From contig PDRZ01000020.1 of assembly GCA_002747035.1 (NCBI GenBank), positions 1 to 64,000 on the forward strand: a stretch of 64,000 bases of DNA, read 5' to 3'. The notes under the pieces are model-generated. The model saw only the letters and a program-made list of their open reading frames with translations. It was not told the DNA's origin and searched no databases. Shown here in pieces: positions 1 to 64,000 of this stretch. This DNA is from Rhodobacterales bacterium (GTDB lineage: Bacteria > Pseudomonadota > Alphaproteobacteria > Rhodobacterales > Rhodobacteraceae). The translations under genes were made by a program, and so were the position numbers. The first letter of the stretch is position 1, and each line of letters begins with the position of its first letter.

Positions 1-79
1 GGAAGACGGCCTGCGTTTCGCCATCCGCGAAGGCGGCCGTACCGTCGGCGCCGGTGTCGTGTCGAAGATCGTGGAGTAA
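1..79 (+). CDS. tuf: Elongation factor Tu, 3' end only
   Basis: The first bases, read in the frame starting at base 2, encode the last 25 residues of EF-Tu. They end in the family's strongly conserved tail GGRTVGAGVVSKIVE before a TAA stop at 77-79. EF-Tu is the GTPase that delivers aminoacyl-tRNA to the ribosome. The gene is cut by the window edge, so nothing more can be said about it. A strong rho-independent terminator follows about 110 bases downstream. Confidence 0.95.
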   Translation, partial: EDGLRFAIREGGRTVGAGVVSKIVE

Positions 80-188
80 CCCACGATCCCGAGACGCGCT
101 ACGTGGGCTGTGTCGAAGATCGCCGTAAGGCGGCAGTGGGCTTGCCAAAGGCAAACCTGCGAGAGCCTCAACGGTTACAAACCAGAAA

Positions 189-216
189 GGCCGCTCCGAA
201 AGGGGCGGCCTTTTTT
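189..216 (+). terminator. Rho-independent terminator after tuf
   Basis: A 9-bp stem (189-197 with 202-210, one G-U pair) closes a GAAA tetraloop and is followed directly by six T residues. This is a textbook intrinsic terminator and should end the tuf transcript. Confidence 0.93.
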
Positions 217-596
217 GCATTCATACCGGGAACCGGTAGGAGGTCAGACCTGTCACAGGATTGTTGCGCCCCGGGATTTATAGCCAAACGACACAATTCC
301 AATTGTGCCTTTTGACTATAAGTCTCTGATTTTACGCTGATGCTTCGTGGAATTTGGGATCAAAACCACTCCCGTCAGCTATAATTGGTCGGGCGCAGCC
401 CGCACCCATCAACGGGTTTACGCCACCCGAGATCATAAACTGGTCCTCTGTGCCGTTGGAGGGCAGGTCGGTCCTGTTCGATCCCGGTTCCAGGGCGGTC
501 GGGAGCGAAGCGGTTGGCCCCTGCGCCCCCACCCGTCGCCTTGTCTTTTCCGCGCATCGGGCGCAGCATCGCGAGGATTGGAGAACAGGGGCGACG
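217..596. other. Intergenic region with a small operator-like palindrome
   Basis: I see no convincing gene in these 380 bases. At 292-307 there is a 7-bp inverted repeat (CACAATT-CC-AATTGTG) of operator shape. A TATAAT sequence at 380-385 could be a -10 box for the membrane-protein gene starting at 597, but the best -35-like match is poorly spaced. An in-frame extension of that gene back to 354 looks non-coding. Confidence 0.4.
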
Positions 597-1550
597 ATGA
601 GGTGGATCTTTCGGCTTTTGACACCGTGGTATTTGCGGTGGCTGTTTGGACTGCCATGGTGGCTTTGGGCGGTGGTGTCGCTTGCGGCTCTGACGCTGGT
701 GCCGGACCCCGTGGGGCGCTATCTGCGCGATGCACCCCGTTTGCAACAGGCGCTTGCCGCGCTGCCACCCGCCCTGGTGCCCCTTGCGGCGCTGACCCCG
801 GCTGCGCCGTTTGGCGAGGTGCGGGTGCGGCTTGACGCCTTGCCCCGGTTTGACCCCATCCGGCTGGACGTGGTTGGCCCTGACAAGATTATTCTGCCCT
901 TGGCGGATGGCACCGGGGCCGCGGTCCGGGCGGTGTTGGTTGTGCCAAGGACAAGCCGCGCCGAATTGGCGACCTATCTTCAGGGGTTGGACCGGTTTGC
1001 GCCCGTGGTGACGGGGCGCGTGGACGGGGACATCGGGGCGCAGGTACACCATGACAAGACCCGCATCTCTTTGGAGGCGCGTGGCATTGCCACCGCCCCT
1101 CAACTGGTGCTGATCACCCCGTTTCTTGACGGGCGCAGGGCGGGGTTGAACGCCGCAGCCTTTGGGCCGCTGGATTTGGGGATCAGCCTGACAGCGTTGC
1201 TCTTGCCGCTGATGATCACGGGGATGCTGTGGTATCGGCAGAGAGCGCAGAGTGCGCCACGGCCCGGGAAGGTCCGCCCCACCCCAACAGGGCGCGCGCA
1301 GCCCTCCGTGCCGGTGCCGCGGCCCGGGATGACAGGCCCGTGGGGGGCGCAACCGACCGCTCCTGTGCCCCCGCAGGACCCGGTTTCAGGCGCGGAGTCG
1401 CGCCATCTGCCCCCTACATCGCCCACCCCAAGCCGTCGCAAACGGAAAACCCCGGAAGACATCGTCGCCAGGGCATTTGGCCGTGCCCCACGGCGCCCGC
1501 CCCGCCCGCATCACGGGGACAGATCGGCGCCAAAGGGGGAGGATAGGTAA
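597..1550 (+). CDS. Membrane protein of unknown function, two TM segments
   Basis: A 317-residue protein that I do not recognise. A TM segment lies near residues 15-35 (tryptophan-rich WLFGLPWWLWAVV) and a second near 193-213. Between them is a roughly 150-residue periplasmic-looking domain. The last 100 residues are rich in Pro, Arg and Lys and probably lie in the cytoplasm. The start at 597 was chosen because a GGAG lies about 13 bases upstream and because the possible extension to 354 is low-complexity and atypical. It lies between tuf and tRNA-Trp and is followed by palindromic repeats. Function unknown. Confidence 0.7.
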   Translation: MRWIFRLLTPWYLRWLFGLPWWLWAVVSLAALTLVPDPVGRYLRDAPRLQQALAALPPALVPLAALTPAAPFGEVRVRLDALPRFDPIRLDVVGPDKIILPLADGTGAAVRAVLVVPRTSRAELATYLQGLDRFAPVVTGRVDGDIGAQVHHDKTRISLEARGIATAPQLVLITPFLDGRRAGLNAAAFGPLDLGISLTALLLPLMITGMLWYRQRAQSAPRPGKVRPTPTGRAQPSVPVPRPGMTGPWGAQPTAPVPPQDPVSGAESRHLPPTSPTPSRRKRKTPEDIVARAFGRAPRRPPRPHHGDRSAPKGEDR

Positions 1551-1602
1551 CCGCACAAGCGTTTCCAAACACAGGTCGCGTCCCGGGCCCGCCTTGAGAC
1601 GT

Positions 1603-1648
1603 TTTAAAGCGTTTCCGCATGACGTTGACTCAGCGTGATGTGGAAACG
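1603..1648 (-). repeat. Palindromic element, third and diverged copy
   Basis: TTTTAAAGCGTTTCC, a 25-bp centre, then GGAAACGC. Read on the minus strand it has the same GCGTTTCC...GGAAACGCTTTAAAA frame as the elements at 1650-1720 and 5691-5761, but its centre is different. It lies back-to-back with the next copy, which gives a cluster of GTTTCC/GGAAAC arms between 1558 and 1720. Confidence 0.65.
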
Positions 1649-1649
1649 C

Positions 1650-1720
1650 CGCGCAACATATCAGGCGTGTGGTCGTTTCCAGTTCTTGCTGTGATCCAAC
1701 ACTAACCGGAAACGCTTTAA
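1650..1720 (+). repeat. 71-bp palindromic intergenic element, copy A
   Basis: It begins CGCGCAACATATCAGG and ends GGAAACGCTTTAA. Arms CGTTTCCAG and CCGGAAACG flank a 27-bp core. The element has the same length as 5691-5761. The left 16 bases are identical in the two copies and the right end is identical, but the core (TTGCTGTGATCC here) matches the other copy (GGATCACAGCAA) only as its reverse complement. It lies just upstream of tRNA-Trp. Confidence 0.8.
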
Positions 1721-1786
1721 CCCGCCTGCGCGCCGGTTTTGCACTTGCAAAGCGCGGCAAGCCTGCGTAAATGCTGTCTCGGCCTT

Positions 1787-1862
1787 AGGGGTATAGCTCA
1801 GCTGGTAGAGCGACGGTCTCCAAAACCGTAGGTCGCGGGTTCGAACCCTGCTGCCCCTGCCA
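1787..1862 (+). tRNA. tRNA-Trp (anticodon CCA)
   Basis: 76 nt with a full cloverleaf. The acceptor AGGGGUA pairs with UGCCCCU, the discriminator is G, and CCA is genome-encoded at 1860-1862. The anticodon stem is ACGGU/ACCGU with the CCA anticodon at 1820-1822, and the T-loop GGTTCGAACC is canonical. In relatives this tRNA usually sits between tuf and secE-nusG. Here a polysaccharide gene region follows instead. Confidence 0.97.
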
Positions 1863-2127
1863 AAATCTTCACCGAAAAACAGTAGGTTGGCGTTTGAGAC
1901 GGTTGTCCCCCTCTCGAATTTGGTCGTTGCACAAGGTTTGCACAAAATGGCTGTGGTCTGGATTGCGGTAACCACAGACCTTGCCGTGCGTGTTCCCATG
2001 TTGGCCTCCTTGCCTCATGCTCAGGGATCGTTGCGCAAGCCGGTTCTGGTGGCTTTTTCGCGCCATTGGTCAGGTTGCCCGGAAAGTCGGGGCCAGAAAG
2101 GCGGCCAGAAAGGGCGGAGAGGAGGGG
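1863..2127. other. Intergenic, no gene seen
   Basis: 265 bases between tRNA-Trp and the convergent glycosyltransferase. A hairpin is possible at about 1953-1978 (CTGTGGT...ACCACAG) but has no T-run. I found no duplicate of the tRNA 3' end and no open reading frame I would defend. Confidence 0.5.
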
Positions 2128-3336
2128 TTAGCGCCCCTTGATGCCGTCCAGAAGGGTGCGCGCCCCGCGGGCGGAGGAAAATCCGCCCACAATCCGGGCG
2201 CGCCCGGCGCTGGAGAGGTGCAACAACCGATTCGGGTCTTTGGCCAGCGCCTCGATCGCGGTGGCCAGAACCGCAGGGTTGCGCGGCGGCACCAACAGCC
2301 CGTCACGCCCGCTGTGGATCAATTCAGGCACCCCGCCTGCATCGGTGCCGATGGTGGGCACCTCCATCGACATGGCCTCCATATAAGCCACGCCCAGGGG
2401 TTCGTGCCAGCTTGCCAGGACAAAGATATGCGCCTCTTCCAGATGGCGTTTGACCGCGCCCGCATCAATTGCGCCCAGCAATTGGGCGTGATCGCCCAGA
2501 TCCAGCCGCGCCAGATCGGCGTTCAGCATGGCGTGAAACCCGTGCCCGCCCTCGTCATCCTCGCCCGCGATGGTCAGCCGCGCGTCGATGCCGCGATCCC
2601 GCAGCAGCCGCACCGCCTCCATCAGATCCTGATGCCCTTTGACAACGTTGAGTCGCCCACAGGAGAAAATGCGCAGCGGCCCATCGGGGGCCGGCGGGGT
2701 ATAGGGGGTCGCGCGTTTCAACTCTTTGGTATCGACGCCCATGGGTTGAAGGAACAGCCGATCCGGCACGTCCTCGCCCAGAGCCGCGCGCAGTTCGCGG
2801 GTCAGTTTTTCGGTGATGACGGTGCCAAAATTCGCATGGCGCCATTTGAACCCCTGACCCGAGCCATAATCCGAGAGGGGACCGTGCAGGGTCAGGCTAT
2901 ATTCCAGCCCCCAGATCCGGTTGGCCAGCGCACAGATCAGCGCAGCCCGGCCACAGGAATGGGCATGCACATGGGTGATGCCCTGTGCCCGACAGGCCCG
3001 CGCCAGCCGCCGCGCAGCGGGCAGGGAGATCAACACATCCCTGGCGAAGGTTGTGCCCTGACTGCGCAAATCCCGCCACAGGGCCGCCAGCGGCACCCGC
3101 AGCATCGCCAGAGCCGCATTCAGCGGGGCCATATCGCCCAGATAGGTGGTGCGGCGCATCGCCTCATCCGACCAGTCATGGGAAATAAGGCCGGGCGGAG
3201 GGGGTCTTGTGCTAAACAGCGTCACATTGGCGCCCGAATTTTGTAGTTCCTGTATCTCGCGCCAAAAGAAGATATGGGTTTGGCCCGGAAATTGAGGTAT
3301 CAGGACACCGATGGATTTGGAGTCAGACAAGATCAC
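2128..3336 (-). CDS. Glycosyltransferase family 4 (GT-B fold)
   Basis: A 402-residue retaining glycosyltransferase expected to add one sugar from a nucleotide-sugar donor to a lipid-linked oligosaccharide at the inner membrane. It has an N-terminal acceptor domain, with THVHAHSCGRAAL and TLHGPLSDYG near residues 121-157. The C-terminal donor domain has IFSCGRLNVVKGH at 223-235 and the GT4 E-x7-E motif at E312 and E320 (EPLGVAYME). Length is normal for colanic-acid/EPS type GT4 enzymes. It is transcribed divergently from the GT2 gene at 3430, with a shared 93-bp promoter gap. Donor and acceptor sugars cannot be read from sequence. Confidence 0.88.
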   Translation of the reverse strand: MILSDSKSIGVLIPQFPGQTHIFFWREIQELQNSGANVTLFSTRPPPPGLISHDWSDEAMRRTTYLGDMAPLNAALAMLRVPLAALWRDLRSQGTTFARDVLISLPAARRLARACRAQGITHVHAHSCGRAALICALANRIWGLEYSLTLHGPLSDYGSGQGFKWRHANFGTVITEKLTRELRAALGEDVPDRLFLQPMGVDTKELKRATPYTPPAPDGPLRIFSCGRLNVVKGHQDLMEAVRLLRDRGIDARLTIAGEDDEGGHGFHAMLNADLARLDLGDHAQLLGAIDAGAVKRHLEEAHIFVLASWHEPLGVAYMEAMSMEVPTIGTDAGGVPELIHSGRDGLLVPPRNPAVLATAIEALAKDPNRLLHLSSAGRARIVGGFSSARGARTLLDGIKGR

Positions 3337-3429
3337 AGCTTTCTTTGATGCAGGTCACGAACAGCGCCTGTGCGGACTTTGCACCGAAGCCCGACCGGCT
3401 GACAAGCCCCGGTTCCCGTCGGAGGCGAC

Positions 3430-4290
3430 ATGCCCGGCGTAACACTCATCATTCCCGCCCATGACGAAGCGGCTTATATCGGCCCCTGTCTTGAGGCGAT
3501 TCTGGCCTCGAACCCGAAACCGGGGTCAGGGTCCGGGTCATTGCCCGTGCCCCTGCCGGTCGAGGTGATCGTGGTTGCCAACGGCTGTTCGGATGACACC
3601 GCCATGCGCGCCCGTGCGTTTGCGCCGCGCTTTGCCGCAATGGGGTGGGATTTTCAGGTGCTGGAGCTGGCACAGGGCGGCAAGATGGGAGCATTGAACG
3701 CAGGTGACAAGGCCGCGCGCCACGGGGCGCGGGCCTATCTGGATGCGGATGTCGTGGTTTCAAAACCGCTATTGGATCAGGTGGGCCGGGCGTTGCAAAC
3801 CCGCCGGGCGGCCTATGTCAGCGGCCGGTGCGAGATCGCCCCGGCGAAATCCGCCATCACCCGCGCCTATGGGCGGACCTATGCGCGGGTGCCGTTCATG
3901 ACCACGGGCGTACCGGGATGCGGGTTCTTTGCCGTGAATGCAGAGGGCCGCCGCCGCTGGGGGCTTTTCCCCGATATCATATCCGACGACACCTTTGTGC
4001 GGCTGTGTTTCACCCCGCAAGAGCGGATCGGCGTGGCGGCCCCTTATTCCTGGCCTCTGGTCGAAGGGTGGAGGGCGCTGGTCAAGGTGCGTGCGCGACA
4101 GGATCGCGGCGTGGCGCAGATTCGCGAAACCTATCCCCAGATTCTGGGGAATGACGACAAACCCCGGCTGGGCGTGGCGGGCAAGTTGCTGCTGGCCCTG
4201 CGCGATCCGTTCGGATTCGCGGTTTACGCGGGTGTGGCATTGGCCACGCGGTTTGACAGATCCGGCGACGGATGGAGCCGCGGGCGATGA
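3430..4290 (+). CDS. Glycosyltransferase family 2
   Basis: A 286-residue GT-A fold enzyme. The N-terminal LIIPAHDEAAYI and VVANGCSDDT make up the nucleotide-binding region, and the metal-binding DxD is at D105-A-D107. A short Gly/Ser/Pro-rich stretch at about 28-44 interrupts the first helix-strand unit and is not typical of the family. The start is supported by GGAGG seven bases upstream. It is the first gene of a rightward operon, and its stop overlaps the flippase start (ATGA). Likely role: adding a sugar to the lipid-linked repeat unit. Specificity unknown. Confidence 0.86.
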   Translation: MPGVTLIIPAHDEAAYIGPCLEAILASNPKPGSGSGSLPVPLPVEVIVVANGCSDDTAMRARAFAPRFAAMGWDFQVLELAQGGKMGALNAGDKAARHGARAYLDADVVVSKPLLDQVGRALQTRRAAYVSGRCEIAPAKSAITRAYGRTYARVPFMTTGVPGCGFFAVNAEGRRRWGLFPDIISDDTFVRLCFTPQERIGVAAPYSWPLVEGWRALVKVRARQDRGVAQIRETYPQILGNDDKPRLGVAGKLLLALRDPFGFAVYAGVALATRFDRSGDGWSRGR

Positions 4291-5645
4291 GGGTCCTGCA
4301 AAAGCTGATCGGGGGCGAAAGCCTTGTGGCCCGGGCCATGCGCAGTTCGGCGCTGACCGTTATGGGGTTTGGCGCGCAACAGATGCTGCGCCTTGCCTCG
4401 AACCTGATCCTGACGCGGCTGTTGTTTCCCGAAGCCTTTGGGATGATGGCGTTGATCACCGTGTTCCTGATGGGGCTCAACATGTTTTCCGACGTGGGCG
4501 TGACGCCCGCGATCATGCAATCCAAACGCGGCGATGATCCGGGGTTTCTTGATACCGCCTGGACGATTCAGGTGATCCGGGGCCTGTCGCTTTTTACCGT
4601 GGCCTGTTTGATCGCATGGCCCGTGGCCTCGATTTATGGCGAGCAGGATCTGCTTTATATGCTGCCCGTCGCCGCCACCACCTTGATCATCTCGGGATTC
4701 AATCCCACGCGGCTGGATCAGGCGAACCGGCATCTGCGCCTTGGCCGTGTGACCACCATCGACATCTGTTGTCAAACCGTGGGCATTGCCGTGGCGGTGG
4801 GGTTTGCGCTGGTGCTCAACTCGGTCTGGGCGCTGGTGATCAGCGGGATCGCCTCGGCCTTTGTGCATCTTGTGGCCTATAACCTGTTTCTGGAAGGGCA
4901 CCGCAACCGGTTCCGTTGGGAAAAACCCGCTGCGCGTGAGCTGATCAATTTTGGCAAATGGATTTTCCTGTCCACCGTTGCGGGATTTGTGATCAGCCAG
5001 GCGGACAAGCTGTTGATCGGGAAATACCTGCCGCTGGATCAATTTGGTGTCTACAATATCGGCTATTTTCTTGCGTCTTTTCCGTTGCTTATGGGTGGGG
5101 TTCTGGTGCGCCGTATCCTGATCCCGCTGTATCGCGAATGGCCGCCGGGTGAGACGCGGGCCAATTTCCTGCGGCTGCGCAAGATGCGGTTTGCGGTCTC
5201 GGGCGTGTTGCTGGTGCTGGTCGCGGTGCTCGCCTTTGGCGGGGTGTGGATCGTGACCCTGCTTTATGATCCGCGTTATCAGATGGCCGGGGCGGTGACC
5301 GTGGTCATCGCCTGTATGCAGGTGCCCCAGATTATCGCGCTGACCTATGATCAGGCGGCGTTGGCGGCGGGGGACAGCAAAAGGTTCTTTGTGCTCGCCG
5401 CGTCCAAGGCCGTGTTCATGGTTGTCTGCCTTTTGGTTGGGTTGGAAACGGCCGGTTTGTTCGGAGCCCTGGTGGGGCAGGGGGCGGCGATGCTGCTTGC
5501 CTACCCCGTCGTGGTGTGGCTGTCGCGCGCGACCGGGGCGTGGGACGCGCTGCATGACGCGGGACTGGCTCTGGCCGGGCTGGTGATGATCGCGCTGGCC
5601 TTCTGGCTCAACTGGGCCGCGATTGCCGATCTGGCTGTGGGATAG
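4287..5645 (+). CDS. Wzx-type polysaccharide flippase
   Basis: A 452-residue, very hydrophobic protein with about 12-14 TM segments, typical in length for Wzx/PST-family (MOP superfamily) flippases. These move undecaprenyl-PP-linked oligosaccharides to the periplasmic face. Near the N-terminus it has the LILTRLLFPEAFGMMAL pattern common to this family (segments TRLLFP and FG). ATG 4287 overlaps the upstream stop and is preceded by GGAG at good spacing. An ATG at 4272 would add five residues and is less likely. About 210 bases, including a 71-bp repeat, separate it from the PKS gene. Confidence 0.87.
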   Translation: MRVLQKLIGGESLVARAMRSSALTVMGFGAQQMLRLASNLILTRLLFPEAFGMMALITVFLMGLNMFSDVGVTPAIMQSKRGDDPGFLDTAWTIQVIRGLSLFTVACLIAWPVASIYGEQDLLYMLPVAATTLIISGFNPTRLDQANRHLRLGRVTTIDICCQTVGIAVAVGFALVLNSVWALVISGIASAFVHLVAYNLFLEGHRNRFRWEKPAARELINFGKWIFLSTVAGFVISQADKLLIGKYLPLDQFGVYNIGYFLASFPLLMGGVLVRRILIPLYREWPPGETRANFLRLRKMRFAVSGVLLVLVAVLAFGGVWIVTLLYDPRYQMAGAVTVVIACMQVPQIIALTYDQAALAAGDSKRFFVLAASKAVFMVVCLLVGLETAGLFGALVGQGAAMLLAYPVVVWLSRATGAWDALHDAGLALAGLVMIALAFWLNWAAIADLAVG

Positions 5646-5690
5646 CTCGGGGACCCGGTCTCGGCGATCACGCCATCCCACGCGCGCCTT

Positions 5691-5761
5691 CGCGCAACAT
5701 ATCAGGGGTGTGGGCGTTTCCAGTTATTTTAGGATCACAGCAATAGCTGGAAACGCTTTAA
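5691..5761 (+). repeat. 71-bp palindromic intergenic element, copy B
   Basis: Same 16-bp left end and same right end as the copy at 1650-1720. Perfect 10-bp arms GCGTTTCCAG / CTGGAAACGC flank the core. The core contains GGATCACAGCAA, the reverse complement of the equivalent stretch in copy A. It lies 95 bases upstream of the PKS start, inside the flippase-PKS gap, so it could act as a hairpin, a protein-binding site or a mobile palindrome. Confidence 0.8.
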
Positions 5762-5855
5762 AACTGGGGGGAACTTGCGAAACCGCCCCAAAAACACCTT
5801 ATTTATATAGAATAACCATAATCGACGTAGTCTCATCTGGAACGAGTATTCATCT

Positions 5856-8800
5856 ATGGCTGACCAAACCGATTCCGTTCAATCTGGCGAAAACGACATC
5901 GCCATTATTGGCATGGCCGCGCATCTGCCGGGCGCGGGCAATATCGGTGAGTATTGGGACAACCTGCGTCAAGGTGTTGAATCCATTCGCAAACTGGATG
6001 AAAATGCGCTGCGCGAAGCTGGCGTGCCCGAGGCGGTGTTCAACCGTCCCGACTATGTCCCCTTTGCCGCGCCGCTGGATCGGTTCGAAGAGTTTGACGG
6101 CGACTTCTTCGGATTCTCGCCCAGGGAATCGGCCATTCTTGACCCCCAGCACCGACATTTTCTGGAAGTGGCGTGGGAGGCTTTTGAAAATGCCGGTCAC
6201 GTGCCGGAAAATGTCAAAGGCCCCATTGGGGTCTTTGCCGGGTGCGGCATGGGGTCCTATTTCTATTTCAACATCTGCTCGAACCCGGAGATGGTGGAAA
6301 ACACTGGCATGTTCCTGTTGCGCCATACCGGCAATGACAAGGATTTCCTGTCGACCCGGGTCAGCCATGTGTTTGATCTGAAAGGGCCGTCGCTGTCGCT
6401 GCAAACCGCCTGTTCCACCTCGCTTGTGGCAACGCATTATGCGGCGCAGTCGTTGCTGAACGGGGAATGTGACATGGCGCTGGCCGGGGGGGTGACCATC
6501 GAACTGCCCCAGGGCCATGGCTATGTTTTCAAGGAAAACGAAATCCTGTCGCCCGACGGCCATTGCCACGCCTTTGATGCCAGCGCCGAAGGCACGGTGT
6601 TCGGATCGGGCGCGGGGGTGGTTCTGCTGCGCCGTATGGCGGATGCGGTGCGCGATGGCGACCATATCTGGGCGGTGATCAAAGGCAGCGCGGTCAATAA
6701 TGACGGCGCGGCCAAGGCCGGATACCTTGCCCCGTCCGTGGATGGTCAGGCGGCGGCGATTGCCGAAGCACAGGCCATTGCCGAGACCCCCGCCGATACG
6801 GTGGATTACGTGGAATGCCACGGCACCGGCACCTATCTGGGGGATCCGATCGAGGTGGCCGCGCTCACCGAAGCCTTCCGTGAAACCACCGACGACACCG
6901 GGTTCTGTCGCATCGGCAGCGTGAAGACCAACATTGGCCATCTGGACACGGCCGCCGGGGTGGCCAGCCTGATCAAAACCTCGCTGGCGCTGCATCACCG
7001 GCAAATGCCGCCGTCGTTGAATTTCAACACCCCCAACCCGACGATTGATTTCGAACATTCGCCGTTCCGGGTGAATGACAGCCTGCGGGATTGGCAGAGC
7101 CACAAGGGCCCGCGCCGCGCCGGGGTGAATTCGCTGGGGGTGGGGGGCACCAATGCCCATGCGGTTCTAGAGGAAGCGCCCGCGCGCGCCGCCTCCGGGG
7201 CATGCGACTGGCCGTTCCTGCCGCTGGTGGTTTCGGGCCGCTCCAGGGCCGCGTTGAACGCCAATGCTGCCGCTTTGGCGGCGCATCTGCGGGCCCATCC
7301 CGAACAGCCGCTGGCCGATGTGGCCTTTACCCTGAAGGATGGGCGGAAAGGGTTCGAAAAACGCAAGGTAATCGTGGCAGAGACCCATGAACAGGCGGCT
7401 GAGTTGTTGGAAAATGACAACCCTCGTCGGGTCTTTACCCATTCGGTTGTGGGCGATGACCCGGAATATGTGTTCATGTTCCCCGGTGGCGGGGCGCAAT
7501 ATGCGGGTATGGCGCGGGACCTTTATGAAACCGAGCCGGTGTTTGCCGAATGGATGGATCGCGGGCTGGAGGTGCTGCAACCGCGGCTGGATTACGACCT
7601 GCGCGCGCTGTGGCTACCCGAAGCCGGAGCAGAGGAGGCGGCCAATGCGGCCCTGCAAAGGCCTTCGGTCCAGTTGCCTTTGATCATGATCACCGAATAT
7701 GCACTGGCGCAGTTGTGGATCAGCTGGGGGGTGAAACCCGATATCCTTGTGGGCCATTCCATGGGCGAAAACACTGCGGCCTGTCTGGCCGGGGTGATGC
7801 GTTTTGAGGACTGCATCGGTCTTGTCCACCTGCGCGGGCAGTTGTTTGATACCGTGCCGGCAGGGGGAATGCTGTCGGTGTCTCTGGATGCCGGGGATTT
7901 GCGCGGCGAATTGGGGGCCGATCTTGATCTGGCCAGTGTCAACGCGCCGGGCCTGTCGGTTGCCACTGGCCCCCGGGCCGCGCTTGATGCGCTGCAACAG
8001 CGGCTTGAGGCGCGGGATATAGATTGCCAGCGGGTGCAGATCGACATTGCCGCCCATTCGCGGATGCTGGACCCGATTCTTGCCCGGTTTGGCGATTATC
8101 TGCGGGCGATGACGTTGAACGCGCCGCAAATTCCGTTGCTGTCCAACCGCACCGGCGCGCCGATTACGGATGAACAGGCGACCGACCCGGACTATTGGGT
8201 GGCCCACCTGCGCAACACGGTGCGGTTTGCCGATTGCGTTTCCACGCTGGCCGAACGGCCCGAGCGGATTTACATCGAAATGGGGCCGGGCAAGGCGCTG
8301 TCGTCTCTGGCCCCGCTCAATCCTGACGTGTCCCGGGATCAGGTGATTTCGGCCCTGCGTCATCCGCAGGACGACATTGCGGATGATGAATACTTTATTG
8401 CGCAACTGGCGCGTATCTGGGCCATGGGAGGAGATTTTGACTGGCATCAGATCTGGGGCGAGGCGCGACGGAATCGCGTACCCCTGCCGACCTATCAATT
8501 CCAGAAGAAACCCTATTTCATCGCGCCCGGATCGGTGCGGGAAGACCCGGTGCCAACCCATCTGATCCGTCAGCCCGACCTGGCCGACTGGGGCTATGTT
8601 CCGGCCTGGAAACCCATGGCGGCGGATTGCGATGTCGATGTTACGGGAGACCTGTCCGAAGCCGCGCCCGAAAGCTGGTTGTTGTTCGAGGACGAGGCCG
8701 GTCTGGGCCGAGCCACGGCAGCGCGCCTGCGCGCGGCGGGGCATCAGGTGACAACGGTACGCCCCGGTGACGCCTTTGGCCGCGATGGAAAACACGGCTT

Positions 8801-11800
8801 TGTCCTGTCGCCTGAACGGGGGCTGGATGATTTTAATGCACTTGTTGAAAATTTGACTGCAACCAATTGTATGCCAACAAAAATAGGTCATTTCTGGCTG
8901 GTCACACATGGCGAGGATTTCCGCCCCGGTTCTTCCTTCTTTCACCGGGTTCAGGAGCAGGGATTCTATACGCTGATGTTCATGGCCCAGGCCATGGCCG
9001 CCGCCGATTGGCCGCCGCTGCACATCACCGCCTTCACCACGGGGGCCATGCGTGTGCGCGACGAAACACTGATCCATCCAGAGAAATCCACGATCTCCGG
9101 GCCGCTTCGGGTTATGCCCCGCGAGATGCCGGGAATGACCTGTGCCGCGTTGGATCTGGTTCTGCCGGAAACCCCGCCTGCACGCTGGGGACGCAGCCCC
9201 GCGCCCGACCTTGCCCCGCTGACAGACCGGGTGTTGGAAGAGCTGTTGGCCACGCCGTCAAACCGCGTTGCTGCGTTGCGAAACGGGCGGCGCTATGAGC
9301 AGGTTTTCAAATCCGGATCGCTTGCCGGTGACACCCCCGACGCCCGGCCCGAGTTCCGGGATGAGGGCACCTATCTGATCACTGGCGGGTTCGGGGGCAT
9401 TGGCCTGACTCTGGCCGAAGATATTGTCAAACGTCACAAGGCACGTATCGTTCTGGTTGCACGCTCCGCTCTGCCGCCGCGCGATGATTGGGCCGCGCAT
9501 AAACGCCGCTTTGGCACCCATGATCCCGTGTCCCGCCGCATCGCCGCGGTCGAGCATCTGGAGCAGTTGGGCGGTCAGGTGCTTGTGGTCGCCGCCGATG
9601 TGTCCAATGTCGAAGACATGCGCGGCGCGTTGGAAAAGGTCCAGATGCGGTTTGGCGACATTCACGGCGTGATCCACGCCGCCGGGGTGATCGCCGATGA
9701 GCCGATATTGACCAAATCGCCGATGACGGTCGAAGACGTGTTCACGCCAAAGATCCATGGCACCCAGGTGCTGGACCAGCTGTTCCCCGATGGCCGCCTC
9801 GATTTTCTCGTGCTGTTTTCGTCTTCGTCCACCGTCACCGCGCCCGCGGGTCAGGTCGATTATGTCGCGGCCAATGAGTTCCTGAACGCCTATGCCCAGT
9901 CGCGGGCCGGGGGCAAAACCCGTGTTCTGGCGTTGAACTGGGGCATCTGGGCACAAGTGGGCATGGCGGCCGAGGCGCTTGGCGTCGCCCATGACGGACC
10001 GGATCAATCGGAAATGCCGGTCGGGGAACCCCTGTTGAACACGGCCAGCTTTGATGCGGATGGCCACCGGGTGTTCAAATCCACCCTGTCCACCGCAGAT
10101 TGGGTGGTCGGAGAACACAGAACCCGGGAAAATCAGGCGCTTTTGCCCGGGACCGGGTATCTTGAGCTGGCGAGCGAGGCGTTGGCGGCCCAGGGGGAAA
10201 CCGGACCCTATGAGATTCGCGATCTCTATTTCCTGCGCCCGCTGAACGTGTCCGATCATGGACCTGTCGAGGTGCAACTGATCCTGAAACGCGACGAGGT
10301 GGGGTATGATCTCACCGTGGAAACCCTGCGGGAGCATGAGGGTCGGCAGGGGTTCGAGATGAACGCTCAGGCGACGCTGTCGTTGCTGCCGTTGCCTGCA
10401 CCGCAGCCCGTGAACCTTGACGAGATTCGTGCGCGCTGTGACATTCGTGAAACTGCCAGACCGGGGCGCAGCCTGCGCAGCCCGCAGGAGGCGCATCTCA
10501 ACTTTGGTGCCCATTGGCGGGTGCTGCGCGAAACCGCGTTGGGAAAGGGCGAGGGCCTTGCGCGGCTGGAGCTTTCTGACGCGGTTCGGGCGCAAGAGGT
10601 CCACCTGCATCCCGGTCTGATGGATATGGCCACTGGCTGGGCGATGGCGCTGATTGACGGGTATCAGGCGGACCACCTGTGGGCACCGGTTAATTTTGGG
10701 GCGCTGCGTGTCTTTGCCGCTTTGCCGGACGAGGTGATCAGCTGGGTGCGCAACGCCGGTGAAAACCGCGTGGACACCGGCATGGCCAGCTTTGACATCA
10801 CCTTGTGTGACGTGGATGGAAATGTCGTGGTCGAGGTGCGCAACTTTTCGATCCGGCGGCTTGAGGGTGGTTTTGCGGACCGCCCCCTTGCGGCGTCCGA
10901 TCTGCGTTATCCCGATGGAGAGACCAACCGGCCCCTGTCCCCGGCCGAGGAACGGTTGCGCCATAACCTGTCCCAGGGCATTCGCCCGGAAGAGGGGGCG
11001 GAGCTGTTCCGTCACGCCCTGTCATCGGGCCTGCCCCAGGTGGTGGTCAGTTCGCTTTCGCTGCCCGATCTTGTGCGTCAGGCCGCGGCCCAATCGGACC
11101 GGCCCGAGGGCGAGGAACAGAAGTTCCAGCGACCGGATCTGGACACCGAATATGTTGCGCCCGAGGGGGACATCGAAACCCGCCTTGCGGGGTTCTGGGG
11201 TGCGCTTCTTGGTGTGGAACAGGTGGGGGCGCTTGACAATTTCTTTGATCTCGGGGGGCACTCGCTGATTGCTGTGCGCCTGTTTGCGATGGTGAAAAAG
11301 GCATGGAACGTGGATTTTCCGATCTCGGTCCTGTTCGAAGCACCCACTATACGCCAATGTGCAAAATTGATTGAAAAAGAAGGTGTTAGAATGGAAAGTG
11401 AAGGTATAAATTCCGATATGGACGGCCCAAAGACGCCCGAACGCCGCTTTACGCACGTGGTGCCCATGCATGTGGGCGAAGGCGGTCCGCGCCGTCCGTT
11501 CTTCCTCTGTGCCGGAATGTTTGGCAATGTGCTGAACCTGCGCCACCTTGCCCATTTGATCGGCTCGGATCGTCCCTTTTACGGGTTACAGGCGCGTGGG
11601 CTTTATGGAGACGAAGACCCGCACCGCACGATTCCCGAAGCGGCGCGCGATTACATCAAGGAAATCAAACAGGTACAGGGTGAAGGTCCCTATATGCTGG
11701 GCGGGTTTTCCGGCGGTGGGATCATCGCCTATGAGATCGCACAACAGTTGGTGGCCGACGGGGATGAGGTGTCGATTCTGGTCATGCTGGATACGCCCCT

Positions 11801-12320
11801 GCCGGTGCGTCGCCCGCTGACCGGGCGCGACCGTGCGGTGATCCAGTGGCAGGAGCTTAAGGCGGGGGGCTTTGCCTATCCGATGAAATGGCTGCTGCGG
11901 CGGGTGGCGTGGGAATTCAGCAAACGCCGCAAGAACGGCTCGCAAGATATTGAAATATATGAAAATACCTTCCACAATTCCGAGATTGAACAGGCCTTCC
12001 TTGGGGCGGTTGCGCAGTATGCGCCGAAACCCTGGCAAGGCCCGCTGGCCCTGTTCCGCCCGCCGCTTGTGGGCAAATGGCAGGTCGCGCCAGAGCGTTG
12101 GGTCAGCAGTGAGCGCGCCTATGTGACTTCGGACAATGACTGGACCGCTCATGCGCCTTTGATCGAGGTGATCGAGGTGCCGGGGGATCACGACTCCATG
12201 GTGCTGGAACCTAATGTCCGCGTTCTGGCGGCGCGTCTGCGGCGGTTGATCGAGGATGCAGAAAACCCCGTGGCACGGGCGGCCCGCGTGGCCGCGCTTC
12301 CCACCCATGCGGCGGAGTAG
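5856..12320 (+). CDS. Type I polyketide synthase, KS-AT-KR-DH-ACP-TE
   Basis: A 2154-residue single-module PKS. The KS spans about 14-440 with active Cys186 (TACSTSL), His322 (CHGTGT) and His362 (KTNIGH). The AT spans about 535-850 with Ser635 in GHSMG and an IAAH signature around H734 that matches neither the malonyl HAFH nor the methylmalonyl YASH type. The KR spans about 1165-1370 (TGGFGGIG at 1176-1183, Tyr1336, Asn1340), with its structural half upstream. A hot-dog DH spans about 1395-1670 (His1421, LLPGTGYLE, Asp1590). The ACP has Ser1803 (DLGGHS). The TE spans about 1875-2130 with Ser1952 (GFSGG), Asp1979 and His2112. No ER is seen. KR lies before DH, the reverse of ordinary modular PKSs. 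The DH motif lacks the usual Gly and has one extra residue before the Pro. The product should be a short reduced or unsaturated acyl chain released by the TE. Identity is firm, product unknown. Confidence 0.95.
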   Translation: MADQTDSVQSGENDIAIIGMAAHLPGAGNIGEYWDNLRQGVESIRKLDENALREAGVPEAVFNRPDYVPFAAPLDRFEEFDGDFFGFSPRESAILDPQHRHFLEVAWEAFENAGHVPENVKGPIGVFAGCGMGSYFYFNICSNPEMVENTGMFLLRHTGNDKDFLSTRVSHVFDLKGPSLSLQTACSTSLVATHYAAQSLLNGECDMALAGGVTIELPQGHGYVFKENEILSPDGHCHAFDASAEGTVFGSGAGVVLLRRMADAVRDGDHIWAVIKGSAVNNDGAAKAGYLAPSVDGQAAAIAEAQAIAETPADTVDYVECHGTGTYLGDPIEVAALTEAFRETTDDTGFCRIGSVKTNIGHLDTAAGVASLIKTSLALHHRQMPPSLNFNTPNPTIDFEHSPFRVNDSLRDWQSHKGPRRAGVNSLGVGGTNAHAVLEEAPARAASGACDWPFLPLVVSGRSRAALNANAAALAAHLRAHPEQPLADVAFTLKDGRKGFEKRKVIVAETHEQAAELLENDNPRRVFTHSVVGDDPEYVFMFPGGGAQYAGMARDLYETEPVFAEWMDRGLEVLQPRLDYDLRALWLPEAGAEEAANAALQRPSVQLPLIMITEYALAQLWISWGVKPDILVGHSMGENTAACLAGVMRFEDCIGLVHLRGQLFDTVPAGGMLSVSLDAGDLRGELGADLDLASVNAPGLSVATGPRAALDALQQRLEARDIDCQRVQIDIAAHSRMLDPILARFGDYLRAMTLNAPQIPLLSNRTGAPITDEQATDPDYWVAHLRNTVRFADCVSTLAERPERIYIEMGPGKALSSLAPLNPDVSRDQVISALRHPQDDIADDEYFIAQLARIWAMGGDFDWHQIWGEARRNRVPLPTYQFQKKPYFIAPGSVREDPVPTHLIRQPDLADWGYVPAWKPMAADCDVDVTGDLSEAAPESWLLFEDEAGLGRATAARLRAAGHQVTTVRPGDAFGRDGKHGFVLSPERGLDDFNALVENLTATNCMPTKIGHFWLVTHGEDFRPGSSFFHRVQEQGFYTLMFMAQAMAAADWPPLHITAFTTGAMRVRDETLIHPEKSTISGPLRVMPREMPGMTCAALDLVLPETPPARWGRSPAPDLAPLTDRVLEELLATPSNRVAALRNGRRYEQVFKSGSLAGDTPDARPEFRDEGTYLITGGFGGIGLTLAEDIVKRHKARIVLVARSALPPRDDWAAHKRRFGTHDPVSRRIAAVEHLEQLGGQVLVVAADVSNVEDMRGALEKVQMRFGDIHGVIHAAGVIADEPILTKSPMTVEDVFTPKIHGTQVLDQLFPDGRLDFLVLFSSSSTVTAPAGQVDYVAANEFLNAYAQSRAGGKTRVLALNWGIWAQVGMAAEALGVAHDGPDQSEMPVGEPLLNTASFDADGHRVFKSTLSTADWVVGEHRTRENQALLPGTGYLELASEALAAQGETGPYEIRDLYFLRPLNVSDHGPVEVQLILKRDEVGYDLTVETLREHEGRQGFEMNAQATLSLLPLPAPQPVNLDEIRARCDIRETARPGRSLRSPQEAHLNFGAHWRVLRETALGKGEGLARLELSDAVRAQEVHLHPGLMDMATGWAMALIDGYQADHLWAPVNFGALRVFAALPDEVISWVRNAGENRVDTGMASFDITLCDVDGNVVVEVRNFSIRRLEGGFADRPLAASDLRYPDGETNRPLSPAEERLRHNLSQGIRPEEGAELFRHALSSGLPQVVVSSLSLPDLVRQAAAQSDRPEGEEQKFQRPDLDTEYVAPEGDIETRLAGFWGALLGVEQVGALDNFFDLGGHSLIAVRLFAMVKKAWNVDFPISVLFEAPTIRQCAKLIEKEGVRMESEGINSDMDGPKTPERRFTHVVPMHVGEGGPRRPFFLCAGMFGNVLNLRHLAHLIGSDRPFYGLQARGLYGDEDPHRTIPEAARDYIKEIKQVQGEGPYMLGGFSGGGIIAYEIAQQLVADGDEVSILVMLDTPLPVRRPLTGRDRAVIQWQELKAGGFAYPMKWLLRRVAWEFSKRRKNGSQDIEIYENTFHNSEIEQAFLGAVAQYAPKPWQGPLALFRPPLVGKWQVAPERWVSSERAYVTSDNDWTAHAPLIEVIEVPGDHDSMVLEPNVRVLAARLRRLIEDAENPVARAARVAALPTHAAE

Positions 12321-12323
12321 GTG

Positions 12324-13331
12324 ATGACGGAACCGACCCTTCTTACCGTTCTCTTGAACTATCGCACGCCCGACATGACCCTTCAGGCGGCGGCGGCGGC
12401 CCTGCGTGAACTTGACGGTTTGAATGCCGAGCTGGTGATCGTGGATAACGATAGCCAGGACGGGTCGTTCGAAAAGCTCGCTTCGGGTGTGGCCGCGGCG
12501 GGGTGGGATGTGCGGGTCCTGCAGTCCGGTCACAATGGCGGGTTCGGCGCGGGCAATAATTTCGGTATACGCGCCGGGTTGTCCGATGGCTCCGCGCCCG
12601 ATTTGTATTACATCCTGAATTCCGACGCGTTCCCCGATGCCGGGTCGATCCGGCACCTGCGCGATTATCTTTTGGCGAATCCCAAGGTTGGGTTTGCGGG
12701 CAGCTATATCCATGGGCCGGAACAGGACACCCATGTGACCGCCTTCCGCTTTCCTTCGGTGGCCTCGGAATTCGAGGGTGCGATCCGCTTTGGCCCCGTG
12801 ACCCGGTTGCTGTCCGATCACGTGGTGCCGTTGCCGGTCCCGACCCAAAGTGGGGCGGTGGACTGGCTGGCCGGGGCCAGCCTGATGATGCGGGCCCGGG
12901 TGTTGGAGCAGATCGGGCTGTTTGATGAAGCCTTCTTTCTCTATTACGAGGAAACCGACCTGTGCCGCCGCGCCGCGCGTGCCGGATGGCCCACCCATTA
13001 CGTGGTGGAAAGCCGCGTCACCCATATTGGATCGGTCAGCACCGGAATGAAGGAATGGGACCGCGTGCCGGGTTATTGGTTTGACAGCCGCTGGCACTAT
13101 TTCACCAAGAACCACGGTTCGGTCTATGCCGTTCTGGCCACCATATCCCATGCGTTGGGCGGGGTTTTCTACCGCCTGCGCCGATTGGTTCAGCGGGAAA
13201 AACCCGCCGATCCTCCCCATTTTCTGCGCCATTTGTTGGTGCATGATCTGACGGCTTTGGTCCGGGGCAACCCCCGGAGTCAGCGCCAGGACACTGCGCC
13301 CCCTGCCTCCGTTATCCGTGAAGGAGAGTAA
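12324..13331 (+). CDS. Glycosyltransferase family 2 (rhamnosyltransferase-like)
   Basis: About 335 residues. The N-terminal GT-A half has VIVDNDSQDGS, the NGGFGAGNN motif and the LNSDAFP metal-site region. Further on come DWLAGASLMMR and YYEETDLCRRA, as in WcaA/RfbF-like rhamnosyl and related transferases. ATG 12324 has GGAG six bases upstream. A GTG at 12321 directly after the PKS stop is an alternative. It lies between the PKS and NRPS genes with gaps of 2-3 bases, so all three are surely co-transcribed. This makes it a candidate for glycosylating the polyketide/peptide product or for building the sugar chain that carries it. Which of these is correct is inference. Confidence 0.88.
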   Translation: MTEPTLLTVLLNYRTPDMTLQAAAAALRELDGLNAELVIVDNDSQDGSFEKLASGVAAAGWDVRVLQSGHNGGFGAGNNFGIRAGLSDGSAPDLYYILNSDAFPDAGSIRHLRDYLLANPKVGFAGSYIHGPEQDTHVTAFRFPSVASEFEGAIRFGPVTRLLSDHVVPLPVPTQSGAVDWLAGASLMMRARVLEQIGLFDEAFFLYYEETDLCRRAARAGWPTHYVVESRVTHIGSVSTGMKEWDRVPGYWFDSRWHYFTKNHGSVYAVLATISHALGGVFYRLRRLVQREKPADPPHFLRHLLVHDLTALVRGNPRSQRQDTAPPASVIREGE

Positions 13332-13333
13332 TC

Positions 13334-16300
13334 ATGTCTGCTCAAACACATGTTATCATCGGCAATGAAAGCCTTGCGGTGCAATGCGCCGAAAAGATTC
13401 TGGCGCGGGGCGATGGGATTGCCGCCTTTGTGACGCGCAACCCCGATCTTGGCCAATGGGCCGCCGCGCGCGGTCTGACTGTTCTGGCCCCCAGTGCGGA
13501 ACTGGCGATTCAACTGGCGGCGATGCCTCATGACTGGCTGTTGTCGATTGCCAATCTGGATATGTTGCCGGCGGCGGTGCTGGACCTGCCTCGCCGTGGG
13601 GCGGTGAATTTCCACGATGGGCCGTTGCCGCGCTATGCGGGGTTGAACGCGCCGGTCTGGGCGATAATTGCGGGCGAGGCGACCCATGGCATCACCTGGC
13701 ATATGATGGAGGCCGGGGCCGACACGGGTGCGATTATCGAACAGGTGATGTTTGACATTTCGGATACGGATACGGCGCTGACCCTGAACACCAAGGCCTA
13801 TGAGGCCGCGATCGGGTCGTTTGAGGCGCTCCTGGACAAGCTGGCGCTGGACCCGGTGCCGGTGGTGGCACAGGATCCTTCCCAACGCAGCTATTTCGCC
13901 CGGGATGCGCGCCCCGAGGCGGCGGCGCGGCTGGATTTTGCCCAATCGGGTGAGGCGCTGGTGCGGATGGTGCGGGCGCTGGATCATGGCACCTATTGGA
14001 ACCCGCTGGCGGTGCCCAAGGTCGAACTGGCCGGGGCGGTGTTTGCGGTTGGCGCGGTTGCGCCTGGCGCGGCTGCCGAAGGCGCGCCGGGGACGGTGCT
14101 TGCGGTTGAGGGCGGAGAGATCACCGTGGCCACCGCAACCTGGCCCGTGGTTCTGAGCGGCCTGACGGATCTGACTGGCAAGGAGGTGACCCCAGGGGTT
14201 GCGGTTGGGGATGTCCTGCCGATGTTGTCGCGTCACGAGGCCGAGGTTTTGAGCGCGGCGATGGCGCTGGCGGCGAAGGGGGATGCCCTGTGGCGCGCGC
14301 GCCTGTCGGAGCTGGCCCCGGCGGCGCTGACGCTTGACGGGGACGGGACGGAGCAGCGCGTGGCGCTTGACCTGCCCGCGGGCGCGCCGGTGGTCGAACG
14401 CGCGCTGGCTTTGGTTGCGGCGCTTTCGGAACATGGGGTTGCGGACTTGGCCTATGCGTCGCCCAACCTGCCGGACGCGCCGGGATATGCCAGCGGCTGG
14501 GTGCCGGTGCGTGGCGTGGAAGATATTGAAAAGGCCGAAAAAGCGCCTTGTTTTGCGTTGGATATTGCCTTGCGGGATCGCGCCATGGGCGGGGTGACGC
14601 AGCCGTTGATCGGGATCAGCGCGGCGGATCGCCCGGTGCCGGGCTGTGCGCTGACCATCACACCCGGGGCGCTTTATTCTGATGGGCGTGTCGGGGCCGG
14701 GCAGTTGATGCTCTGGGCTGCGCGTCTGGCCCATGTCTGTGGCCAGCCGGAATTCGATGCGGGTGATCTGATGCCTGTTTCGGAACGCGATTTGGTGGTG
14801 AGCACGTGGAACAACACGTCCGTCGATTACCCGCGTGAGGCCACGGTGCATGGCTTGTTCGAGGCGCAGGCGGCCAAAACCCCCGATGCGGTTGCTCTTG
14901 TGTTCGAAGGGGAGGTTCTGACCTATGCCGCGCTTAATGCACGCGCCAACCAGGTGGCGCATGTGCTGGCCGGGGACGGGGTGAAACCCGGAACGCTGGT
15001 TGGGCTGGCCGCGCCGCGGTCGGTGGAGTTGCTGGTGGGGGCGCTTGGCATTCTCAAGGCGGGCGGGGCCTATGTGCCGCTTGATCCAAACTACCCGGCC
15101 GACCGTATTGCGCTTTATGTGGAAGACAGCGGTGCGCCGGTGATTGTGACAACCGCCGCCATCGCGCCCGCTCTTCCGCCCTCACAGGCGGCCTCGCTTG
15201 TGTTGGATCGCGATCCGCGCATCGCCGCCGCGTCCGAACACAACCCGGAGAGCGGGGCCGGGGCCGATGATCTGGCCTATCTGATCTATACATCCGGCTC
15301 CACCGGCAAGCCCAAGGGCGTGATGGTGGAACATCGCAACGTGTCGAACTTCTTTACCGGCATGGATGCGCGGATCGCGCATTCCGACGGCTCTGTCTGG
15401 CTTGCGGTGACTTCGCTGAGCTTTGACATTTCCGTTCTGGAGCTGTTCTGGACCCTGTCCCGTGGCTTCAAGCTTGTCCTTTCGGGCGATGAATCGCGCA
15501 CATTGGTCAGCGACGGGCGCATTTCCATGACCGATAAGGGGATGGATTTCGGCCTGTTCTACTGGGGTAATGACGATGGTCCCGGCAAACGCAAATACCG
15601 CATGTTGCTGGAGGGGGCCAAATTCGCCGACACGCATGGGTTTTCGGCGATCTGGACGCCCGAGCGTCATTTCGCGGCCTTTGGCGGCCCCTATCCCAAC
15701 CCCGCCGTGACCGGGGCGGCGGTGGCGGCGGTGACCCAGAATATCTCGGTGCGTTCCGGGTCCTGTGTCGCCCCCTTGCACCATCCTCTGCGGGTGGCCG
15801 AAGAATGGGCCGTGATCGACAATCTGACCGAAGGGCGCGCCGGGCTTGGGATCGCCAGCGGCTGGCAGCCCGACGATTTCGTCCTGCGCCCCGAAAACGC
15901 GCCGCCAAACAACAAGGAGGCGATGTTTGACACGATCGAAAAGCTGCGCGCCCTGTGGCGCGGCGAAACGGTGGAATTCCCCAATGGCAATGGCAAGGAC
16001 TGCGCCGTTCTGACCCAACCCCGCCCGGTTTCCAGGGAATTGCCGATCTGGCTGACCATTGCCGGCAATCCCCAGACCTGGAAAGAGGCGGGCGAGATTG
16101 GTGCCAATGTGCTGACCCACCTGCTTGGCCAATCCATCGAAGAGGTAGCGGGCAAGATTGAAATCTATCATCAGGCGCTGCGTGACAACGGCCACAACCC
16201 GGATGATTTCAACGTCACCCTGATGCTACACACTTATGTCGCCGAGACCCGCGAACAGGCCCGCGAAGTGGCGCGGGGTCCGATGAAGGACTACCTCTCT

Positions 16301-17833
16301 GCCGCGGCCGCGCTGATCAAGCAATATGCCTGGACCTTCCCCGCCTTTAAACGGCCCAAGGGCGTGGATAACCCGTTCGAACTGGATCTGGAGGTGCTGA
16401 CCGAAGAGGACATGGAAGGCATTCTTGAATTCGCCTTCCTTCGCTATTTCGAGGACTCCGGGCTGTTTGGCACGGTCGAAGACTGTCTGGACCGGGTGGA
16501 GCAGCTGAAACGCATCGGGGTTACCGAAATCGGCTGTCTGATCGACTATGGTATTGATCCTGAACTGGTTCTGGAGGGGCTTAAGCCACTGGCCGAAGTA
16601 CATAAACGCGCCAATATGGGCGCGCAGGTGGCCGGGGATGACTTCTCTATCGCCGCCCAGATCGTGCGCCATGGCGTGACCCACCTGCAATGCACGCCCA
16701 GCCTGGCGCGCATGATCACCATGAACGAAGAATCGCGCATGGCTTTGGGGCGGGTGAAACACCTGATGATCGGGGGCGAGGCGCTGCCCGGCAATCTGGT
16801 GAAAGAGTTCAACGGCCTTACCGACGCGACCATCGAAAACATGTATGGGCCCACGGAAACCACGATCTGGTCCACAACCGAAACCGCCCGGGCGGGGGAA
16901 GGGGTGGTGAATATCGGCACCCCCATCGCCAATACCCAGGTGTATGTGTTGGACGAGAGCGGCGCGCCGGTGCCTGTGGGCGTGCCGGGCGAGCTGTTCA
17001 TTGGGGGCGAAGGCGTTACCCGGGGCTATTGGCAACGGCCCGACCTGACCGCCGAACGGTTTCTGGACAACCCGTTCCATGCCGGGCGCATGTATCGCAC
17101 CGGCGACCTTGTGCGCTGGCGTGGGGATGGCAAGCTTGATTTCCTTGGCCGGGCGGATCACCAGGTGAAATTGCGTGGCTACCGGATTGAGCTGGGCGAA
17201 ATCGAAACCCGTCTGCACGATCTGCCGGGGGTGGAACAGGCGGTTGTCATGGCGCGCGAAGACACGCCCGGCGATCTGCGCCTTGTTGCGTATTTGCGCG
17301 GGCAGGGGCCGGATGAGGCCGCAATGCGCGCCGCGCTGGTGCGTGATCTGCCCGATTTCATGGTGCCCGCCCATTTTGTGACGGTGACCGACTTCCCCCT
17401 GACCCCGAACAAGAAAGTGGATCGCAAGGCGCTGCCTGCACCTTCGCTGGTTCCGGCTCGGGCACAGGTCAGCGAACAGAAGCTGCATGAAAAGGGCAGT
17501 GTCGAGGCGCATATCTCCTCGGTCTGGACCCATGTGCTTGGGGTGGATCGGATCGGGGCGCGTGACAGCTTCTTTGACCTTGGCGGGCATTCGTTGCTGG
17601 CGGTGCAGGCCCATCGCGAAATCCGTGCGCTGTGCGACGTACCGCGTCTGGCGATCACCGACATCTTCCGCTTTCCCACCCTGGGCGGGTTGGCGGACCG
17701 GATCCGCGACCTGTCGCAGGGTGGGGCTGCGCCGAAACCGTCCGAAGCCGCACAGGAGGCGGTTCAGGCGCGCGACGACGCCATGTCCCGGCGGCGCGAG
17801 ATGCGGGCGAAACGGCGGATGGCGCGGACCTGA
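13334..17833 (+). CDS. NRPS: formyltransferase - degenerate C - A with embedded luciferase-like monooxygenase - PCP
   Basis: A 1499-residue protein. Residues 1-300 resemble formyl-THF-dependent formyltransferases (VNFHDGPLPRYAG at 91-103, GADTGAII), as in Met-tRNA formyltransferase and the LgrA start module. Residues about 310-490 align only loosely with the end of a condensation domain and have no HHxxxDG. The A domain spans about 495-1370, with A3 YTSGSTGKPKG at 652-662, A4 SFDIS at 696-700, A5 MYGPTETTIW at 1170-1179, YRTGD at 1254-1258 and NKKVDRKAL at 1359-1367. A flavin luciferase-like monooxygenase (about 733-1092; IWTPERHF, PLHHPLRVAEEW) sits between A4 and A5. The PCP has Ser1420 (DLGGHS). 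There is no TE. The code read by aligning to GrsA is D-I-L-Q-M-G-M-I-W-K, close to known glycine codes. Likely role: load glycine, formylate it and/or oxidise it on the carrier protein. Confidence 0.93.
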   Translation: MSAQTHVIIGNESLAVQCAEKILARGDGIAAFVTRNPDLGQWAAARGLTVLAPSAELAIQLAAMPHDWLLSIANLDMLPAAVLDLPRRGAVNFHDGPLPRYAGLNAPVWAIIAGEATHGITWHMMEAGADTGAIIEQVMFDISDTDTALTLNTKAYEAAIGSFEALLDKLALDPVPVVAQDPSQRSYFARDARPEAAARLDFAQSGEALVRMVRALDHGTYWNPLAVPKVELAGAVFAVGAVAPGAAAEGAPGTVLAVEGGEITVATATWPVVLSGLTDLTGKEVTPGVAVGDVLPMLSRHEAEVLSAAMALAAKGDALWRARLSELAPAALTLDGDGTEQRVALDLPAGAPVVERALALVAALSEHGVADLAYASPNLPDAPGYASGWVPVRGVEDIEKAEKAPCFALDIALRDRAMGGVTQPLIGISAADRPVPGCALTITPGALYSDGRVGAGQLMLWAARLAHVCGQPEFDAGDLMPVSERDLVVSTWNNTSVDYPREATVHGLFEAQAAKTPDAVALVFEGEVLTYAALNARANQVAHVLAGDGVKPGTLVGLAAPRSVELLVGALGILKAGGAYVPLDPNYPADRIALYVEDSGAPVIVTTAAIAPALPPSQAASLVLDRDPRIAAASEHNPESGAGADDLAYLIYTSGSTGKPKGVMVEHRNVSNFFTGMDARIAHSDGSVWLAVTSLSFDISVLELFWTLSRGFKLVLSGDESRTLVSDGRISMTDKGMDFGLFYWGNDDGPGKRKYRMLLEGAKFADTHGFSAIWTPERHFAAFGGPYPNPAVTGAAVAAVTQNISVRSGSCVAPLHHPLRVAEEWAVIDNLTEGRAGLGIASGWQPDDFVLRPENAPPNNKEAMFDTIEKLRALWRGETVEFPNGNGKDCAVLTQPRPVSRELPIWLTIAGNPQTWKEAGEIGANVLTHLLGQSIEEVAGKIEIYHQALRDNGHNPDDFNVTLMLHTYVAETREQAREVARGPMKDYLSAAAALIKQYAWTFPAFKRPKGVDNPFELDLEVLTEEDMEGILEFAFLRYFEDSGLFGTVEDCLDRVEQLKRIGVTEIGCLIDYGIDPELVLEGLKPLAEVHKRANMGAQVAGDDFSIAAQIVRHGVTHLQCTPSLARMITMNEESRMALGRVKHLMIGGEALPGNLVKEFNGLTDATIENMYGPTETTIWSTTETARAGEGVVNIGTPIANTQVYVLDESGAPVPVGVPGELFIGGEGVTRGYWQRPDLTAERFLDNPFHAGRMYRTGDLVRWRGDGKLDFLGRADHQVKLRGYRIELGEIETRLHDLPGVEQAVVMAREDTPGDLRLVAYLRGQGPDEAAMRAALVRDLPDFMVPAHFVTVTDFPLTPNKKVDRKALPAPSLVPARAQVSEQKLHEKGSVEAHISSVWTHVLGVDRIGARDSFFDLGGHSLLAVQAHREIRALCDVPRLAITDIFRFPTLGGLADRIRDLSQGGAAPKPSEAAQEAVQARDDAMSRRREMRAKRRMART

Positions 17834-18525
17834 TGGCGCTGGATTCCACATATTCCGGGAACCCGCCTGTCTGGGCCAAAGCCGCGATGGAGCTTTTGCC
17901 CCCGGGGCTGGTGCTGGCCTGGGAGGACCCCGCGCTTTCGGACGAAGGTCTTTTTGCGGTGGAAGAGGTGGCCATGCACCGCGCCGTGCCTGCCCGCAGG
18001 GCAGAATTCGCCGCGGGCCGCCGCGCCGCACATCGGTTGCTTGAGCAGGTTATGGGGCGGGCGTCGCCCATTCCCATGGGACCGGATCGCGCGCCGCTCT
18101 GGCCCGGTGGGGTGGTGGGCAGCCTGTCCCATTGCCCCGGTGCCTGTGTTGCCGTCGCGGGCCGTGCCGATGACATTCGCGCGGTTGGGGTCGATATCGA
18201 ACCCTACGCTCCGCTCGATCCGGCGCTGTTCGACATTGTCGCCACCGCGCGTGAACGGGGCTGGCTTGAAACACTTCCCCCAACCCGGCGCGGGCTGGCC
18301 GCAAAATGCCTGTTTTCGGCCAAGGAAGCGGTATTCAAATCCCAGTACGGCATCACCGGAAAAATGTTGGATTTCCATGACCTGGAGTGTGTCCTTGATG
18401 TCCCGGCGCGGCGGGTTGCGGCGCGTTTTGCCCACTCCGTGCCGTTTGGGTTTGACCGGCTTTCTCTGGAAACCCGGATACAGGTTGCGGATGGGTTCAT
18501 TTTTTGCATAAGCTTTGAAGTGTAA
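17833..18525 (+). CDS. 4'-phosphopantetheinyl transferase (EntD/Sfp type)
   Basis: A 230-residue enzyme that transfers phosphopantetheine from CoA to the Ser of carrier domains, here presumably PKS Ser1803 and NRPS Ser1420. The family motifs are present: GSLSHCPG near 96-103, the Mg-binding D121-I-E123 in VGVDIEP, and FSAKEAVFK with K164, E165 and K169. The start is the ATG of a TGATG overlap with the NRPS stop. A longer in-frame extension only reads through NRPS sequence. Its place as the last gene of the biosynthetic run makes it the dedicated activator. Confidence 0.92.
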   Translation: MALDSTYSGNPPVWAKAAMELLPPGLVLAWEDPALSDEGLFAVEEVAMHRAVPARRAEFAAGRRAAHRLLEQVMGRASPIPMGPDRAPLWPGGVVGSLSHCPGACVAVAGRADDIRAVGVDIEPYAPLDPALFDIVATARERGWLETLPPTRRGLAAKCLFSAKEAVFKSQYGITGKMLDFHDLECVLDVPARRVAARFAHSVPFGFDRLSLETRIQVADGFIFCISFEV

Positions 18526-18787
18526 TCAGTTGAATTATTGATATCAATATGTCTTTATAACGAGCTTTTTCCCATCGTTTCGGAAACACTCTGTTTCTGG
18601 AAGAACTGGGAAAAAACTGGCGAGAACAGGGTGAATGCCCTATGTAATGCCTTATGTTATGAAAGAACCGGACGGGGTGGTGTTGCTGGATGCCATTGGC
18701 GGAAAATTCCCGCAGCCTCCCACCGGATCAGTTTCAAGCAAATTCCTGCGGGGGCAAGGAATTTTGCCAAGGTAACGGAGTTTGGAC
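18526..18787 (+). promoter_or_regulatory. AT-rich leader before the Wzz-like gene, with nested hairpin
   Basis: 262 bases, much lower in GC than the neighbours. 9-bp arms TTTTTCCCA (18566-18574) and TGGGAAAAA (18607-18615) enclose smaller GTTTC/GAAAC palindromes. An imperfect tandem repeat of AATGCCxTATGT lies at about 18632-18657. The GGAG at 18777-18780 is the ribosome site of the next gene. It is probably a promoter/leader region with a regulatory or terminator hairpin. No gene is seen. Confidence 0.5.
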
Positions 18788-20098
18788 ATGGGCCAGATTC
18801 AGTCGGTTGGAGATTTCCTTGGCATGGTGCGTCGCCGCATCGTGCTTATCCTGTGCATCGTCGTGCTGGGCACCATGGCGTCCATTTGGTGGACGCTGGG
18901 TCAGCCGCGCGTCTACGAGGCGACAGCGGTGGCCCAGATTGAAACCCCGCAAGTGACCGACACCGGGGCCAGCCCGTCGGGCGGGACCAGTGCGGATCAC
19001 CGGTTGCGCCTTTTGGAACAACAACTGATGGCGCGCGATCACCTGATCACGCTGATCGAGAAATACGATCTGTTCGCCGAAACCGGTCTGTCGCTGAACT
19101 TCAAGGTGGTGGCGCTGCGCGAGGCGGTGCAGATTGTTCAGATCACCGATCCCAACGCGGCCTGGGGGACGGCGCGGGTGCCCACGGGGTTGATGATTTC
19201 CGTGACACAGACCGACGCGGAACTGGCCGCCGCCCTGGCCAACGAATTCCTGGATGCGCTGTTGCGGCTGAACCGCGAACGTCGCTCGGTTGCCGCCTCG
19301 CAGACGTTGGAGTTTTTTCAGGCAGAAGGCGCGCGGGTCGAAGCGGAAATGGCCGCGCTTGAGGCCCGGATCGCCGAGTTCAAGGAACAGAATGCCGATT
19401 ACCTTCCCACCGGGATCGCCGCTCAACGGGATGAACTGGCCGCACTCAAGGTCACGTTGCTTGAACTGAAACAAAGCCTGATCGAGCTGGAAGCCAGCCG
19501 CACCCGCCAGCGGGCGGATGTGATCGAACGGCAAAGTGGTCTTCTGGTTCAACAACAGAAGCTGATCGAAAACCGGATTGCCAATATCGAGGCGGCCATC
19601 GTCAGCGCCCCCGAGGTGGAACGCCAGTTCAATATCCTGGATCGCGATCTTGAACGGCTCAAGGAACAACACGCGGTGATCACCCGTCGTGCAACGGATG
19701 CCGAGATGGGGCAACTGTTGGAAAGCCAGCAGCAATTCGAACGGATTGAAGTGCTTGAAACCGCTCTGGTGCCCGAAAATCCGGTGTCTGGCAGTCGCAG
19801 GAAAAAGGTGGCGCTGGGCGGGTTTCTAAGCGTGATGCTGGGTTTGGTTCTCGCCTTGGTTCTGGATTATATGAACCCGGCCATCCGCACGCGGGCGCAA
19901 TTGGAACGGGCGCTGGATGTCAAAGCGGTGGTGGCCATCCCCCACCTCACGCCACCCCGGACGCAAAAACGCCGCCGGGTGCTATGGCTTGCCGCGCTGG
20001 CCGCTCTTTTCGCCGCGCTGATTGCGATCTGGGGCACTGTCCGCGATCTGGTCGGTGGGCTGATCGGGTCAATCACGGGACGTTTGCACGGGGCATGA
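18788..20098 (+). CDS. Wzz/GumC-type chain-length determinant protein (PCP)
   Basis: A 436-residue polysaccharide co-polymerase. TM1 is at about 18-38 (IVLILCIVVLGTMASIWW). A large periplasmic part with long coiled coils spans about 160-300, and TM2 is near 340-360 (VALGGFLSVMLGLVLALVL), followed by a short cytoplasmic piece. A third hydrophobic segment lies at about 397-420. These proteins set chain length and export of EPS together with a BY-kinase. Here the kinase is encoded separately and convergently at 20119-21540, 20 bases away. ATG 18788 is chosen over TTG 18782 because GGAG is 7 bases upstream of it. Confidence 0.88.
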   Translation: MGQIQSVGDFLGMVRRRIVLILCIVVLGTMASIWWTLGQPRVYEATAVAQIETPQVTDTGASPSGGTSADHRLRLLEQQLMARDHLITLIEKYDLFAETGLSLNFKVVALREAVQIVQITDPNAAWGTARVPTGLMISVTQTDAELAAALANEFLDALLRLNRERRSVAASQTLEFFQAEGARVEAEMAALEARIAEFKEQNADYLPTGIAAQRDELAALKVTLLELKQSLIELEASRTRQRADVIERQSGLLVQQQKLIENRIANIEAAIVSAPEVERQFNILDRDLERLKEQHAVITRRATDAEMGQLLESQQQFERIEVLETALVPENPVSGSRRKKVALGGFLSVMLGLVLALVLDYMNPAIRTRAQLERALDVKAVVAIPHLTPPRTQKRRRVLWLAALAALFAALIAIWGTVRDLVGGLIGSITGRLHGA

Positions 20099-20118
20099 CC
20101 CTTTGGGGTGGGGCGCTC

Positions 20119-21540
20119 TCAGTACCCGTAGTGATACCCCTTGGTCTCTTCACCTTCCGCCTGGTTCAGCACCACGCCCAGCAAAGGCGTGTCTTCTCCC
20201 AGTCGGCGCATGACCTCGCGCACCTCTTCCGCGGTGGTTGCGCCGCCGCCGACCACCATCAGGATCCCGTCAAACTGTGGTCGAAAGGCAATCACGTCGT
20301 CGAAATTCAATGCCGGGGGCAGGTCGTAGAGCACGATATCTGGGGACAGTTCCTCCATCATCCGCTCCAGCGCCTCGCCACAGGCGGGGTCGCTCATCAG
20401 CTCGGCGGCATAGGGTTCGATCCGGTCATTCATGGCCACGGCAAGATTGCCCCCGATGTTCAGATTGTTGCGCCCAACGCGCAGCATGAACTCTTCCACC
20501 GGCGTGATGCCCTGTAGGAAATCCCCCATGCTGCCCGGGTTGCTTGCGCCCAGCACCTTGGCCACTGACGGGTTGCGCATGTCCATATCCAACAGGATCG
20601 TGCGGCTGGCCTCATACCGGCTGAGCGATATGGCAAGGTTCACTGCGGTGAAGGTTTTACCGCAATCACGGGTGGGCGAGGTGATGGCGACCCGCTTCCA
20701 CCCCCGTTCCAAAAGGGTTTGAACCAGCCGCGTGCGCAAAACATCGAACGCACCATGGGCGGGGTCGTGCCGCCCGGCGGTGATGATCAGGTTCTGTTCA
20801 AGATGGTCGGCATCGACCGGCATCGCGCCAAGCTGTTCCCATTTGTCGACAAAATTCCGCGCCGGTGCCGGTGCCGGAGGGGTCGCCAGCGGGGGCAGGC
20901 CGTCCAGAACAGAGAAATCCGGCTCAGGGGTGGGGTCAACGGGCGCGGTTTTCTGCGTGTTTTCGTCGATCTGCTGGGCCATAGGGTCTTCGCGCCCGGC
21001 CTTGCCTGACGGTGCGCCGGGGGCGTCCAGACCGAACAGTATATCCATGTCCCACAGGTCGTCGTCGGAAAACGCCGGGGCTGTCTCCTCGACGGTTTTC
21101 GGGGCCACAGGGGTGGTGGTCTGGTCGCTGCTCTCGTTCCGGGCTTCGGTGTCTTCTGTCGGGATGTCCAGATCAGGCCCGGTTCTTCCGGACTCTTCCG
21201 AAACATCGTCCAGCGGCCAGTCCGCGCCGTCGTCCGCAGTATCGTCGGCCGTGTCGTCCGCCGTGTCGTCCACGGGCGCGATCCCCTCTGGCACAATCAC
21301 ATCGTATTCGTCGGTTGCGCTCCGGTCCTCTTTTCCCGGTGCTGCCGTGTCTGTCGGAGCGTCCGTTTCCCGTGCGATATCGTCCCGTTCGGGCGTCTCC
21401 AGTGTCGAGGAACCGGACTCGGGAGAGGTCTCCACGCGCGGTTCCCCGCCCGGACCGGCGATTTCCGCGATCATGCGGTCCCGCTCTTCGCGGCTTAACC
21501 GTTTGCGGGATTTTCGGGTAAAGGGGCGATCATCGGTCAT
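20119..21540 (-). CDS. BY-kinase-like ATPase (CpsD/CapB/ExoP C-terminal type)
   Basis: A 473-residue cytoplasmic ATPase. Residues 1-230 are highly acidic and probably disordered, with a near-perfect DDTA repeat at about 91-107. The ATPase part has a deviant Walker A SPTRDCGKT at 288-296, Walker A' LLDMDMRNP at 316-324, and VLYDLPP as Walker B. It ends in a short tyrosine cluster (GYHYGY), the usual autophosphorylation site, although only three Tyr are present. It should partner the Wzz-like protein to control polymer length. GGAGG seven bases upstream supports ATG 21540 rather than a longer start. The acidic N-terminal extension is unusual for the family. Confidence 0.85.
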   Translation of the reverse strand: MTDDRPFTRKSRKRLSREERDRMIAEIAGPGGEPRVETSPESGSSTLETPERDDIARETDAPTDTAAPGKEDRSATDEYDVIVPEGIAPVDDTADDTADDTADDGADWPLDDVSEESGRTGPDLDIPTEDTEARNESSDQTTTPVAPKTVEETAPAFSDDDLWDMDILFGLDAPGAPSGKAGREDPMAQQIDENTQKTAPVDPTPEPDFSVLDGLPPLATPPAPAPARNFVDKWEQLGAMPVDADHLEQNLIITAGRHDPAHGAFDVLRTRLVQTLLERGWKRVAITSPTRDCGKTFTAVNLAISLSRYEASRTILLDMDMRNPSVAKVLGASNPGSMGDFLQGITPVEEFMLRVGRNNLNIGGNLAVAMNDRIEPYAAELMSDPACGEALERMMEELSPDIVLYDLPPALNFDDVIAFRPQFDGILMVVGGGATTAEEVREVMRRLGEDTPLLGVVLNQAEGEETKGYHYGY

Positions 21541-21792
21541 GCGCACACCTCCAGCCACCGCCCGCAATCCGGGGCGCTGACCTTGAGCCTCCGCACATCC
21601 CGTGCGGGTAAAACTGCAAATCCGACGCTCACAATCTCAATCCTGTATCTGCTGTGTCTTCCTGACCTGTTTGTCTTGAGACTTCGTTCAGAACCGGGAT
21701 AATACCCTACAGCTTGCCCACAGTATGCAGCAAATTTGGGCCAAATTAAGCCCATCTTCCGAATTTCTGCGCTGCAACATGGGAATTGGCGC

Positions 21793-23883
21793 TTAAAACC
21801 CCATTAATCCGGCGCGGGTGATTGCCTCTTCGATGAACCGTGCCTTGTCGGATTGCGGGGTCCAGCCCAGCACCGCTTTGGGATGGGCGTTGTCAAAGGG
21901 CGAGAAATGCGCGCGGCTTTTCCAGTCGGCCAGCGACGGGCGGGACAGCCCCTTGCGTCGCAACACCTTGGTTTTCAGGAAAAACTTGACGGCATCCGAG
22001 GCGTAGAATGCCATCAACGGGCCGGAAGAGACCTTGATCCGTGCGCCCAACGCGTCGTGGATTGCGTCAAAATATCCGCGCGCTGACAGCATGGGTTCGC
22101 CCACAAGGTTGAAACTCTGTCCCACGGCCTCGTCCACCTCGATCATGCGCACCAGCCCCTCGGCCACGTCGTCGATCAACACGAAAGGCAGGATATTGCG
22201 CCCATGTCCCCAGATCCTGACCGCGCCCGCCCCGTGCCAGCGCCCGATTCCCCAGTGTTGCAATGGGCCACCGGCCCCGACCACGATGCCGGGGCGGGCG
22301 ATAACCAGGGGCAGGCCCGCGGTCCGGTGCATCTCCATCAATTGCCGTTCGCATTCCGCCTTGGAGCGGGCATAGATGTTGCGTGCTTCCAGATCGCCGA
22401 AATCGCTGTTTTCGGTGATGGTCACATTCGGGTCGGACATGTCGTAAGAGGCGATGGTGCCGGTATAAACCAGCCGCTCAACCCCCGCCGTTTGCGCCGC
22501 GCGGGCAATGCGCAGCGCCACGCCCACGTCGTTTTCCAACGCCGCGTCCCATGTTTTGTCCATGGATTTGGCAAGGTTGAAGACGTGTTTGATGCCCTGC
22601 ATCGACTCGACCAATGCCGCTTCGTCATAAAGGCTGACGCCCACCGTTTCGACCTTGTCGGCGATGTCGTCAAACGGGCCGGTTTTGCCGCGCGACAGCA
22701 CGCGCACATGGTGCCCCCGTTCGACCAGTTTGCGGGTCAGCGCGCGACCAATGAACCCGGTGCCGCCGATCACCATGGCGGTGGGGGTCGGGGTGCCTCT
22801 GGGGCGCGGCGGCGGGGTCCAGTCGGGCAGGTGGCTCAGCGTGTTATCAAGGGCTTGCATGACCTTGACCGCGCTGTCGCCCGCAAATCGTGCATCGGCC
22901 GCGCGTCCCTCGATCAGGGCGCTGTAAAACCCGTCACACATGCCCCGAAACGACAGGCCATAGGGGGATTTCTGGTTCAGCGACACCAATTGCCGCCCGG
23001 CATTCACCACGCCTTCGCGCAGGTGGTTCCAGGACTGCGCCAGCTCGGCCCGGAGCGGGTTGATCACAAGGTCCGAGGCGTTGGGCGTGGCGATGGTCAG
23101 CGTGTCATTGGCATAGTCCAGCCGCGCCATGCCGCTTGAGCCGCGCAGCGTGACCGACCGGTCATCGTGGGTTTCCACCAGAGACAGGGTGATATTGACC
23201 TCAACCTCACCGGCGCGGGCCATGATCCGCCATATCTGGGGCCGGGTGCCGCCGCCGGGGATCGCGACCTCTTTGCTGGTCTCCACATGCAGCGTGTCCA
23301 CGGGTCCGAACAGGTCGGTGGCAAAGGCGTAAAGATGCGGTCCAAGTTCCAGCAACAGGTTCCTGGGTTCGCGCATCAACCAGATCCCGTAGGGTCCGGC
23401 GCGCAACGGCCCAAGCGGGAAACACCAATTGATTTCGGCCGTGCTGATACGACCCAGCCGGCCCGCGCTTACCGCCTTTTTCAACCGGGCATAGGCGGGG
23501 ATGCCAAGGAAATTGTGCCCGGCGGCAAAATGGACGCCCCGGGCACGCGCGGCGGCTTCGATTTCGGCGGTTTCCGTGCCCGACATGGCCACCGGTTTTT
23601 CCACCAGTACATGCAGCCCCCCGGCGATACATTGCAGGGCAAGGGGATGGTGCAGGTGGGGCGGGGTGGTGATGTGCACCGCCTGAACCGCGCCGCTGGC
23701 GATCAATTCGTCCACGCTGCTATAGGCCTTTACCCCGTAAGAGGCGGCAAAGCCTTCGGCGGCAGATTTCGACACATCGCACACGGCGACCAGCTTGGCC
23801 CCCCTGGTGGCGCGGATCGCGTCCGCGTGCCAGTCGGCAATATATCCGGCCCCGATGATCGCGGTTTTGATGGTGGCAGCCAT
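21793..23883 (-). CDS. Fusion of Gfo/Idh/MocA oxidoreductase and NAD-dependent epimerase/dehydratase
   Basis: A 696-residue two-enzyme fusion. Residues 1-350 form a Gfo/Idh/MocA dehydrogenase, with Rossmann IIGAGYIADWHA at 9-20 and the EKP motif at 95-97. After a proline-rich linker (357-367) comes an extended SDR/epimerase, with GGTGFIG at 373-379 and a YxxxK active site in NIYARSKAE. Both parts normally act on nucleotide sugars (3-/4-keto chemistry), so the pair could perform successive oxidation and reduction or epimerisation of one sugar. It is the fifth gene of a leftward operon (28506 to 21793), 15 bases after a GT2. Substrate unknown. Confidence 0.87.
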   Translation of the reverse strand: MAATIKTAIIGAGYIADWHADAIRATRGAKLVAVCDVSKSAAEGFAASYGVKAYSSVDELIASGAVQAVHITTPPHLHHPLALQCIAGGLHVLVEKPVAMSGTETAEIEAAARARGVHFAAGHNFLGIPAYARLKKAVSAGRLGRISTAEINWCFPLGPLRAGPYGIWLMREPRNLLLELGPHLYAFATDLFGPVDTLHVETSKEVAIPGGGTRPQIWRIMARAGEVEVNITLSLVETHDDRSVTLRGSSGMARLDYANDTLTIATPNASDLVINPLRAELAQSWNHLREGVVNAGRQLVSLNQKSPYGLSFRGMCDGFYSALIEGRAADARFAGDSAVKVMQALDNTLSHLPDWTPPPRPRGTPTPTAMVIGGTGFIGRALTRKLVERGHHVRVLSRGKTGPFDDIADKVETVGVSLYDEAALVESMQGIKHVFNLAKSMDKTWDAALENDVGVALRIARAAQTAGVERLVYTGTIASYDMSDPNVTITENSDFGDLEARNIYARSKAECERQLMEMHRTAGLPLVIARPGIVVGAGGPLQHWGIGRWHGAGAVRIWGHGRNILPFVLIDDVAEGLVRMIEVDEAVGQSFNLVGEPMLSARGYFDAIHDALGARIKVSSGPLMAFYASDAVKFFLKTKVLRRKGLSRPSLADWKSRAHFSPFDNAHPKAVLGWTPQSDKARFIEEAITRAGLMGF

Positions 23884-23898
23884 GATCGTATCAACCTC

Positions 23899-24909
23899 TT
23901 ATTTATACTCTATAATTTCCATGTCCCAGCCCCGGCGCTTGCGCTTGTGATAGGTCATCGCGCCGGAAAGGTTGGGGAATTTTGACAGACTCAGCAGAAC
24001 CGAATGATGCAGCGCCGGGCGCAGGGCCATCCCGGCGCGCAGCAGCCCCTGAACCGTGCGGAGATAGGACAGGCCATAGGCCGCCAGCACCAGCGCCAGC
24101 AACGGCCAGAACAGGACCATCCCGATGATCCCGAACAGCGGCAGGATCGCGCCGTAAAGCCACATGCGCCGCCGTTCCCCCCTGAAGTGATCCGGGTGCA
24201 AATCGCCCACCTGGGCAAACCCGTGCCCCGACCGGATGGCGCGTTGCCACCATTGGCCGAAACTGTGCATGTTCGCGTCGTGATGGGTCATGGGGATGGG
24301 CAGGCGATGCACCCGGTGGCCCGATTTTCGGATGCGGATACAGAATTCGTCATCTTCGGCGGCGATGACCCGGGGGTTGAAACCGCCCACCTGTTCAAAC
24401 AGGTCTGTGCGTACCATCATGTCGCCGCCACAGGCATGGATATCGCCCGCCGGGCGGTGCCACTCGAAATCGCACATGGCGTTGTAAACGCTGGCCTCGG
24501 GGTGAAGCTCTGCGCGCCAGCCGGTGACAATGCCCACATCCCCGTTATCGTCCAGAAAGGCGGCAGCATGGGTGATCCACCCCGGCTCCAGCGTGCAATC
24601 GCCATCGACAAACTGGACGTAATCCGGCGCGTCGGGCCGCGCCATCAGCGCCTGAAACCCCGCATTGCGCGCCCGCGCGGCGGTAAAGGGGGTCGTGGTA
24701 TCAAGCTCCACCACCTCGGCCCCTACTTTGCGGGCCTCGGCCACCGACTCGTCGGTGCTGCCGCTGTCCACATAGATCACGACCCGCGCTTCCCCCTTCA
24801 TCGAGGCAAGACAGTTGATCAACCGCTGTCCTTCATTGCGGCCGATCACCACCGCTCCAATTCGGTTTGGGCCAGTCTTGTCGGGATTGGGGCTCTTGTT
24901 GCGGGTCAT
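23899..24909 (-). CDS. Glycosyltransferase family 2, membrane-anchored
   Basis: 336 residues. The GT-A domain has AVVIGRNEGQRL, VYVDSGSTDES and the catalytic-region FVDGDC, then the acceptor-side AAEDDEFCIRIR. Two hydrophobic segments near 255-290 (ILPLFGIIGMVLFWPLLALVLAAY region) tether it to the membrane. Its start overlaps the stop of the GT4 gene by 4 bases (ATGA), so the two are translationally coupled. Likely role: a sugar transfer during repeat-unit assembly. Donor unknown. Confidence 0.86.
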   Translation of the reverse strand: MTRNKSPNPDKTGPNRIGAVVIGRNEGQRLINCLASMKGEARVVIYVDSGSTDESVAEARKVGAEVVELDTTTPFTAARARNAGFQALMARPDAPDYVQFVDGDCTLEPGWITHAAAFLDDNGDVGIVTGWRAELHPEASVYNAMCDFEWHRPAGDIHACGGDMMVRTDLFEQVGGFNPRVIAAEDDEFCIRIRKSGHRVHRLPIPMTHHDANMHSFGQWWQRAIRSGHGFAQVGDLHPDHFRGERRRMWLYGAILPLFGIIGMVLFWPLLALVLAAYGLSYLRTVQGLLRAGMALRPALHHSVLLSLSKFPNLSGAMTYHKRKRRGWDMEIIEYK

Positions 24910-26183
24910 GGGGCGCTATCCTTGAAACCGGCCGGGTTGGACTGGTGTTTGGACGGGCTGTCAGGCAGGCGTTTGGGCGGGGTTTGCCCGGCGGCATAGG
25001 CATGGAACAGCCCGGCCAGCCGTCCGGCTTCGGCGTGGCTGTCAAACGCGTCCACCACCTTTGCGCGCCCGGCCTCGCCCATGCGCGTGGCCCCTTCGGG
25101 ATCGCTCAGAACGTCACAGATCGCCCGGGCCAGCCCCTCTGGATCACCCGGCGCGCAAAGCCGCCCGGACACGCGGTCTTCGACCAGCTCGGGCACCCCG
25201 GCGATACGGGTCGTGACCACGGGCACCCGCGCGGCCATGGCCTCCATCAACACCACCGGCACGCCTTCGGCAAACGAGGGCAGGACCAGCAGGTCGGTCT
25301 CTTTCAGCATCTCGGCCACCTCGGTTTGTGACCGGTAGCCAAGGAAACTGACCCGGTCCCGCAACCCCATTTCAATGGCCCGCTGTTCCAGCCGGGCGCG
25401 GTCCGGCCCGTCGCCGATCAGGGCCAGATGTCCTTCGGGGACCATCGCCATGGCTTCGAACAACACCGGCACGCCTTTGACGGCGGCCAGCCGCCCGACA
25501 AACAGCATCTGTTTGCCCCGCACGCGTTCGGGCGCGTCATAGCGCGCCGGATCCACCCCGCAATGCACGATATGCAGCTTTGGCCAATGGGCGGGGTCGG
25601 AAAAGGCCATGCCCTGTGACCGGCAGAAATCAGAGATACAGGCAACAAAGGCGGCCCGGGCGATTTTTTCATCCAGCCGCCAGTGCAGGGGCTCAAAGAA
25701 GATATCCGGCCCGTGCAGCGTGAACGAATAGGGCACCCCGCTGATTTCGCTGGCCAACATGGCCACGGTACAGGACGATTTGGCGATGTGGTTATGCAGG
25801 TAATCCGCCCCCATCCGCCGCAGATAGGCGGCCAGAACCCCGGCCTCGGCGAAATAGATCAGGTTATAGAACCGCCCCCTGAGGCCCCGGGGTGCCGTTC
25901 GCCAGGCCAGCGCAAGCGCGCGCAGGTAGCGGGCCGGGCTGCGCACCAGGGCACCAAGGTGGTTGGTGATCATCCCGGGGCGTTTCAACCCGTCCAGCAC
26001 GTGAAAGGTGCGCGCCGCCTCCTGCCGCTGTTCTTCGCCGACATGGTGTTCGGGGCCAGTGCGGCGGATCGAGCACGTGGCCACTTCAAGCCCGTGCTCG
26101 CGCAGGGCGGCAACCTCGCGCTGAATAAACGTGTCCGTGGCGCGGGGATATTCCCCGGTCAGATAGGCGATTTTCAACGTCAA
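24906..26183 (-). CDS. Glycosyltransferase family 4 (colanic-acid type)
   Basis: 425 residues. It begins IAYLTGEYPRATDTFIQREV, close to the WcaL/AmsK start pattern YP..TETFI..E. The N-terminal domain has HNHIAKSSC and TLHGPDIFF. The C-terminal donor domain has LFVGRLAAVKG and the E-x7-E region SFAEGVPVVLMEAMA. It overlaps both the epimerase upstream and the GT2 downstream by 4 bases, so it is fully embedded in the operon. It is expected to act on the cytoplasmic side on an undecaprenyl-linked acceptor. Confidence 0.88.
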   Translation of the reverse strand: MTLKIAYLTGEYPRATDTFIQREVAALREHGLEVATCSIRRTGPEHHVGEEQRQEAARTFHVLDGLKRPGMITNHLGALVRSPARYLRALALAWRTAPRGLRGRFYNLIYFAEAGVLAAYLRRMGADYLHNHIAKSSCTVAMLASEISGVPYSFTLHGPDIFFEPLHWRLDEKIARAAFVACISDFCRSQGMAFSDPAHWPKLHIVHCGVDPARYDAPERVRGKQMLFVGRLAAVKGVPVLFEAMAMVPEGHLALIGDGPDRARLEQRAIEMGLRDRVSFLGYRSQTEVAEMLKETDLLVLPSFAEGVPVVLMEAMAARVPVVTTRIAGVPELVEDRVSGRLCAPGDPEGLARAICDVLSDPEGATRMGEAGRAKVVDAFDSHAEAGRLAGLFHAYAAGQTPPKRLPDSPSKHQSNPAGFKDSAP

Positions 26184-27280
26184 CGGCGCGCCTCCTGTGT
26201 TTTTTCCCGCGCTTTTTCCTGTGCGAACCCATCCTCGAATCTGCCGGGTCTCCAGCCCAGAAGGGTCTGGGCGCGGCTGTTGGTGTACTGTGCCGGGCGC
26301 ATACGCGCGCGCAGCGGGCGCGGGCGCAACAGGCCGGGCAACCGGTGCGACAGGCGGGGGATCAACGCGCCAAGCGTGGCGGCAAGGTCAAAGATCCGCC
26401 ACGAGAGCGGTATCACCACAGGCGGCGCGCCGGGGCCACAGGCCCGGAGAAAGGCACGCCGGTCGGGCAGGGCGCTGTCCACAAGGTTCACCACCCCGCC
26501 GCCACCGGTTTCCGCAGCCCGCACCACCGCATCGGCACAGGCGTCGCGCGCGACAAGCGGGATCTGACCTTTGTTGCCAAGGCACAAAAGAACGGGGCCG
26601 AGCACCGGTCCCACATGGGCGTTCCACATGCGTCCGGGCCCATAGATCGTGCCGGGGCGCAGGATCCAGACCTCGCCGGGGTAATCGCGCACCATTCGCT
26701 CCTGGGTCAGCTTGGACCGGGCATAGCCATCGCGGCTCCTTGGTTGACGCTCCAACGGGGCGTCTTCGTCGATCATCGCCCCTTCGGGCAGGGCGTCGGC
26801 GTCATAGACCGAGATCGACGAGATCAGAACCAGTCGGGGCAGGGTTGGGGAGGCAGGGGAGGAGCCAGGGAAGGTGGGGTGGTTGGCCAAGGGATCAGAC
26901 GGAGGCCCGGATTGGGGGCCAGACATGGCCGGGGCCTGCCCGGGTTGCGTTGCCCCCCCGGCGCGGGTCCCGGCATGAGCCGCGCCACATGCGGCCAACA
27001 GATTGCGGGTGGCCAGTTTCGTGTCGCGCATCCGGGTCCCGGCATCGCCGGACAGCGCGGCGGCGGTGTGGATCACGACATCACAGCCCGCAACTGCGCG
27101 GGCCAATGCCTCGGCATCGGCAGCCGTATCGCGAGACAGGTCCAGAACAATCTGTCCTGCGCCCGTTTCAACGGGGGTGTCATCGCGGGTCAGGCCAACC
27201 ACCTCGTGCCCACGGGCCAGCGCCTGTGCCATCACCGCCCGGCCCAGAAACCCGTTTGCGCCTGTCACCAGCATTCTCAT
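26180..27280 (-). CDS. NAD-dependent epimerase/dehydratase with low-complexity insert
   Basis: An extended SDR of about 366 residues with MLVTGANGFLGRAV at the start, LVLISSISVYD, and the active-site YARSK followed by ILRPGTIYGPG. A roughly 50-residue Gly/Ala/Pro/Ser-rich stretch (about residues 95-145) interrupts the fold before the LVLISS strand and is not typical of the family. ATG 27280 is preferred because it overlaps the upstream stop as ATGA and has GGAG eight bases upstream. A GTG at 27289 would add three residues. Probable nucleotide-sugar 4-epimerase or dehydratase. Substrate not readable. Confidence 0.83.
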   Translation of the reverse strand: MRMLVTGANGFLGRAVMAQALARGHEVVGLTRDDTPVETGAGQIVLDLSRDTAADAEALARAVAGCDVVIHTAAALSGDAGTRMRDTKLATRNLLAACGAAHAGTRAGGATQPGQAPAMSGPQSGPPSDPLANHPTFPGSSPASPTLPRLVLISSISVYDADALPEGAMIDEDAPLERQPRSRDGYARSKLTQERMVRDYPGEVWILRPGTIYGPGRMWNAHVGPVLGPVLLCLGNKGQIPLVARDACADAVVRAAETGGGGVVNLVDSALPDRRAFLRACGPGAPPVVIPLSWRIFDLAATLGALIPRLSHRLPGLLRPRPLRARMRPAQYTNSRAQTLLGWRPGRFEDGFAQEKAREKTQEARR

Positions 27281-28506
27281 GTTGCCCACTCCATGGGGGG
27301 CATGGGGTCACAGCGGCTTTGCATATCTTCGGCCAGTCCCGCGCGCCCCGCCATCTGGATCGCCAGGGTGACTTCGGTCAGGTGCAGCGCATAATCCCCG
27401 CCAATGCGGCTGGGTCGGCCTTGGGTAATGGCGTCCAGCATCTCGGCCGGTCCCAGCGCAAAATTCATCGACGCCGCGCCCCGCCGCCCCACCTTGGGGT
27501 GGGTCTGTGCGGGGGGTTTGATACGTTTGCCCAGAGGATGTTCCAGAAGCCGCCGTCGGATTCGCAGTCGCCGGTGGTATTTCACCGGCGCACCGTTGGC
27601 CCATGCGGCCTTGACCTCCAACACGCCCTCGTCGCCGATCACCCGAATGCGGTGGTCATGCGGGGCGGCAATCGAACAGGTCAGCCGGGCCACCACACCG
27701 GTTTCAAAAAACAGGGTGGCAACCGAGAAGTCAGGGGCCGCGCCGGTTACGCCCAGCTTGTCGGGGATCACTTCGGTGGAGGCCGCCACCACCCGCGCCA
27801 CCGGGCCGAACATCGCGATCAGCCAGCTCAGGTAATACCCGGCATGTTCCAGCGTACAGCCGGTGCGGAACTCGTCTTCGAACGGCCAGGGCGCTCCGCT
27901 TTCGCTTTTCCAATCCCTGACCGGGGCCTGTGGGATGAAACCGTCATCCATTTCGGCATAAACCAGACGGGGCGTGCCGGCGACATCGTCGCGCAGGGCG
28001 CGGCCCAGCATTTGCGCCGCTTCCCCCAGCACCGAAGACGGCGCCGACCCGATCTGAACCCCGCGTGTTTTGGCTCGGGCGATCAGGTCCGCGGCGTCGC
28101 GATAGGTCATCGCCAGCGGCTTTTCACAGAAGACATGATGACCCGCGTCAATCACCGCGCCGTTAATTTCGTAATGGGCCGACGGGTTTGTCAGGTTCAA
28201 CACCAGCGCGTCACCGGGCAGATCGGCCAACAGGGCGTCAAGACTGTCAAAGGCGCGCTGTTTCCAATAGCCGCAAAACGCCTCTCGCCGCGCCGGGTTT
28301 TGGTCATGGACCCCGTGGATCTCGATGTCGGGAAAGGTTTCGAACCCCCGCATATAAAGATCGGCCACGAATCCACAGCCAACCAGCGCAACCGCGCGCG
28401 GGGCAGACATGCGCAGGACAGATGGGCCCGCCAAGTCACAAGACGGCGGGATCTCGGTGGGATCAGAGGTCATCTCGGGCGTACTCAAACTCTGTTTCCT
28501 CGCCAT
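27277..28506 (-). CDS. Gfo/Idh/MocA family oxidoreductase
   Basis: Up to 409 residues, with an N-terminal Rossmann fold AVALVGCGFVADLYMRG and the EKPLAM motif. The C-terminal substrate domain carries DDGFIPQAPVRDW and EHAGYYLSW. It is the first gene of the leftward sugar-modification operon. The start is uncertain. ATG 28506 gives a 35-residue disordered extension, while Met33 (28410) begins right before the Rossmann fold. It likely oxidises or reduces a sugar or sugar nucleotide with NAD(P). The similarity of function to the fused enzyme at 21793 suggests two successive modifications. Confidence 0.84.
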   Translation of the reverse strand: MARKQSLSTPEMTSDPTEIPPSCDLAGPSVLRMSAPRAVALVGCGFVADLYMRGFETFPDIEIHGVHDQNPARREAFCGYWKQRAFDSLDALLADLPGDALVLNLTNPSAHYEINGAVIDAGHHVFCEKPLAMTYRDAADLIARAKTRGVQIGSAPSSVLGEAAQMLGRALRDDVAGTPRLVYAEMDDGFIPQAPVRDWKSESGAPWPFEDEFRTGCTLEHAGYYLSWLIAMFGPVARVVAASTEVIPDKLGVTGAAPDFSVATLFFETGVVARLTCSIAAPHDHRIRVIGDEGVLEVKAAWANGAPVKYHRRLRIRRRLLEHPLGKRIKPPAQTHPKVGRRGAASMNFALGPAEMLDAITQGRPSRIGGDYALHLTEVTLAIQMAGRAGLAEDMQSRCDPMPPMEWAT

Positions 28507-28653
28507 GAAACACAGAAATTTGTCATTACTGGGGCAGTCTGTCGTATTTTCATGACTTTTTCGGCATTTTGGGAGCAGGTTATGTGGAATTTGCCATGAA
28601 TTGGCCGTTCTCCCTGGATATGGCTGGGGGAAAGCTGTTGGAGGGAGCCCCCG

Positions 28654-29412
28654 GTGAAGCTGAAAGCAGGACCCTGTGAGATCGCGGTGAACGTGCCATC
28701 AATGGCGGCGTTGCTTGGGCGTGTGCGGGACAGGTTCGAAACGGGCGAAGGGTTCGCTCTGGCGACGATCAACCTCGACCACCTGGTGAAACTGCGGGGG
28801 TCCGATGGGTTTCGGGCGGATTATGCCGCGCAGGATTTCGTGGTGGCCGATGGCAACCCCATCGTGTGGCTGTCACGGCTTGCGGGCGATCCGGTGGAAC
28901 TTGTGCCCGGCTCGGACGCGGTGTTGCCGCTTGCGCGGCTTGCGGCAGAGTGTGGCGTGTCGGTGGCGCTGATTGGCTCAACCGAACAAAGCCTTGCGGC
29001 CGCCGCAGACGCGCTGCGGGCAAGGGTGCCGGGGTTGGAAATTGCGCTATGTGTCGCGCCACCCATGGGGTTTGACGCGGCAAGCGACGCGGCGGCAAAG
29101 CTGTTGCGGGATGTGGAGGTCAGCGGTGCCCGGCTGGCCTTTGTCGCGCTGGGCGCCCCGAAACAAGAGGCTCTGGCCGCGCGCGGTCGCGCACTTGCGC
29201 CCTCGGTGGGCTTTGCCTCGATCGGGGCCGGGCTCGATTTTCTGGCCGGAACCCAGACCCGCGCCCCGAAATGGGTTCAGGCCATCGCCATGGAATGGCT
29301 CTGGCGGGCCTTGTCCAGCCCCGCACGGCTGGGGCCGCGCTACCTGAAATGCCTTGCCATCCTCCCGGGCCATGGCCTGCGCGCTTTGCGGGCACGGCTC
29401 CAGAAAGGTTAA
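28654..29412 (+). CDS. WecB/TagA/CpsF glycosyltransferase (GT26)
   Basis: 252 residues covering the whole family domain: ATINLDHLVKLRGS near the N-terminus, VVADGNPIVWLSR, VALIGSTEQS, and the C-terminal FVALGAPKQE and IGAGLDFLAGTQTRAPKWVQ regions. These transfer ManNAcA, ManNAc or glucose-type sugars to lipid-linked precursors. The start codon is GTG with GGAGGGAG six bases upstream. It is divergent from the oxidoreductase operon with 147 bases between. It could add the second sugar of a repeat unit. Confidence 0.9.
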   Translation: MKLKAGPCEIAVNVPSMAALLGRVRDRFETGEGFALATINLDHLVKLRGSDGFRADYAAQDFVVADGNPIVWLSRLAGDPVELVPGSDAVLPLARLAAECGVSVALIGSTEQSLAAAADALRARVPGLEIALCVAPPMGFDAASDAAAKLLRDVEVSGARLAFVALGAPKQEALAARGRALAPSVGFASIGAGLDFLAGTQTRAPKWVQAIAMEWLWRALSSPARLGPRYLKCLAILPGHGLRALRARLQKG

Positions 29413-29636
29413 GGCGAGTCCCGCGTCCTGTGTGCTGAGGCAACCGAAAAACGTCGCGATCAGGACCCGCAACGCGCCCGCCCACCCGACGCGCCATTTC
29501 GGGACCCAAAGACACATCCCAATGACACATTCCGACCATCCAGACGACCGCCCAGGGCAATTTCCAGACCTCAGAACGCTCCCGCCCGCCGCAGGCGCGA
29601 ACGCCTTTTAAAAGGCGTTCCGAAGGAAACCGGATC
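29413..29636. terminator. Convergent gap with 22-bp perfect palindrome (29599-29620)
   Basis: GAACGCCTTTT/AAAAGGCGTTC is a perfect palindrome between two genes that end toward each other. It can form a hairpin in either transcript and is probably a bidirectional terminator. No gene is seen in the remaining 180 bases. Confidence 0.6.
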
Positions 29637-30410
29637 TCAGATCTGGCGGGGCCTGGCAGGACGGCGCAGCATCAACAGGTTTTTCAGCTTTGATTTCAAC
29701 CCGCCCCCCATCAACACTTCACGGTCCTGTTCAAAACACGCCCCCGTCAGCGCCGGATCGTGCCACAGGGCCAGCTCTGCCCCCCAGCGCGCGGACACCG
29801 CCGGGTCAAGTCCTTCGGCGATGCCCATCTTGGTGGCCAGCATCCCCGGCATCCAGTCGCCGATCACGATCTCCGGGAACCGGTCGCCCAGATCGGCAAT
29901 CAATGCGCGGGTCAGAATTCGCGCGGCCCCCTTGGACACGGAATAGGCCCCGGCGGTGGGCAACGGGGCGATATCGGCAAAGGTGGCCACATTCAGGATC
30001 CGGCCAAACCCACTGGCCGTCATGTCCTGTAGCGCGGCGTGGCAACAGGCCACCGGCCCCCCCAGGTTGGTGGCCACGGTGGCCATGAAGCTTTCCGGGG
30101 TTTCTTCCAGAAAGTCGCGGCGCGGGTAGGTGGCGGCGTTGTTGATCAACACCGTGACCGGGCCCAGCCGGTTGCGCAGGTCCTGAAAGGCGTGCGTCAC
30201 CTCCCCGGGGTTGGAGACATCGCAGATCACGGACTCAAACCGGTCCCCGGCAAACGCCCCGGTCTCCTGCAACGTTTCGGCCCGTCGCCCGAACCCGGCC
30301 ACCCGGACCCCGCGTTTGCACAGCTCTACGGCAAGCGCGCGGCCCAGCCCGCCGCCTGCGCCCGTCACCACCGCAAGGCCGTCTTTCAACCGTTCATCAT
30401 TGCGTGCCAT
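29637..30410 (-). CDS. Short-chain dehydrogenase/reductase
   Basis: A 257-residue classical SDR with TGAGGGLG cofactor motif near 16-23, NNAAT, and the YSVSK active-site pair. It has a C-terminal basic tail (LKNLLMLRRPARPRQ). It overlaps the end of the GMC oxidoreductase by 14 bases, so it is the last gene of a three-gene leftward operon with the acyltransferase. Function could be ketoreduction of a sugar or of a polyketide-derived group. The context does not decide between these. Confidence 0.85.
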   Translation of the reverse strand: MARNDERLKDGLAVVTGAGGGLGRALAVELCKRGVRVAGFGRRAETLQETGAFAGDRFESVICDVSNPGEVTHAFQDLRNRLGPVTVLINNAATYPRRDFLEETPESFMATVATNLGGPVACCHAALQDMTASGFGRILNVATFADIAPLPTAGAYSVSKGAARILTRALIADLGDRFPEIVIGDWMPGMLATKMGIAEGLDPAVSARWGAELALWHDPALTGACFEQDREVLMGGGLKSKLKNLLMLRRPARPRQI

Positions 30411-31968
30411 CCCGGCCCCCTTTCACGATTGCATCCGCCACGCGCAGCGCCTGGGCGGCAATGCTCAGCGAAGGATTTACCCCCATGGAGGTGGGCATGA
30501 ACCCCGCATCCGCACCCCACAGGTTGACCACATCATGGGTGCGCCCGTCGCTGCGCAACACCGCGCGCGCCGGATCATTGCCAAACCGCATGGTGCCGCT
30601 GGGATGGCCGAAATTCAACTCCGGGCGCTGGGCCAGAAACATGCGCCTGTGCCCTTTCAACCCCCTGGAAATCCGGCGGCGAAACAGTTTTCGCCGCGCT
30701 TTCAACTCGTCCGAAATGCGGTATTCGAACCCGATTTCGTCGCCGTGATCCGGGGGTAGAACCCGGTTGTGATCATAGGGCAGGTCTTCCATCAATCCGA
30801 CGAAAATCCTGGCATTGCCCAGAAGCCGTGCCGCCAGCGCCGCCGGAATCCGTGTGGCTCCCGCCAGCCCCGGCAAGCGGCCCCAGCGCGAGGCCTCAAC
30901 CAGATTGCGCAGATACCACGCAATTTCTCCGTAAGAGGCATCCACCCCCAGCGCCTGAACCATGCCCAGCCGCTGACCGTCCACATGGTAGTGATCACGA
31001 AACCCTACGGATTTCGAGGGGCCGTCAAACCCGCCCCCGGGCCAGATCGCGAACATTTCATTCAGGTGGAACATCAGCCCGCGCCCCACCAGCCCGCTGG
31101 AATTGGCGACCCCGTTCGGAAAAGCCTCGCAGGCCGAGGCCAGCGCCAGCCGGGGCGAGCCAAAGGCCCCCCCCGCAAGGATATAGTGGTCCCCCGTCAG
31201 GATCAGCGTTTCGCCCTCCCGCCGGACCTCAACCCCGGTAATCCGCTGGCCGTCCCCGATCAGTCGCGTGACCTCGGACCGGTCCATCACAGCGGCGTTC
31301 CCGGTGGCCAGCGCCGGTTCCACCCCGGCCGAGCGCCCATCCATCTTGCAGGCGCGCGGGCATTTGAAGCCAAGGCAGCTTTTGCAGCCCTCAAGATGCG
31401 CCAGGGCGGTATGGAGCTGATAGGGATGCAGGCCCGCCCGTTCGAACAGCGCGATCAGCGCCGCATCCCCCGGGGCCGGGGGCGGGGGGGCGGCAAGGGT
31501 GCCTGCCGGGTGGGCGGACAAGGGGTCCTGGGTGCCGTTGACCTTGTAAAGCGCGCCTGCACGGTCGAGCCATGGCGCGAACTCGGCAAAGGCGACCGGC
31601 CAGCCCCCCGTGGGGTGAGGGTGGGCGTCGGAATGGTCAAGATCGTGGGGTTCGGGCCGCTCCAGCGTGGCGGCATAAAACAGCGAACTGCCCCCGACAC
31701 CCGCCCCGAGGGGGCCGAAAAAGCGCGACACCTGCCCATCCACGTCTGCCCGCATCTGTCCGGGCCAGAACCCACGCAGGGCGCGGGCTTCGGGGACGAA
31801 GATGTCATGGGACAGGGGGGTTTGTTCGGCCCTGTGCCCGGCGGCCCCTTTTTCCAGCATCAAAACCCTGCGCCCCGCCTCGGCCAGGGCACGGGCCACG
31901 GTGCCGCCGCCAATGCCGGTGCCGATCACGATCACGTCCCACCGGGTCTCGGTCAGGGCAGACCTCAT
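30397..31968 (-). CDS. GMC-type FAD oxidoreductase
   Basis: 523 residues. An N-terminal FAD-binding VIVIGTGIGGGTVARAL (about 13-29) is followed by VLMLEKG, GVGGSSLFYAA, and the C-terminal GMC half with HPSGTMRFG and MGVNPSLSIAAQALRVAD. A cysteine cluster near 192-204 (CKSCLGFKCPRAC) looks like the cysteine-rich site of some cholesterol-oxidase or gluconate-dehydrogenase-like members. Oxidises an alcohol, substrate unknown. Its start overlaps the acyltransferase stop by 4 bases. Confidence 0.86.
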   Translation of the reverse strand: MRSALTETRWDVIVIGTGIGGGTVARALAEAGRRVLMLEKGAAGHRAEQTPLSHDIFVPEARALRGFWPGQMRADVDGQVSRFFGPLGAGVGGSSLFYAATLERPEPHDLDHSDAHPHPTGGWPVAFAEFAPWLDRAGALYKVNGTQDPLSAHPAGTLAAPPPPAPGDAALIALFERAGLHPYQLHTALAHLEGCKSCLGFKCPRACKMDGRSAGVEPALATGNAAVMDRSEVTRLIGDGQRITGVEVRREGETLILTGDHYILAGGAFGSPRLALASACEAFPNGVANSSGLVGRGLMFHLNEMFAIWPGGGFDGPSKSVGFRDHYHVDGQRLGMVQALGVDASYGEIAWYLRNLVEASRWGRLPGLAGATRIPAALAARLLGNARIFVGLMEDLPYDHNRVLPPDHGDEIGFEYRISDELKARRKLFRRRISRGLKGHRRMFLAQRPELNFGHPSGTMRFGNDPARAVLRSDGRTHDVVNLWGADAGFMPTSMGVNPSLSIAAQALRVADAIVKGGRDGTQ

Positions 31969-33902
31969 GAGGCGCCCTCCTGGAACAGCGGCGCAAACAG
32001 GTGGCGCATCTGTACAGCGCCGATATTGTTGATGTGGTTATTGTCGAAATACCAGCTTTCGCCGTTCTGTATGACGCCACAGGTGTCGCCATCGCAAAGG
32101 GTCTCGTGGGTGTCGATCCAACGGATCGACCCGGCCTCCTCTTCGCCCTTCCAGGGCGCCTCGGATCTGGCGATACGCGCCGTCAGGTCCGCCCGCGCCA
32201 CCGTGAAGGGGGCTGCCCTGCGGCCATGGGCCAGATCGCGGGCGGCGTCACGGCTGTCATAGCCGGGCACTTCCGGCACCTGGCGCAGCACATGCACCTC
32301 GTCAAAATGGCGGCGCAGCTCGGCCACGGTGGGGGGGATGGCGCGGTTCAGCACCTGTGCATTGTTGCTGCCCCCCAGTCCTGAGAGGGCAATGGTGTTG
32401 TCCTCATCCACGCCGATCCCGCGCCCTTCGGCATAATAGGACCACCGCCCGATAAGCAGCACGCGGGAAACGCCGGTCAAGCTGGCCAGCCCCTTGCGGA
32501 TCTGGTCGTTGTCGCGCCGACAGGCGGCATCCTGGGCCCGTGTGGCATAGCTTTCGCGTTTGTCGATATCAAACAGCGGCGCGCAGCCCGCGTGCCAGAT
32601 GATCCATCCCGGCGTGCCCTGTTCCAGGGCGGCAAGGTTCAGCCCCTCGCGGAAGGCGCGCACATGGCTGTCCCCCCAGACCAGCACTTTGGGCGCACCC
32701 TCGGACCCGATGGGACAGATTTCAACCCCCTGAAAATCGCCCTCTGCCGGGCGGTAACAGCGGCTCCAATCCTGAAGGAAGGCGGCAGAGGCGGCGATAT
32801 GGGGGCGCACATGGGGGGCGAAGCGCCCCGGCAACCCGTCCTTGATATAGGCCAGCGCGCCAAAGGCCAGCGCGGCCGTGGTCGGGATTGCCAGCCAGAT
32901 CAGCACGGCGCGACCCCGAATGCCCTCCAATTCCCGCACCGGGCGTTCCACAAAGCGCCACGACAGGATCGCAAGCCCAAAGGCCAGCCCCATCCACGCG
33001 GCGGCCTCGTACAGCCCGGCATACCCCCCGCGCCAATAGGTCGACAGGATCAGAACCGGCCAGTGCCAGAGATAGAGCGAATAGGAGATCATGCCGATGA
33101 ACACCGGGCCACGCATCGACAGCGCCCGGTTCACAGCATTGTCGTTGCGCCCGTTGGCCAGCAAAAGCACGGTGCCCAGAACCGGCAGGGTGGCCTGCCA
33201 TCCCGGAAACCCCTCACCCGGCTGGATAAGAGCGATCCCGCAGAGAACCATCGTCAGCCCGGCAAAGCTTGCCCATGGGGCGATGTCCCAATCCGCGCCG
33301 CGCCGGTGGCCGGTCACGGCCAGCAGGACCCCGGCAAGCAATTCCCAGGCGCGGAAGGGGAAAAGGTAAAACGTGGCCGTTTGGCTGTGCGGTGTGATCA
33401 GCACGCACGCCACCAGCGATGCCACGAATCCAACGATCATCGCGCCAAGCACGGCCCGTGGGCTGAACTTCAGCAGAAGGATCATCAGCGGCACAACGAT
33501 ATAGAACTGTTCTTCAACAGAAAGAGACCAGGTGTGCAGCAGCGGTTTCAGTTCGCTGGCAATGTCGAAATACCCCGCGCCGCGATAGAACAGGATGTTG
33601 GACAGGTACACGGTGGCGGCAATCAGCGATTTGCCAAACTCCCGGAATTCGAAAGGCAGCAGGATCACCCAGGCGGCCAGAGCCGTGGCGCCAGCCATGG
33701 CGAAATAGGCCGGAGCCAGCCGTTTCACGCGCCGGATATAGAAACGCGACAGGTTCAGCCGCCCGTTCGCCTCGAAATCCCGCCACAGGATGCCGCCGAT
33801 CAGAAACCCCGAGATGACAAAGAACACATCCACCCCCACAAACCCGCCCGCAAGGCCGGGAAAGCCAAAGTGATAGAGCACTACCGCCAGCACGGCGATC
33901 AT
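31965..33902 (-). CDS. Membrane O-acyltransferase (OafA/AT3) with C-terminal SGNH domain
   Basis: 645 residues from the first ATG. An N-terminal acyltransferase-3 domain has about ten TM segments (LYHFGFPGLAGGFVGVDVFF, ISGFLIGGIL) up to about 350. A periplasmic SGNH-like domain follows, with VWGDSHVRA as the nucleophile block and DNNHINNIG near the end. It acylates surface sugars. The conserved family start YRPEIDGLR is encoded in frame just upstream of ATG 33902, but the frame has no ATG, GTG or TTG before a TGA at 33968-33966. Initiation at CTG 33944, or a one-base frameshift joining a GTG at 33969, would restore it. The true N-terminus is therefore about 14 residues or more longer. Confidence 0.85.
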   Translation of the reverse strand: MIAVLAVVLYHFGFPGLAGGFVGVDVFFVISGFLIGGILWRDFEANGRLNLSRFYIRRVKRLAPAYFAMAGATALAAWVILLPFEFREFGKSLIAATVYLSNILFYRGAGYFDIASELKPLLHTWSLSVEEQFYIVVPLMILLLKFSPRAVLGAMIVGFVASLVACVLITPHSQTATFYLFPFRAWELLAGVLLAVTGHRRGADWDIAPWASFAGLTMVLCGIALIQPGEGFPGWQATLPVLGTVLLLANGRNDNAVNRALSMRGPVFIGMISYSLYLWHWPVLILSTYWRGGYAGLYEAAAWMGLAFGLAILSWRFVERPVRELEGIRGRAVLIWLAIPTTAALAFGALAYIKDGLPGRFAPHVRPHIAASAAFLQDWSRCYRPAEGDFQGVEICPIGSEGAPKVLVWGDSHVRAFREGLNLAALEQGTPGWIIWHAGCAPLFDIDKRESYATRAQDAACRRDNDQIRKGLASLTGVSRVLLIGRWSYYAEGRGIGVDEDNTIALSGLGGSNNAQVLNRAIPPTVAELRRHFDEVHVLRQVPEVPGYDSRDAARDLAHGRRAAPFTVARADLTARIARSEAPWKGEEEAGSIRWIDTHETLCDGDTCGVIQNGESWYFDNNHINNIGAVQMRHLFAPLFQEGAS

Positions 33903-34126
33903 GCGCAGCCCGTCGATTTCCGGGCGATAGGCGGGATGGGGCAGGGGTTTTATCGGGCGGCTCCGTCACTGTGGCGCGTCATGGGATGTTCTGGCCCAAG
34001 CATTTCGTGCCAAGGGGCCAAGCGCAATACTGTCATCGGAACGCGACGAAAATTGGGCACCCCCGTTGCGATTTTGCGGCGTGGGGCGCATCGTTTGAGA
34101 GAGGTTTGGCAAGAGGGAGGAATATC
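33903..34126. other. Divergent gap between acyltransferase and crotonase
   Basis: The left 42 bases encode the probable N-terminus of the acyltransferase on the minus strand. The rest should carry the promoters. GGGAGG at 34115-34120 is the ribosome site of the crotonase. No separate gene is seen. Confidence 0.5.
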
Positions 34127-34948
34127 ATGCCGATCAGGATCGAAAAGACGGGGCCTGTGTGGACCATCATCCATTCCCGCGCCGAGGTGCGCAATGCGAT
34201 GAACGCGCAACACGCGCAGGCCCTGTTCCGGGCTTTTGCCGCGTTTGACGCTGATGATACGGCGCGGGTTGCGGTGTTCTGGGGCGAGGGCGGGGCCTTT
34301 TGTGCCGGGTATGATCTGAAAGAGGCCGCAACCCAGGCCGACCCCGAGTTGATTTCGGCGCTGGAGTTTCCCGAGGGCGAGGGCGACCCCGTTCCCGGAC
34401 ATGTGCCCGACCATGTACCCGGACCCATGGGGCCCTCGCGGATGGAGCTTTCCAAGCCGGTGATTGCCGCCATTGCCGGGCCTGCGGTCGCCGGGGGGAT
34501 GGAGCTTGCCATGTGGTGCGATTTCCGGGTGATGGAAGAGGATGCTTTCATGGGGGTCTATTGCCGCCGTTGGGGCGTGCCGTTGATTGATGGGGGCACC
34601 GTGCGGTTGCCCCGGCTCGTGGGCGAAGGACGCGCGGCCGAGCTGATCCTGACCGGGCGTCGGGTGGATGCGGCGGAATGTGCGGCCATCGGGCTGGCGG
34701 AATATGTGGTGCCCCATGGCGCGGCGCGGCAAAAGGCGGAAGAACTGGCCGCTGCGATTGCCCGATTCCCCCAGGCCTGTTTGCGGTCGGACCGGGCGTC
34801 GCTCAGGGCGCAGGCCGGTTTGTCCGAGCGGGCCGCTTTGGAACAGGAATGGCGGTTCGGCCGCGATGTGGTGACCACCGAAGCGTCGGCGGGGGCGGCG
34901 CGGTTCGCATCCGGCAAGGGGCGGGGCGGCGATTTTGACGACATTTGA
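34127..34948 (+). CDS. Enoyl-CoA hydratase/isomerase (crotonase) family protein
   Basis: A 273-residue crotonase with FCAGYDLKEAA (first oxyanion-hole region) and IAGPAVAGGMELAMWCDFRV (second). An insertion rich in Gly, Pro and Asp separates the two. The residue that aligns with Glu of E. coli-type hydratases is in YCRRWGVPLIDGGT, so hydratase chemistry is not certain. The start is set by GGGAGG six bases upstream. It lies about 2 kb from the phenylacetate cluster and could supply the missing PaaF hydratase step, but this is inference. Confidence 0.82.
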   Translation: MPIRIEKTGPVWTIIHSRAEVRNAMNAQHAQALFRAFAAFDADDTARVAVFWGEGGAFCAGYDLKEAATQADPELISALEFPEGEGDPVPGHVPDHVPGPMGPSRMELSKPVIAAIAGPAVAGGMELAMWCDFRVMEEDAFMGVYCRRWGVPLIDGGTVRLPRLVGEGRAAELILTGRRVDAAECAAIGLAEYVVPHGAARQKAEELAAAIARFPQACLRSDRASLRAQAGLSERAALEQEWRFGRDVVTTEASAGAARFASGKGRGGDFDDI

Positions 34949-35015
34949 CGCGCCCCGCTCGTCAGCCCTCACAGGCTGCCTCGCTTTTTCCCGCCGGGCA
35001 CGGTAGGGCAGGGGC

Positions 35016-36128
35016 ATGACCAGGTCTGATCCATTCGAGATATTTGTCTCTACCGCCCCCGGCCTTGAACAGCCGCTGCGCGACGAAGCTTTTTCCTGTG
35101 GTTTTCACAATCCCCGCGCCGTGCCGGGCGGGGTCGTGTTGCGGGGGAGGTGGGAGCATGTTTGGCGCGCCAACCTGCGTTTGCGCGGGGCTTCGCGTGT
35201 TTTGGCACGCTTGGGCAGTTTCCGGGTGTTGTACCTGAGCCAGCTGGAACAGCAGGCTGCGGGTTTTCCCTGGTCCGACACGTTGCGCCCGGATGTGTCG
35301 GTGCGGGTTGACGCAACCTGTCGCAAATCCAGGATCAACCATGCCGGAGCGGTGCAACAGCGCATTGAAACCGCCCTGAATGCGCGGGGCATTCCCACCG
35401 ATCCCGATGCCGATCTGCGCCTTTTGGTGCGGATCGAACGGGACATCTGTACGCTTAGCCTCGATACCTCGGGCGAGGCTTTGCACAAGCGCGGCCATAA
35501 ACAGGCGGTGGGCAAGGCGCCTCTGCGTGAAACCATGGCCGCCCTGTTTCTGGCCCAGTGTGGCTATGTCGGGCAAGAGCCCGTGCTTGACCCCATGTGC
35601 GGGTCGGGCACGTTTGTGATCGAGGCCGCGGAAATTGCGCTTGGCCTCGCTCCGGGGCGGGCGCGGAGCTTTGCCTTTGAGCGGCTCTCCACCTTTGACG
35701 CCGCCGCCTTTGCCGCCCTGCGTGACGCTTTGCCTGCGCCCCGGGCTACGGATCTGGCCTTTTACGGTTCGGACCGCGACGCGGGTGCCGTTGACATGGC
35801 CCGCGCCAATGGGGATCGCGCCGGGGTGGGCGGGATCACCCGGTTCACCTGTGCCCCCGTGACCGAATTGCAGCGCCCCGATGGTCCGCCCGGGCTTGTC
35901 ATGGTCAACCCGCCCTATGGGGCGCGGATCGGCAATCGCAAACATCTGATTGGTCTGCATGATCAACTGGGCGCGCGGCTTGGGGCAGAGTTCAGGGGCT
36001 GGCGCGTTGGTCTTGTGACAAGCGACGAGGGCCTTGCCCGCGCCACCCGCCTTCCGTTTTCCGCGCCCGGGCCCCATGTCGCCCATGGTGGGTTGAAAAT
36101 CCGGCTTTACCAGACCGGGCCGCTATAA
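35016..36128 (+). CDS. THUMP-domain class I RNA methyltransferase (RlmL/Trm-like)
   Basis: 370 residues. An N-terminal ferredoxin-like/THUMP region (EIFVSTAPGLEQPLRDEA; LLVRIERDICTLSLDTSGE) is followed by a SAM-dependent Rossmann methyltransferase. The latter has LDPMCGSGTFVIEAA for SAM binding, FYGSDRD, and the catalytic NPPYG typical of N2-guanine or N6-adenine methylation. It resembles the N-terminal half of E. coli RlmL (m2G of 23S rRNA). The last Arg/Lys-rich stretch and the length are normal for alphaproteobacterial versions. Confidence 0.9.
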   Translation: MTRSDPFEIFVSTAPGLEQPLRDEAFSCGFHNPRAVPGGVVLRGRWEHVWRANLRLRGASRVLARLGSFRVLYLSQLEQQAAGFPWSDTLRPDVSVRVDATCRKSRINHAGAVQQRIETALNARGIPTDPDADLRLLVRIERDICTLSLDTSGEALHKRGHKQAVGKAPLRETMAALFLAQCGYVGQEPVLDPMCGSGTFVIEAAEIALGLAPGRARSFAFERLSTFDAAAFAALRDALPAPRATDLAFYGSDRDAGAVDMARANGDRAGVGGITRFTCAPVTELQRPDGPPGLVMVNPPYGARIGNRKHLIGLHDQLGARLGAEFRGWRVGLVTSDEGLARATRLPFSAPGPHVAHGGLKIRLYQTGPL

Positions 36129-36168
36129 AGCGTTACAAGAATCAAATTAGCTGACGGTATGTGTAACG
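36126..36168 (+). repeat. AAAGCG-led hairpin after the RNA methyltransferase
   Basis: TAAAGCG overlaps 7-bp arms CGTTACA (36131-36137) and TGTAACG (36162-36168) around a 24-base loop. It starts at the methyltransferase stop codon. The same TAAAGCG lead precedes other hairpins at 1605, at 5757 (minus strand) and at 58586. A terminator or a dispersed palindrome family is possible. Confidence 0.5.
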
Positions 36169-36251
36169 AAACACTTGCAACGAATCATGCTTCATCCTAT
36201 TTTCGACCATGCGGTCGGGTTAATTCCCGACAGGACCTGAGGAGGCCCCAC

Positions 36252-37457
36252 GTGACTGACGCCTTTATCTGTGATGCCACAAGAACGCCCATTGGCCGCT
36301 ATGGCGGCGGGCTGAGCAGTGTGCGCACCGACGATCTTGCCGCCCATCCCATTGCCGCGCTCGTGGCGCGCAATCCCAGCGTGGATTGGGCCAGTGTCGA
36401 TGACGTGATTTACGGAAGCGCCAATCAGGCGGGCGAAGATAACCGCAACGTGGCGCGCATGGCCGCGCTTCTGGCCGGTCTGCCCACCGATGTGCCGGGC
36501 ACCACGGTGAACCGGCTTTGCGCCTCTGGCATGGATGCCGTCGGCATGGCCGCCCGCGCGATCAAGGCCGGGGATTACGACCTAGCCATCGCCGGTGGGG
36601 TGGAAAGCATGAGCCGCGCGCCCTTTGTGATGCCCAAGGCGACCGCCGCCTTTACCCGCGCCAACGCGGTGTATGACACCACCATCGGCTGGCGCTTTAT
36701 CAACAAGAAGTTGCAGGCGATGTACGGCACCGATTCCATGCCGGAAACCGCCGATAACGTGGCCGCCGATTACAATATCAGCCGCGCCGATCAGGACGCC
36801 TTTGCCGCCCGGTCCCAAGCGCGCTGGGCTGCGGCCCACGCCGCCGGAGTGTTCGCCGATGAAATCACCCCGGTTGAGGTGCCGCAACGCAAAGGCGACC
36901 CAATCGTGGTCGATACAGACGAACACCCGCGCCCGGGCACCGATGTCGAAAAGCTTGGCAAACTCAAAGGGGTGAACGGCCCCGAACTGACCGTGACGGC
37001 GGGCAATGCCAGCGGTGTGAACGATGGCGCGGCGGCGCTGCTGCTGGCCAGCGGCGCGGCGGCGGAAAAGAACGGCCTGACCCCCATGGCCCGTGTCGTG
37101 GGCATGTCGGCGGCCGGGGTGGAACCCCGCGTCATGGGCATTGGCCCGGTCCCGGTCACGCGCAAGGTGCTGGCCCGCGCGGGTCTGACCCTCGACGATA
37201 TGGATGTGATCGAGTTGAACGAAGCCTTCGCGTCTCAGGGGCTCGCCACCCTGCGCGAACTGGGTGTGGCCGACGATGCGGCCCATGTGAACCCCAATGG
37301 CGGTGCCATTGCCATCGGCCACCCGCTGGGCATGTCCGGTGCGCGGCTTGTCATGGCGGCGGCCTATCAATTGAAACGCACGGGTGGGCGCTATGCGCTG
37401 TGTACCATGTGCGTCGGTGTGGGGCAGGGTGCTGCGCTCATTCTGGAACGTGTCTGA
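36252..37457 (+). CDS. paaJ: 3-oxoadipyl-CoA / 3-oxo-5,6-dehydrosuberyl-CoA thiolase
   Basis: A 401-residue thiolase, the usual PaaJ/PcaF length. It carries the nucleophile region [12 protein letters not shown] (Cys near 88), the [19 protein letters not shown] motif with the catalytic His, and the C-terminal [12 protein letters not shown] with the second Cys. It performs the last two thiolytic cleavages of phenylacetate catabolism, giving acetyl-CoA and succinyl-CoA. The start is GTG with GGAGG six bases upstream and an N-terminus [18 protein letters not shown] that matches the family. It leads the rightward paa operon. A pcaF role in beta-ketoadipate breakdown is equally possible. Confidence 0.93.
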
Positions 37458-37469
37458 GGAGGACGGACC

Positions 37470-38462
37470 ATGTATGCACAAATGATCAAAACCGCGTCGG
37501 ACGGGGTCAAGTCCCGCGATGATATGGACGACGTGGAACGCGCATTTCAGGACAAGATCGACAATGATATCAAGATCGAACCGCGCGACTGGATGCCCGA
37601 GGATTACCGCCGCACCCTGATCCGCCAGATGGGCCAGCACGCCCATTCCGAGGTGGTCGGCCAATTGCCCGAAGGCAACTGGATCACCCGCGCGCCCACG
37701 CTGGAGCGCAAGGCGATCCTGCTGGCCAAGGTTCAGGACGAGGCGGGCCACGGGCTCTACCTCTATTCCGCCGCCGAAACCCTTGGGGTCACGCGGGACG
37801 AACTGGTCGAACTGCTGCACGAAGGCAAGATGAAATATTCCTCGATCTTCAACTATCCGACGCTGAACTGGGCCGATATCGGCGCGGTGGGCTGGCTTGT
37901 GGATGGTGCGGCGATTGTGAACCAGGTGGCGTTGCAGCGCACCTCTTATGGCCCCTATTCCCGCGCCATGATCCGCATCTGCAAAGAGGAAAGTTTCCAC
38001 GCCCGCCAGGGTTACCACGCGATCATGCAAATGGCCTTTGGCACGCCGGAACAGAAACGTCAGGCGCAGGATGCGGTCAACCGCCTCTGGTTCCCGGCGA
38101 TCATGATGTTTGGCCCCAATGACAGCGAAAGCACCCATTCCGAACAATCCATGGCATGGAAGATCAAGGTCAAATCCAATGACGAACTGCGCCAGCAATT
38201 CGTCGATCAGACCGTGCCCCAGATCGAATACCTTGGCCTCGACCTGCCCGACCCGGGCATCAAGTGGAACGAGGAACGCGGCCATTACGACTTCTCCGAT
38301 CCCGACTGGAGCGAATTCTTTGACGTGATCAAGGGCAACGGGCCCTGCAATGTCGATCGCCTGCAAAACCGCGTTTCGGCCTGGGAAGACGGGGCCTGGG
38401 TGCGCGATGGTCTGCTGGCCCACGCGCGCAAGAAAGCGGCACGCAAAATGGCCGCCGAGTAA
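37470..38462 (+). CDS. paaA: Phenylacetyl-CoA 1,2-epoxidase, catalytic subunit
   Basis: A 330-residue ferritin-like di-iron monooxygenase subunit. Metal-ligand motifs are visible as [12 protein letters not shown] and [16 protein letters not shown]. It forms the epoxidase core with PaaC and makes the ring-1,2-epoxide of phenylacetyl-CoA. Length and sequence are typical. It lies 12 bases after the thiolase with GAGGA in front of the ATG. Confidence 0.96.
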
Positions 38463-38509
38463 CCTGAACTTCCGGTGCCAAGGGCGCCGATCCTGAGGAG
38501 GAAATCCCA

Positions 38510-38794
38510 ATGAACAATGAATGGCCCCTGTGGGAAGTCTTCATCCGCGGCCAGCATGGCCTGAGCCACCGCCACGTCGGTTCGCTGCATGCGCCCGACG
38601 CCGAAATGGCGATCAAGAACGCGCGCGACGTTTATACGCGCCGCAACGAAGGTGTCAGCATCTGGGTGGTTGAAGCGCGCCACATCTCGGCCACCGCGCC
38701 GGGCGACAAGGGCCCGTTATATGACCCCAGCGAATCCAAGGTTTATCGCCACCCGACCTTTTTCGACATTCCCGAAGAAGTGGGGCATATGTGA
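38510..38794 (+). CDS. paaB: Phenylacetyl-CoA epoxidase subunit B
   Basis: 94 residues, the standard size. WPLWEVFIRGQHGLSHRHVGS is the family start pattern, and the remainder (NARDVYTRRNEGVSIWVV) also fits. It is a small bridging subunit that holds PaaAC heterodimers together. It ends in TGATG overlap with paaC and is preceded by GAGGAGG. Confidence 0.95.
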   Translation: MNNEWPLWEVFIRGQHGLSHRHVGSLHAPDAEMAIKNARDVYTRRNEGVSIWVVEARHISATAPGDKGPLYDPSESKVYRHPTFFDIPEEVGHM

Positions 38795-39561
38795 TGGCGG
38801 ACGTGGACAAGGATATGCTGCTGCAATTCCTGCTGCGGCTGGGGGACAATACCTTGGTGCTTGGCCACCGTGTGTCCGAATGGTGCGGGCATTCGCCGGT
38901 GCTGGAGGAAGACATCGCGCTGGCCAACACCGCGCTGGACCTGATCGGTCAGACCCAGCTCTGGCTCGGCTATGCGGCCGAGGTACAGGGGGTGGGTAAA
39001 ACCGCGGATGATCTCGCCTTCCTGCGCGATGCCTGGGATTTCCGCAACGTGCTTCTGGTCGAATTGCCGAATGGAGATTTTGGCCGCACCCTGATGCGCC
39101 AGTTTCTGTATGACGCCTGGGCCTCGATCCTGTTGGGGCACCTGCAGAAATCCACCGACAAAACGGTGGCCGAAATCGCCGAAAAAGCAAGCAAAGAGGT
39201 GGCCTATCACGTGGAACGTTCCGGCGACACGGTTGTGGGCCTGGGCGACGGCACCGAAGAAAGCCATGCCAGGATGCAGGCCGCGCTTGACTATCTCTGG
39301 CCCTATGTAGGTGAGATGTTCGAAAGCGATGAGGTGGACGCCGCCATGGTCGCCGCCGGGGTCGCCCCCGATCCGGCCAGCCTGCGCGAAGACTATGACG
39401 CGCTGGTGGCCAGGGTGCTGGGCGAGGCCACGCTGACAATTCCCGACGGGCGTTTTGCCCACAAGGGAGGGCGCACGGGGCGGATGCATACTGAACATCT
39501 GGGCCATATGCTGACCCATATGCAATGGCTGCAGCGGGCCTATCCCGGCGCAAACTGGTGA
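38794..39561 (+). CDS. paaC: Phenylacetyl-CoA epoxidase subunit C
   Basis: A 255-residue ferritin-fold structural partner of PaaA that has lost the di-iron site in the family. Conserved segments: LRLGDNTLVLGHRVSEWCGH near the N-terminus, DLIGQTQLWLGYAAEVQG, YHVERSGDTVVGLGDGTEESH, and the end HLGHMLTHMQWLQRAYPGA. ATG 38794 overlaps the paaB stop. The gap to paaD (67 bases) is the largest within the paaABCDE block and contains a perfect palindrome. Confidence 0.94.
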   Translation: MADVDKDMLLQFLLRLGDNTLVLGHRVSEWCGHSPVLEEDIALANTALDLIGQTQLWLGYAAEVQGVGKTADDLAFLRDAWDFRNVLLVELPNGDFGRTLMRQFLYDAWASILLGHLQKSTDKTVAEIAEKASKEVAYHVERSGDTVVGLGDGTEESHARMQAALDYLWPYVGEMFESDEVDAAMVAAGVAPDPASLREDYDALVARVLGEATLTIPDGRFAHKGGRTGRMHTEHLGHMLTHMQWLQRAYPGANW

Positions 39562-39582
39562 TCTGATCGGCCACGGGCACCA

Positions 39583-39606
39583 CACGAATTTTAGCTAAAA
39601 TTCGTG
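39583..39606. promoter_or_regulatory. 24-bp perfect palindrome between paaC and paaD
   Basis: CACGAATTTTAG / CTAAAATTCGTG is perfectly self-complementary over 24 bases and AT-rich in a GC-rich operon. It could be an operator or an mRNA hairpin that sets paaD-paaE levels. It has no T-run after it, so a plain terminator is unlikely. Confidence 0.6.
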
Positions 39607-39628
39607 ACCCCGCGGGAAGGAGAGGACA

Positions 39629-40090
39629 ATGGCAAATCCAAGCGTGGAACAGGTTTGGGACTGGCTTGACGCTGTGCCCGACCCGGAAATTCCGGTGATT
39701 TCTCTGGTGGATCTCGGCATCATCCGTGATGTCGGATATGACGGCGACACTCTTGTCGTGACCGTCACGCCCACCTATTCCGGGTGCCCGGCCACGTCGA
39801 TCATCAACATGGACATCGAAACCGCCCTGCGTGGTCATGGGGTGGAGAAGCTGGAATTGAAACGTCAGCTCTCCCCGGCTTGGACCACCGATTGGCTTAC
39901 CGACAAGGGCGCGGCCAAGCTTGAAAAATACGGCATTGCCCCGCCTCGTCCCGCCGGGGGGCCCGAACGCTGTCCGCGTTGTCATTCCACCAATCTCGAA
40001 AAACAGAGCCAGTTCGGTTCAACCCCCTGCAAGGCGGCTTGGCGGTGCAAGGACTGCCTTGAACCCTTTGACTATTTCAAGTGCATATAG
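39629..40090 (+). CDS. paaD: PaaD, Fe-S maturation protein of the epoxidase
   Basis: 153 residues. The N-terminal MIP18/DUF59 domain has DPEIPVISLVDLGIIRDV and TPTYSGCPA with its reactive Cys. The C-terminal zinc-ribbon-like part has CPRCHS, CKAAWRCKDC and FKC, the PaaD-specific Cys pattern. It is thought to assemble the metal centre of the epoxidase or of PaaE. Spacing to paaE is 12 bases. Confidence 0.93.
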   Translation: MANPSVEQVWDWLDAVPDPEIPVISLVDLGIIRDVGYDGDTLVVTVTPTYSGCPATSIINMDIETALRGHGVEKLELKRQLSPAWTTDWLTDKGAAKLEKYGIAPPRPAGGPERCPRCHSTNLEKQSQFGSTPCKAAWRCKDCLEPFDYFKCI

Positions 40091-40102
40091 GGAGGAGACC
40101 CC

Positions 40103-41176
40103 ATGGCACAATTCCACGATCTGGAAGTTACCGACATCCACAAAACCATCCGCGACGCGGTGGTTGTGACGCTGAAACCCGTCAACGGCGCGGCGTCCGA
40201 ATTCGATTTTACCCAAGGCCAATACCTGACTTTCCGCCGCGACTTTGACGGCGAAGAGCTGCGCCGCTCCTATTCGATCTGTTCGGGCAAACAGGAGGGT
40301 ATCCTGCAGGTGGGGATTAAACGGGTCGAGGGCGGCGCGTTTTCCACCTGGGCCAACGAAGAGCTTGCCGTGGGCGACACACTCCAGGCGATGCCCCCCA
40401 TGGGCGGCTTCTTCACCCCGCTGGATGCCGCGCAATCCAAACAGTATCTCGGCTTTGCCGGTGGGTCGGGCATTACCCCGGTTCTGTCGATCATCAAAAC
40501 CACGCTCGAGGCGGAACCCGGTTCCTCTTTCACGCTGGTCTATGCCAACAAGGGTGTCAGCACGATCATGTTCCGCGAGGAGCTGGAGGATCTGAAAAAC
40601 ATCTATATGGGCCGCTTCAACGTGATTCATATCCTTGAAACCGACGCGCAGGACATCGACCTGTTCACCGGCCTCGTCACCGAAGAGAAATGTGCCGCCC
40701 TGTTCAAAACCTGGATTGATATCGAACATGTGGACACCGCCTTTATCTGTGGCCCGGAACCGATGATGCTTGGTATCGCCTCGGCCCTGCGCGCCCATGG
40801 GCTGGACGATGCACAGATCAAATTCGAACTCTTCGCCAGCGCCCAGCCGGGCCGCGCGAAACGTAAAACGGTCAGCACCGATGCCGCCAGCACCGCCAAT
40901 CAGGCGACCGTGGCCGTGACGCTTGACGGTGCGACCCAGACGATCCAGACGGCCAAGGATGTCACCCTCCTCGACGCCGCCCGGGAAAACGCGATGGATG
41001 CGCCCTATGCCTGCAAGGCCGGGGTCTGTTCCACCTGCCGCTGCAAGGTGCTTGAAGGCGAAGTGGAAATGGTCGCCAACCACGCGCTTGAGGATTACGA
41101 GGTGGAAAAGGGCTATGTCCTCTCCTGCCAGACCTTCCCCGTTACCGACACCGTCGTTGTCGATTTCGATCAGTAA
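40103..41176 (+). CDS. paaE: Phenylacetyl-CoA epoxidase reductase subunit
   Basis: A 357-residue iron-sulfur flavoprotein that feeds electrons from NADPH to the di-iron site. Domains in order: FAD-binding with RRSYSICSGKQ; NAD(P)-binding with GGSGITPVLSI and FICGPEPMM; then a C-terminal plant-type 2Fe-2S ferredoxin with CKAGVCSTC (C-x4-C-x2-C) and a fourth Cys in LSCQTFP. Full length, with GGGAGGA upstream. Confidence 0.95.
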   Translation: MAQFHDLEVTDIHKTIRDAVVVTLKPVNGAASEFDFTQGQYLTFRRDFDGEELRRSYSICSGKQEGILQVGIKRVEGGAFSTWANEELAVGDTLQAMPPMGGFFTPLDAAQSKQYLGFAGGSGITPVLSIIKTTLEAEPGSSFTLVYANKGVSTIMFREELEDLKNIYMGRFNVIHILETDAQDIDLFTGLVTEEKCAALFKTWIDIEHVDTAFICGPEPMMLGIASALRAHGLDDAQIKFELFASAQPGRAKRKTVSTDAASTANQATVAVTLDGATQTIQTAKDVTLLDAARENAMDAPYACKAGVCSTCRCKVLEGEVEMVANHALEDYEVEKGYVLSCQTFPVTDTVVVDFDQ

Positions 41177-41188
41177 GGAGCGCAGGCC

Positions 41189-41950
41189 ATGACCGAAGAA
41201 ATGAGCATCGAAAGCTATCTGTCCCAGGGCGGCGTTCTGACCAATCCCACCAACGTGCCGCCACGCTATCGCGCCGAGCTGATGAAGCTGATGGCCACGT
41301 TCGTGGATTCCGAACTGGCCGGGGCGGCGGGATTTGCCGACGTGATCAACGCCGGTCCGGGCATCAAGGAACGGATCGCCGCCGCACGGATCGTGCTGGA
41401 AAAAACCGACCATGCCGACAAGGTTCTGTCGATCATGGGCGATTTCGGGGCGGATACGGCGCGCTATGCCAACCACCACCCGTGGACCGCCCGACTGCCC
41501 CGCGACGCCGATATCGGCACGGCGCGCGGCGATCATGACATGCGTCTGGCCGTGTTCAACTATCCTTTGCAAGGGTGGGGCGACGCGGTGGTGATGAACC
41601 TGCTGATGGGCCTCGCTGTCGGGGAACAGATGAGGGATTTCAGCAAGGTCAGCTATCAACCCCTCGCTGCGGCCTTCCGCGAAATCGCGCCGGTGGAACA
41701 ACGTCACGCCGAACTGGCCGCCGAAGGGTTGGAGCGCCTGCTGGAAACCGGTGACAAGATGAGCCTTCAGGCAAGCGTCGATTACTGGGCACCGCGCGTC
41801 GCGGCCAGCTTTGGCACCGGGGGGGCGGACCGGTTGGAGGCGTTGAAGGCCATGGGCCTGCGCCATACCGGAATGGACGAGATGCGCGCGGCCTGGGCTG
41901 CGTCTGCGGCGTCGCTGCTTTCGGGGCTTGGCCTGTCGCTGAATGCGTGA
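41189..41950 (+). CDS. Ferritin-like phenylacetic acid catabolic family protein, extra operon member
   Basis: 253 residues, helical, with ELAGAAGFADVINAGPGIKERIAAARIVLEKTDHADKV near the start (here split: ELAGAAGFADVINAGPGIK, then RIVLEKTDHAD). It belongs to the PaaA/PaaC-like ferritin fold group but is not paaA or paaC, both of which are present. Acidic and His residues (EKTDHAD, EQRHAELAAEG) could form a di-iron site. It lies 12 bases after paaE with AAGGAG upstream, so it is co-expressed. Relatives occur beside paa genes in Rhodobacteraceae as far as I recall. Its reaction is unknown. Confidence 0.75.
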   Translation: MTEEMSIESYLSQGGVLTNPTNVPPRYRAELMKLMATFVDSELAGAAGFADVINAGPGIKERIAAARIVLEKTDHADKVLSIMGDFGADTARYANHHPWTARLPRDADIGTARGDHDMRLAVFNYPLQGWGDAVVMNLLMGLAVGEQMRDFSKVSYQPLAAAFREIAPVEQRHAELAAEGLERLLETGDKMSLQASVDYWAPRVAASFGTGGADRLEALKAMGLRHTGMDEMRAAWAASAASLLSGLGLSLNA

Positions 41951-42045
41951 AACAACCGGCCACCGCGCGGTCTGTTTACGATTGCGCGGAGGGATAAAGA
42001 CATCTTGGCGGTGCCGCCTTGGTGCCGCCCCGATGCGCGAAAGTC

Positions 42046-42096
42046 ACCCCCCCGATTCGGGGGTCCGGGCCAAGTGTTAAAGGCCAAGTGTTAAAG
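42046..42096. repeat. GC hairpin plus exact 14-bp tandem repeat
   Basis: ACCCCC...GGGGGT (42046-42064) is a terminator-like stem. Next to it, GGCCAAGTGTTAAA occurs twice in perfect tandem (42069-42082 and 42083-42096). The TetR stop codon (TAA on the minus strand, 42093-42091) lies inside the second unit. The convergent genes end here. Confidence 0.6.
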
Positions 42097-42687
42097 CCCC
42101 CGAACCCCGGTCAGGGTGAGGGTGGAAACCGTCGCCGCATACTCTTCGCGCGCACCCGTATCCGCGCCGGGATTCCACATGTAGAACCAATTCAACATGC
42201 CAAAGACCGACATGGTCGCGGCCCGCAGTTTGCCCGCGTCTCTGCGAAACACATCCGGCGCGATATCGCATAGGATGTCGGACAGAAACTGAACCATATC
42301 CCGTTGATACCCAACAAGAATTTTCTGCTGCTCGGCGGGCAGGGCACCAAGCCCCGAGCTTTGTATCCGGTGCTCGTCATCGGCCCCCTGATAGGCCATA
42401 AGGATCTCCAGAACCACGGCGCGCAACGTGTCCTCGGGGCTTAACCCCGTGACATCCACCCCGCAGACCCGGTTCCGCAGCTCAAGCAGATAGGTTTCAA
42501 GGATGTCGAACAACAACGCATCCTTGCTGTCATAATAGTGGTAGATATTGGCCTTGGAGATGCCGCACTCACGGGCAAGAAGAGACATGGACGCGCGGTC
42601 AAACCCCTGATCTGCAAAAACTTTTGCCGCAGATTTCAGGATCTGACCGCGCTTTTGATCATAGTCTTTTGCAATGGATCTGGCCAC
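42091..42687 (-). CDS. TetR/AcrR family regulator of the paa cluster
   Basis: 198 residues. The N-terminal helix-turn-helix is SMSLLARECGISKANIYHYYDSKDALL (about 32-58, key segment ISKANIYHYY). The ligand domain includes RNRVCGVD and EHRIQSSGLGALP. TetR proteins beside paaK genes usually act as phenylacetyl-CoA-sensing repressors (PaaR type), which is the best reading here. It is the last gene after paaG-paaI-paaK, with 5 bases to paaK. A candidate operator lies in the paaG/paaZ divergent gap. Confidence 0.85.
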   Translation of the reverse strand: MARSIAKDYDQKRGQILKSAAKVFADQGFDRASMSLLARECGISKANIYHYYDSKDALLFDILETYLLELRNRVCGVDVTGLSPEDTLRAVVLEILMAYQGADDEHRIQSSGLGALPAEQQKILVGYQRDMVQFLSDILCDIAPDVFRRDAGKLRAATMSVFGMLNWFYMWNPGADTGAREEYAATVSTLTLTGVRGL

Positions 42688-42692
42688 GCCCG

Positions 42693-44003
42693 TTACCCTT
42701 TTTCGCGGCTGTCGATCACACGTACCGCCTTGCCCTGGCTGCGCTCAACCTCTCCCGGATTACCAACGATGATTTCGGCCGAAACCCCGATTATGTCCTT
42801 GATCCGCTTGGTCAACATGCGCGCGGCGGCGGTTTTGGAGAGCTCATCCACAGCGTCCAGGTTGGCCTCGACAAATACCCGCATCGCGTCCATCCGGCCC
42901 GAGGTGAACAGCTCGATCTGGAAATGCGGGGCAACGCCACCAGTGGCCATTACCTGTTCTTCAACCTGTGTCGGGAAGACATTGACGCCACGCAGAATGA
43001 TCATGTCGTCACTGCGTCCGGTGATCTTTTCCATGCGCCGCATCGAGCGCGCCGTGCCGGGCAAAAGCCGGGTCAGGTCGCGGGTGCGATAGCGGATCAT
43101 CGGCAAGCCTTCCTTGGTCAGCGTGGTGAATACCAGCTCGCCCATTTCACCATCTGGTAAGACTTCCCCAGTAGAAGGATCAATGATTTCGGGCAGGAAA
43201 TGATCCTCCCAAATTACCGGACCATCCTTGGTTTCAACGCATTCATTGGCCACGCCCGGGCCCATGATTTCGGAAAGACCGTAAATATCGACCGCGTGCA
43301 TGTCGAACGCCTGTTCCACTTCGTTGCGCATCGCATCGGTCCAGGGTTCGGCCCCAAAAACGCCCACGGCAAGCGAACTTTCACGCGGGTCAAGGCCAAT
43401 CTTATGATATTGCTCAAGAATATTGAGCATATAGGAGGGTGTAACCATGATCCCGTCGGGTTTGAAATCTTCGATCAACCCGACCTGTTTCCCGGTCTGG
43501 CCGCCCCCCATGGGGACCACGGTGGCACCAAGCCGTTCGATCCCGTAATGGGCACCCAGCCCGCCGGTGAACAGGCCATAGCCATAGGCGTTATGCACCA
43601 TGTCGCCTTTGCGCAGCCCCGCGGCGCGCAAGGACCGTGCCAGCAAATCGGCCCAGTTGTCGATGTCGCCCTTGGTGTATCCGACCACGGTCGGCTTGCC
43701 GGTGGTGCCGGACGAGGCGTGTAGCCGGATGATCTCTTCCCGTGGCACGGCGAACAGGCCAAAGGGATAGTGGTCGCGCAGGTCGTTCTTGTAGGTGAAC
43801 GGGAATTTCGCAATATCCCCAAGGGTTTGCAGGTCATCCGGATGCACACCCGCGTCGTCGAACCGGGCCTTGTACATGGGGACATTGTCATAGGCATGGC
43901 GCACCGACCACTTCAGCCGGTCCAGCTGAAGGCTGCGAATTTCGTCGATAGATGCGATCTCGATCGGGTCAAGATCGGATGGTTTCGGCGTCAGGTCTTT
44001 CAT
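42693..44003 (-). CDS. paaK: Phenylacetate-CoA ligase
   Basis: 436 residues, the normal length. The AMP/P-loop motif is ASSGTTGKPTVVGYT, then YGLFTGGLGAHYG, and the adenylate-forming region YGLSEIMGPGVANECVE. The C-terminal lid has GRSDDMIILRGVNVFPTQVEE. It activates phenylacetate with ATP and CoA, the first step of the pathway. It is three bases from paaI in the leftward operon. Confidence 0.96.
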   Translation of the reverse strand: MKDLTPKPSDLDPIEIASIDEIRSLQLDRLKWSVRHAYDNVPMYKARFDDAGVHPDDLQTLGDIAKFPFTYKNDLRDHYPFGLFAVPREEIIRLHASSGTTGKPTVVGYTKGDIDNWADLLARSLRAAGLRKGDMVHNAYGYGLFTGGLGAHYGIERLGATVVPMGGGQTGKQVGLIEDFKPDGIMVTPSYMLNILEQYHKIGLDPRESSLAVGVFGAEPWTDAMRNEVEQAFDMHAVDIYGLSEIMGPGVANECVETKDGPVIWEDHFLPEIIDPSTGEVLPDGEMGELVFTTLTKEGLPMIRYRTRDLTRLLPGTARSMRRMEKITGRSDDMIILRGVNVFPTQVEEQVMATGGVAPHFQIELFTSGRMDAMRVFVEANLDAVDELSKTAAARMLTKRIKDIIGVSAEIIVGNPGEVERSQGKAVRVIDSREKG

Positions 44004-44006
44004 GGA

Positions 44007-44447
44007 TTATTCCTCCCCTTCCTGTTCGTCAAAAAGCGTGCCTTTGATGGCGCGGGACATCCCGCGGAATTCAGCGATAAGCACGTTGTCCTGATTGGTG
44101 ACGGTGACATCATAAATCCCGCTGCGCCCGGTCAGCGACACTTCCACCGCTTCGGCGCGCAGCCGGTCGCCCAACCGTCCGGGGGCGATGTAGCTGATCA
44201 CGTTATGCTGGGCGACAGTGGCTTGGTTGCGGCTGTTGCAGGCAAAGGCAAAGGCGCTGTCGGCCAGCGAGAACGTGATGCCGCCATGACAGATGCCGTG
44301 CCCGTTGGTGTGCTGCGGGACCACCGTCATTTCCAACACGGCGCGGCCCGCGTCGATTTCCGCGATTTCCATGCCCAGCCATTGGCTGGCCCTGTCGCCG
44401 GCCCACATGGCATCGGCGGATTTTCTGGCACGGTCCTGCGGGGTCAT
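44007..44447 (-). CDS. paaI: Hydroxyphenylacetyl-CoA thioesterase
   Basis: A 146-residue hot-dog thioesterase. The catalytic loop GHGICHGGITFSLADSAFAF contains the HGG and the conserved Asp. It hydrolyses dead-end ring-hydroxylated or epoxide-derived CoA esters and so recovers CoA. Its start overlaps the paaG stop by 4 bases (ATGA). Confidence 0.93.
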   Translation of the reverse strand: MTPQDRARKSADAMWAGDRASQWLGMEIAEIDAGRAVLEMTVVPQHTNGHGICHGGITFSLADSAFAFACNSRNQATVAQHNVISYIAPGRLGDRLRAEAVEVSLTGRSGIYDVTVTNQDNVLIAEFRGMSRAIKGTLFDEQEGEE

Positions 44448-45229
44448 TCGCCCCTGAACTCCGGCGCGCGTTTATCAAGAAAGGCCCCGACGCCCTCGGC
44501 ATAATCGGCGCTTTCGCCACAGGCCTTCATGGCATCCGCTTCCAGCTCCAGATGGGTCTCGAAATCGTTCGTGGCGGCGGCGTGAATGGCGCGTTTGGTT
44601 TGGGCGTAGCCAAAGGTCGGGCCGGTTGCAAACCCGGCGGTCAGGGCGCGCGCCTGATCCATAAGCTCTTCATCCGGCACACATTTCCAGATCAGCCCCC
44701 AATCGGCGGCGGTCTGGGCGGGCAGGGGTTCGGCGGTCAGGGCCAGGGCCTTGGCGCGCGCTTCGCCCAACAGGCGCGGCAGGTGCCAGCTTCCGCCTGT
44801 GTCCGGGATCAACCCGACCTTGGAAAAGCTCTGGATGAACTTGGCGCGGTCCGAAGCCAGCACGATGTCACACGCCAGCGCCACCGACGACCCGGCCCCT
44901 GCGGCCACCCCGTTGACAGCGCACACAACCGGCATGTCCAGTGACCGGATCAACCGCACCAGCGGTGCCCAATAGGTGCGCACGGTATCGCCCAGATCGG
45001 GCGGACCGTCCATCTTGCGTGGATCGCGGTCGCCAAGGTCTTGCCCGGCGCAAAATCCGCGTCCGGCCCCGGTCAGCAACACGGCGCGTTTACCCTCATC
45101 CCGTGCTGTTTCCAGAGCGGCGCGCAGGGCCAGATGCATTTCGGCATTAAAGGAGTTCAGCTTGTCCGGCCTGTTGAGCGATACCTCAACCCAATGTTCA
45201 TGATTGGTGACGATGATGGTGTCACTCAT
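44444..45229 (-). CDS. paaG: Ring-1,2-epoxyphenylacetyl-CoA isomerase (oxepin-CoA forming)
   Basis: A 261-residue crotonase with LTGAGRGFCAGQDLGDRD (oxyanion hole) and VNGVAAGAGSSVALACDIV, then FSKVGLIPDTGGSWHLPR, which matches PaaG-type isomerases with the Asp of PDTGG. It opens the epoxide to the seven-membered oxepin. ATG 45229 is chosen for the family-like start SDTIIVTNHEHWVEV and a GGGAGGG about 8 bases upstream. A longer in-frame start at 45310 would run into the divergent promoter. Confidence 0.92.
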   Translation of the reverse strand: MSDTIIVTNHEHWVEVSLNRPDKLNSFNAEMHLALRAALETARDEGKRAVLLTGAGRGFCAGQDLGDRDPRKMDGPPDLGDTVRTYWAPLVRLIRSLDMPVVCAVNGVAAGAGSSVALACDIVLASDRAKFIQSFSKVGLIPDTGGSWHLPRLLGEARAKALALTAEPLPAQTAADWGLIWKCVPDEELMDQARALTAGFATGPTFGYAQTKRAIHAAATNDFETHLELEADAMKACGESADYAEGVGAFLDKRAPEFRGE

Positions 45230-45277
45230 GGCCGCATCCCTCCCGATTTTGCGTTCCTCCGGTAAAGTTCTTGCATA

Positions 45278-45289
45278 AACCGAACGGTT
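45278..45289. promoter_or_regulatory. Candidate TetR (PaaR-type) operator between paaG and paaZ
   Basis: AACCGAACGGTT has 5-bp inverted arms AACCG/CGGTT about a 2-base centre. It lies midway in the 101-bp divergent gap and is followed by a second GGTT (TTGGTCAATAAAAGGTTG). Its position suits control of both the paaG-paaI-paaK-tetR and paaZ transcripts. This is inference from symmetry and place only. Confidence 0.5.
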
Positions 45290-45330
45290 GGTCAATAAAA
45301 GGTTGTCCAATTGTCAGGGAGGGTAGGGCG

Positions 45331-47349
45331 ATGAGCATCCAGCAGATCAACAGCTTTGTAGCCGGAGAATGGATCGCACCGGATAGCGGAGCGCGTGCGA
45401 TTGCAAGCGCGGTGACGGGGGAGGTGATCGCCCAGGCCGGAAATGACGCGCTGGATGTGCTGCGGATGCTGGATCATGCCCGCACCGTGGGCGGCCCGGC
45501 CTTGCGCAAGCTGACATTTCATGACCGCGCCCGGATGCTCAAGGCGCTGGCGGTGGAGTTGGGCAAGCACAAACAGGCGCTTTACGACCTGTCCTTTGCC
45601 ACGGGGGCGACCCAGGCGGATCATTTGATCGACATTGATGGCGGCATTGGCACGATGTTCGTCTTCGCCTCAAAGGGCCGTCGCGAAATGCCGGACTCCC
45701 AAGTGTTCCTCGATGGCGACATTGAACAGCTTTCGCGCCACGGCACCTTTCTTGGTCAGCACATTTGCACTCCTTTACAAGGGGTTGCAGTGCATATCAA
45801 CGCCTTCAACTTCCCCGTCTGGGGAATGCTGGAGAAGCTGGCACCGACCCTGTTGGCCGGTGTCCCCGCGATTGTGAAACCGGCGACGGCGACCTGTTAT
45901 GTCACCGAACTTGCCGTGAAAATCATGCTCGAAAGCGGCATCTTGCCCGCTGGCGCGCTGCAACTGGTGTCTGGTGGCCTGGGCGATATGCTCGACCATC
46001 TTGGGGCGCAGGATGTGGTCAGCTTTACCGGCTCGGCCGACACCGCATTGAAACTCCGTTCCTCGCGTCACCTGCTTGAAAACTCGGTGCGCTTCGTGGC
46101 GGAACAGGACAGTCTGAACGCGTCGATCCTTGGTCCCGACGCCACGCCCGGCACCCCGGAATTTGATTTGTTTATCAAGGAAGTGACCCGTGAAATGACC
46201 ACCAAGGCGGGGCAGAAATGTACCGCCATCCGTCGTATCATTGCCCCCGAAGCGAGCGTTGAGGCCGCAATCGAAGCGATCTCGGCGCGCTTGTCCAAAA
46301 CCGTTATCGGTGATCCGCGTGCCGAAGACACCCGCATGGGCGCATTGGTCAGCGCCGGGCAAAAGCACGACGTTCTGGAAAAGGCCGCAATTATCGGAAC
46401 CGAGGCGGAGCGGGTCTTTGGCAACCCGGATAGCCTTCCCATGGATGGCAAGGGGGGGTTCCTGTCCCCGATGCTGTTCCATTGCGCCAATCCCGACACG
46501 TCAGAGCGGGTGCATGACACCGAAGCCTTTGGCCCGGTCAGCACCATCATGGGCTATTCCGACCTGTCCCATGCCATTGCAATCGCAAACAAAGGGCAGG
46601 GCAGCCTTGTCACCTCGCTGATCACCCACGACACCGACGTGGCGCGCGACGTGGTGATGGGGGCCGCCGCCTGGAACGGGCGACTCTATATCAACAACCG
46701 CGATTCGATGAAGGAAAGCACCGGACACGGTTCCCCCTTGCCTCACATGGTCCATGGTGGCCCCGGTCGTGCCGGTGGAGGCGAGGAGATGGGCGGTGTG
46801 CGCGGTGCCATGCACTATATGCAACGCACGGCCATTCAGGGCAGCCCCGACATGCTGTCCGCCATCGGCGGTAGATGGGTGCCGGGCGCGCAAGAGGTGC
46901 AAGGCCCCGCACATCCCTTTACCCGCCGGTTTGGCGAGCTGTCGATTGGCGAAACGCTCAACACCCCGTCGCGTATCGTCACCATGGACGATATTGAGAA
47001 ATTCGCCCATTTCACCGGCGATACGTTCTATGCCCATATGGATGACGACGCGGCCAGGCGGAACCCGTTTTTCCCCGGTCGCGTTGCGCATGGCTACTTG
47101 TTGCTCAGCTTCGCGGCGGGGCTTTTCGTGGAACCCGACGAAGGCCCGGTTCTGGCCAATACCGGGCTTGATAACCTCAGGTTCATGAAGCCGGTTCAGG
47201 CCGGGGACAGCATCAAGGTGCGCTTGTCCGTCAAGGCGAAAACCCCCCGCAACGAAGAGTATGGCGAGGTGCGTTGGCACGTTACCCTGACCAACCAGGA
47301 CGATGAAATGGTCGCGGAATATGAACTTCTGACGATGAATGCCTTCTAG
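45331..47349 (+). CDS. paaZ: Oxepin-CoA hydrolase / 3-oxo-5,6-dehydrosuberyl-CoA semialdehyde dehydrogenase
   Basis: A 672-residue bifunctional enzyme. An N-terminal aldehyde dehydrogenase domain (1-510) has Glu258 in FVAEQDS and Cys297 in GQKCTAIRR, both at the positions expected from E. coli PaaZ. A C-terminal MaoC-type hydratase (about 540-672) has GDTFYAHMDDDAARRNPFF and GRVAHGYLLLS. It opens the oxepin ring and oxidises the aldehyde. The first ATG after GAGGGTAGGG is used. Intact fusion, no frameshift. Confidence 0.95.
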   Translation: MSIQQINSFVAGEWIAPDSGARAIASAVTGEVIAQAGNDALDVLRMLDHARTVGGPALRKLTFHDRARMLKALAVELGKHKQALYDLSFATGATQADHLIDIDGGIGTMFVFASKGRREMPDSQVFLDGDIEQLSRHGTFLGQHICTPLQGVAVHINAFNFPVWGMLEKLAPTLLAGVPAIVKPATATCYVTELAVKIMLESGILPAGALQLVSGGLGDMLDHLGAQDVVSFTGSADTALKLRSSRHLLENSVRFVAEQDSLNASILGPDATPGTPEFDLFIKEVTREMTTKAGQKCTAIRRIIAPEASVEAAIEAISARLSKTVIGDPRAEDTRMGALVSAGQKHDVLEKAAIIGTEAERVFGNPDSLPMDGKGGFLSPMLFHCANPDTSERVHDTEAFGPVSTIMGYSDLSHAIAIANKGQGSLVTSLITHDTDVARDVVMGAAAWNGRLYINNRDSMKESTGHGSPLPHMVHGGPGRAGGGEEMGGVRGAMHYMQRTAIQGSPDMLSAIGGRWVPGAQEVQGPAHPFTRRFGELSIGETLNTPSRIVTMDDIEKFAHFTGDTFYAHMDDDAARRNPFFPGRVAHGYLLLSFAAGLFVEPDEGPVLANTGLDNLRFMKPVQAGDSIKVRLSVKAKTPRNEEYGEVRWHVTLTNQDDEMVAEYELLTMNAF

Positions 47350-47418
47350 GGCGACGCCTCGGATCACCAATTGGCCGCGCGCGTTGGAACAAGGCGGGAA
47401 ATGTGCTAATGTCCCGGA

Positions 47419-48216
47419 ATGACAGCACATTCCTCTTTTACATCGGCCATGCGTGGCCTGTTGGACCTTGGGTCTCTTAAAACCTGGTCGGTGATCGTCA
47501 CCATTATGGGGGACTTGGCGGCCCGGCGTGGGTCCCGGCTCAGCGGCCCGGTGCTGAGCGCCCTGACCGATCCCATGGGTTTGAAACCGGAGGCGTTGCG
47601 GGTTGCGATCCACCGTTTGCGGCGGGATGGATGGATTGATAGCGAGCGTGAGGGGCGCAGGTCACTATATCGGCTGACCCCGCATGGTCTGTCGCGTACT
47701 CGATCGGTGTCCGAGCGGATTTACGGAACCGAGGCGGCACGCCCCAGTCAATGGCACATCTTGCTGGCACGCAGCGCAGAGGAGCTTGATGCGTTGGGCT
47801 TTGACAACGCAGTTTATCTTAATGGGCGCACGGCCTTGCTGCCTGATATGGCCGACGCGAGCGTTGTTCCGCCAGCTCTTCTTGCCTGGTCGATCGAGCC
47901 GGGCCAGATGCCGGACTGGGCTTTGGCCTGTGTTGTGTCATCCGATCTGGAAAACGAATTCGCCGCGTTGTCGACGGTGTTGGGCGGTACGCTTGATGAC
48001 AGGTTTGGACGGGACTGGACCCTTGTCCAATCCACCGCCTTTCGGCTCTTGGTTCTGCACAATTGGCGGCGGTTGATCCTGCGGTTGGGCGCAGGGCATG
48101 AAAGCCTGTTGAACAAAGACTGGAGCGGGGCAGAGTGCAGGGTCCGGGTGGGGGACGTGCTATCCCGTTTTCCCAGACCGGATGCGGCTGTGTTGCTTGC
48201 GCAATTGACCCCCTGA
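47419..48216 (+). CDS. paaX: PaaX-family transcriptional regulator
   Basis: 265 residues, shorter than E. coli PaaX (316). The N-terminal winged helix has SLKTWSVIVTIMGDL and EALRVAIHRLRRDGWIDSE, with the LYRLTPHGL wing. The C-terminal PaaX domain has HNWRRLILR near the end. In enterics PaaX represses paa genes and is released by phenylacetyl-CoA. Here it sits 69 bases after paaZ, and the cluster also has a TetR regulator, so control may be doubled. Confidence 0.87.
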   Translation: MTAHSSFTSAMRGLLDLGSLKTWSVIVTIMGDLAARRGSRLSGPVLSALTDPMGLKPEALRVAIHRLRRDGWIDSEREGRRSLYRLTPHGLSRTRSVSERIYGTEAARPSQWHILLARSAEELDALGFDNAVYLNGRTALLPDMADASVVPPALLAWSIEPGQMPDWALACVVSSDLENEFAALSTVLGGTLDDRFGRDWTLVQSTAFRLLVLHNWRRLILRLGAGHESLLNKDWSGAECRVRVGDVLSRFPRPDAAVLLAQLTP

Positions 48217-48276
48217 CCCATCATGGCGTCTGGTGGGCCCGCGTCTGGGCATGGACTGTAGTCGCATTATGAGGGT

Positions 48277-50163
48277 TCACGCCGCATCGTTATCCTTGGT
48301 TTCCAGCAGAGCAAGGAGATTGGTTTCCAGTTCTTTCTCCAGTTCCCGCCCGCGTTTGATATACGCTTTGTTCTCCGAAGACGGAGTGTCGGGGTCCCAA
48401 AGCTCGGCCAGTTCCCGCACTGCGCGGCGGTCATGAGCGTAAAACTCCTTTTCCGCGGCGGCGGCTTCGTATTCGGAAAGCCCAATGTTTTCCAAAACAT
48501 ACCGTCCAGCCCGGAGGGAACTGTCAAACATCTCGCGTATAATGTCATTGGCCCCGGCCCGGAACAGGCGATACACCTGATTGCGGTCTTTTGCGCGCGC
48601 GATGATATGCAGATCAGAGCGTTCGCGCCGGGCATATTCCACAAGCTTGAACGCGCTGTCCGGGTCATCCAGCGCCACGACAAGAATATGGGCGTCCGAC
48701 AATCCTGCGGCATGGAGCAGTTCGGGCCGGGTGGGGTCTCCGAAAAACCCCTTGAACCCGAACCGTCGCATCAACTGGATGGTCTTCATGTCATGGTCCA
48801 GAACCACGGTCCGAAACCCTGAAGACCGAACCAACCGGTTGACGATTTGGCCGAACCTTCCAATCCCGGCAATGATCACCGGCCCCTGTTCATCAATTTC
48901 ATCGGGCGCGTGGTCTTCGCGGTGATCGGTAATCAGCTTCGTGAGGAGATCATAGAAGATAAACAACAGAGGAGTGATCAGCATGGACAGGGCGACGATC
49001 AATAGAATCTGTTCGGCAATCTCGTCCGGCAGGACGTGCTGTTGCCGCGAAAATGAGATCAGGACAAAACCGAATTCCCCCGCCTGGGACAGAGACAGGG
49101 TGAACAGCCATAGATCGTGCCGCCGCAGCCCGAAACTGCGCCCCAGAAGAAACAGGATGATCCCCTTGGTGGCAATCAATATGAGGGTCAGGCCGATCAA
49201 CACCGCAGGGTTTGAAAGCAGCACGGAAAAGTCGATGCCCGACCCCACGGTGATAAAGAACAGGCCAAGCAACAGGCCCTTGAACGGCTCGATATCGCTT
49301 TCCAATTCATGCCGGAACTCGCTGTTGGCCAGAACCACCCCGGACAGGAATGCGCCAAGTGCCGGGGACAGGCCCACCAGGGTCATGAGAAAGGAAATAC
49401 CGATGACGATCAGAAGCGCCAATGCGGTATACATTTCACGCAGCCGCGCGGCATGGATGAACCGGAACACGGGGCGGGTCAGGTAGACCCCGGCCAGCAC
49501 AACTCCTCCGACCACGGCCAGGGTCACGAGCGTGACCTCCCACCCGGGTAACCCTTCGACCAATGACATGGCCGCGCCATGCCCGCCTCCCTGCCTGTCT
49601 TCCGAGACCGCGCGGAGCACAGACCCATCCGGGGCCAGCGAGATAACGGGAGAGAGGGCCAACAGGGGCAGGAAGGCCAGCATGGGAATGACCGCGACGT
49701 CCTGAGTCAACAGGACCGAAAACGCAGAGCGTCCTCCCCCCGTCTGCATCAACCCCTTTTCGGAAAGAGTTTGCAGCACAATCGCTGTTGAAGACAGGGC
49801 CAGGATCAAACCGATGGCCAGCGCGGTGTTCCACGCATAGCCAAAACCAAGTGCGCCAACCATCACGGCAAGGGTGGTCATCAGTATCTGCAATCCGCCC
49901 AGCCCGATCAGCCGGTGGCGCATATCCCAAAGCGCATTGGGTTCCAGTTCAAGCCCGATCAGGAACAGCATCATCACGACCCCGAATTCGGCCACGTGCC
50001 GAAGCTCATGGTTTTCTGCTCCGAAACCGGGGATCAACCCGATCAGGATACCGGCGGCAAGATAGCCCAGCACCGACCCAAGCCCAAGGCGGGCCGCGAG
50101 GGGTACCGCGATGACCATGGCAACAAGGTAAATTGAAGCCTGATACAGAAATCCTTCCATCAT
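48277..50163 (-). CDS. Kef-type monovalent cation/proton antiporter (CPA2) with TrkA-N domain
   Basis: 628 residues. About 12-13 TM segments span residues 1-400, with the CPA2 region LSSTAIVLQTLSEKGLM, LLTQDVAVIPML and LGAFLSGVVLANSEFRHELE. A cytoplasmic RCK/TrkA-N domain has PVIIAGIGRFGQIVNRL and VVLDHD (about 425-545), which binds NAD(H). It is like KefB/KefC: K+ efflux in exchange for H+, possibly gated by glutathione adducts. MM at the start means 50160 is an equal choice. The Lrp gene is 7 bases upstream. Confidence 0.9.
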   Translation of the reverse strand: MMEGFLYQASIYLVAMVIAVPLAARLGLGSVLGYLAAGILIGLIPGFGAENHELRHVAEFGVVMMLFLIGLELEPNALWDMRHRLIGLGGLQILMTTLAVMVGALGFGYAWNTALAIGLILALSSTAIVLQTLSEKGLMQTGGGRSAFSVLLTQDVAVIPMLAFLPLLALSPVISLAPDGSVLRAVSEDRQGGGHGAAMSLVEGLPGWEVTLVTLAVVGGVVLAGVYLTRPVFRFIHAARLREMYTALALLIVIGISFLMTLVGLSPALGAFLSGVVLANSEFRHELESDIEPFKGLLLGLFFITVGSGIDFSVLLSNPAVLIGLTLILIATKGIILFLLGRSFGLRRHDLWLFTLSLSQAGEFGFVLISFSRQQHVLPDEIAEQILLIVALSMLITPLLFIFYDLLTKLITDHREDHAPDEIDEQGPVIIAGIGRFGQIVNRLVRSSGFRTVVLDHDMKTIQLMRRFGFKGFFGDPTRPELLHAAGLSDAHILVVALDDPDSAFKLVEYARRERSDLHIIARAKDRNQVYRLFRAGANDIIREMFDSSLRAGRYVLENIGLSEYEAAAAEKEFYAHDRRAVRELAELWDPDTPSSENKAYIKRGRELEKELETNLLALLETKDNDAA

Positions 50164-50170
50164 CGCTCCT

Positions 50171-50626
50171 TTACATCGGCAGGGGCGCGTCGGCCTTGAT
50201 CTGGTCCATTACGATCTGGCTTCTCACCCGGCTTACCGCAACATGGGTTAGCAAGGTTTCGTGGATCAACCGGTTCAATGCGGCAAGGTCCGGGGTATAG
50301 ATCCGCAACAACAAATCGGCATCCCCTGTCAGGGCCCAGGCGCTGGTGATTTCGGGGCGTGTTTCCACCAATCGGTTGAAGCTTTTCGCCTGATCCGGCT
50401 CGTGGGTTGAAAGCTGTACCTGTACAAAGGCCTGAACCGCCAACCCCAACCGTTCGGGATCAAGCCGGGCGGTATAGCGTTGTACCACACCTTCGGCCTC
50501 CAGCCGCTGACGGCGTCGCCCCGCCTGGCTTGGCGAAAGGTTCAGCAACTCGCCAAGCTCTTGTGCCGTCAAATGGGCATTGGATTGAAGTGCGGCCAAC
50601 AGCCGGGCATCTAAATCGTCAAGCAT
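50171..50626 (-). CDS. Lrp/AsnC family transcriptional regulator
   Basis: 151 residues. The N-terminal HTH is ELGELLNLSPSQAGRRRQRLEAEGVV and the C-terminal RAM/ACT-like effector domain is ALTGDADLLLRIYTPDLAALNRLI. The family senses amino acids or other small molecules. Seven bases from the Kef antiporter, it probably co-transcribes with and may regulate it, but the effector is not known. Confidence 0.9.
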   Translation of the reverse strand: MLDDLDARLLAALQSNAHLTAQELGELLNLSPSQAGRRRQRLEAEGVVQRYTARLDPERLGLAVQAFVQVQLSTHEPDQAKSFNRLVETRPEITSAWALTGDADLLLRIYTPDLAALNRLIHETLLTHVAVSRVRSQIVMDQIKADAPLPM

Positions 50627-50724
50627 ATGCAGAGTTTTAGCGTTTCAGGTGAAGACTATGCAACAACCCCGCATGTTTTTCGAAAAAATGGCTCGGAGGT
50701 GTCCGCAAACGGGGGGATGAGGTT

Positions 50725-53520
50725 TTAGCCGCGCGGCATTTTCAGGATCACGTTCCGCCCGTTCTTGTTATAGCGCAACTCGCTATCCCCGATGGCGGAA
50801 ATACGACCGCCATCAATCCGGTCACCGATTTTCACTTTCTTGTAACGCCCGTTGGCAAGCCGGACCAGCGCACGGCGGCTTGAGGGCTTGCCGTAAACCC
50901 CGATCAGGTTGATCTTGCGCAGGTTGAGGGCGTTGCGCACGGTGGCCTGTTTGGCGACTGACGCCTTGGACGGAATCTTGGGGGTGACTGTGCGGGGTTT
51001 GACCGCAGCCACCTGCGTCACGCGCGCCTCGCTGTTTTCGGCTTTCTTGCGGGCGCGTTCCACGACGCGGGAGAAGTTGCGCGACCGCGCGTTCGGGCGC
51101 CGTGATTCCACGACGGCCTGTGCTGTACCGGGCTTAAAACGGATGGTCCCCGCGGCTGCGGTTGCCTCGGGCGCGTCTGGGTTCTGTGTCTCTTCGGGCT
51201 TTGCCCCGGGCTCCGGTTTGACCTCGACAACCTGAGGGGCGGACTCTTCGACCGGATCCGGGATTGCTTTTGGCGGACGGGCCTTGGGGCGCAGCCCGGC
51301 CAACTCGGCGCGGGAACGTCCACCAAAGGTTTCACGCTCGGTCTGCTCAACCAGATTGACGGGGCGCAGTTTGGGACGCAGACCGGCGAGCCGCTTTTCC
51401 GCCGCGCTCAACTCGACCTTCTCGGTGCGTTCGGGAAGGGTGCCGGGGGCCCGGGGCGGTCTGCCTGCGAACACCATGAACCCTTCCGGGCTGCGCGCAC
51501 CTTCGGCTGTTGCGATGACCAGCCCGCGATCGTCCAATGCAAACTGGGTGCCGCGCGCAATGGTCGGGGCGATCTCGCCCAGATTGCGGTCGGTTTGCAG
51601 CTCGGCCAGCGCCGGAAGCGCCACGGCATCTTGTGAATCGACCTGCGGGTCGATGGACGCCACGTAAAGGTTGTTAAGGTGCGACGGGCTGGGAAGCTCA
51701 GGCGAATCCGGGGCCAGCACCCAGATCCCGGTCACGGCATAGCGCGACTGTGCTTCCTGTAGGCTAACAGGATCAGGTTGCGCCGGTTGAGCCAGCGCCG
51801 AAGGCGAGGCACCATCACTCACGCCAGTGCCAAGAGCGGCGGTTTCGAAACTGTCTTCGGGGCGTGTGGGCACCATCGCCTCTTCGCCTTCCGCCATCAG
51901 TTCATCCGCCGCATCCGGCGGCAATGTGGCGATCTCGGTCGTGCGTGGCGCAAAGAACCGGGCCAACCCTTCGTCAAGAAAGATCGACGCCCATGCCGCA
52001 ACACCGGCAAGGAAGATCAACAGGCAAGCGGTCAGGATCAACCCAAGAAAGCGGGGTTTTCCACCAACATCGACCTTGTTTTTTTCAGGCTCGCGCGCGC
52101 CGAACACTGTCATCCGCTGGCGTTCGGATTGGGCATTTCCCTGTGTAGCGGGCCTCTGTGTGGCGGGTTGATCGGTATTTGCGGCGTCCCGCGCGACCTT
52201 TGCTTCGGATCGGCGCGCCCGGGTTGCGGCGATGGAATTGCCAATTCCCGCCGCGACACCGCTGGCCAGATCCGCGCCACGGCGGCTGATAAATGCCATT
52301 CGGCTTTCGCCCTGGCTTTCGGGTTCGGAGGCTTGCGGACGTTCCACCGGAGCCGGGGCCGCGGGGGAGGCGAACTCGGTCTCATTGCGAGCCGCAAGGT
52401 AGGCGGGCATCGGGGGCACGTCATCTTCGATGTCATCAAAGCTGGCGGCAGGGGCGTGATCGCTCTCCGGCACCCCTTGGATTTCGGGCGTCGCGGCGTC
52501 GCCGCTGTCCTCGTCCCCGGTCGGAATCGGAATGCTGGGCGCGGTCAGATCATCGGCACCGCGCCGCACACCGCTTAACGTTGGTGCCGCGACAGCGTCC
52601 GGCACCATGTCAGCCCGGACATTGCGTTGCGCTCGGATCGTCGAAAACGCGGGGGCAACGCTGGTATTTTCGACCTCTGGCCTCTCCTCGACCTTCGGCC
52701 TTTGGGCCTCGTCCCGGGACGGGGGCTCAACCGCCGGAGCGGTCAGGGGGGCAGGCTCGGAGTCTGCATCAGCCACCTGACTTTGTGCGAAATGCTCGAA
52801 GGTGGGAAGCGGTGGGGTCGGCTCTGCGGTCTCTGCGCTGTCTTCCGCGAGAGGCGGAGCAACGGGTTCGGGGTCCGGTGTGGGCGCTGGGGGTGTCTCG
52901 GGGGGGGGCGCTTCTGTGGGCGTCACCACAGGGGCCGCGGTGGCGACCGGGTCTGCGGGCTTGACCGGAGTTGCAACGCCGATCACACGGATCGGGGCCG
53001 TGTCGCGCAGCACCTCTTCGCCTTCGGCCAACCGCGCGGCGGCAAAGGCGGTGGTGCCAAAGAACGGTTCCCCGGAAAAATCATCCCCGTCCGGTGTGGC
53101 GACGAAACTGAGCGGTTGAAAACCGTGCTCGACCGCGAAATTTTCGGCCTCGCTCAAGGTGTCCCAGGCCACGGCGGCCACGTGTGTCATGTCCCCGTCA
53201 GTGGACCAGTCATAAGCCAGTTCATCGACGGTATAAGGCGTCGCCCCATCCAGCGCATCGCGGATCAGCGCATCCCGTTGCGTATCGTCCATAACGCCGG
53301 TTCCAAGCGACAGATATTTGATCTGGTCGTTGGGAATGACAAGTTTGGTCAGCAATTCCCCGCCGTTCAGCGCCTCGGCCCTGGTCCGAAGATCCGACAG
53401 CGCAGCACCAAGATCGGGCGAATCAAGCCCGACATCTCCGACTTTGTTCCAGCCGGGAAAAGCCCTGTGCAGAAGGGCAATGCCTTCAAAAGACAGGGAA
53501 AGCGCAAAATTTGGTTTCAT
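50725..53520 (-). CDS. Large single-TM protein, GspL/PilM-like start and PulC/PilP-like end
   Basis: 931 residues. Residues 1-165 look like an actin-like assembly fold (FALSLSFEGIALLHRA, ALDGATPYTVDELAYDW) related to PilM/GspL. Residues 175-480 are Pro/Ala/Glu-rich and disordered. The TM segment is at 491-513 (FLGLILTACLLIFLAGVAAW), after which the protein is periplasmic, with another disordered part. The last 65 residues (KINLIGVYGKPSSRRALV, KIGDRIDGGRISAIGD) resemble the HR/PulC domain of GspC/PilP. This layout suggests an inner-membrane scaffold joining cytoplasm and periplasm in a secretion or surface apparatus. Related genes are common in Rhodobacteraceae as I recall. Function unproven. 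Confidence 0.65.
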   Translation of the reverse strand: MKPNFALSLSFEGIALLHRAFPGWNKVGDVGLDSPDLGAALSDLRTRAEALNGGELLTKLVIPNDQIKYLSLGTGVMDDTQRDALIRDALDGATPYTVDELAYDWSTDGDMTHVAAVAWDTLSEAENFAVEHGFQPLSFVATPDGDDFSGEPFFGTTAFAAARLAEGEEVLRDTAPIRVIGVATPVKPADPVATAAPVVTPTEAPPPETPPAPTPDPEPVAPPLAEDSAETAEPTPPLPTFEHFAQSQVADADSEPAPLTAPAVEPPSRDEAQRPKVEERPEVENTSVAPAFSTIRAQRNVRADMVPDAVAAPTLSGVRRGADDLTAPSIPIPTGDEDSGDAATPEIQGVPESDHAPAASFDDIEDDVPPMPAYLAARNETEFASPAAPAPVERPQASEPESQGESRMAFISRRGADLASGVAAGIGNSIAATRARRSEAKVARDAANTDQPATQRPATQGNAQSERQRMTVFGAREPEKNKVDVGGKPRFLGLILTACLLIFLAGVAAWASIFLDEGLARFFAPRTTEIATLPPDAADELMAEGEEAMVPTRPEDSFETAALGTGVSDGASPSALAQPAQPDPVSLQEAQSRYAVTGIWVLAPDSPELPSPSHLNNLYVASIDPQVDSQDAVALPALAELQTDRNLGEIAPTIARGTQFALDDRGLVIATAEGARSPEGFMVFAGRPPRAPGTLPERTEKVELSAAEKRLAGLRPKLRPVNLVEQTERETFGGRSRAELAGLRPKARPPKAIPDPVEESAPQVVEVKPEPGAKPEETQNPDAPEATAAAGTIRFKPGTAQAVVESRRPNARSRNFSRVVERARKKAENSEARVTQVAAVKPRTVTPKIPSKASVAKQATVRNALNLRKINLIGVYGKPSSRRALVRLANGRYKKVKIGDRIDGGRISAIGDSELRYNKNGRNVILKMPRG

Positions 53521-53714
53521 CGCCGCTGCTCTAGCACTCTTGACCAGTCAACGGAAGTCTCTCCCGCATCACTTTGATTCTACAGCAGTTCCCCGCCGAG
53601 GGGAAGGTTAACGCCGAACCGGGGCAGGAATAGAGTGTTTCCAACCGGAAATTGGTTGGAAAACGGAACACGCCCCCGCGTGGTGTTGCGGGGGCGTGGG
53701 GGCCGCAAAAGCGG
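53521..53714. terminator. Gap with metY terminator hairpin (53671-53696)
   Basis: CGCCCCCGC and GCGGGGGCG form a 9-bp stem just after the metY stop on the minus strand, followed by a weak T-rich stretch. A second hairpin at about 53636-53658 (TTTCCAACC...GGTTGGAAA) lies between it and the start of the 931-residue gene, whose promoter should also be here. Confidence 0.6.
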
Positions 53715-54995
53715 TTAGGCGGTGGCCTGGGTCAATGCCTGATCCAGATCCGCGATCAGGTCGTCGGCGTCTTCGATACCGATAGAGACACGCACCACGT
53801 TGGGGCCCGCGCCCGCCGCTTCCTGCATCTCTGGCGACAGTTGCCGGTGGGTGGTCGAAGCGGAATGGATGATCAGAGAGCGCGCATCACCAAGGTTTGC
53901 GACGTGGCTGAAAATCTCCAGAGAATTCACAAGCTTGACACAGGCGTCATAGCCACCTTTGACGGCGAAGGTGAACAGCCCGCCTGCGCCCTTGGGACAG
54001 ATTTTTTCAATCCGACCGTGATAGGGCGAGGAGGCCAACCCGGCATAGGTCACATAATCCACGCGCGGGTCATTCTCCAACCAACCTGCCACCTTCCTGG
54101 CATTCTGAACATGCCGTTCCATGCGCAGCGACAGGGTTTCGATCCCCATAAGCGTGTAATGCGCTGCTTGCGGGTTCATGGTCATGCCAAGGTCACGCAG
54201 GCCGATGGCAATTCCGTGGAAGGTAAAGGCCAGAGGTCCGAACGTTTCGTGGAACTTGAGGCCGTGATAGGCTTCTTCCGGCGCGCTGAGCGATGGGAAC
54301 TTGTCGCTGGCCGACCAGTCAAAGGTGCCGCTGTCCACCACGCAGCCCCCCATCACCGTGCCATTGCCGGTGAGGTATTTGGTGGTCGAATGCACCACCA
54401 GCGTGGCACCGTGTTTGATCGGGTTACACAGGTAGGGCGTGGCCGAGGTATTATCCACGATCAACGGCACGCCAGCGGCGTTGGAGATCGCGGAAATCGC
54501 ATCAAGGTCGGTGATGTAGCCGCCCGGATTCGCGATGGATTCACAGAATACGGCACGGGTGTTATCATCAATTGCCGCGGCGACTGCATCGGTGTCGTCG
54601 AAATCGACGAATTTCGCTTCCCAACCGAACCGTTTGATGGTCTGGCCGAATTGCGTCATCGTACCCCCATAAAGGCGGGTCGAGGCGACAACGTTCATGC
54701 CCGGCTGCATCAGCGGGAACAGCGCCATCAACTGGGCCGCGTGGCCCGACGAACAGCATACCGCACCCGCGCCACCTTCCAGAGTGGCAATCCGTTCCTG
54801 CAACACCGCTACGGTGGGGTTGGTCAGGCGGGAATAGATGTATCCCACTTCCTGAAGGTTAAAGAGCGCCGCGGCATGATCCGCATCGCGGAACACATAT
54901 GCCGTGGTTTGGTAAATCGGCGTCTGACGCGCACCCGTGGCGGGATCGGGGCGTGCCCCGGCGTGAATCTGCAGTGTATCGAACCCGTGGGCCAT
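53715..54995 (-). CDS. metY: O-acetylhomoserine sulfhydrylase / aminocarboxypropyltransferase
   Basis: A 426-residue PLP enzyme of the Cys/Met metabolism family. SRLTNPTVAVLQERIATLEGG is the family signature, and the PLP Lys is K206 in VHSTTKYLTGNGT, with DNTSATPYLCNP before it. It makes homocysteine from O-acetylhomoserine and sulfide. The start at 54995 has GGAGG at good spacing. An upstream in-frame start at 55058 would add a poor 21-residue extension. Confidence 0.93.
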   Translation of the reverse strand: MAHGFDTLQIHAGARPDPATGARQTPIYQTTAYVFRDADHAAALFNLQEVGYIYSRLTNPTVAVLQERIATLEGGAGAVCCSSGHAAQLMALFPLMQPGMNVVASTRLYGGTMTQFGQTIKRFGWEAKFVDFDDTDAVAAAIDDNTRAVFCESIANPGGYITDLDAISAISNAAGVPLIVDNTSATPYLCNPIKHGATLVVHSTTKYLTGNGTVMGGCVVDSGTFDWSASDKFPSLSAPEEAYHGLKFHETFGPLAFTFHGIAIGLRDLGMTMNPQAAHYTLMGIETLSLRMERHVQNARKVAGWLENDPRVDYVTYAGLASSPYHGRIEKICPKGAGGLFTFAVKGGYDACVKLVNSLEIFSHVANLGDARSLIIHSASTTHRQLSPEMQEAAGAGPNVVRVSIGIEDADDLIADLDQALTQATA

Positions 54996-55152
54996 TGTGA
55001 TCTGTCCTCCGTGATGGCTGTTTTCCACGATTCTAGGGGAAGGGGGCAGGCGGGGCAACTCAGCCAGATCAATTAAGACACTGATTTGGAGAGGGGGGCG
55101 CGCGTCGGGAAATTCTCCCGTTCAGCCGACGACAGACAGAAGGTTTTCCGGC

Positions 55153-56157
55153 CTAGCGCATCCAGAACCCTTCGCGCCGGATCTTGTTGCGGATCGCCTG
55201 CTCTTTGCGGGGCAGGTTGTCGCGGTCAAACAGGTCACGTACCTTGTGGCCGCGCCCCTGATAAACCATCCGCTTGATCGGTTCGTATTGCTTGAGCACC
55301 TTCTTGATCCGGTTCGGTGCGGCCACGGTTTCAAGAACCTCCACCACGTGATCGCTTTCCCGGGCATAAAGCAATGGGAACATACGATAATGACAGCTGA
55401 CGCTGCCATCTAGGAACCCGGGTGCCAGAGCATCGCGCCCCCCGCCAAAGGAGTGGATCACAAGCGGCAGAACCACCTGGTCCAGCCATGGATCGAGCGA
55501 TTGACAGACCAGCGCATCCGGCCGGTTGTCCCGCACCGAAACGGCATAGTCCAGGAAGCGTTTCCCAAACGCCACCGGACAGGTATAGTAAAAGAACCCG
55601 GCATTGAAATAGAGGTAGCGTTTCCAGAACTCATCAGGTTGCGACAGGTCCAGAGAGCTTTCGAAATCGAGATCGAACATGTCGTAAAGCGATTTCCAAA
55701 TTTCATTGTAGCCGGGGCCGTAAAGCTCGATCGTGGGCCAGGTGTTTTCACGCTTCAAAGAGGCGCTTGGGCGTTCAAAGTCAAACGGAACCTCTGTGAT
55801 GTCGCCGGTGATCAACGTATCTGTGTCAAAGAACACGAAGGGTTCGCCTTCGGGCAGGGCCAAAAGGGCTTCGATTTTGTTCCCAAACGGGTAGTATTCC
55901 CCAAACTGCTTGTTTTCAAACGGTATAATTTCAACGTCAAGATCGGCCAGTTCGGCCAGAACATCACCATTTCCCATGCGTGGATCCCTGGACCACCGCG
56001 TGTTCGGCTGTGGTTCCGCGACAAATAGGTGCCCGCGAAAATCGGGGCTCATCGCGCGCAACGAGGCTGCGAACAACAGGGCCTCGTATTGCAAACGTCC
56101 GTTTTGCCCAACGATCATGATATTGAAAGCCTGGCTTTTTTTTGCCTTTGCGGCCAT
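55153..56157 (-). CDS. GT-A-fold glycosyltransferase-like protein
   Basis: 334 residues. FNIMIVGQNGRLQYEALLFAASL at the start (key IMIVGQNGRLQYEALL) and FVFFDTDTLITGD give a DxD of GT8/GT-A type (about 118-122). WLDQVVLPLVIHSFGGG near the middle and a very basic C-terminus follow. The family is not named with certainty. The start at 56157 is supported by AGGA, while an earlier in-frame ATG at 56259 adds a weak extension. It stands alone, divergent from the small secreted-protein gene at 56258. Confidence 0.72.
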   Translation of the reverse strand: MAAKAKKSQAFNIMIVGQNGRLQYEALLFAASLRAMSPDFRGHLFVAEPQPNTRWSRDPRMGNGDVLAELADLDVEIIPFENKQFGEYYPFGNKIEALLALPEGEPFVFFDTDTLITGDITEVPFDFERPSASLKRENTWPTIELYGPGYNEIWKSLYDMFDLDFESSLDLSQPDEFWKRYLYFNAGFFYYTCPVAFGKRFLDYAVSVRDNRPDALVCQSLDPWLDQVVLPLVIHSFGGGRDALAPGFLDGSVSCHYRMFPLLYARESDHVVEVLETVAAPNRIKKVLKQYEPIKRMVYQGRGHKVRDLFDRDNLPRKEQAIRNKIRREGFWMR

Positions 56158-56257
56158 TATCGGTCCTGCCCTTACTTGCTCGGGGGCACTATAAGGGGCG
56201 AAGTCTGGTTGCGCCAAGGGGCCGTGTCGCATTTTTTTGCAAGAAGGAATTTGAGCC

Positions 56258-56743
56258 ATGATCGATCTGCTATTTGCCTTGATTGCAATCGGAGTTGGAA
56301 GCGCGGGAGGAGGGGCTGATCACGGCGTGGTCAAGGCTGCCCCGGAAGCGCCGTCCACCCCGGCCTATGTGGCCGAGGATCAAACCCCAACAGGCAAGTT
56401 CACCACGGCGGTTGAGGTGAAACCGATCCTCGCGGCGACGCGGGCCAATTGGGTGGCGGTGCGGGAGTATGAAGGTCAGGACCTGGTCTATTTCTCCCAT
56501 CTTCTGGCTTGGCGCTGCGGGTTGGTTGGGGTGCGCTATGCTATAAACGGCGGGGCACAGAAGGACTGGCCCCTTGCCCCGTGCCAAATCGACACGGCGC
56601 AACCCAACGCAATCCCACGGGACGCCAGAATATATGAAAGCCACGCATTGAAATCGGTCGAAACCATTTCGGTTGAGCTGATCTATGACGACCTGACACG
56701 TGAAACCGCTGTGTTTTCGCGTAAATCGGTGCTGATGCCATAA
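56258..56743 (+). CDS. Small exported protein of unknown function
   Basis: 161 residues. A short hydrophobic start (LLFALIAIGVGSAGGG) may be a signal peptide or anchor. The rest has WRCGLVGVRYAINGG and two Cys (about 88 and 108) that could form a disulfide. I do not recognise a family. It has AAGGA upstream of the ATG and stands alone between the GT-like gene and tRNA-Tyr. Confidence 0.7.
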   Translation: MIDLLFALIAIGVGSAGGGADHGVVKAAPEAPSTPAYVAEDQTPTGKFTTAVEVKPILAATRANWVAVREYEGQDLVYFSHLLAWRCGLVGVRYAINGGAQKDWPLAPCQIDTAQPNAIPRDARIYESHALKSVETISVELIYDDLTRETAVFSRKSVLMP

Positions 56744-56924
56744 CTCCGCAGATCACGAGGCGTTTCGGGTCAACCCAGAGCGTTTTCGAACCGATGAGAA
56801 TTGACCTGACCGGATATGCCCCGGGACTGCCAAAGGCGTGGCAGGGTATTTCCGACTCAGTCTGTTCGAATTTCGTGACCGGCTTTGGTGTCAGAGGATA
56901 GCGGGAAGCATATTGAAATCAAAG

Positions 56925-57008
56925 TGGTGGGCGACCCTGGAATCGAACCAGGCGTGCGTCTCCGCGAGGGAGTTACAGTCCCCTGCCACACCTTGCGGCC
57001 TGTCGCCC
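56925..57008 (-). tRNA. tRNA-Tyr (anticodon GTA)
   Basis: 84 nt with encoded CCA. The acceptor GGGCGAC/GUCGCCC has discriminator A, the D-loop contains AAGG, the anticodon GTA is at 56976-56974, and a long class-II variable arm of about 13 nt precedes the T arm CCTGGTTCGATTCCAGG. All features fit bacterial tRNA-Tyr. Confidence 0.96.
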
Positions 57009-57132
57009 ACTTTGCGGTCGTCTTGACGACCGTGAGGGGGTGATTACTCCCCCCATCTGGGGTCGTCAACAGGAAATTCTTCTGCTATGGCCGCAAGGCA
57101 GTGCAGGTCACCGGGAAAAGGCGGAAAACACC
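57009..57132. other. Divergent gap between tRNA-Tyr and rlmB
   Basis: Contains a perfect 8-bp-arm hairpin CGGTCGTC-TT-GACGACCG (57015-57032) and a G/C run pair. It should hold the promoters for tRNA-Tyr (leftward) and rlmB (rightward). No gene is seen. Confidence 0.4.
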
Positions 57133-57915
57133 ATGAAAAAGCCCAAGTGGGTCGTGGAAAAAGAGCAGGCGAAACGGGCGACCGCATCGGAAACGGTTTG
57201 GTTGTTCGGTCTGCACGCGGTGCGCGATGCGTTGATGAACCCGGCGCGGGAACGGGTGCGGTTGATCGTGACCCGAAACGCTCATGACAAGCTGGCCGAT
57301 GCTATCAAGGCCAGCGGGATGACGCCAGAAATGGCAGATGCGCGCAGGTTTACCGCGCCTCTTGACCCACAATCGGTGCACCAGGGGGCCGCGTTGGAGG
57401 TCAAGCCGTTGAACTGGGGCGGATTGGCCGACCGTTGTGTCGGGGTGCCGGAACGCGCGCCGCGTGTCGTGTTGCTTGACCGGGTCAGCGATCCGCATAA
57501 CGTGGGCGCGATCCTGCGCTCTGCCGAAGTGTTTGGAGCCGTGGCCGTTGTTGGAATGCGTCATCACGCCGCTCCGGAAACCGGGGCTCTGGCCAAAACC
57601 GCAAGTGGCGCGTTGGAACGTCAACCCTATCTCCGGGTGCGCAACCTGTCAGATGCGATTACCGAATTGCAGGCGATGGGGTATCTTGTTCTTGGACTGG
57701 ATGGTGAGGCAGAGCAGTCTATCGAACAGGCGGTGGAGGGGCGGCGTGATCGGCCCATCGCGCTTGTGCTTGGGGCAGAAGGGCCGGGGTTGCGCCAGAA
57801 AACAAAAGAGACCGTCGACGCGCTGGTTCGTATTGATTTTGCAGGGGAGTTTGGATCCCTCAATGTGTCGAACGCGGCTGCCGTTGCGCTTTATGCGGCG
57901 CGCGAAGACGGCTAG
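57133..57915 (+). CDS. rlmB: 23S rRNA (guanosine-2'-O)-methyltransferase, SpoU/TrmH family
   Basis: A 260-residue SPOUT enzyme. The N-terminal substrate-binding domain is ETVWLFGLHAVRDALMNP. The knot region has the motif-1 VVLLDRVSDPHNVGAILRSAEVFG, then ALVLGAEGPGLRQKT and SLNVSNAAAVALY (motifs 2 and 3). It matches RlmB, which methylates G2251 of 23S rRNA. The start is at the lysine-rich MKKPKWVVEKEQ. A longer in-frame start to 57040 is unlikely. Confidence 0.93.
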   Translation: MKKPKWVVEKEQAKRATASETVWLFGLHAVRDALMNPARERVRLIVTRNAHDKLADAIKASGMTPEMADARRFTAPLDPQSVHQGAALEVKPLNWGGLADRCVGVPERAPRVVLLDRVSDPHNVGAILRSAEVFGAVAVVGMRHHAAPETGALAKTASGALERQPYLRVRNLSDAITELQAMGYLVLGLDGEAEQSIEQAVEGRRDRPIALVLGAEGPGLRQKTKETVDALVRIDFAGEFGSLNVSNAAAVALYAAREDG

Positions 57916-57989
57916 GAGCAGGTCGGCGAGGATTCGCTTGTTCACAAATTTCTTACCTTGTCTTCACAAATACTTATCCCCACCTATCT

Positions 57990-58083
57990 GTTAGTCGAAG
58001 GGCGGAAACGGAACTCCCGCCTTTCGAATACACTGTCCCTCGTTCCGTGACTGCGCCCAGATCCGTTCTGGGCGCTTTTTTTC
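57990..58083 (+). ncRNA. Candidate small RNA ending in an intrinsic terminator
   Basis: In the 196-bp gap after rlmB, a 10-bp stem (CGAAGGGCGG 57996-58005 with CCGCCTTTCG 58017-58026) is followed by a 26-base single-stranded part. A strong terminator comes next: GCGCCCAG-ATCCGTT-CTGGGCGC at 58053-58075, then seven T. The sequence just upstream (57940-57985) is AT-rich and promoter-like. The gap is too long and too structured to be only the rlmB terminator. It may instead be the rlmB 3' UTR. Confidence 0.5.
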
Positions 58084-58111
58084 GTCCGGGATTGGAAGTA
58101 GGGTCGGGCTT

Positions 58112-58588
58112 ATGAGTGAAAATTATACAGACGCATTCCTGCGCAACATTCTTGAGCGCACCCGGACCGTCGCGGTTGTGGGCGTGTCCATGAACCCAGT
58201 GAGGCCAAGCTATTACGTAGCGCGGTATCTGGGGCTGAAAGGGTACAAGGTGATCCCGGTAAATCCGGGTCATGCGGGCAAGGAACTGTTTGGAGAAACC
58301 GTACGGGGCGATTTGTCTGAGATAGACGAACATATTGATATGGTTGATATTTTCAGGCGTTCGGAACATGTTTTTCCAATCGTGGATGCCGCCTTGGCAG
58401 CGTTCCGCGACGTGTCATGCATCTGGATGCAGATCGGTGTGACCCATGCCGACGCGGCGCAAAAGGCGCGTGATGCGGGCGTGGATGTGGTGATGAACCG
58501 TTGTCCCAAGATCGAGTATCAGCGCTTGTTTGGGGAACTGCGCATGGGCGGGTTTAACACGGGGGTGATTTCGTCGAAACTGAGCTAA
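58112..58588 (+). CDS. CoA-binding domain protein (YccU type)
   Basis: 158 residues of a single Rossmann-type CoA-binding domain: VAVVGVSMNPVRPSYYVAR near the start, then YKVIPVNPGHAGKELFGE, IDMVDIFRRSEHV, and the invariant CIWMQIGVTHADA and MNRCPKIEY. A housekeeping protein of unknown exact role. It is followed at once by a long hairpin that starts two bases after the stop. Confidence 0.88.
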   Translation: MSENYTDAFLRNILERTRTVAVVGVSMNPVRPSYYVARYLGLKGYKVIPVNPGHAGKELFGETVRGDLSEIDEHIDMVDIFRRSEHVFPIVDAALAAFRDVSCIWMQIGVTHADAAQKARDAGVDVVMNRCPKIEYQRLFGELRMGGFNTGVISSKLS

Positions 58589-58632
58589 AGCGTCCTGCCA
58601 AAACCCTGAATCACGGGTTTTTGGCAGGACGC
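58585..58632 (+). terminator. Long AAAGCG-led hairpin after the CoA-binding gene
   Basis: GCGTCCTGCCAAAACCC (58590-58606) pairs with GGGTTTTTGGCAGGACGC (58615-58632) with a one-base bulge and a 7-base loop. It lies in the 112-bp gap between convergent genes and has no T-run after it. It is preceded by CTAAAGCG like other hairpins in the window. Confidence 0.6.
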
Positions 58633-58700
58633 GCGAAACACATAACGGTCGCGCTGTGTTCTCGTCGCTCTCGTGCGGGCGCGCCTCGCGAGGCAGCCTG

Positions 58701-59012
58701 TCAGGGCTGACGAGCCGCCTTTTCCGCCAATCCAGACTGTCCCTGGCGGCGGGCCAGTTCTGTCATGACATCGGCAACGCTCACATTTTGTGCGCGCAGC
58801 ATGACCAGAAGGTGAAAAATCACGTCCGCCGCTTCGGAGGTCAGACCCTTCTGATCCCCTTTCACGGCTTCGATCACAGCCTCAATCGCTTCTTCTCCAA
58901 ACTTTTCCGCAACTTTTTCCGGCCCTTTGGCCAAAAGTTTCGCGGTCCAGCTATCGGACACATCCGCGCCAGCCCGTTCTGCGATGATTTGTTCCAGTTC
59001 TTCCAACGTCAT
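58701..59012 (-). CDS. hisE: Phosphoribosyl-ATP pyrophosphatase
   Basis: A 103-residue, all-helical MazG-like enzyme: [15 protein letters not shown] at the start, and the metal-binding [17 protein letters not shown] and [13 protein letters not shown]. It catalyses step 2 of histidine synthesis. It overlaps hisF by 4 bases and is the last gene of the his block. Confidence 0.95.
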
Positions 59013-59773
59013 GTTTCGATCCTCATGGGAATTCCGACCGCGGCCATGTGCTCTTTGGCTTCGCGGATCGTATAATCGCCGAAGTGGAAGATTGACGCCG
59101 CCAAAACCGCGCTTGCGCCGCCTTTGGTGACGCCTTCCACCAGATGATCCAATTCGCCGACCCCGCCCGAGGCAATCACCGGAATGCTCACGGCATCGGA
59201 AATCGCGCGGGTGAGGGGCAGGTTGAACCCGGCGCGGGTGCCGTCGCGATCCATCGAGGTCAAAAGGATCTCACCGGCGCCTTTCGATTCCACTAACCGG
59301 GCGAACTTGACCGCGTCGATGCCCGTGGGTTTACGTCCGCCGTGGGTGAAAAGCTCCCATTTTCCGGGGCTTACGGTTTTGGCATCAATGGCGACAACGA
59401 TGCATTGGCTACCGAACTGATCCGCGGCATCCGCCACAACATCGGGATTTTCCACGGCCGCCGAGTTGAAGCTGACCTTGTCCGCGCCGGCCAAAAGCAG
59501 GTTGCGGACATCCGTGGATGTACGCACACCGCCCCCTACGGTAAGAGGGATATAGCATTGTTCTGCCGTGCGCTGAACCACGTCAAACATGGTGCTGCGG
59601 TTTTCATGGGTCGCATGGATATCGAGAAAACAAAGCTCGTCCGCCCCTGCCGCGTCATAGGCACGGGCCGATTCCACCGGGTCGCCGGCATCGACCAAAT
59701 CGACGAAATTGACACCTTTGACAACACGGCCATCGGCCACGTCGAGGCAGGGAATGATACGGGTTTTCAGCAT
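59009..59773 (-). CDS. hisF: Imidazole glycerol phosphate synthase, cyclase subunit
   Basis: A 254-residue TIM barrel. Catalytic Asp11 lies in [20 protein letters not shown], and the second Asp lies in [10 protein letters not shown]. Both phosphate-binding halves are present ([26 protein letters not shown]). It works with HisH to close the imidazole ring. It is one base from hisA and overlaps hisE. Confidence 0.96.
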
Positions 59774-59774
59774 G

Positions 59775-60494
59775 TTACCTCAGTATCTCCAGGGCGGAGG
59801 GCAAATCAATCGCGCCGTCATAAAGCGCACGGCCAGAGATCGCGCCATTGAGCGGAGCGCCACAGGTTTTCAACGCGCGCAGATCATCAAGCGATGACAC
59901 ACCGCCCGAAGCAATCACCGGGATCGAGACCGCCTTGGCCAGCGCCGCCGTGGCGTCGACATTCGGGCCTTTCATGGCACCATCACGCAGGATGTCCGTG
60001 TAGATGATCGCGCTAACCCCCGCATCTTCAAAGGATTTTGCCAGATCCGTGGCGTCCACATCAGTTTCCTCGGCCCAGCCTTTCGTCGCCACCTTGCCAC
60101 CACGGGCGTCGATGCCAACAGCCACTTTGCCCGGAAATTCCCGCGCCGCGTCGCGCACCAGATCGGGGTTTTCAACGGCCACGGTGCCCAGGATCACACG
60201 CGCCAATCCGCGTGACACCCAGCGTTCGATCGTGGCCATGTCACGGATGCCACCGCCCAGTTGAGCCGGGACTCTGGTCTGTTCCAAAATCGCTTCGACC
60301 GGTGCGGCGTTCACCGGTTCACCGGCAAAAGCCCCATTCAAATCAACAAGATGTAACCACTCGCAACCGGCATTCACGAACTCCAGCGCCTGGGCTGCGG
60401 GGTTTTCGTTGAACACGGTTTCACGGTCCATATCACCATGAACAAGACGGACGGCACGGCCATCCTTGAGGTCGATCGCGGGGTAGAGGATCAT
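59775..60494 (-). CDS. hisA: ProFAR isomerase
   Basis: A 239-residue TIM barrel with [16 protein letters not shown] (catalytic Asp8), [14 protein letters not shown], and the second-half [15 protein letters not shown]. It converts ProFAR to PRFAR. ATG 60494 gives the usual HisA start. Two earlier in-frame starts (60515, 60536) add unlike residues and have no good ribosome site. Confidence 0.95.
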
Positions 60495-60633
60495 CGGCAA
60501 AGCCCTTGTTTTCATTGCTTGCGCGGGGTTTCGCATGGTCCTGCCGGAAATGCAACGTGACCCATAGTCAGGCTTGATCGGTCGGCCAGCTTCGGGGCAG
60601 GATGGGGTGTCACTCTAGGGAGGAGAAAAAAAC

Positions 60634-61020
60634 ATGAAAAAAATCATAAGCTTGACCGTTGCGGGCCTGTTTCTGGCCGGGGCTGCGGCTGCGGATCCGG
60701 TGTTGGGGACATGGAAAACCCAGACCGATGATGGTGCCTATGCCCATGTGAAGATGACGAAATGCGGTTCCAACGTCTGTGGTACCATCGTCAAAACCTT
60801 CAATTTCGGCGGCGAATACAATTCCAAAAACAAGGGTAAGCAATTGGTTCGCAACATGAAACCGGGCGGGGACGGATCCTATTCGGGCAAGGTTTGGCGC
60901 CCCTCGAATGGCAAGGTCTATATCGGCAAGATGCAGCTTTCGGGCAACAAGCTGAAGCTCAAGGGCTGTGTGGCGGGGGGGCTTTTGTGTTCGTCCCAGA
61001 CCTGGAGCCGCATCAATTAA
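60634..61020 (+). CDS. DUF2147 exported protein
   Basis: 128 residues with a clear signal peptide (KKIISLTVAGLFLAGAAAA, cleavage near 20). The mature lipocalin-like domain has VLGTWKTQTDDGAY, CGSNVCGTIVK and a final GGLLCSSQTWSRI, with four Cys that could make two disulfides. Small periplasmic family of unknown function. It is opposite in strand to the his genes that surround it. GGGAGGA is the ribosome site, and a strong terminator follows. Confidence 0.88.
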   Translation: MKKIISLTVAGLFLAGAAAADPVLGTWKTQTDDGAYAHVKMTKCGSNVCGTIVKTFNFGGEYNSKNKGKQLVRNMKPGGDGSYSGKVWRPSNGKVYIGKMQLSGNKLKLKGCVAGGLLCSSQTWSRIN

Positions 61021-61135
61021 GCGCGCTTGTTAACATTTGTGGCAAACCGGGCCAATCGGGGGGGTGACAAACGGGTGCCCGGGCGGCACCACAGCGGCAC
61101 CCCTTTTGGGCCGGTTTTTGATCAAATGGAATGGT

Positions 61136-61173
61136 AAACGCGGCGTACGGACTGGACGCCGCGTTTCATTTTT
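61136..61173 (+). terminator. Intrinsic terminator after the DUF2147 gene
   Basis: A perfect 11-bp stem AAACGCGGCGT / ACGCCGCGTTT with a 9-base loop, then CATTTTT. It ends the 60634 transcript before it meets hisH. Confidence 0.88.
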
Positions 61174-61244
61174 GCGCAACAGCTCGCGCCCTCACTCTGT
61201 CCTCGCCCTGTCCCCGGTCTGTGGCGCGCAGCGGGCGACGGCAC

Positions 61245-61883
61245 TCAGGGAGTCCAGCGCAGGAAATTGGCGATCAGGCGCAGGCCGGTCGACTGGCTTT
61301 TTTCCGGGTGAAACTGCATCCCCAACATGTTGTCCCGTCCGACCATCGCGGTGATGTCCCCGGCATAATCCACATGGGCCAGACGGTGCGCCGGATCGGC
61401 CACCTTGAAGTGATAGGAATGGACGAAATAGGCGTGCTGTCCCGTCTCGACCCCGTCAAACACCGGGTGCGGGTGGTCAAGCACCAAGTCGTTCCACCCC
61501 ATATGTGGCACTTTCAGGGTTTCATCCGAGGGCGTGATCCGGGTCACGTCCCCTGCGATCCAGTCAAAGCCGGGCGTTTCGGTGTATTCCAGCCCGCGGC
61601 TGGCCATCATCTGCATCCCGATACAGATGCCAAGGAAGGGTTTGCCGCCGTCAATCACCGCTTCGGAGATGGCTTCGAACACGCCGCGATGATCGAACAG
61701 GGCCTTGCGACAGGCGGGAAAAGCACCGTCACCGGGCAAAACCACCCGCGCCGCCGACCGGATCAGATCGGGGTCCGAGGTCACGTGCACCTCGCCCGCG
61801 TCCATTTCCGCGGCCATGCGTTGGAACGCTTTTTCAGCCGAATGCAGGTTGCCGGATTCGTAATCGACGATGGCGGTGATCAT
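61245..61883 (-). CDS. hisH: Imidazole glycerol phosphate synthase, glutaminase subunit
   Basis: A 212-residue class-I glutamine amidotransferase. The nucleophile is Cys87 in GICIGMQMM, the PGDGAF oxyanion strand is near 50, and the catalytic His-Glu pair is in MQFHPEKSQ. It supplies ammonia to HisF. The start is fixed by ITAIVDYESGNLHS. A longer in-frame stretch upstream is non-coding and repeat-rich. Confidence 0.95.
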   Translation of the reverse strand: MITAIVDYESGNLHSAEKAFQRMAAEMDAGEVHVTSDPDLIRSAARVVLPGDGAFPACRKALFDHRGVFEAISEAVIDGGKPFLGICIGMQMMASRGLEYTETPGFDWIAGDVTRITPSDETLKVPHMGWNDLVLDHPHPVFDGVETGQHAYFVHSYHFKVADPAHRLAHVDYAGDITAMVGRDNMLGMQFHPEKSQSTGLRLIANFLRWTP

Positions 61884-61920
61884 GGCAGGTCTTTCGATAG
61901 AACAGAGAGGGTTCCCCGAC

Positions 61921-61944
61921 CCGGTCCGGTCCGGTCCGGTCCGG
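61921..61944. repeat. CCGGT pentanucleotide repeat between hisB and hisH
   Basis: CCGGT repeated four times plus CCGG. It lies in the 74-bp hisB-hisH gap, so copy-number change would not shift any reading frame but could alter spacing. Confidence 0.8.
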
Positions 61945-61957
61945 GGCGGGCCAGGGG

Positions 61958-62545
61958 TCAGAGCGCACCCTTGGTCGAGGGGATCGCATCTGCTTTGCGC
62001 GGGTCGGTTGCCAGCGCGTCGCGCAGGGCGCGGGCCACCGATTTGAACGCGGCTTCGGCGATGTGGTGCGAATTCAGCCCATGCAGTTGGTCCACATGCA
62101 GGGTGATCCCGCCATGGGTGGAAAACGCCTGAAAGAACTCGCGCACCAGTTCGGTATCGAAGGTGCCGATTTTCGCCGTGGGCAGGTCGACATTCCACAC
62201 AAGGAAGGGCCGCGCCGACAGGTCCAGTGCCGCGCGCACCAATGCGTCGTCCATGGGCAAAAGGCAGGAGCCATAGCGCACGATCCCCTTCTTGTCGCCC
62301 ATGGCGGTGGTCAGCGCCTGACCCAGCGCGATGCCCACGTCTTCGACCGTGTGGTGATCGTCGATATGCAGATCGCCCGAACAGCGCACGGTCATGTCGA
62401 TCAGCGAATGGCGCGCCAGCTGGTCCAGCATGTGGTCAAAGAACCCCACGCCGGTCTGGTTGTCATAGGTCCCGGTCCCATCAAGATTGATCTCGACCCG
62501 GATATCGGTTTCGGCGGTTTTGCGGGTGACGTTGGCCTTGCGCAT
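61958..62545 (-). CDS. hisB: Imidazoleglycerol-phosphate dehydratase
   Basis: A 195-residue Mn enzyme with both metal motifs [14 protein letters not shown] and [16 protein letters not shown], and the start [18 protein letters not shown]. It is monofunctional, without the phosphatase half found in E. coli. It is the first his gene of the window. Confidence 0.96.
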
Positions 62546-62755
62546 GTCATGTCCCCTGGATTGGTGCTGCGTGGATGCCGTGTTGATGCGGGGCCGTTAT
62601 AGGGCGGGTGCGCGCGGGTTCCAAGCGTGCGTTGCGCCACCATTGAAAAAGCGCCGTGTTGTGACATGCCGTGTTGTGACATTTTGAAAATGCGCGTTAC
62701 GGGTGTTTAATGGGGGCAGTTTCAATTTTTAATAGATTCGTTTTAGGGATGGATC

Positions 62756-64000
62756 ATGGGGATTTTCATGCGGCCGGGCAAGGATCGGCACGGGAGAAAG
62801 CACGGGAAAAGCTATGGGCGCGCGGCGCGATGGGCGGTTGTGGCAAGCTGTCTTGCGCTTGCGGGGTGCGGTGGCCAAAAGGCCAAGCCGCCGTATCGTG
62901 TCCTTGCGGCGTCGGACGCGACCTGTGCCGCTCCCTTTTCGCTGGGTGCCAGTAATCGTGAAAAAGAGGCGTTGGTGAAAAACCCCGAGCGATATAAATG
63001 CGCCCTCCAGACCCATCTGCTTCCTGGTGCAGAGCGGGCGCGGGCCGCTGTGGTGGAAGAGATAGAGCGGGCGCGCGCCTTGGTGGCGGCGACAGAGGCG
63101 ACAGGCGAGGCCGGGGGGCAAGGCGTGCAAGGCGTACGGGCGGGAGAGACTGGCGCAGGGCCGACAGCGGGCGCGCCCGAGCTTGCCCGCGCACGGGCGT
63201 TGATCGAACGGGGCGGGGTGCCCGACACCCCGTGGATCCGGGCGGCACGGGTCGCGGGGCAGCGGCTTTTCCATTCGGATCAATACCATCTTGCCTATGT
63301 GGAGATGAACGACGCTGGCGTGTTGGATGTCAAAGCGTCCGGGGGCGGCGGGCAAGGCGGGCAAAAGGGCACGTTTCAGCTTGATCAGCTTCTCAGCCAC
63401 CTTGACGCCAACAGACGGCAGGGGGTGCAGAATTACGTGATCGTCTATGTTCATGGCTGGCGACATGATGCGGCGATCCGGGACGGGGATGCGTTGAAAT
63501 TCCGCCGGATGCTGGGATACACGCGGGCGGCGTTGAACACCCGTTGCGTGGAGCAGGGCCGGTATTGCAACGCCGCACTGACCGGCGTTTTTCTGAGCTG
63601 GCAGGGCCGCGTGGTCGATGAGGGGGCGTCTGACGCGAACACCGGGCAGGGTATGAATACCGGATTTGGGGCCGCGGCGGCGCTGGCCACTTTCGAAAAC
63701 CGTTGGCACAAATCCTGTGAACTGGGCGGAAGCGCGCATCACTGTAACGCGGCGCGGCCGGGCCGTGTGGCGCCGGTGGCCCGGGTGCTGCGCCGGGTTC
63801 AGGGCAAGCTGTCGTTGAAACCCGGGGATGCGACGCGCGACAAGATGATGGTGGTGGGGCATTCCATGGGCGGCAACATGTTGGCCACGATGCTTGAGCC
63901 CGAGGCGGTGAAGGCGGTTCAGCGGCGCAGAACCACGACACAAAAGCGGCGCGAGATGGGGCCGCTTCTGGGGGATCTGGTTGTTTTGCTGAACCCGGCG
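62756..64000 (+). CDS. Lipoprotein alpha/beta-hydrolase, cut by the window end
   Basis: At least 415 residues, open to the edge. A basic N-terminus and a hydrophobic stretch end in LALAGC, a lipobox, so it is probably lipid-anchored. A helical region rich in Ala, Arg and Glu follows. The hydrolase part has NYVIVYVHGWRHDA and the nucleophile elbow VVGHSMGGNM, as in DUF900-like hydrolases. The catalytic Asp and His lie beyond the window. ATG 62756 is the first in frame, and another at 62768 is possible. Substrate unknown. Confidence 0.78.
   Translation, partial: MGIFMRPGKDRHGRKHGKSYGRAARWAVVASCLALAGCGGQKAKPPYRVLAASDATCAAPFSLGASNREKEALVKNPERYKCALQTHLLPGAERARAAVVEEIERARALVAATEATGEAGGQGVQGVRAGETGAGPTAGAPELARARALIERGGVPDTPWIRAARVAGQRLFHSDQYHLAYVEMNDAGVLDVKASGGGGQGGQKGTFQLDQLLSHLDANRRQGVQNYVIVYVHGWRHDAAIRDGDALKFRRMLGYTRAALNTRCVEQGRYCNAALTGVFLSWQGRVVDEGASDANTGQGMNTGFGAAAALATFENRWHKSCELGGSAHHCNAARPGRVAPVARVLRRVQGKLSLKPGDATRDKMMVVGHSMGGNMLATMLEPEAVKAVQRRRTTTQKRREMGPLLGDLVVLLNPA

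Follow-up and report, generated by a model that had tools for sequence, protein, structure and literature searches.

A putative formyltransferase-headed NRPS starter module with an LLM flavin monooxygenase inside its glycine-type adenylation domain, paired with a type I PKS in a polysaccharide locus of Rhodobacteraceae

The window, i.e., the whole stretch of 64,000 nucleotides that was analysed (contig PDRZ01000020.1 of assembly GCA_002747035.1, Rhodobacterales bacterium), contains a polysaccharide locus in which an NRPS and a type I PKS are encoded on one strand, with a glycosyltransferase gene between them. The pair is flanked on both sides by genes of polysaccharide type, encoding a flippase-type protein, glycosyltransferases, a WecG-type transferase and an AT3-SGNH acyltransferase (Pfam). 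The features are as follows:

1787-1859: tRNA gene (Rfam), just before the polysaccharide locus
3430..4290, + strand: GT2 glycosyltransferase (Pfam)
4272..5645, + strand: polysaccharide flippase-type protein (Polysacc_synt)
5856..12320, + strand: type I PKS of 2154 aa, KS-AT-KR-DH-ACP-TE (Pfam)
12321..13331, + strand: GT2 glycosyltransferase between PKS and NRPS (Pfam)
13334..17833, + strand: putative NRPS starter module of 1499 aa, FT - C-terminal C lobe - A(LLM)A - PCP (Pfam, NCBIfam)
13334..14218, + strand: formyltransferase (FT) domain, residues 1-295, with N92/H94/D130
14219..14833, + strand: C-terminal lobe of a condensation (C) domain, residues 296-500, without HHxxxDG
14834..15538, + strand: N-terminal part of the adenylation (A) domain, to past motif a4 (Pfam; a4 at residues 697-705)
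15539..16618, + strand: LLM flavin monooxygenase (TIGR04020), residues 736-1095, lying between motifs a4 and a5
16619..17443, + strand: C-terminal part of the A domain (Pfam; a5 at residues 1169-1175, Lys1361)
17513..17704, + strand: peptidyl carrier domain (PCP; Pfam), Ser1420
17833..18525, + strand: Sfp-type phosphopantetheinyl transferase (4PPT_N, ACPS), its start overlapping the NRPS stop (TGATG)
18782..20098, + strand: chain-length-regulator-like protein, assigned by eye, with no Pfam match
20119..21567, - strand: CbiA/ParA-type ATPase (Pfam), probably tyrosine-kinase-like
21793..23883, - strand: Gfo/Idh-epimerase fusion (Pfam), probably sugar-modifying
31968-33902, - strand: membrane acyltransferase of AT3-SGNH type, in the same polysaccharide locus at its far end

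On the other side of the polysaccharide locus, thiolase and PaaA/PaaC-type genes are found from 36159 on.

The coordinates and the reading frame of the NRPS gene (13334-17833) proved exact in an ORF check. All three families that the original prediction had expected, Formyl_trans_N, AMP-binding and TIGR04020, were matched in the protein, the AMP-binding match lying in two stretches (1.2e-90), and AMP-binding_C and PP-binding were matched as well (Pfam). Residue conservation was counted in an alignment of 54 homologues, the window protein included. Since the architecture is retained in homologues down to about 50% identity, its origin by chance is excluded. The PCP serine is conserved in 53/54 rows, and the median pairwise identity by domain is highest for the LLM (0.744) and lowest for the C lobe (0.317).

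Formyl_trans_N matches residues 56-157 (4.2e-16), and Formyl_trans_C remains slightly below its cut-off (20.3 vs 21.1 bits; Pfam). The Formyl_trans_N match above cut-off, the fold and the catalytic N/H/D identify the domain as a formyltransferase of the Fmt/ArnA fold, with N92 kept in 54/54 homologues and H94 and D130 in 53/54 each. Both exceptions belong to one row (L055, 5656-10326, minus strand), the sole one without H94 and D130, whose genome carries a second LLM locus. These residues support the proposal of an N-terminal FT at chain start as in LgrA of linear gramicidin, which likewise bears an FT of Fmt fold at the N-terminus of its initiating module and is a PDB sequence match to the window NRPS over A and PCP. 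LgrA differs in that it continues as a peptide synthetase, and it reportedly starts with valine and has no C lobe between FT and A. A rhizobial FT-starting NRPS (L112, genome G393) shares FT, C lobe and A domain with the window protein (profile match over positions 5-534, 406 bits) and differs in having no LLM; it is the start of an NRPS with three A domains, in which C-A-PCP modules come after. The same genome holds three FT copies (L112-L114), and FT matches of this kind are present on many rhizobial plasmids.

The region between FT and A has no Pfam match in the window protein, PF00668 was matched in 1/52 members (E 0.27) and HHxxxDG occurs in 0/54 homologues. A profile of this region matched McyB (6.4e-11) and Txo2 (1.1e-8), with most of the match in its last 64 positions. 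An AF2 model of the remnant only (residues ~296-500) reached a pLDDT of 93.7, and among the matches listed for it NRPS C-type domains make up 44/50 Foldseek rows and 50/50 VIA rows; the aligned chain range is below 330 residues in 33/50 listed VIA rows and wider in the remaining 17/50, because one piece falls in the other lobe. Residues ~296-500 are the C-terminal lobe of a condensation domain, with neither the second lobe nor HHxxxDG, and the FT stands in place of the missing lobe. Most likely, the lobe serves as a scaffold between FT and A. The absence of a working C domain had been anticipated, and no intact C domain was found in residues 300-490, in the structural prediction either; the anticipated order FT - degenerate C - A(LLM)A - PCP also stands, but the 'degenerate C' is the one remaining lobe of a truncated domain rather than a degenerate whole.

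In the A domain, motifs a3 (652-662) and a4 (697-705) precede the LLM (736-1095), and a5 (1169-1175), Lys1361 and the PCP Ser1420 follow it, so that the LLM is inserted between a4 and a5. TIGR04020 matches residues 739-1089 with 476.9 bits vs a curated cut-off of 244.45 (NCBIfam), which makes the domain an LLM of MupA/Atu3671 type; Bac_luciferase matches residues 749-1064 (5.8e-50; Pfam) and the closest PDB sequence is PuwE (6ket). Motif alignment gives the A-domain code D-I-L-Q-M-G-M-I-W-K, at the GrsA code positions as placed by motif rather than by an external predictor. The code fits that of glycine, DILQLGLIWK. The same letters had been read before as a near-glycine code, and they do not point clearly to another amino acid. 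Across the 54 rows, code position 299 is variable (M 28, L 16, F 7, Y 3), position 330 has one V, position 517 has one gap and the other seven are invariant. LLM-split A domains accompanied by a full C domain carry glycine-type codes too, for instance in Nostoc and Burkholderia glumae, and a Streptomyces LLM-split A domain deviates from such a code (DMVQLGMVWK). In an LLM tree of 27 rows the deep forks are unresolved and FT-type rows are not separated from C-type rows, and therefore no claim is made on whether the FT took the place of a C lobe or the LLM was inserted into an NRPS of FT type. Atu3671 was considered as an architectural twin and rejected: the Agrobacterium plasmid member (L142) is a stand-alone LLM of 355 codons, hence the TIGR04020 family name is uninformative about an FT.

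The proposed likeness to MtaG holds for the insertion. In MtaG and MelG (myxothiazol, melithiazol) the monooxygenase likewise interrupts a glycine A domain between a4 and a5 (PMC10204066; PMC11342130); it is described to hydroxylate the glycyl alpha carbon, and once the carbinolamide has broken, the carrier retains a glyoxyl thioester (PMC10204066). The same chemistry, with carrier-bound glyoxylate, is described for corallorazine (PMC11342130), and the LLM embedded in the palmerolide PKS was assigned to alpha-hydroxylation (PMC8739492). By published description, MtaG and MelG stand at the chain end, with an upstream peptide and a TE that removes the glyoxylate, whereas the window NRPS has an FT in place of upstream modules, a C lobe only instead of a working upstream C domain, no thioesterase match by Pfam and a PKS next, thus lacking the make-up of an amide-releasing terminus. 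Since nothing lies upstream and the NRPS has no TE, it cannot serve to release an upstream peptide as an amide in the manner of MtaG, and this part of the original prediction has to be given up. The layout reported for MtaG, C-A(LLM)-PCP-TE, is seen on a plasmid of Streptomyces sp. NBC_01343 (L139, 9775-15569), followed immediately by a flavin reductase gene and preceded by genes of LysW/LysX type, possibly an amide-releasing pathway.

We propose that the NRPS would act as a chain-starting module. Its A domain, going by the sequence code, would activate glycine and load the PCP; the FT, judging by its family and the kept catalytic residues, would move a formyl group from formyl-tetrahydrofolate onto the PCP-bound glycine; and the LLM, as its family suggests, would hydroxylate the alpha carbon of N-formylglycyl-S-PCP. 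The N-formyl group would thereby stand in for the upstream peptide that gives the N-acyl glycine substrate in MtaG and SolF. The resulting N,O-acetal would most likely break down to formamide and glyoxylyl-S-PCP, the survival of N-formyl-alpha-hydroxyglycyl being less likely; this breakdown is suggested by the insertion site shared with MtaG, and our confidence in it is evenly balanced. LLMs of the NtaA/EmoA type cut N-carboxymethyl groups to glyoxylate, which fits such a cap-and-cleave logic. The 'glycolate-like' unit foreseen earlier is better read as glyoxylyl or N-formyl-alpha-hydroxyglycyl.

It might also be that the alpha-hydroxyl is retained, so that N-formyl-alpha-hydroxyglycyl (or an N-acyl imine) would be the starter, similarly to hydroxyglycine in solanimycin B. 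Module 4 of SolF (solanimycin) resembles the window NRPS in combining a glycine A domain with a flavin monooxygenase, its product being a retained alpha-hydroxyglycine (PMC10204066), and a formyl cap would be wasted if lost at once. We nevertheless consider this outcome rather unlikely, since SolF is a mid-chain module whose oxygenase is located between a8 and a9, whereas the a4/a5 site of the window NRPS is that of the cleaving enzymes (PMC10204066), even if insertion site and outcome are correlated over three named cases, which is not a proven cause. A quite improbable option is that the LLM N-hydroxylates glycine and, with formylation by the FT, yields an N-formyl-N-hydroxyglycine (hydroxamate) starter, a metal-binding group possibly carried on a polysaccharide. 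Formyl-hydroxamates in some siderophores do arise by an FT plus an N-oxygenase, and there is reportedly oxime work on lobatamide. In necroxime the oxime is formed from a glycine primer, but its oxygenase is named there only 'Oxy', with no family given (PMC7318616). Moreover, the described glycine-A monooxygenases act at the alpha carbon (PMC10204066; PMC11342130), and no siderophore receptor or transport gene was seen among the annotated window neighbours.

Feeding of a formylated glycine into a PKS is known from conglobatin, in which an FT-A(Gly)-PCP starter (CongA) precedes a cis-AT PKS, and from the oxazolomycin starter (PMC4504003); by architecture only, the window NRPS is likewise an FT-A(Gly)-PCP that starts a PKS. 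In the description of those starters no LLM is mentioned, and their oxazole is made by the CongE/OzmP cyclodehydratase (PMC4504003). One may ask if the LLM of the window NRPS is a passenger or inactive, so that the module would supply plain N-formylglycine, as the conglobatin starter does, towards a polyketide with an oxazole or formamido group. Assembly lines started by FT-A(Gly)-PCP without LLM do exist (PMC4504003), as do FT-A NRPSs with the C lobe and without LLM (L112). Yet the LLM is the most conserved domain, with 120/360 columns invariant in at least 53/54 rows, and no CongE/OzmP-type cyclodehydratase was seen among the neighbour gene families or the Pfam matches of annotated window genes, which leaves this option very improbable.

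As to the PKS, the examined KS, AT, KR, DH and ACP residues are invariant in 58/58 proteins (58/60 rows, two fragments below 1800 aa being left out), apart from the second histidine of the DH region (53/58) and one variable KR position; the TE Ser is kept in 56/58 and the TE His in 57/58. The window PKS deviates from the usual DH motif HxxxGxxxxP, with H and D kept. Four loci outside the Rhodobacteraceae group (L115, L118, L134, L135) have the NRPS followed by the PKS on the same strand, and this order supports an assembly in which the NRPS is first and the PKS second. No window-type PKS is present near L014, at L147 the partner is instead a 3082-aa NRPS/PKS hybrid, and L052 has another, larger NRPS/PKS hybrid. 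In the pathway that we propose, the starter would go to the KS of the partner PKS, so that the glyoxylyl fragment would be kept and not discarded; the PKS would extend it with one malonyl unit (a single round is assumed), reduce and dehydrate, and the TE would release a 4-oxocrotonyl-type acyl group. Depending on the starter, the products after one PKS round would be 4-oxocrotonyl or 4-formamido-4-hydroxycrotonyl groups.

The surroundings of the cassette were compared in 40 loci, i.e., 40 of the 69 matching genomes, those ranking highest by score, with a few of short open frames skipped. The FT is present in 40/40 and the PKS in 39/40, a GT2 gene lies directly before the NRPS in 38/40 and the phosphopantetheinyl transferase directly after it in 33/40; at least one of five window-derived polysaccharide markers was found in 29/40, and none in 11/40. 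As a glycosyltransferase gene separates PKS and NRPS in nearly all loci and polysaccharide genes are usually around, the probable destination of the acyl group would be a sugar in a glycolipid or surface polysaccharide, and the AT3-SGNH protein (31968-33902) is a candidate for acyl transfer to the polymer. In Aminobacter (pAM01), O-antigen ligase, export and flippase genes adjoin the NRPS/PKS pair. On a plasmid of Deinococcus actinosclerus (L141, 8246-19071), an A(LLM)-PCP protein gene overlaps that of a PKS ending in a C domain, not a TE, in a capsule-type locus with CapK, Polysacc_synt_2 and UDP-glucose dehydrogenase genes. No FT was found there by Pfam and profile comparison gave E 0.12, which implies that an FT can be dispensed with in some cases. 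Upstream, there is a GNAT/FemAB-type gene. On a Ruegeria plasmid (L136, 21004-24918), genes for a UbiA-type prenyltransferase, GtrA, an FAD-binding oxidoreductase and an SDR adjoin the cassette, a set which presumably recalls decaprenyl-phospho-arabinose synthesis. At L115, L118 and L135 (sampled genes) and at L147 (annotated genes), no gene was clearly of capsule type.

The product could alternatively be a free small molecule, a signal or an antibiotic, with the polysaccharide genes as mere neighbours; we regard this as possible, though doubtful. Relatives outside Rhodobacteraceae stand beside TRAP transporter, TPP enzyme or nos genes, and the terminal TE of a PKS can hydrolyse. Against it speak the GT2 gene that precedes the NRPS in nearly all loci, the presence of capsule or O-antigen genes next to the pair both in Aminobacter and in Deinococcus, which belongs to another phylum, and the C domain at the end of the Deinococcus PKS, a domain type able to join an acyl group to an acceptor.

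TIGR04020 was found above 1e-60 in 69/198 Rhodobacteraceae genomes (67 exceeding the cut-off), and roughly one in three of the genera sampled in the family has the gene set. A PKS of about 50% identity or more is present in 68/198 genomes (80 PKS matches were split by hand at about this level into 68 kin and 12 others) and both proteins in 66; the LLM occurs without a kin PKS in G022, G143 and G146, and the PKS without LLM in G085 and G154. The joining of FT and LLM-split A domain on one protein, held to be unusual in the original prediction, is thus not a singleton, but a PKS-tied family. One of the 12 others, a PKS match of 43% over residues 360-2141 in a genome without LLM (G096:C17:153563-158698), may be a PKS of the window kind without NRPS. 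TIGR04020 was matched in 13/387 Alphaproteobacteria (at least 90% complete), nine of them with an open frame near 1500 aa in length. With a profile of residues 1-505, matches over the full length were obtained in 15/398 Pseudomonadota genomes, all Alphaproteobacteria, one of which (G393) has no LLM in the contig scanned, and the remaining matches are ordinary formyltransferases. Full-length relatives are present in Hyphomicrobium, in one Acidimicrobiales MAG and on plasmids of Ruegeria, Paracoccus, Aminobacter, Shinella and others. Two alphaproteobacterial genomes of symbiont size, 1.5 Mb (L131 and L132, in G742 and G811), carry large PKS genes with a TIGR04020 LLM. L021 and L022 are weak A-domain matches, and the Persicitalea (L017) and Streptomyces (L018) candidates, with no LLM or FT match by Pfam (for L018 in the first 4999 residues), were dropped as unrelated.

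An orphan NRPS-like/T1PKS cluster with synteny among Rhodalgimonas, Marimonas, Lentibacter and Aquicoccus was published (PMC10608839), and two of our loci (L007, L002) come from genera of this set; in Phaeobacter inhibens the neighbouring loci Inhi_1972 and Inhi_1974 were listed as a PKS and an NRPS (PMC4062626). The accounts given of these clusters contain no domain analysis, mechanism or product. From position and genus we infer that they are the window cassette, and the cluster itself is already reported as an orphan, without function. The available text of PMC4359443 and PMC8776678 holds nothing on the cassette, and no description of an FT together with an LLM-split A domain was found in the open-access literature.

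The explanation that fits best as a whole, i.e., a formylglycine starter, oxidation by the LLM, a glyoxylyl primer, PKS extension and probable attachment to a sugar, is put forward with moderate confidence. New chemistry on the NRPS is plausible. The parts are known, but their order would be a new logic for starting an assembly line, in which a formyl cap replaces the upstream chain, and if glyoxylyl is made, an aldehyde can stand at the start of a polyketide. Among the orphan NRPS/PKS sets of this major marine family, the cassette is one of the more frequent (69/198 genomes), and its steady pairing with a glycosyltransferase suggests that assembly-line chemistry is used to decorate polysaccharide. 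A bolder and unlikely version is that the formyl group is a throw-away N-cap, that glyoxylyl serves as the polyketide primer and that a four-carbon aldehyde-acid on the polysaccharide gives a reactive coat. If true, such an NRPS/PKS-made reactive coat in Rhodobacteraceae and a Deinococcus could crosslink or hold the cell to surfaces.
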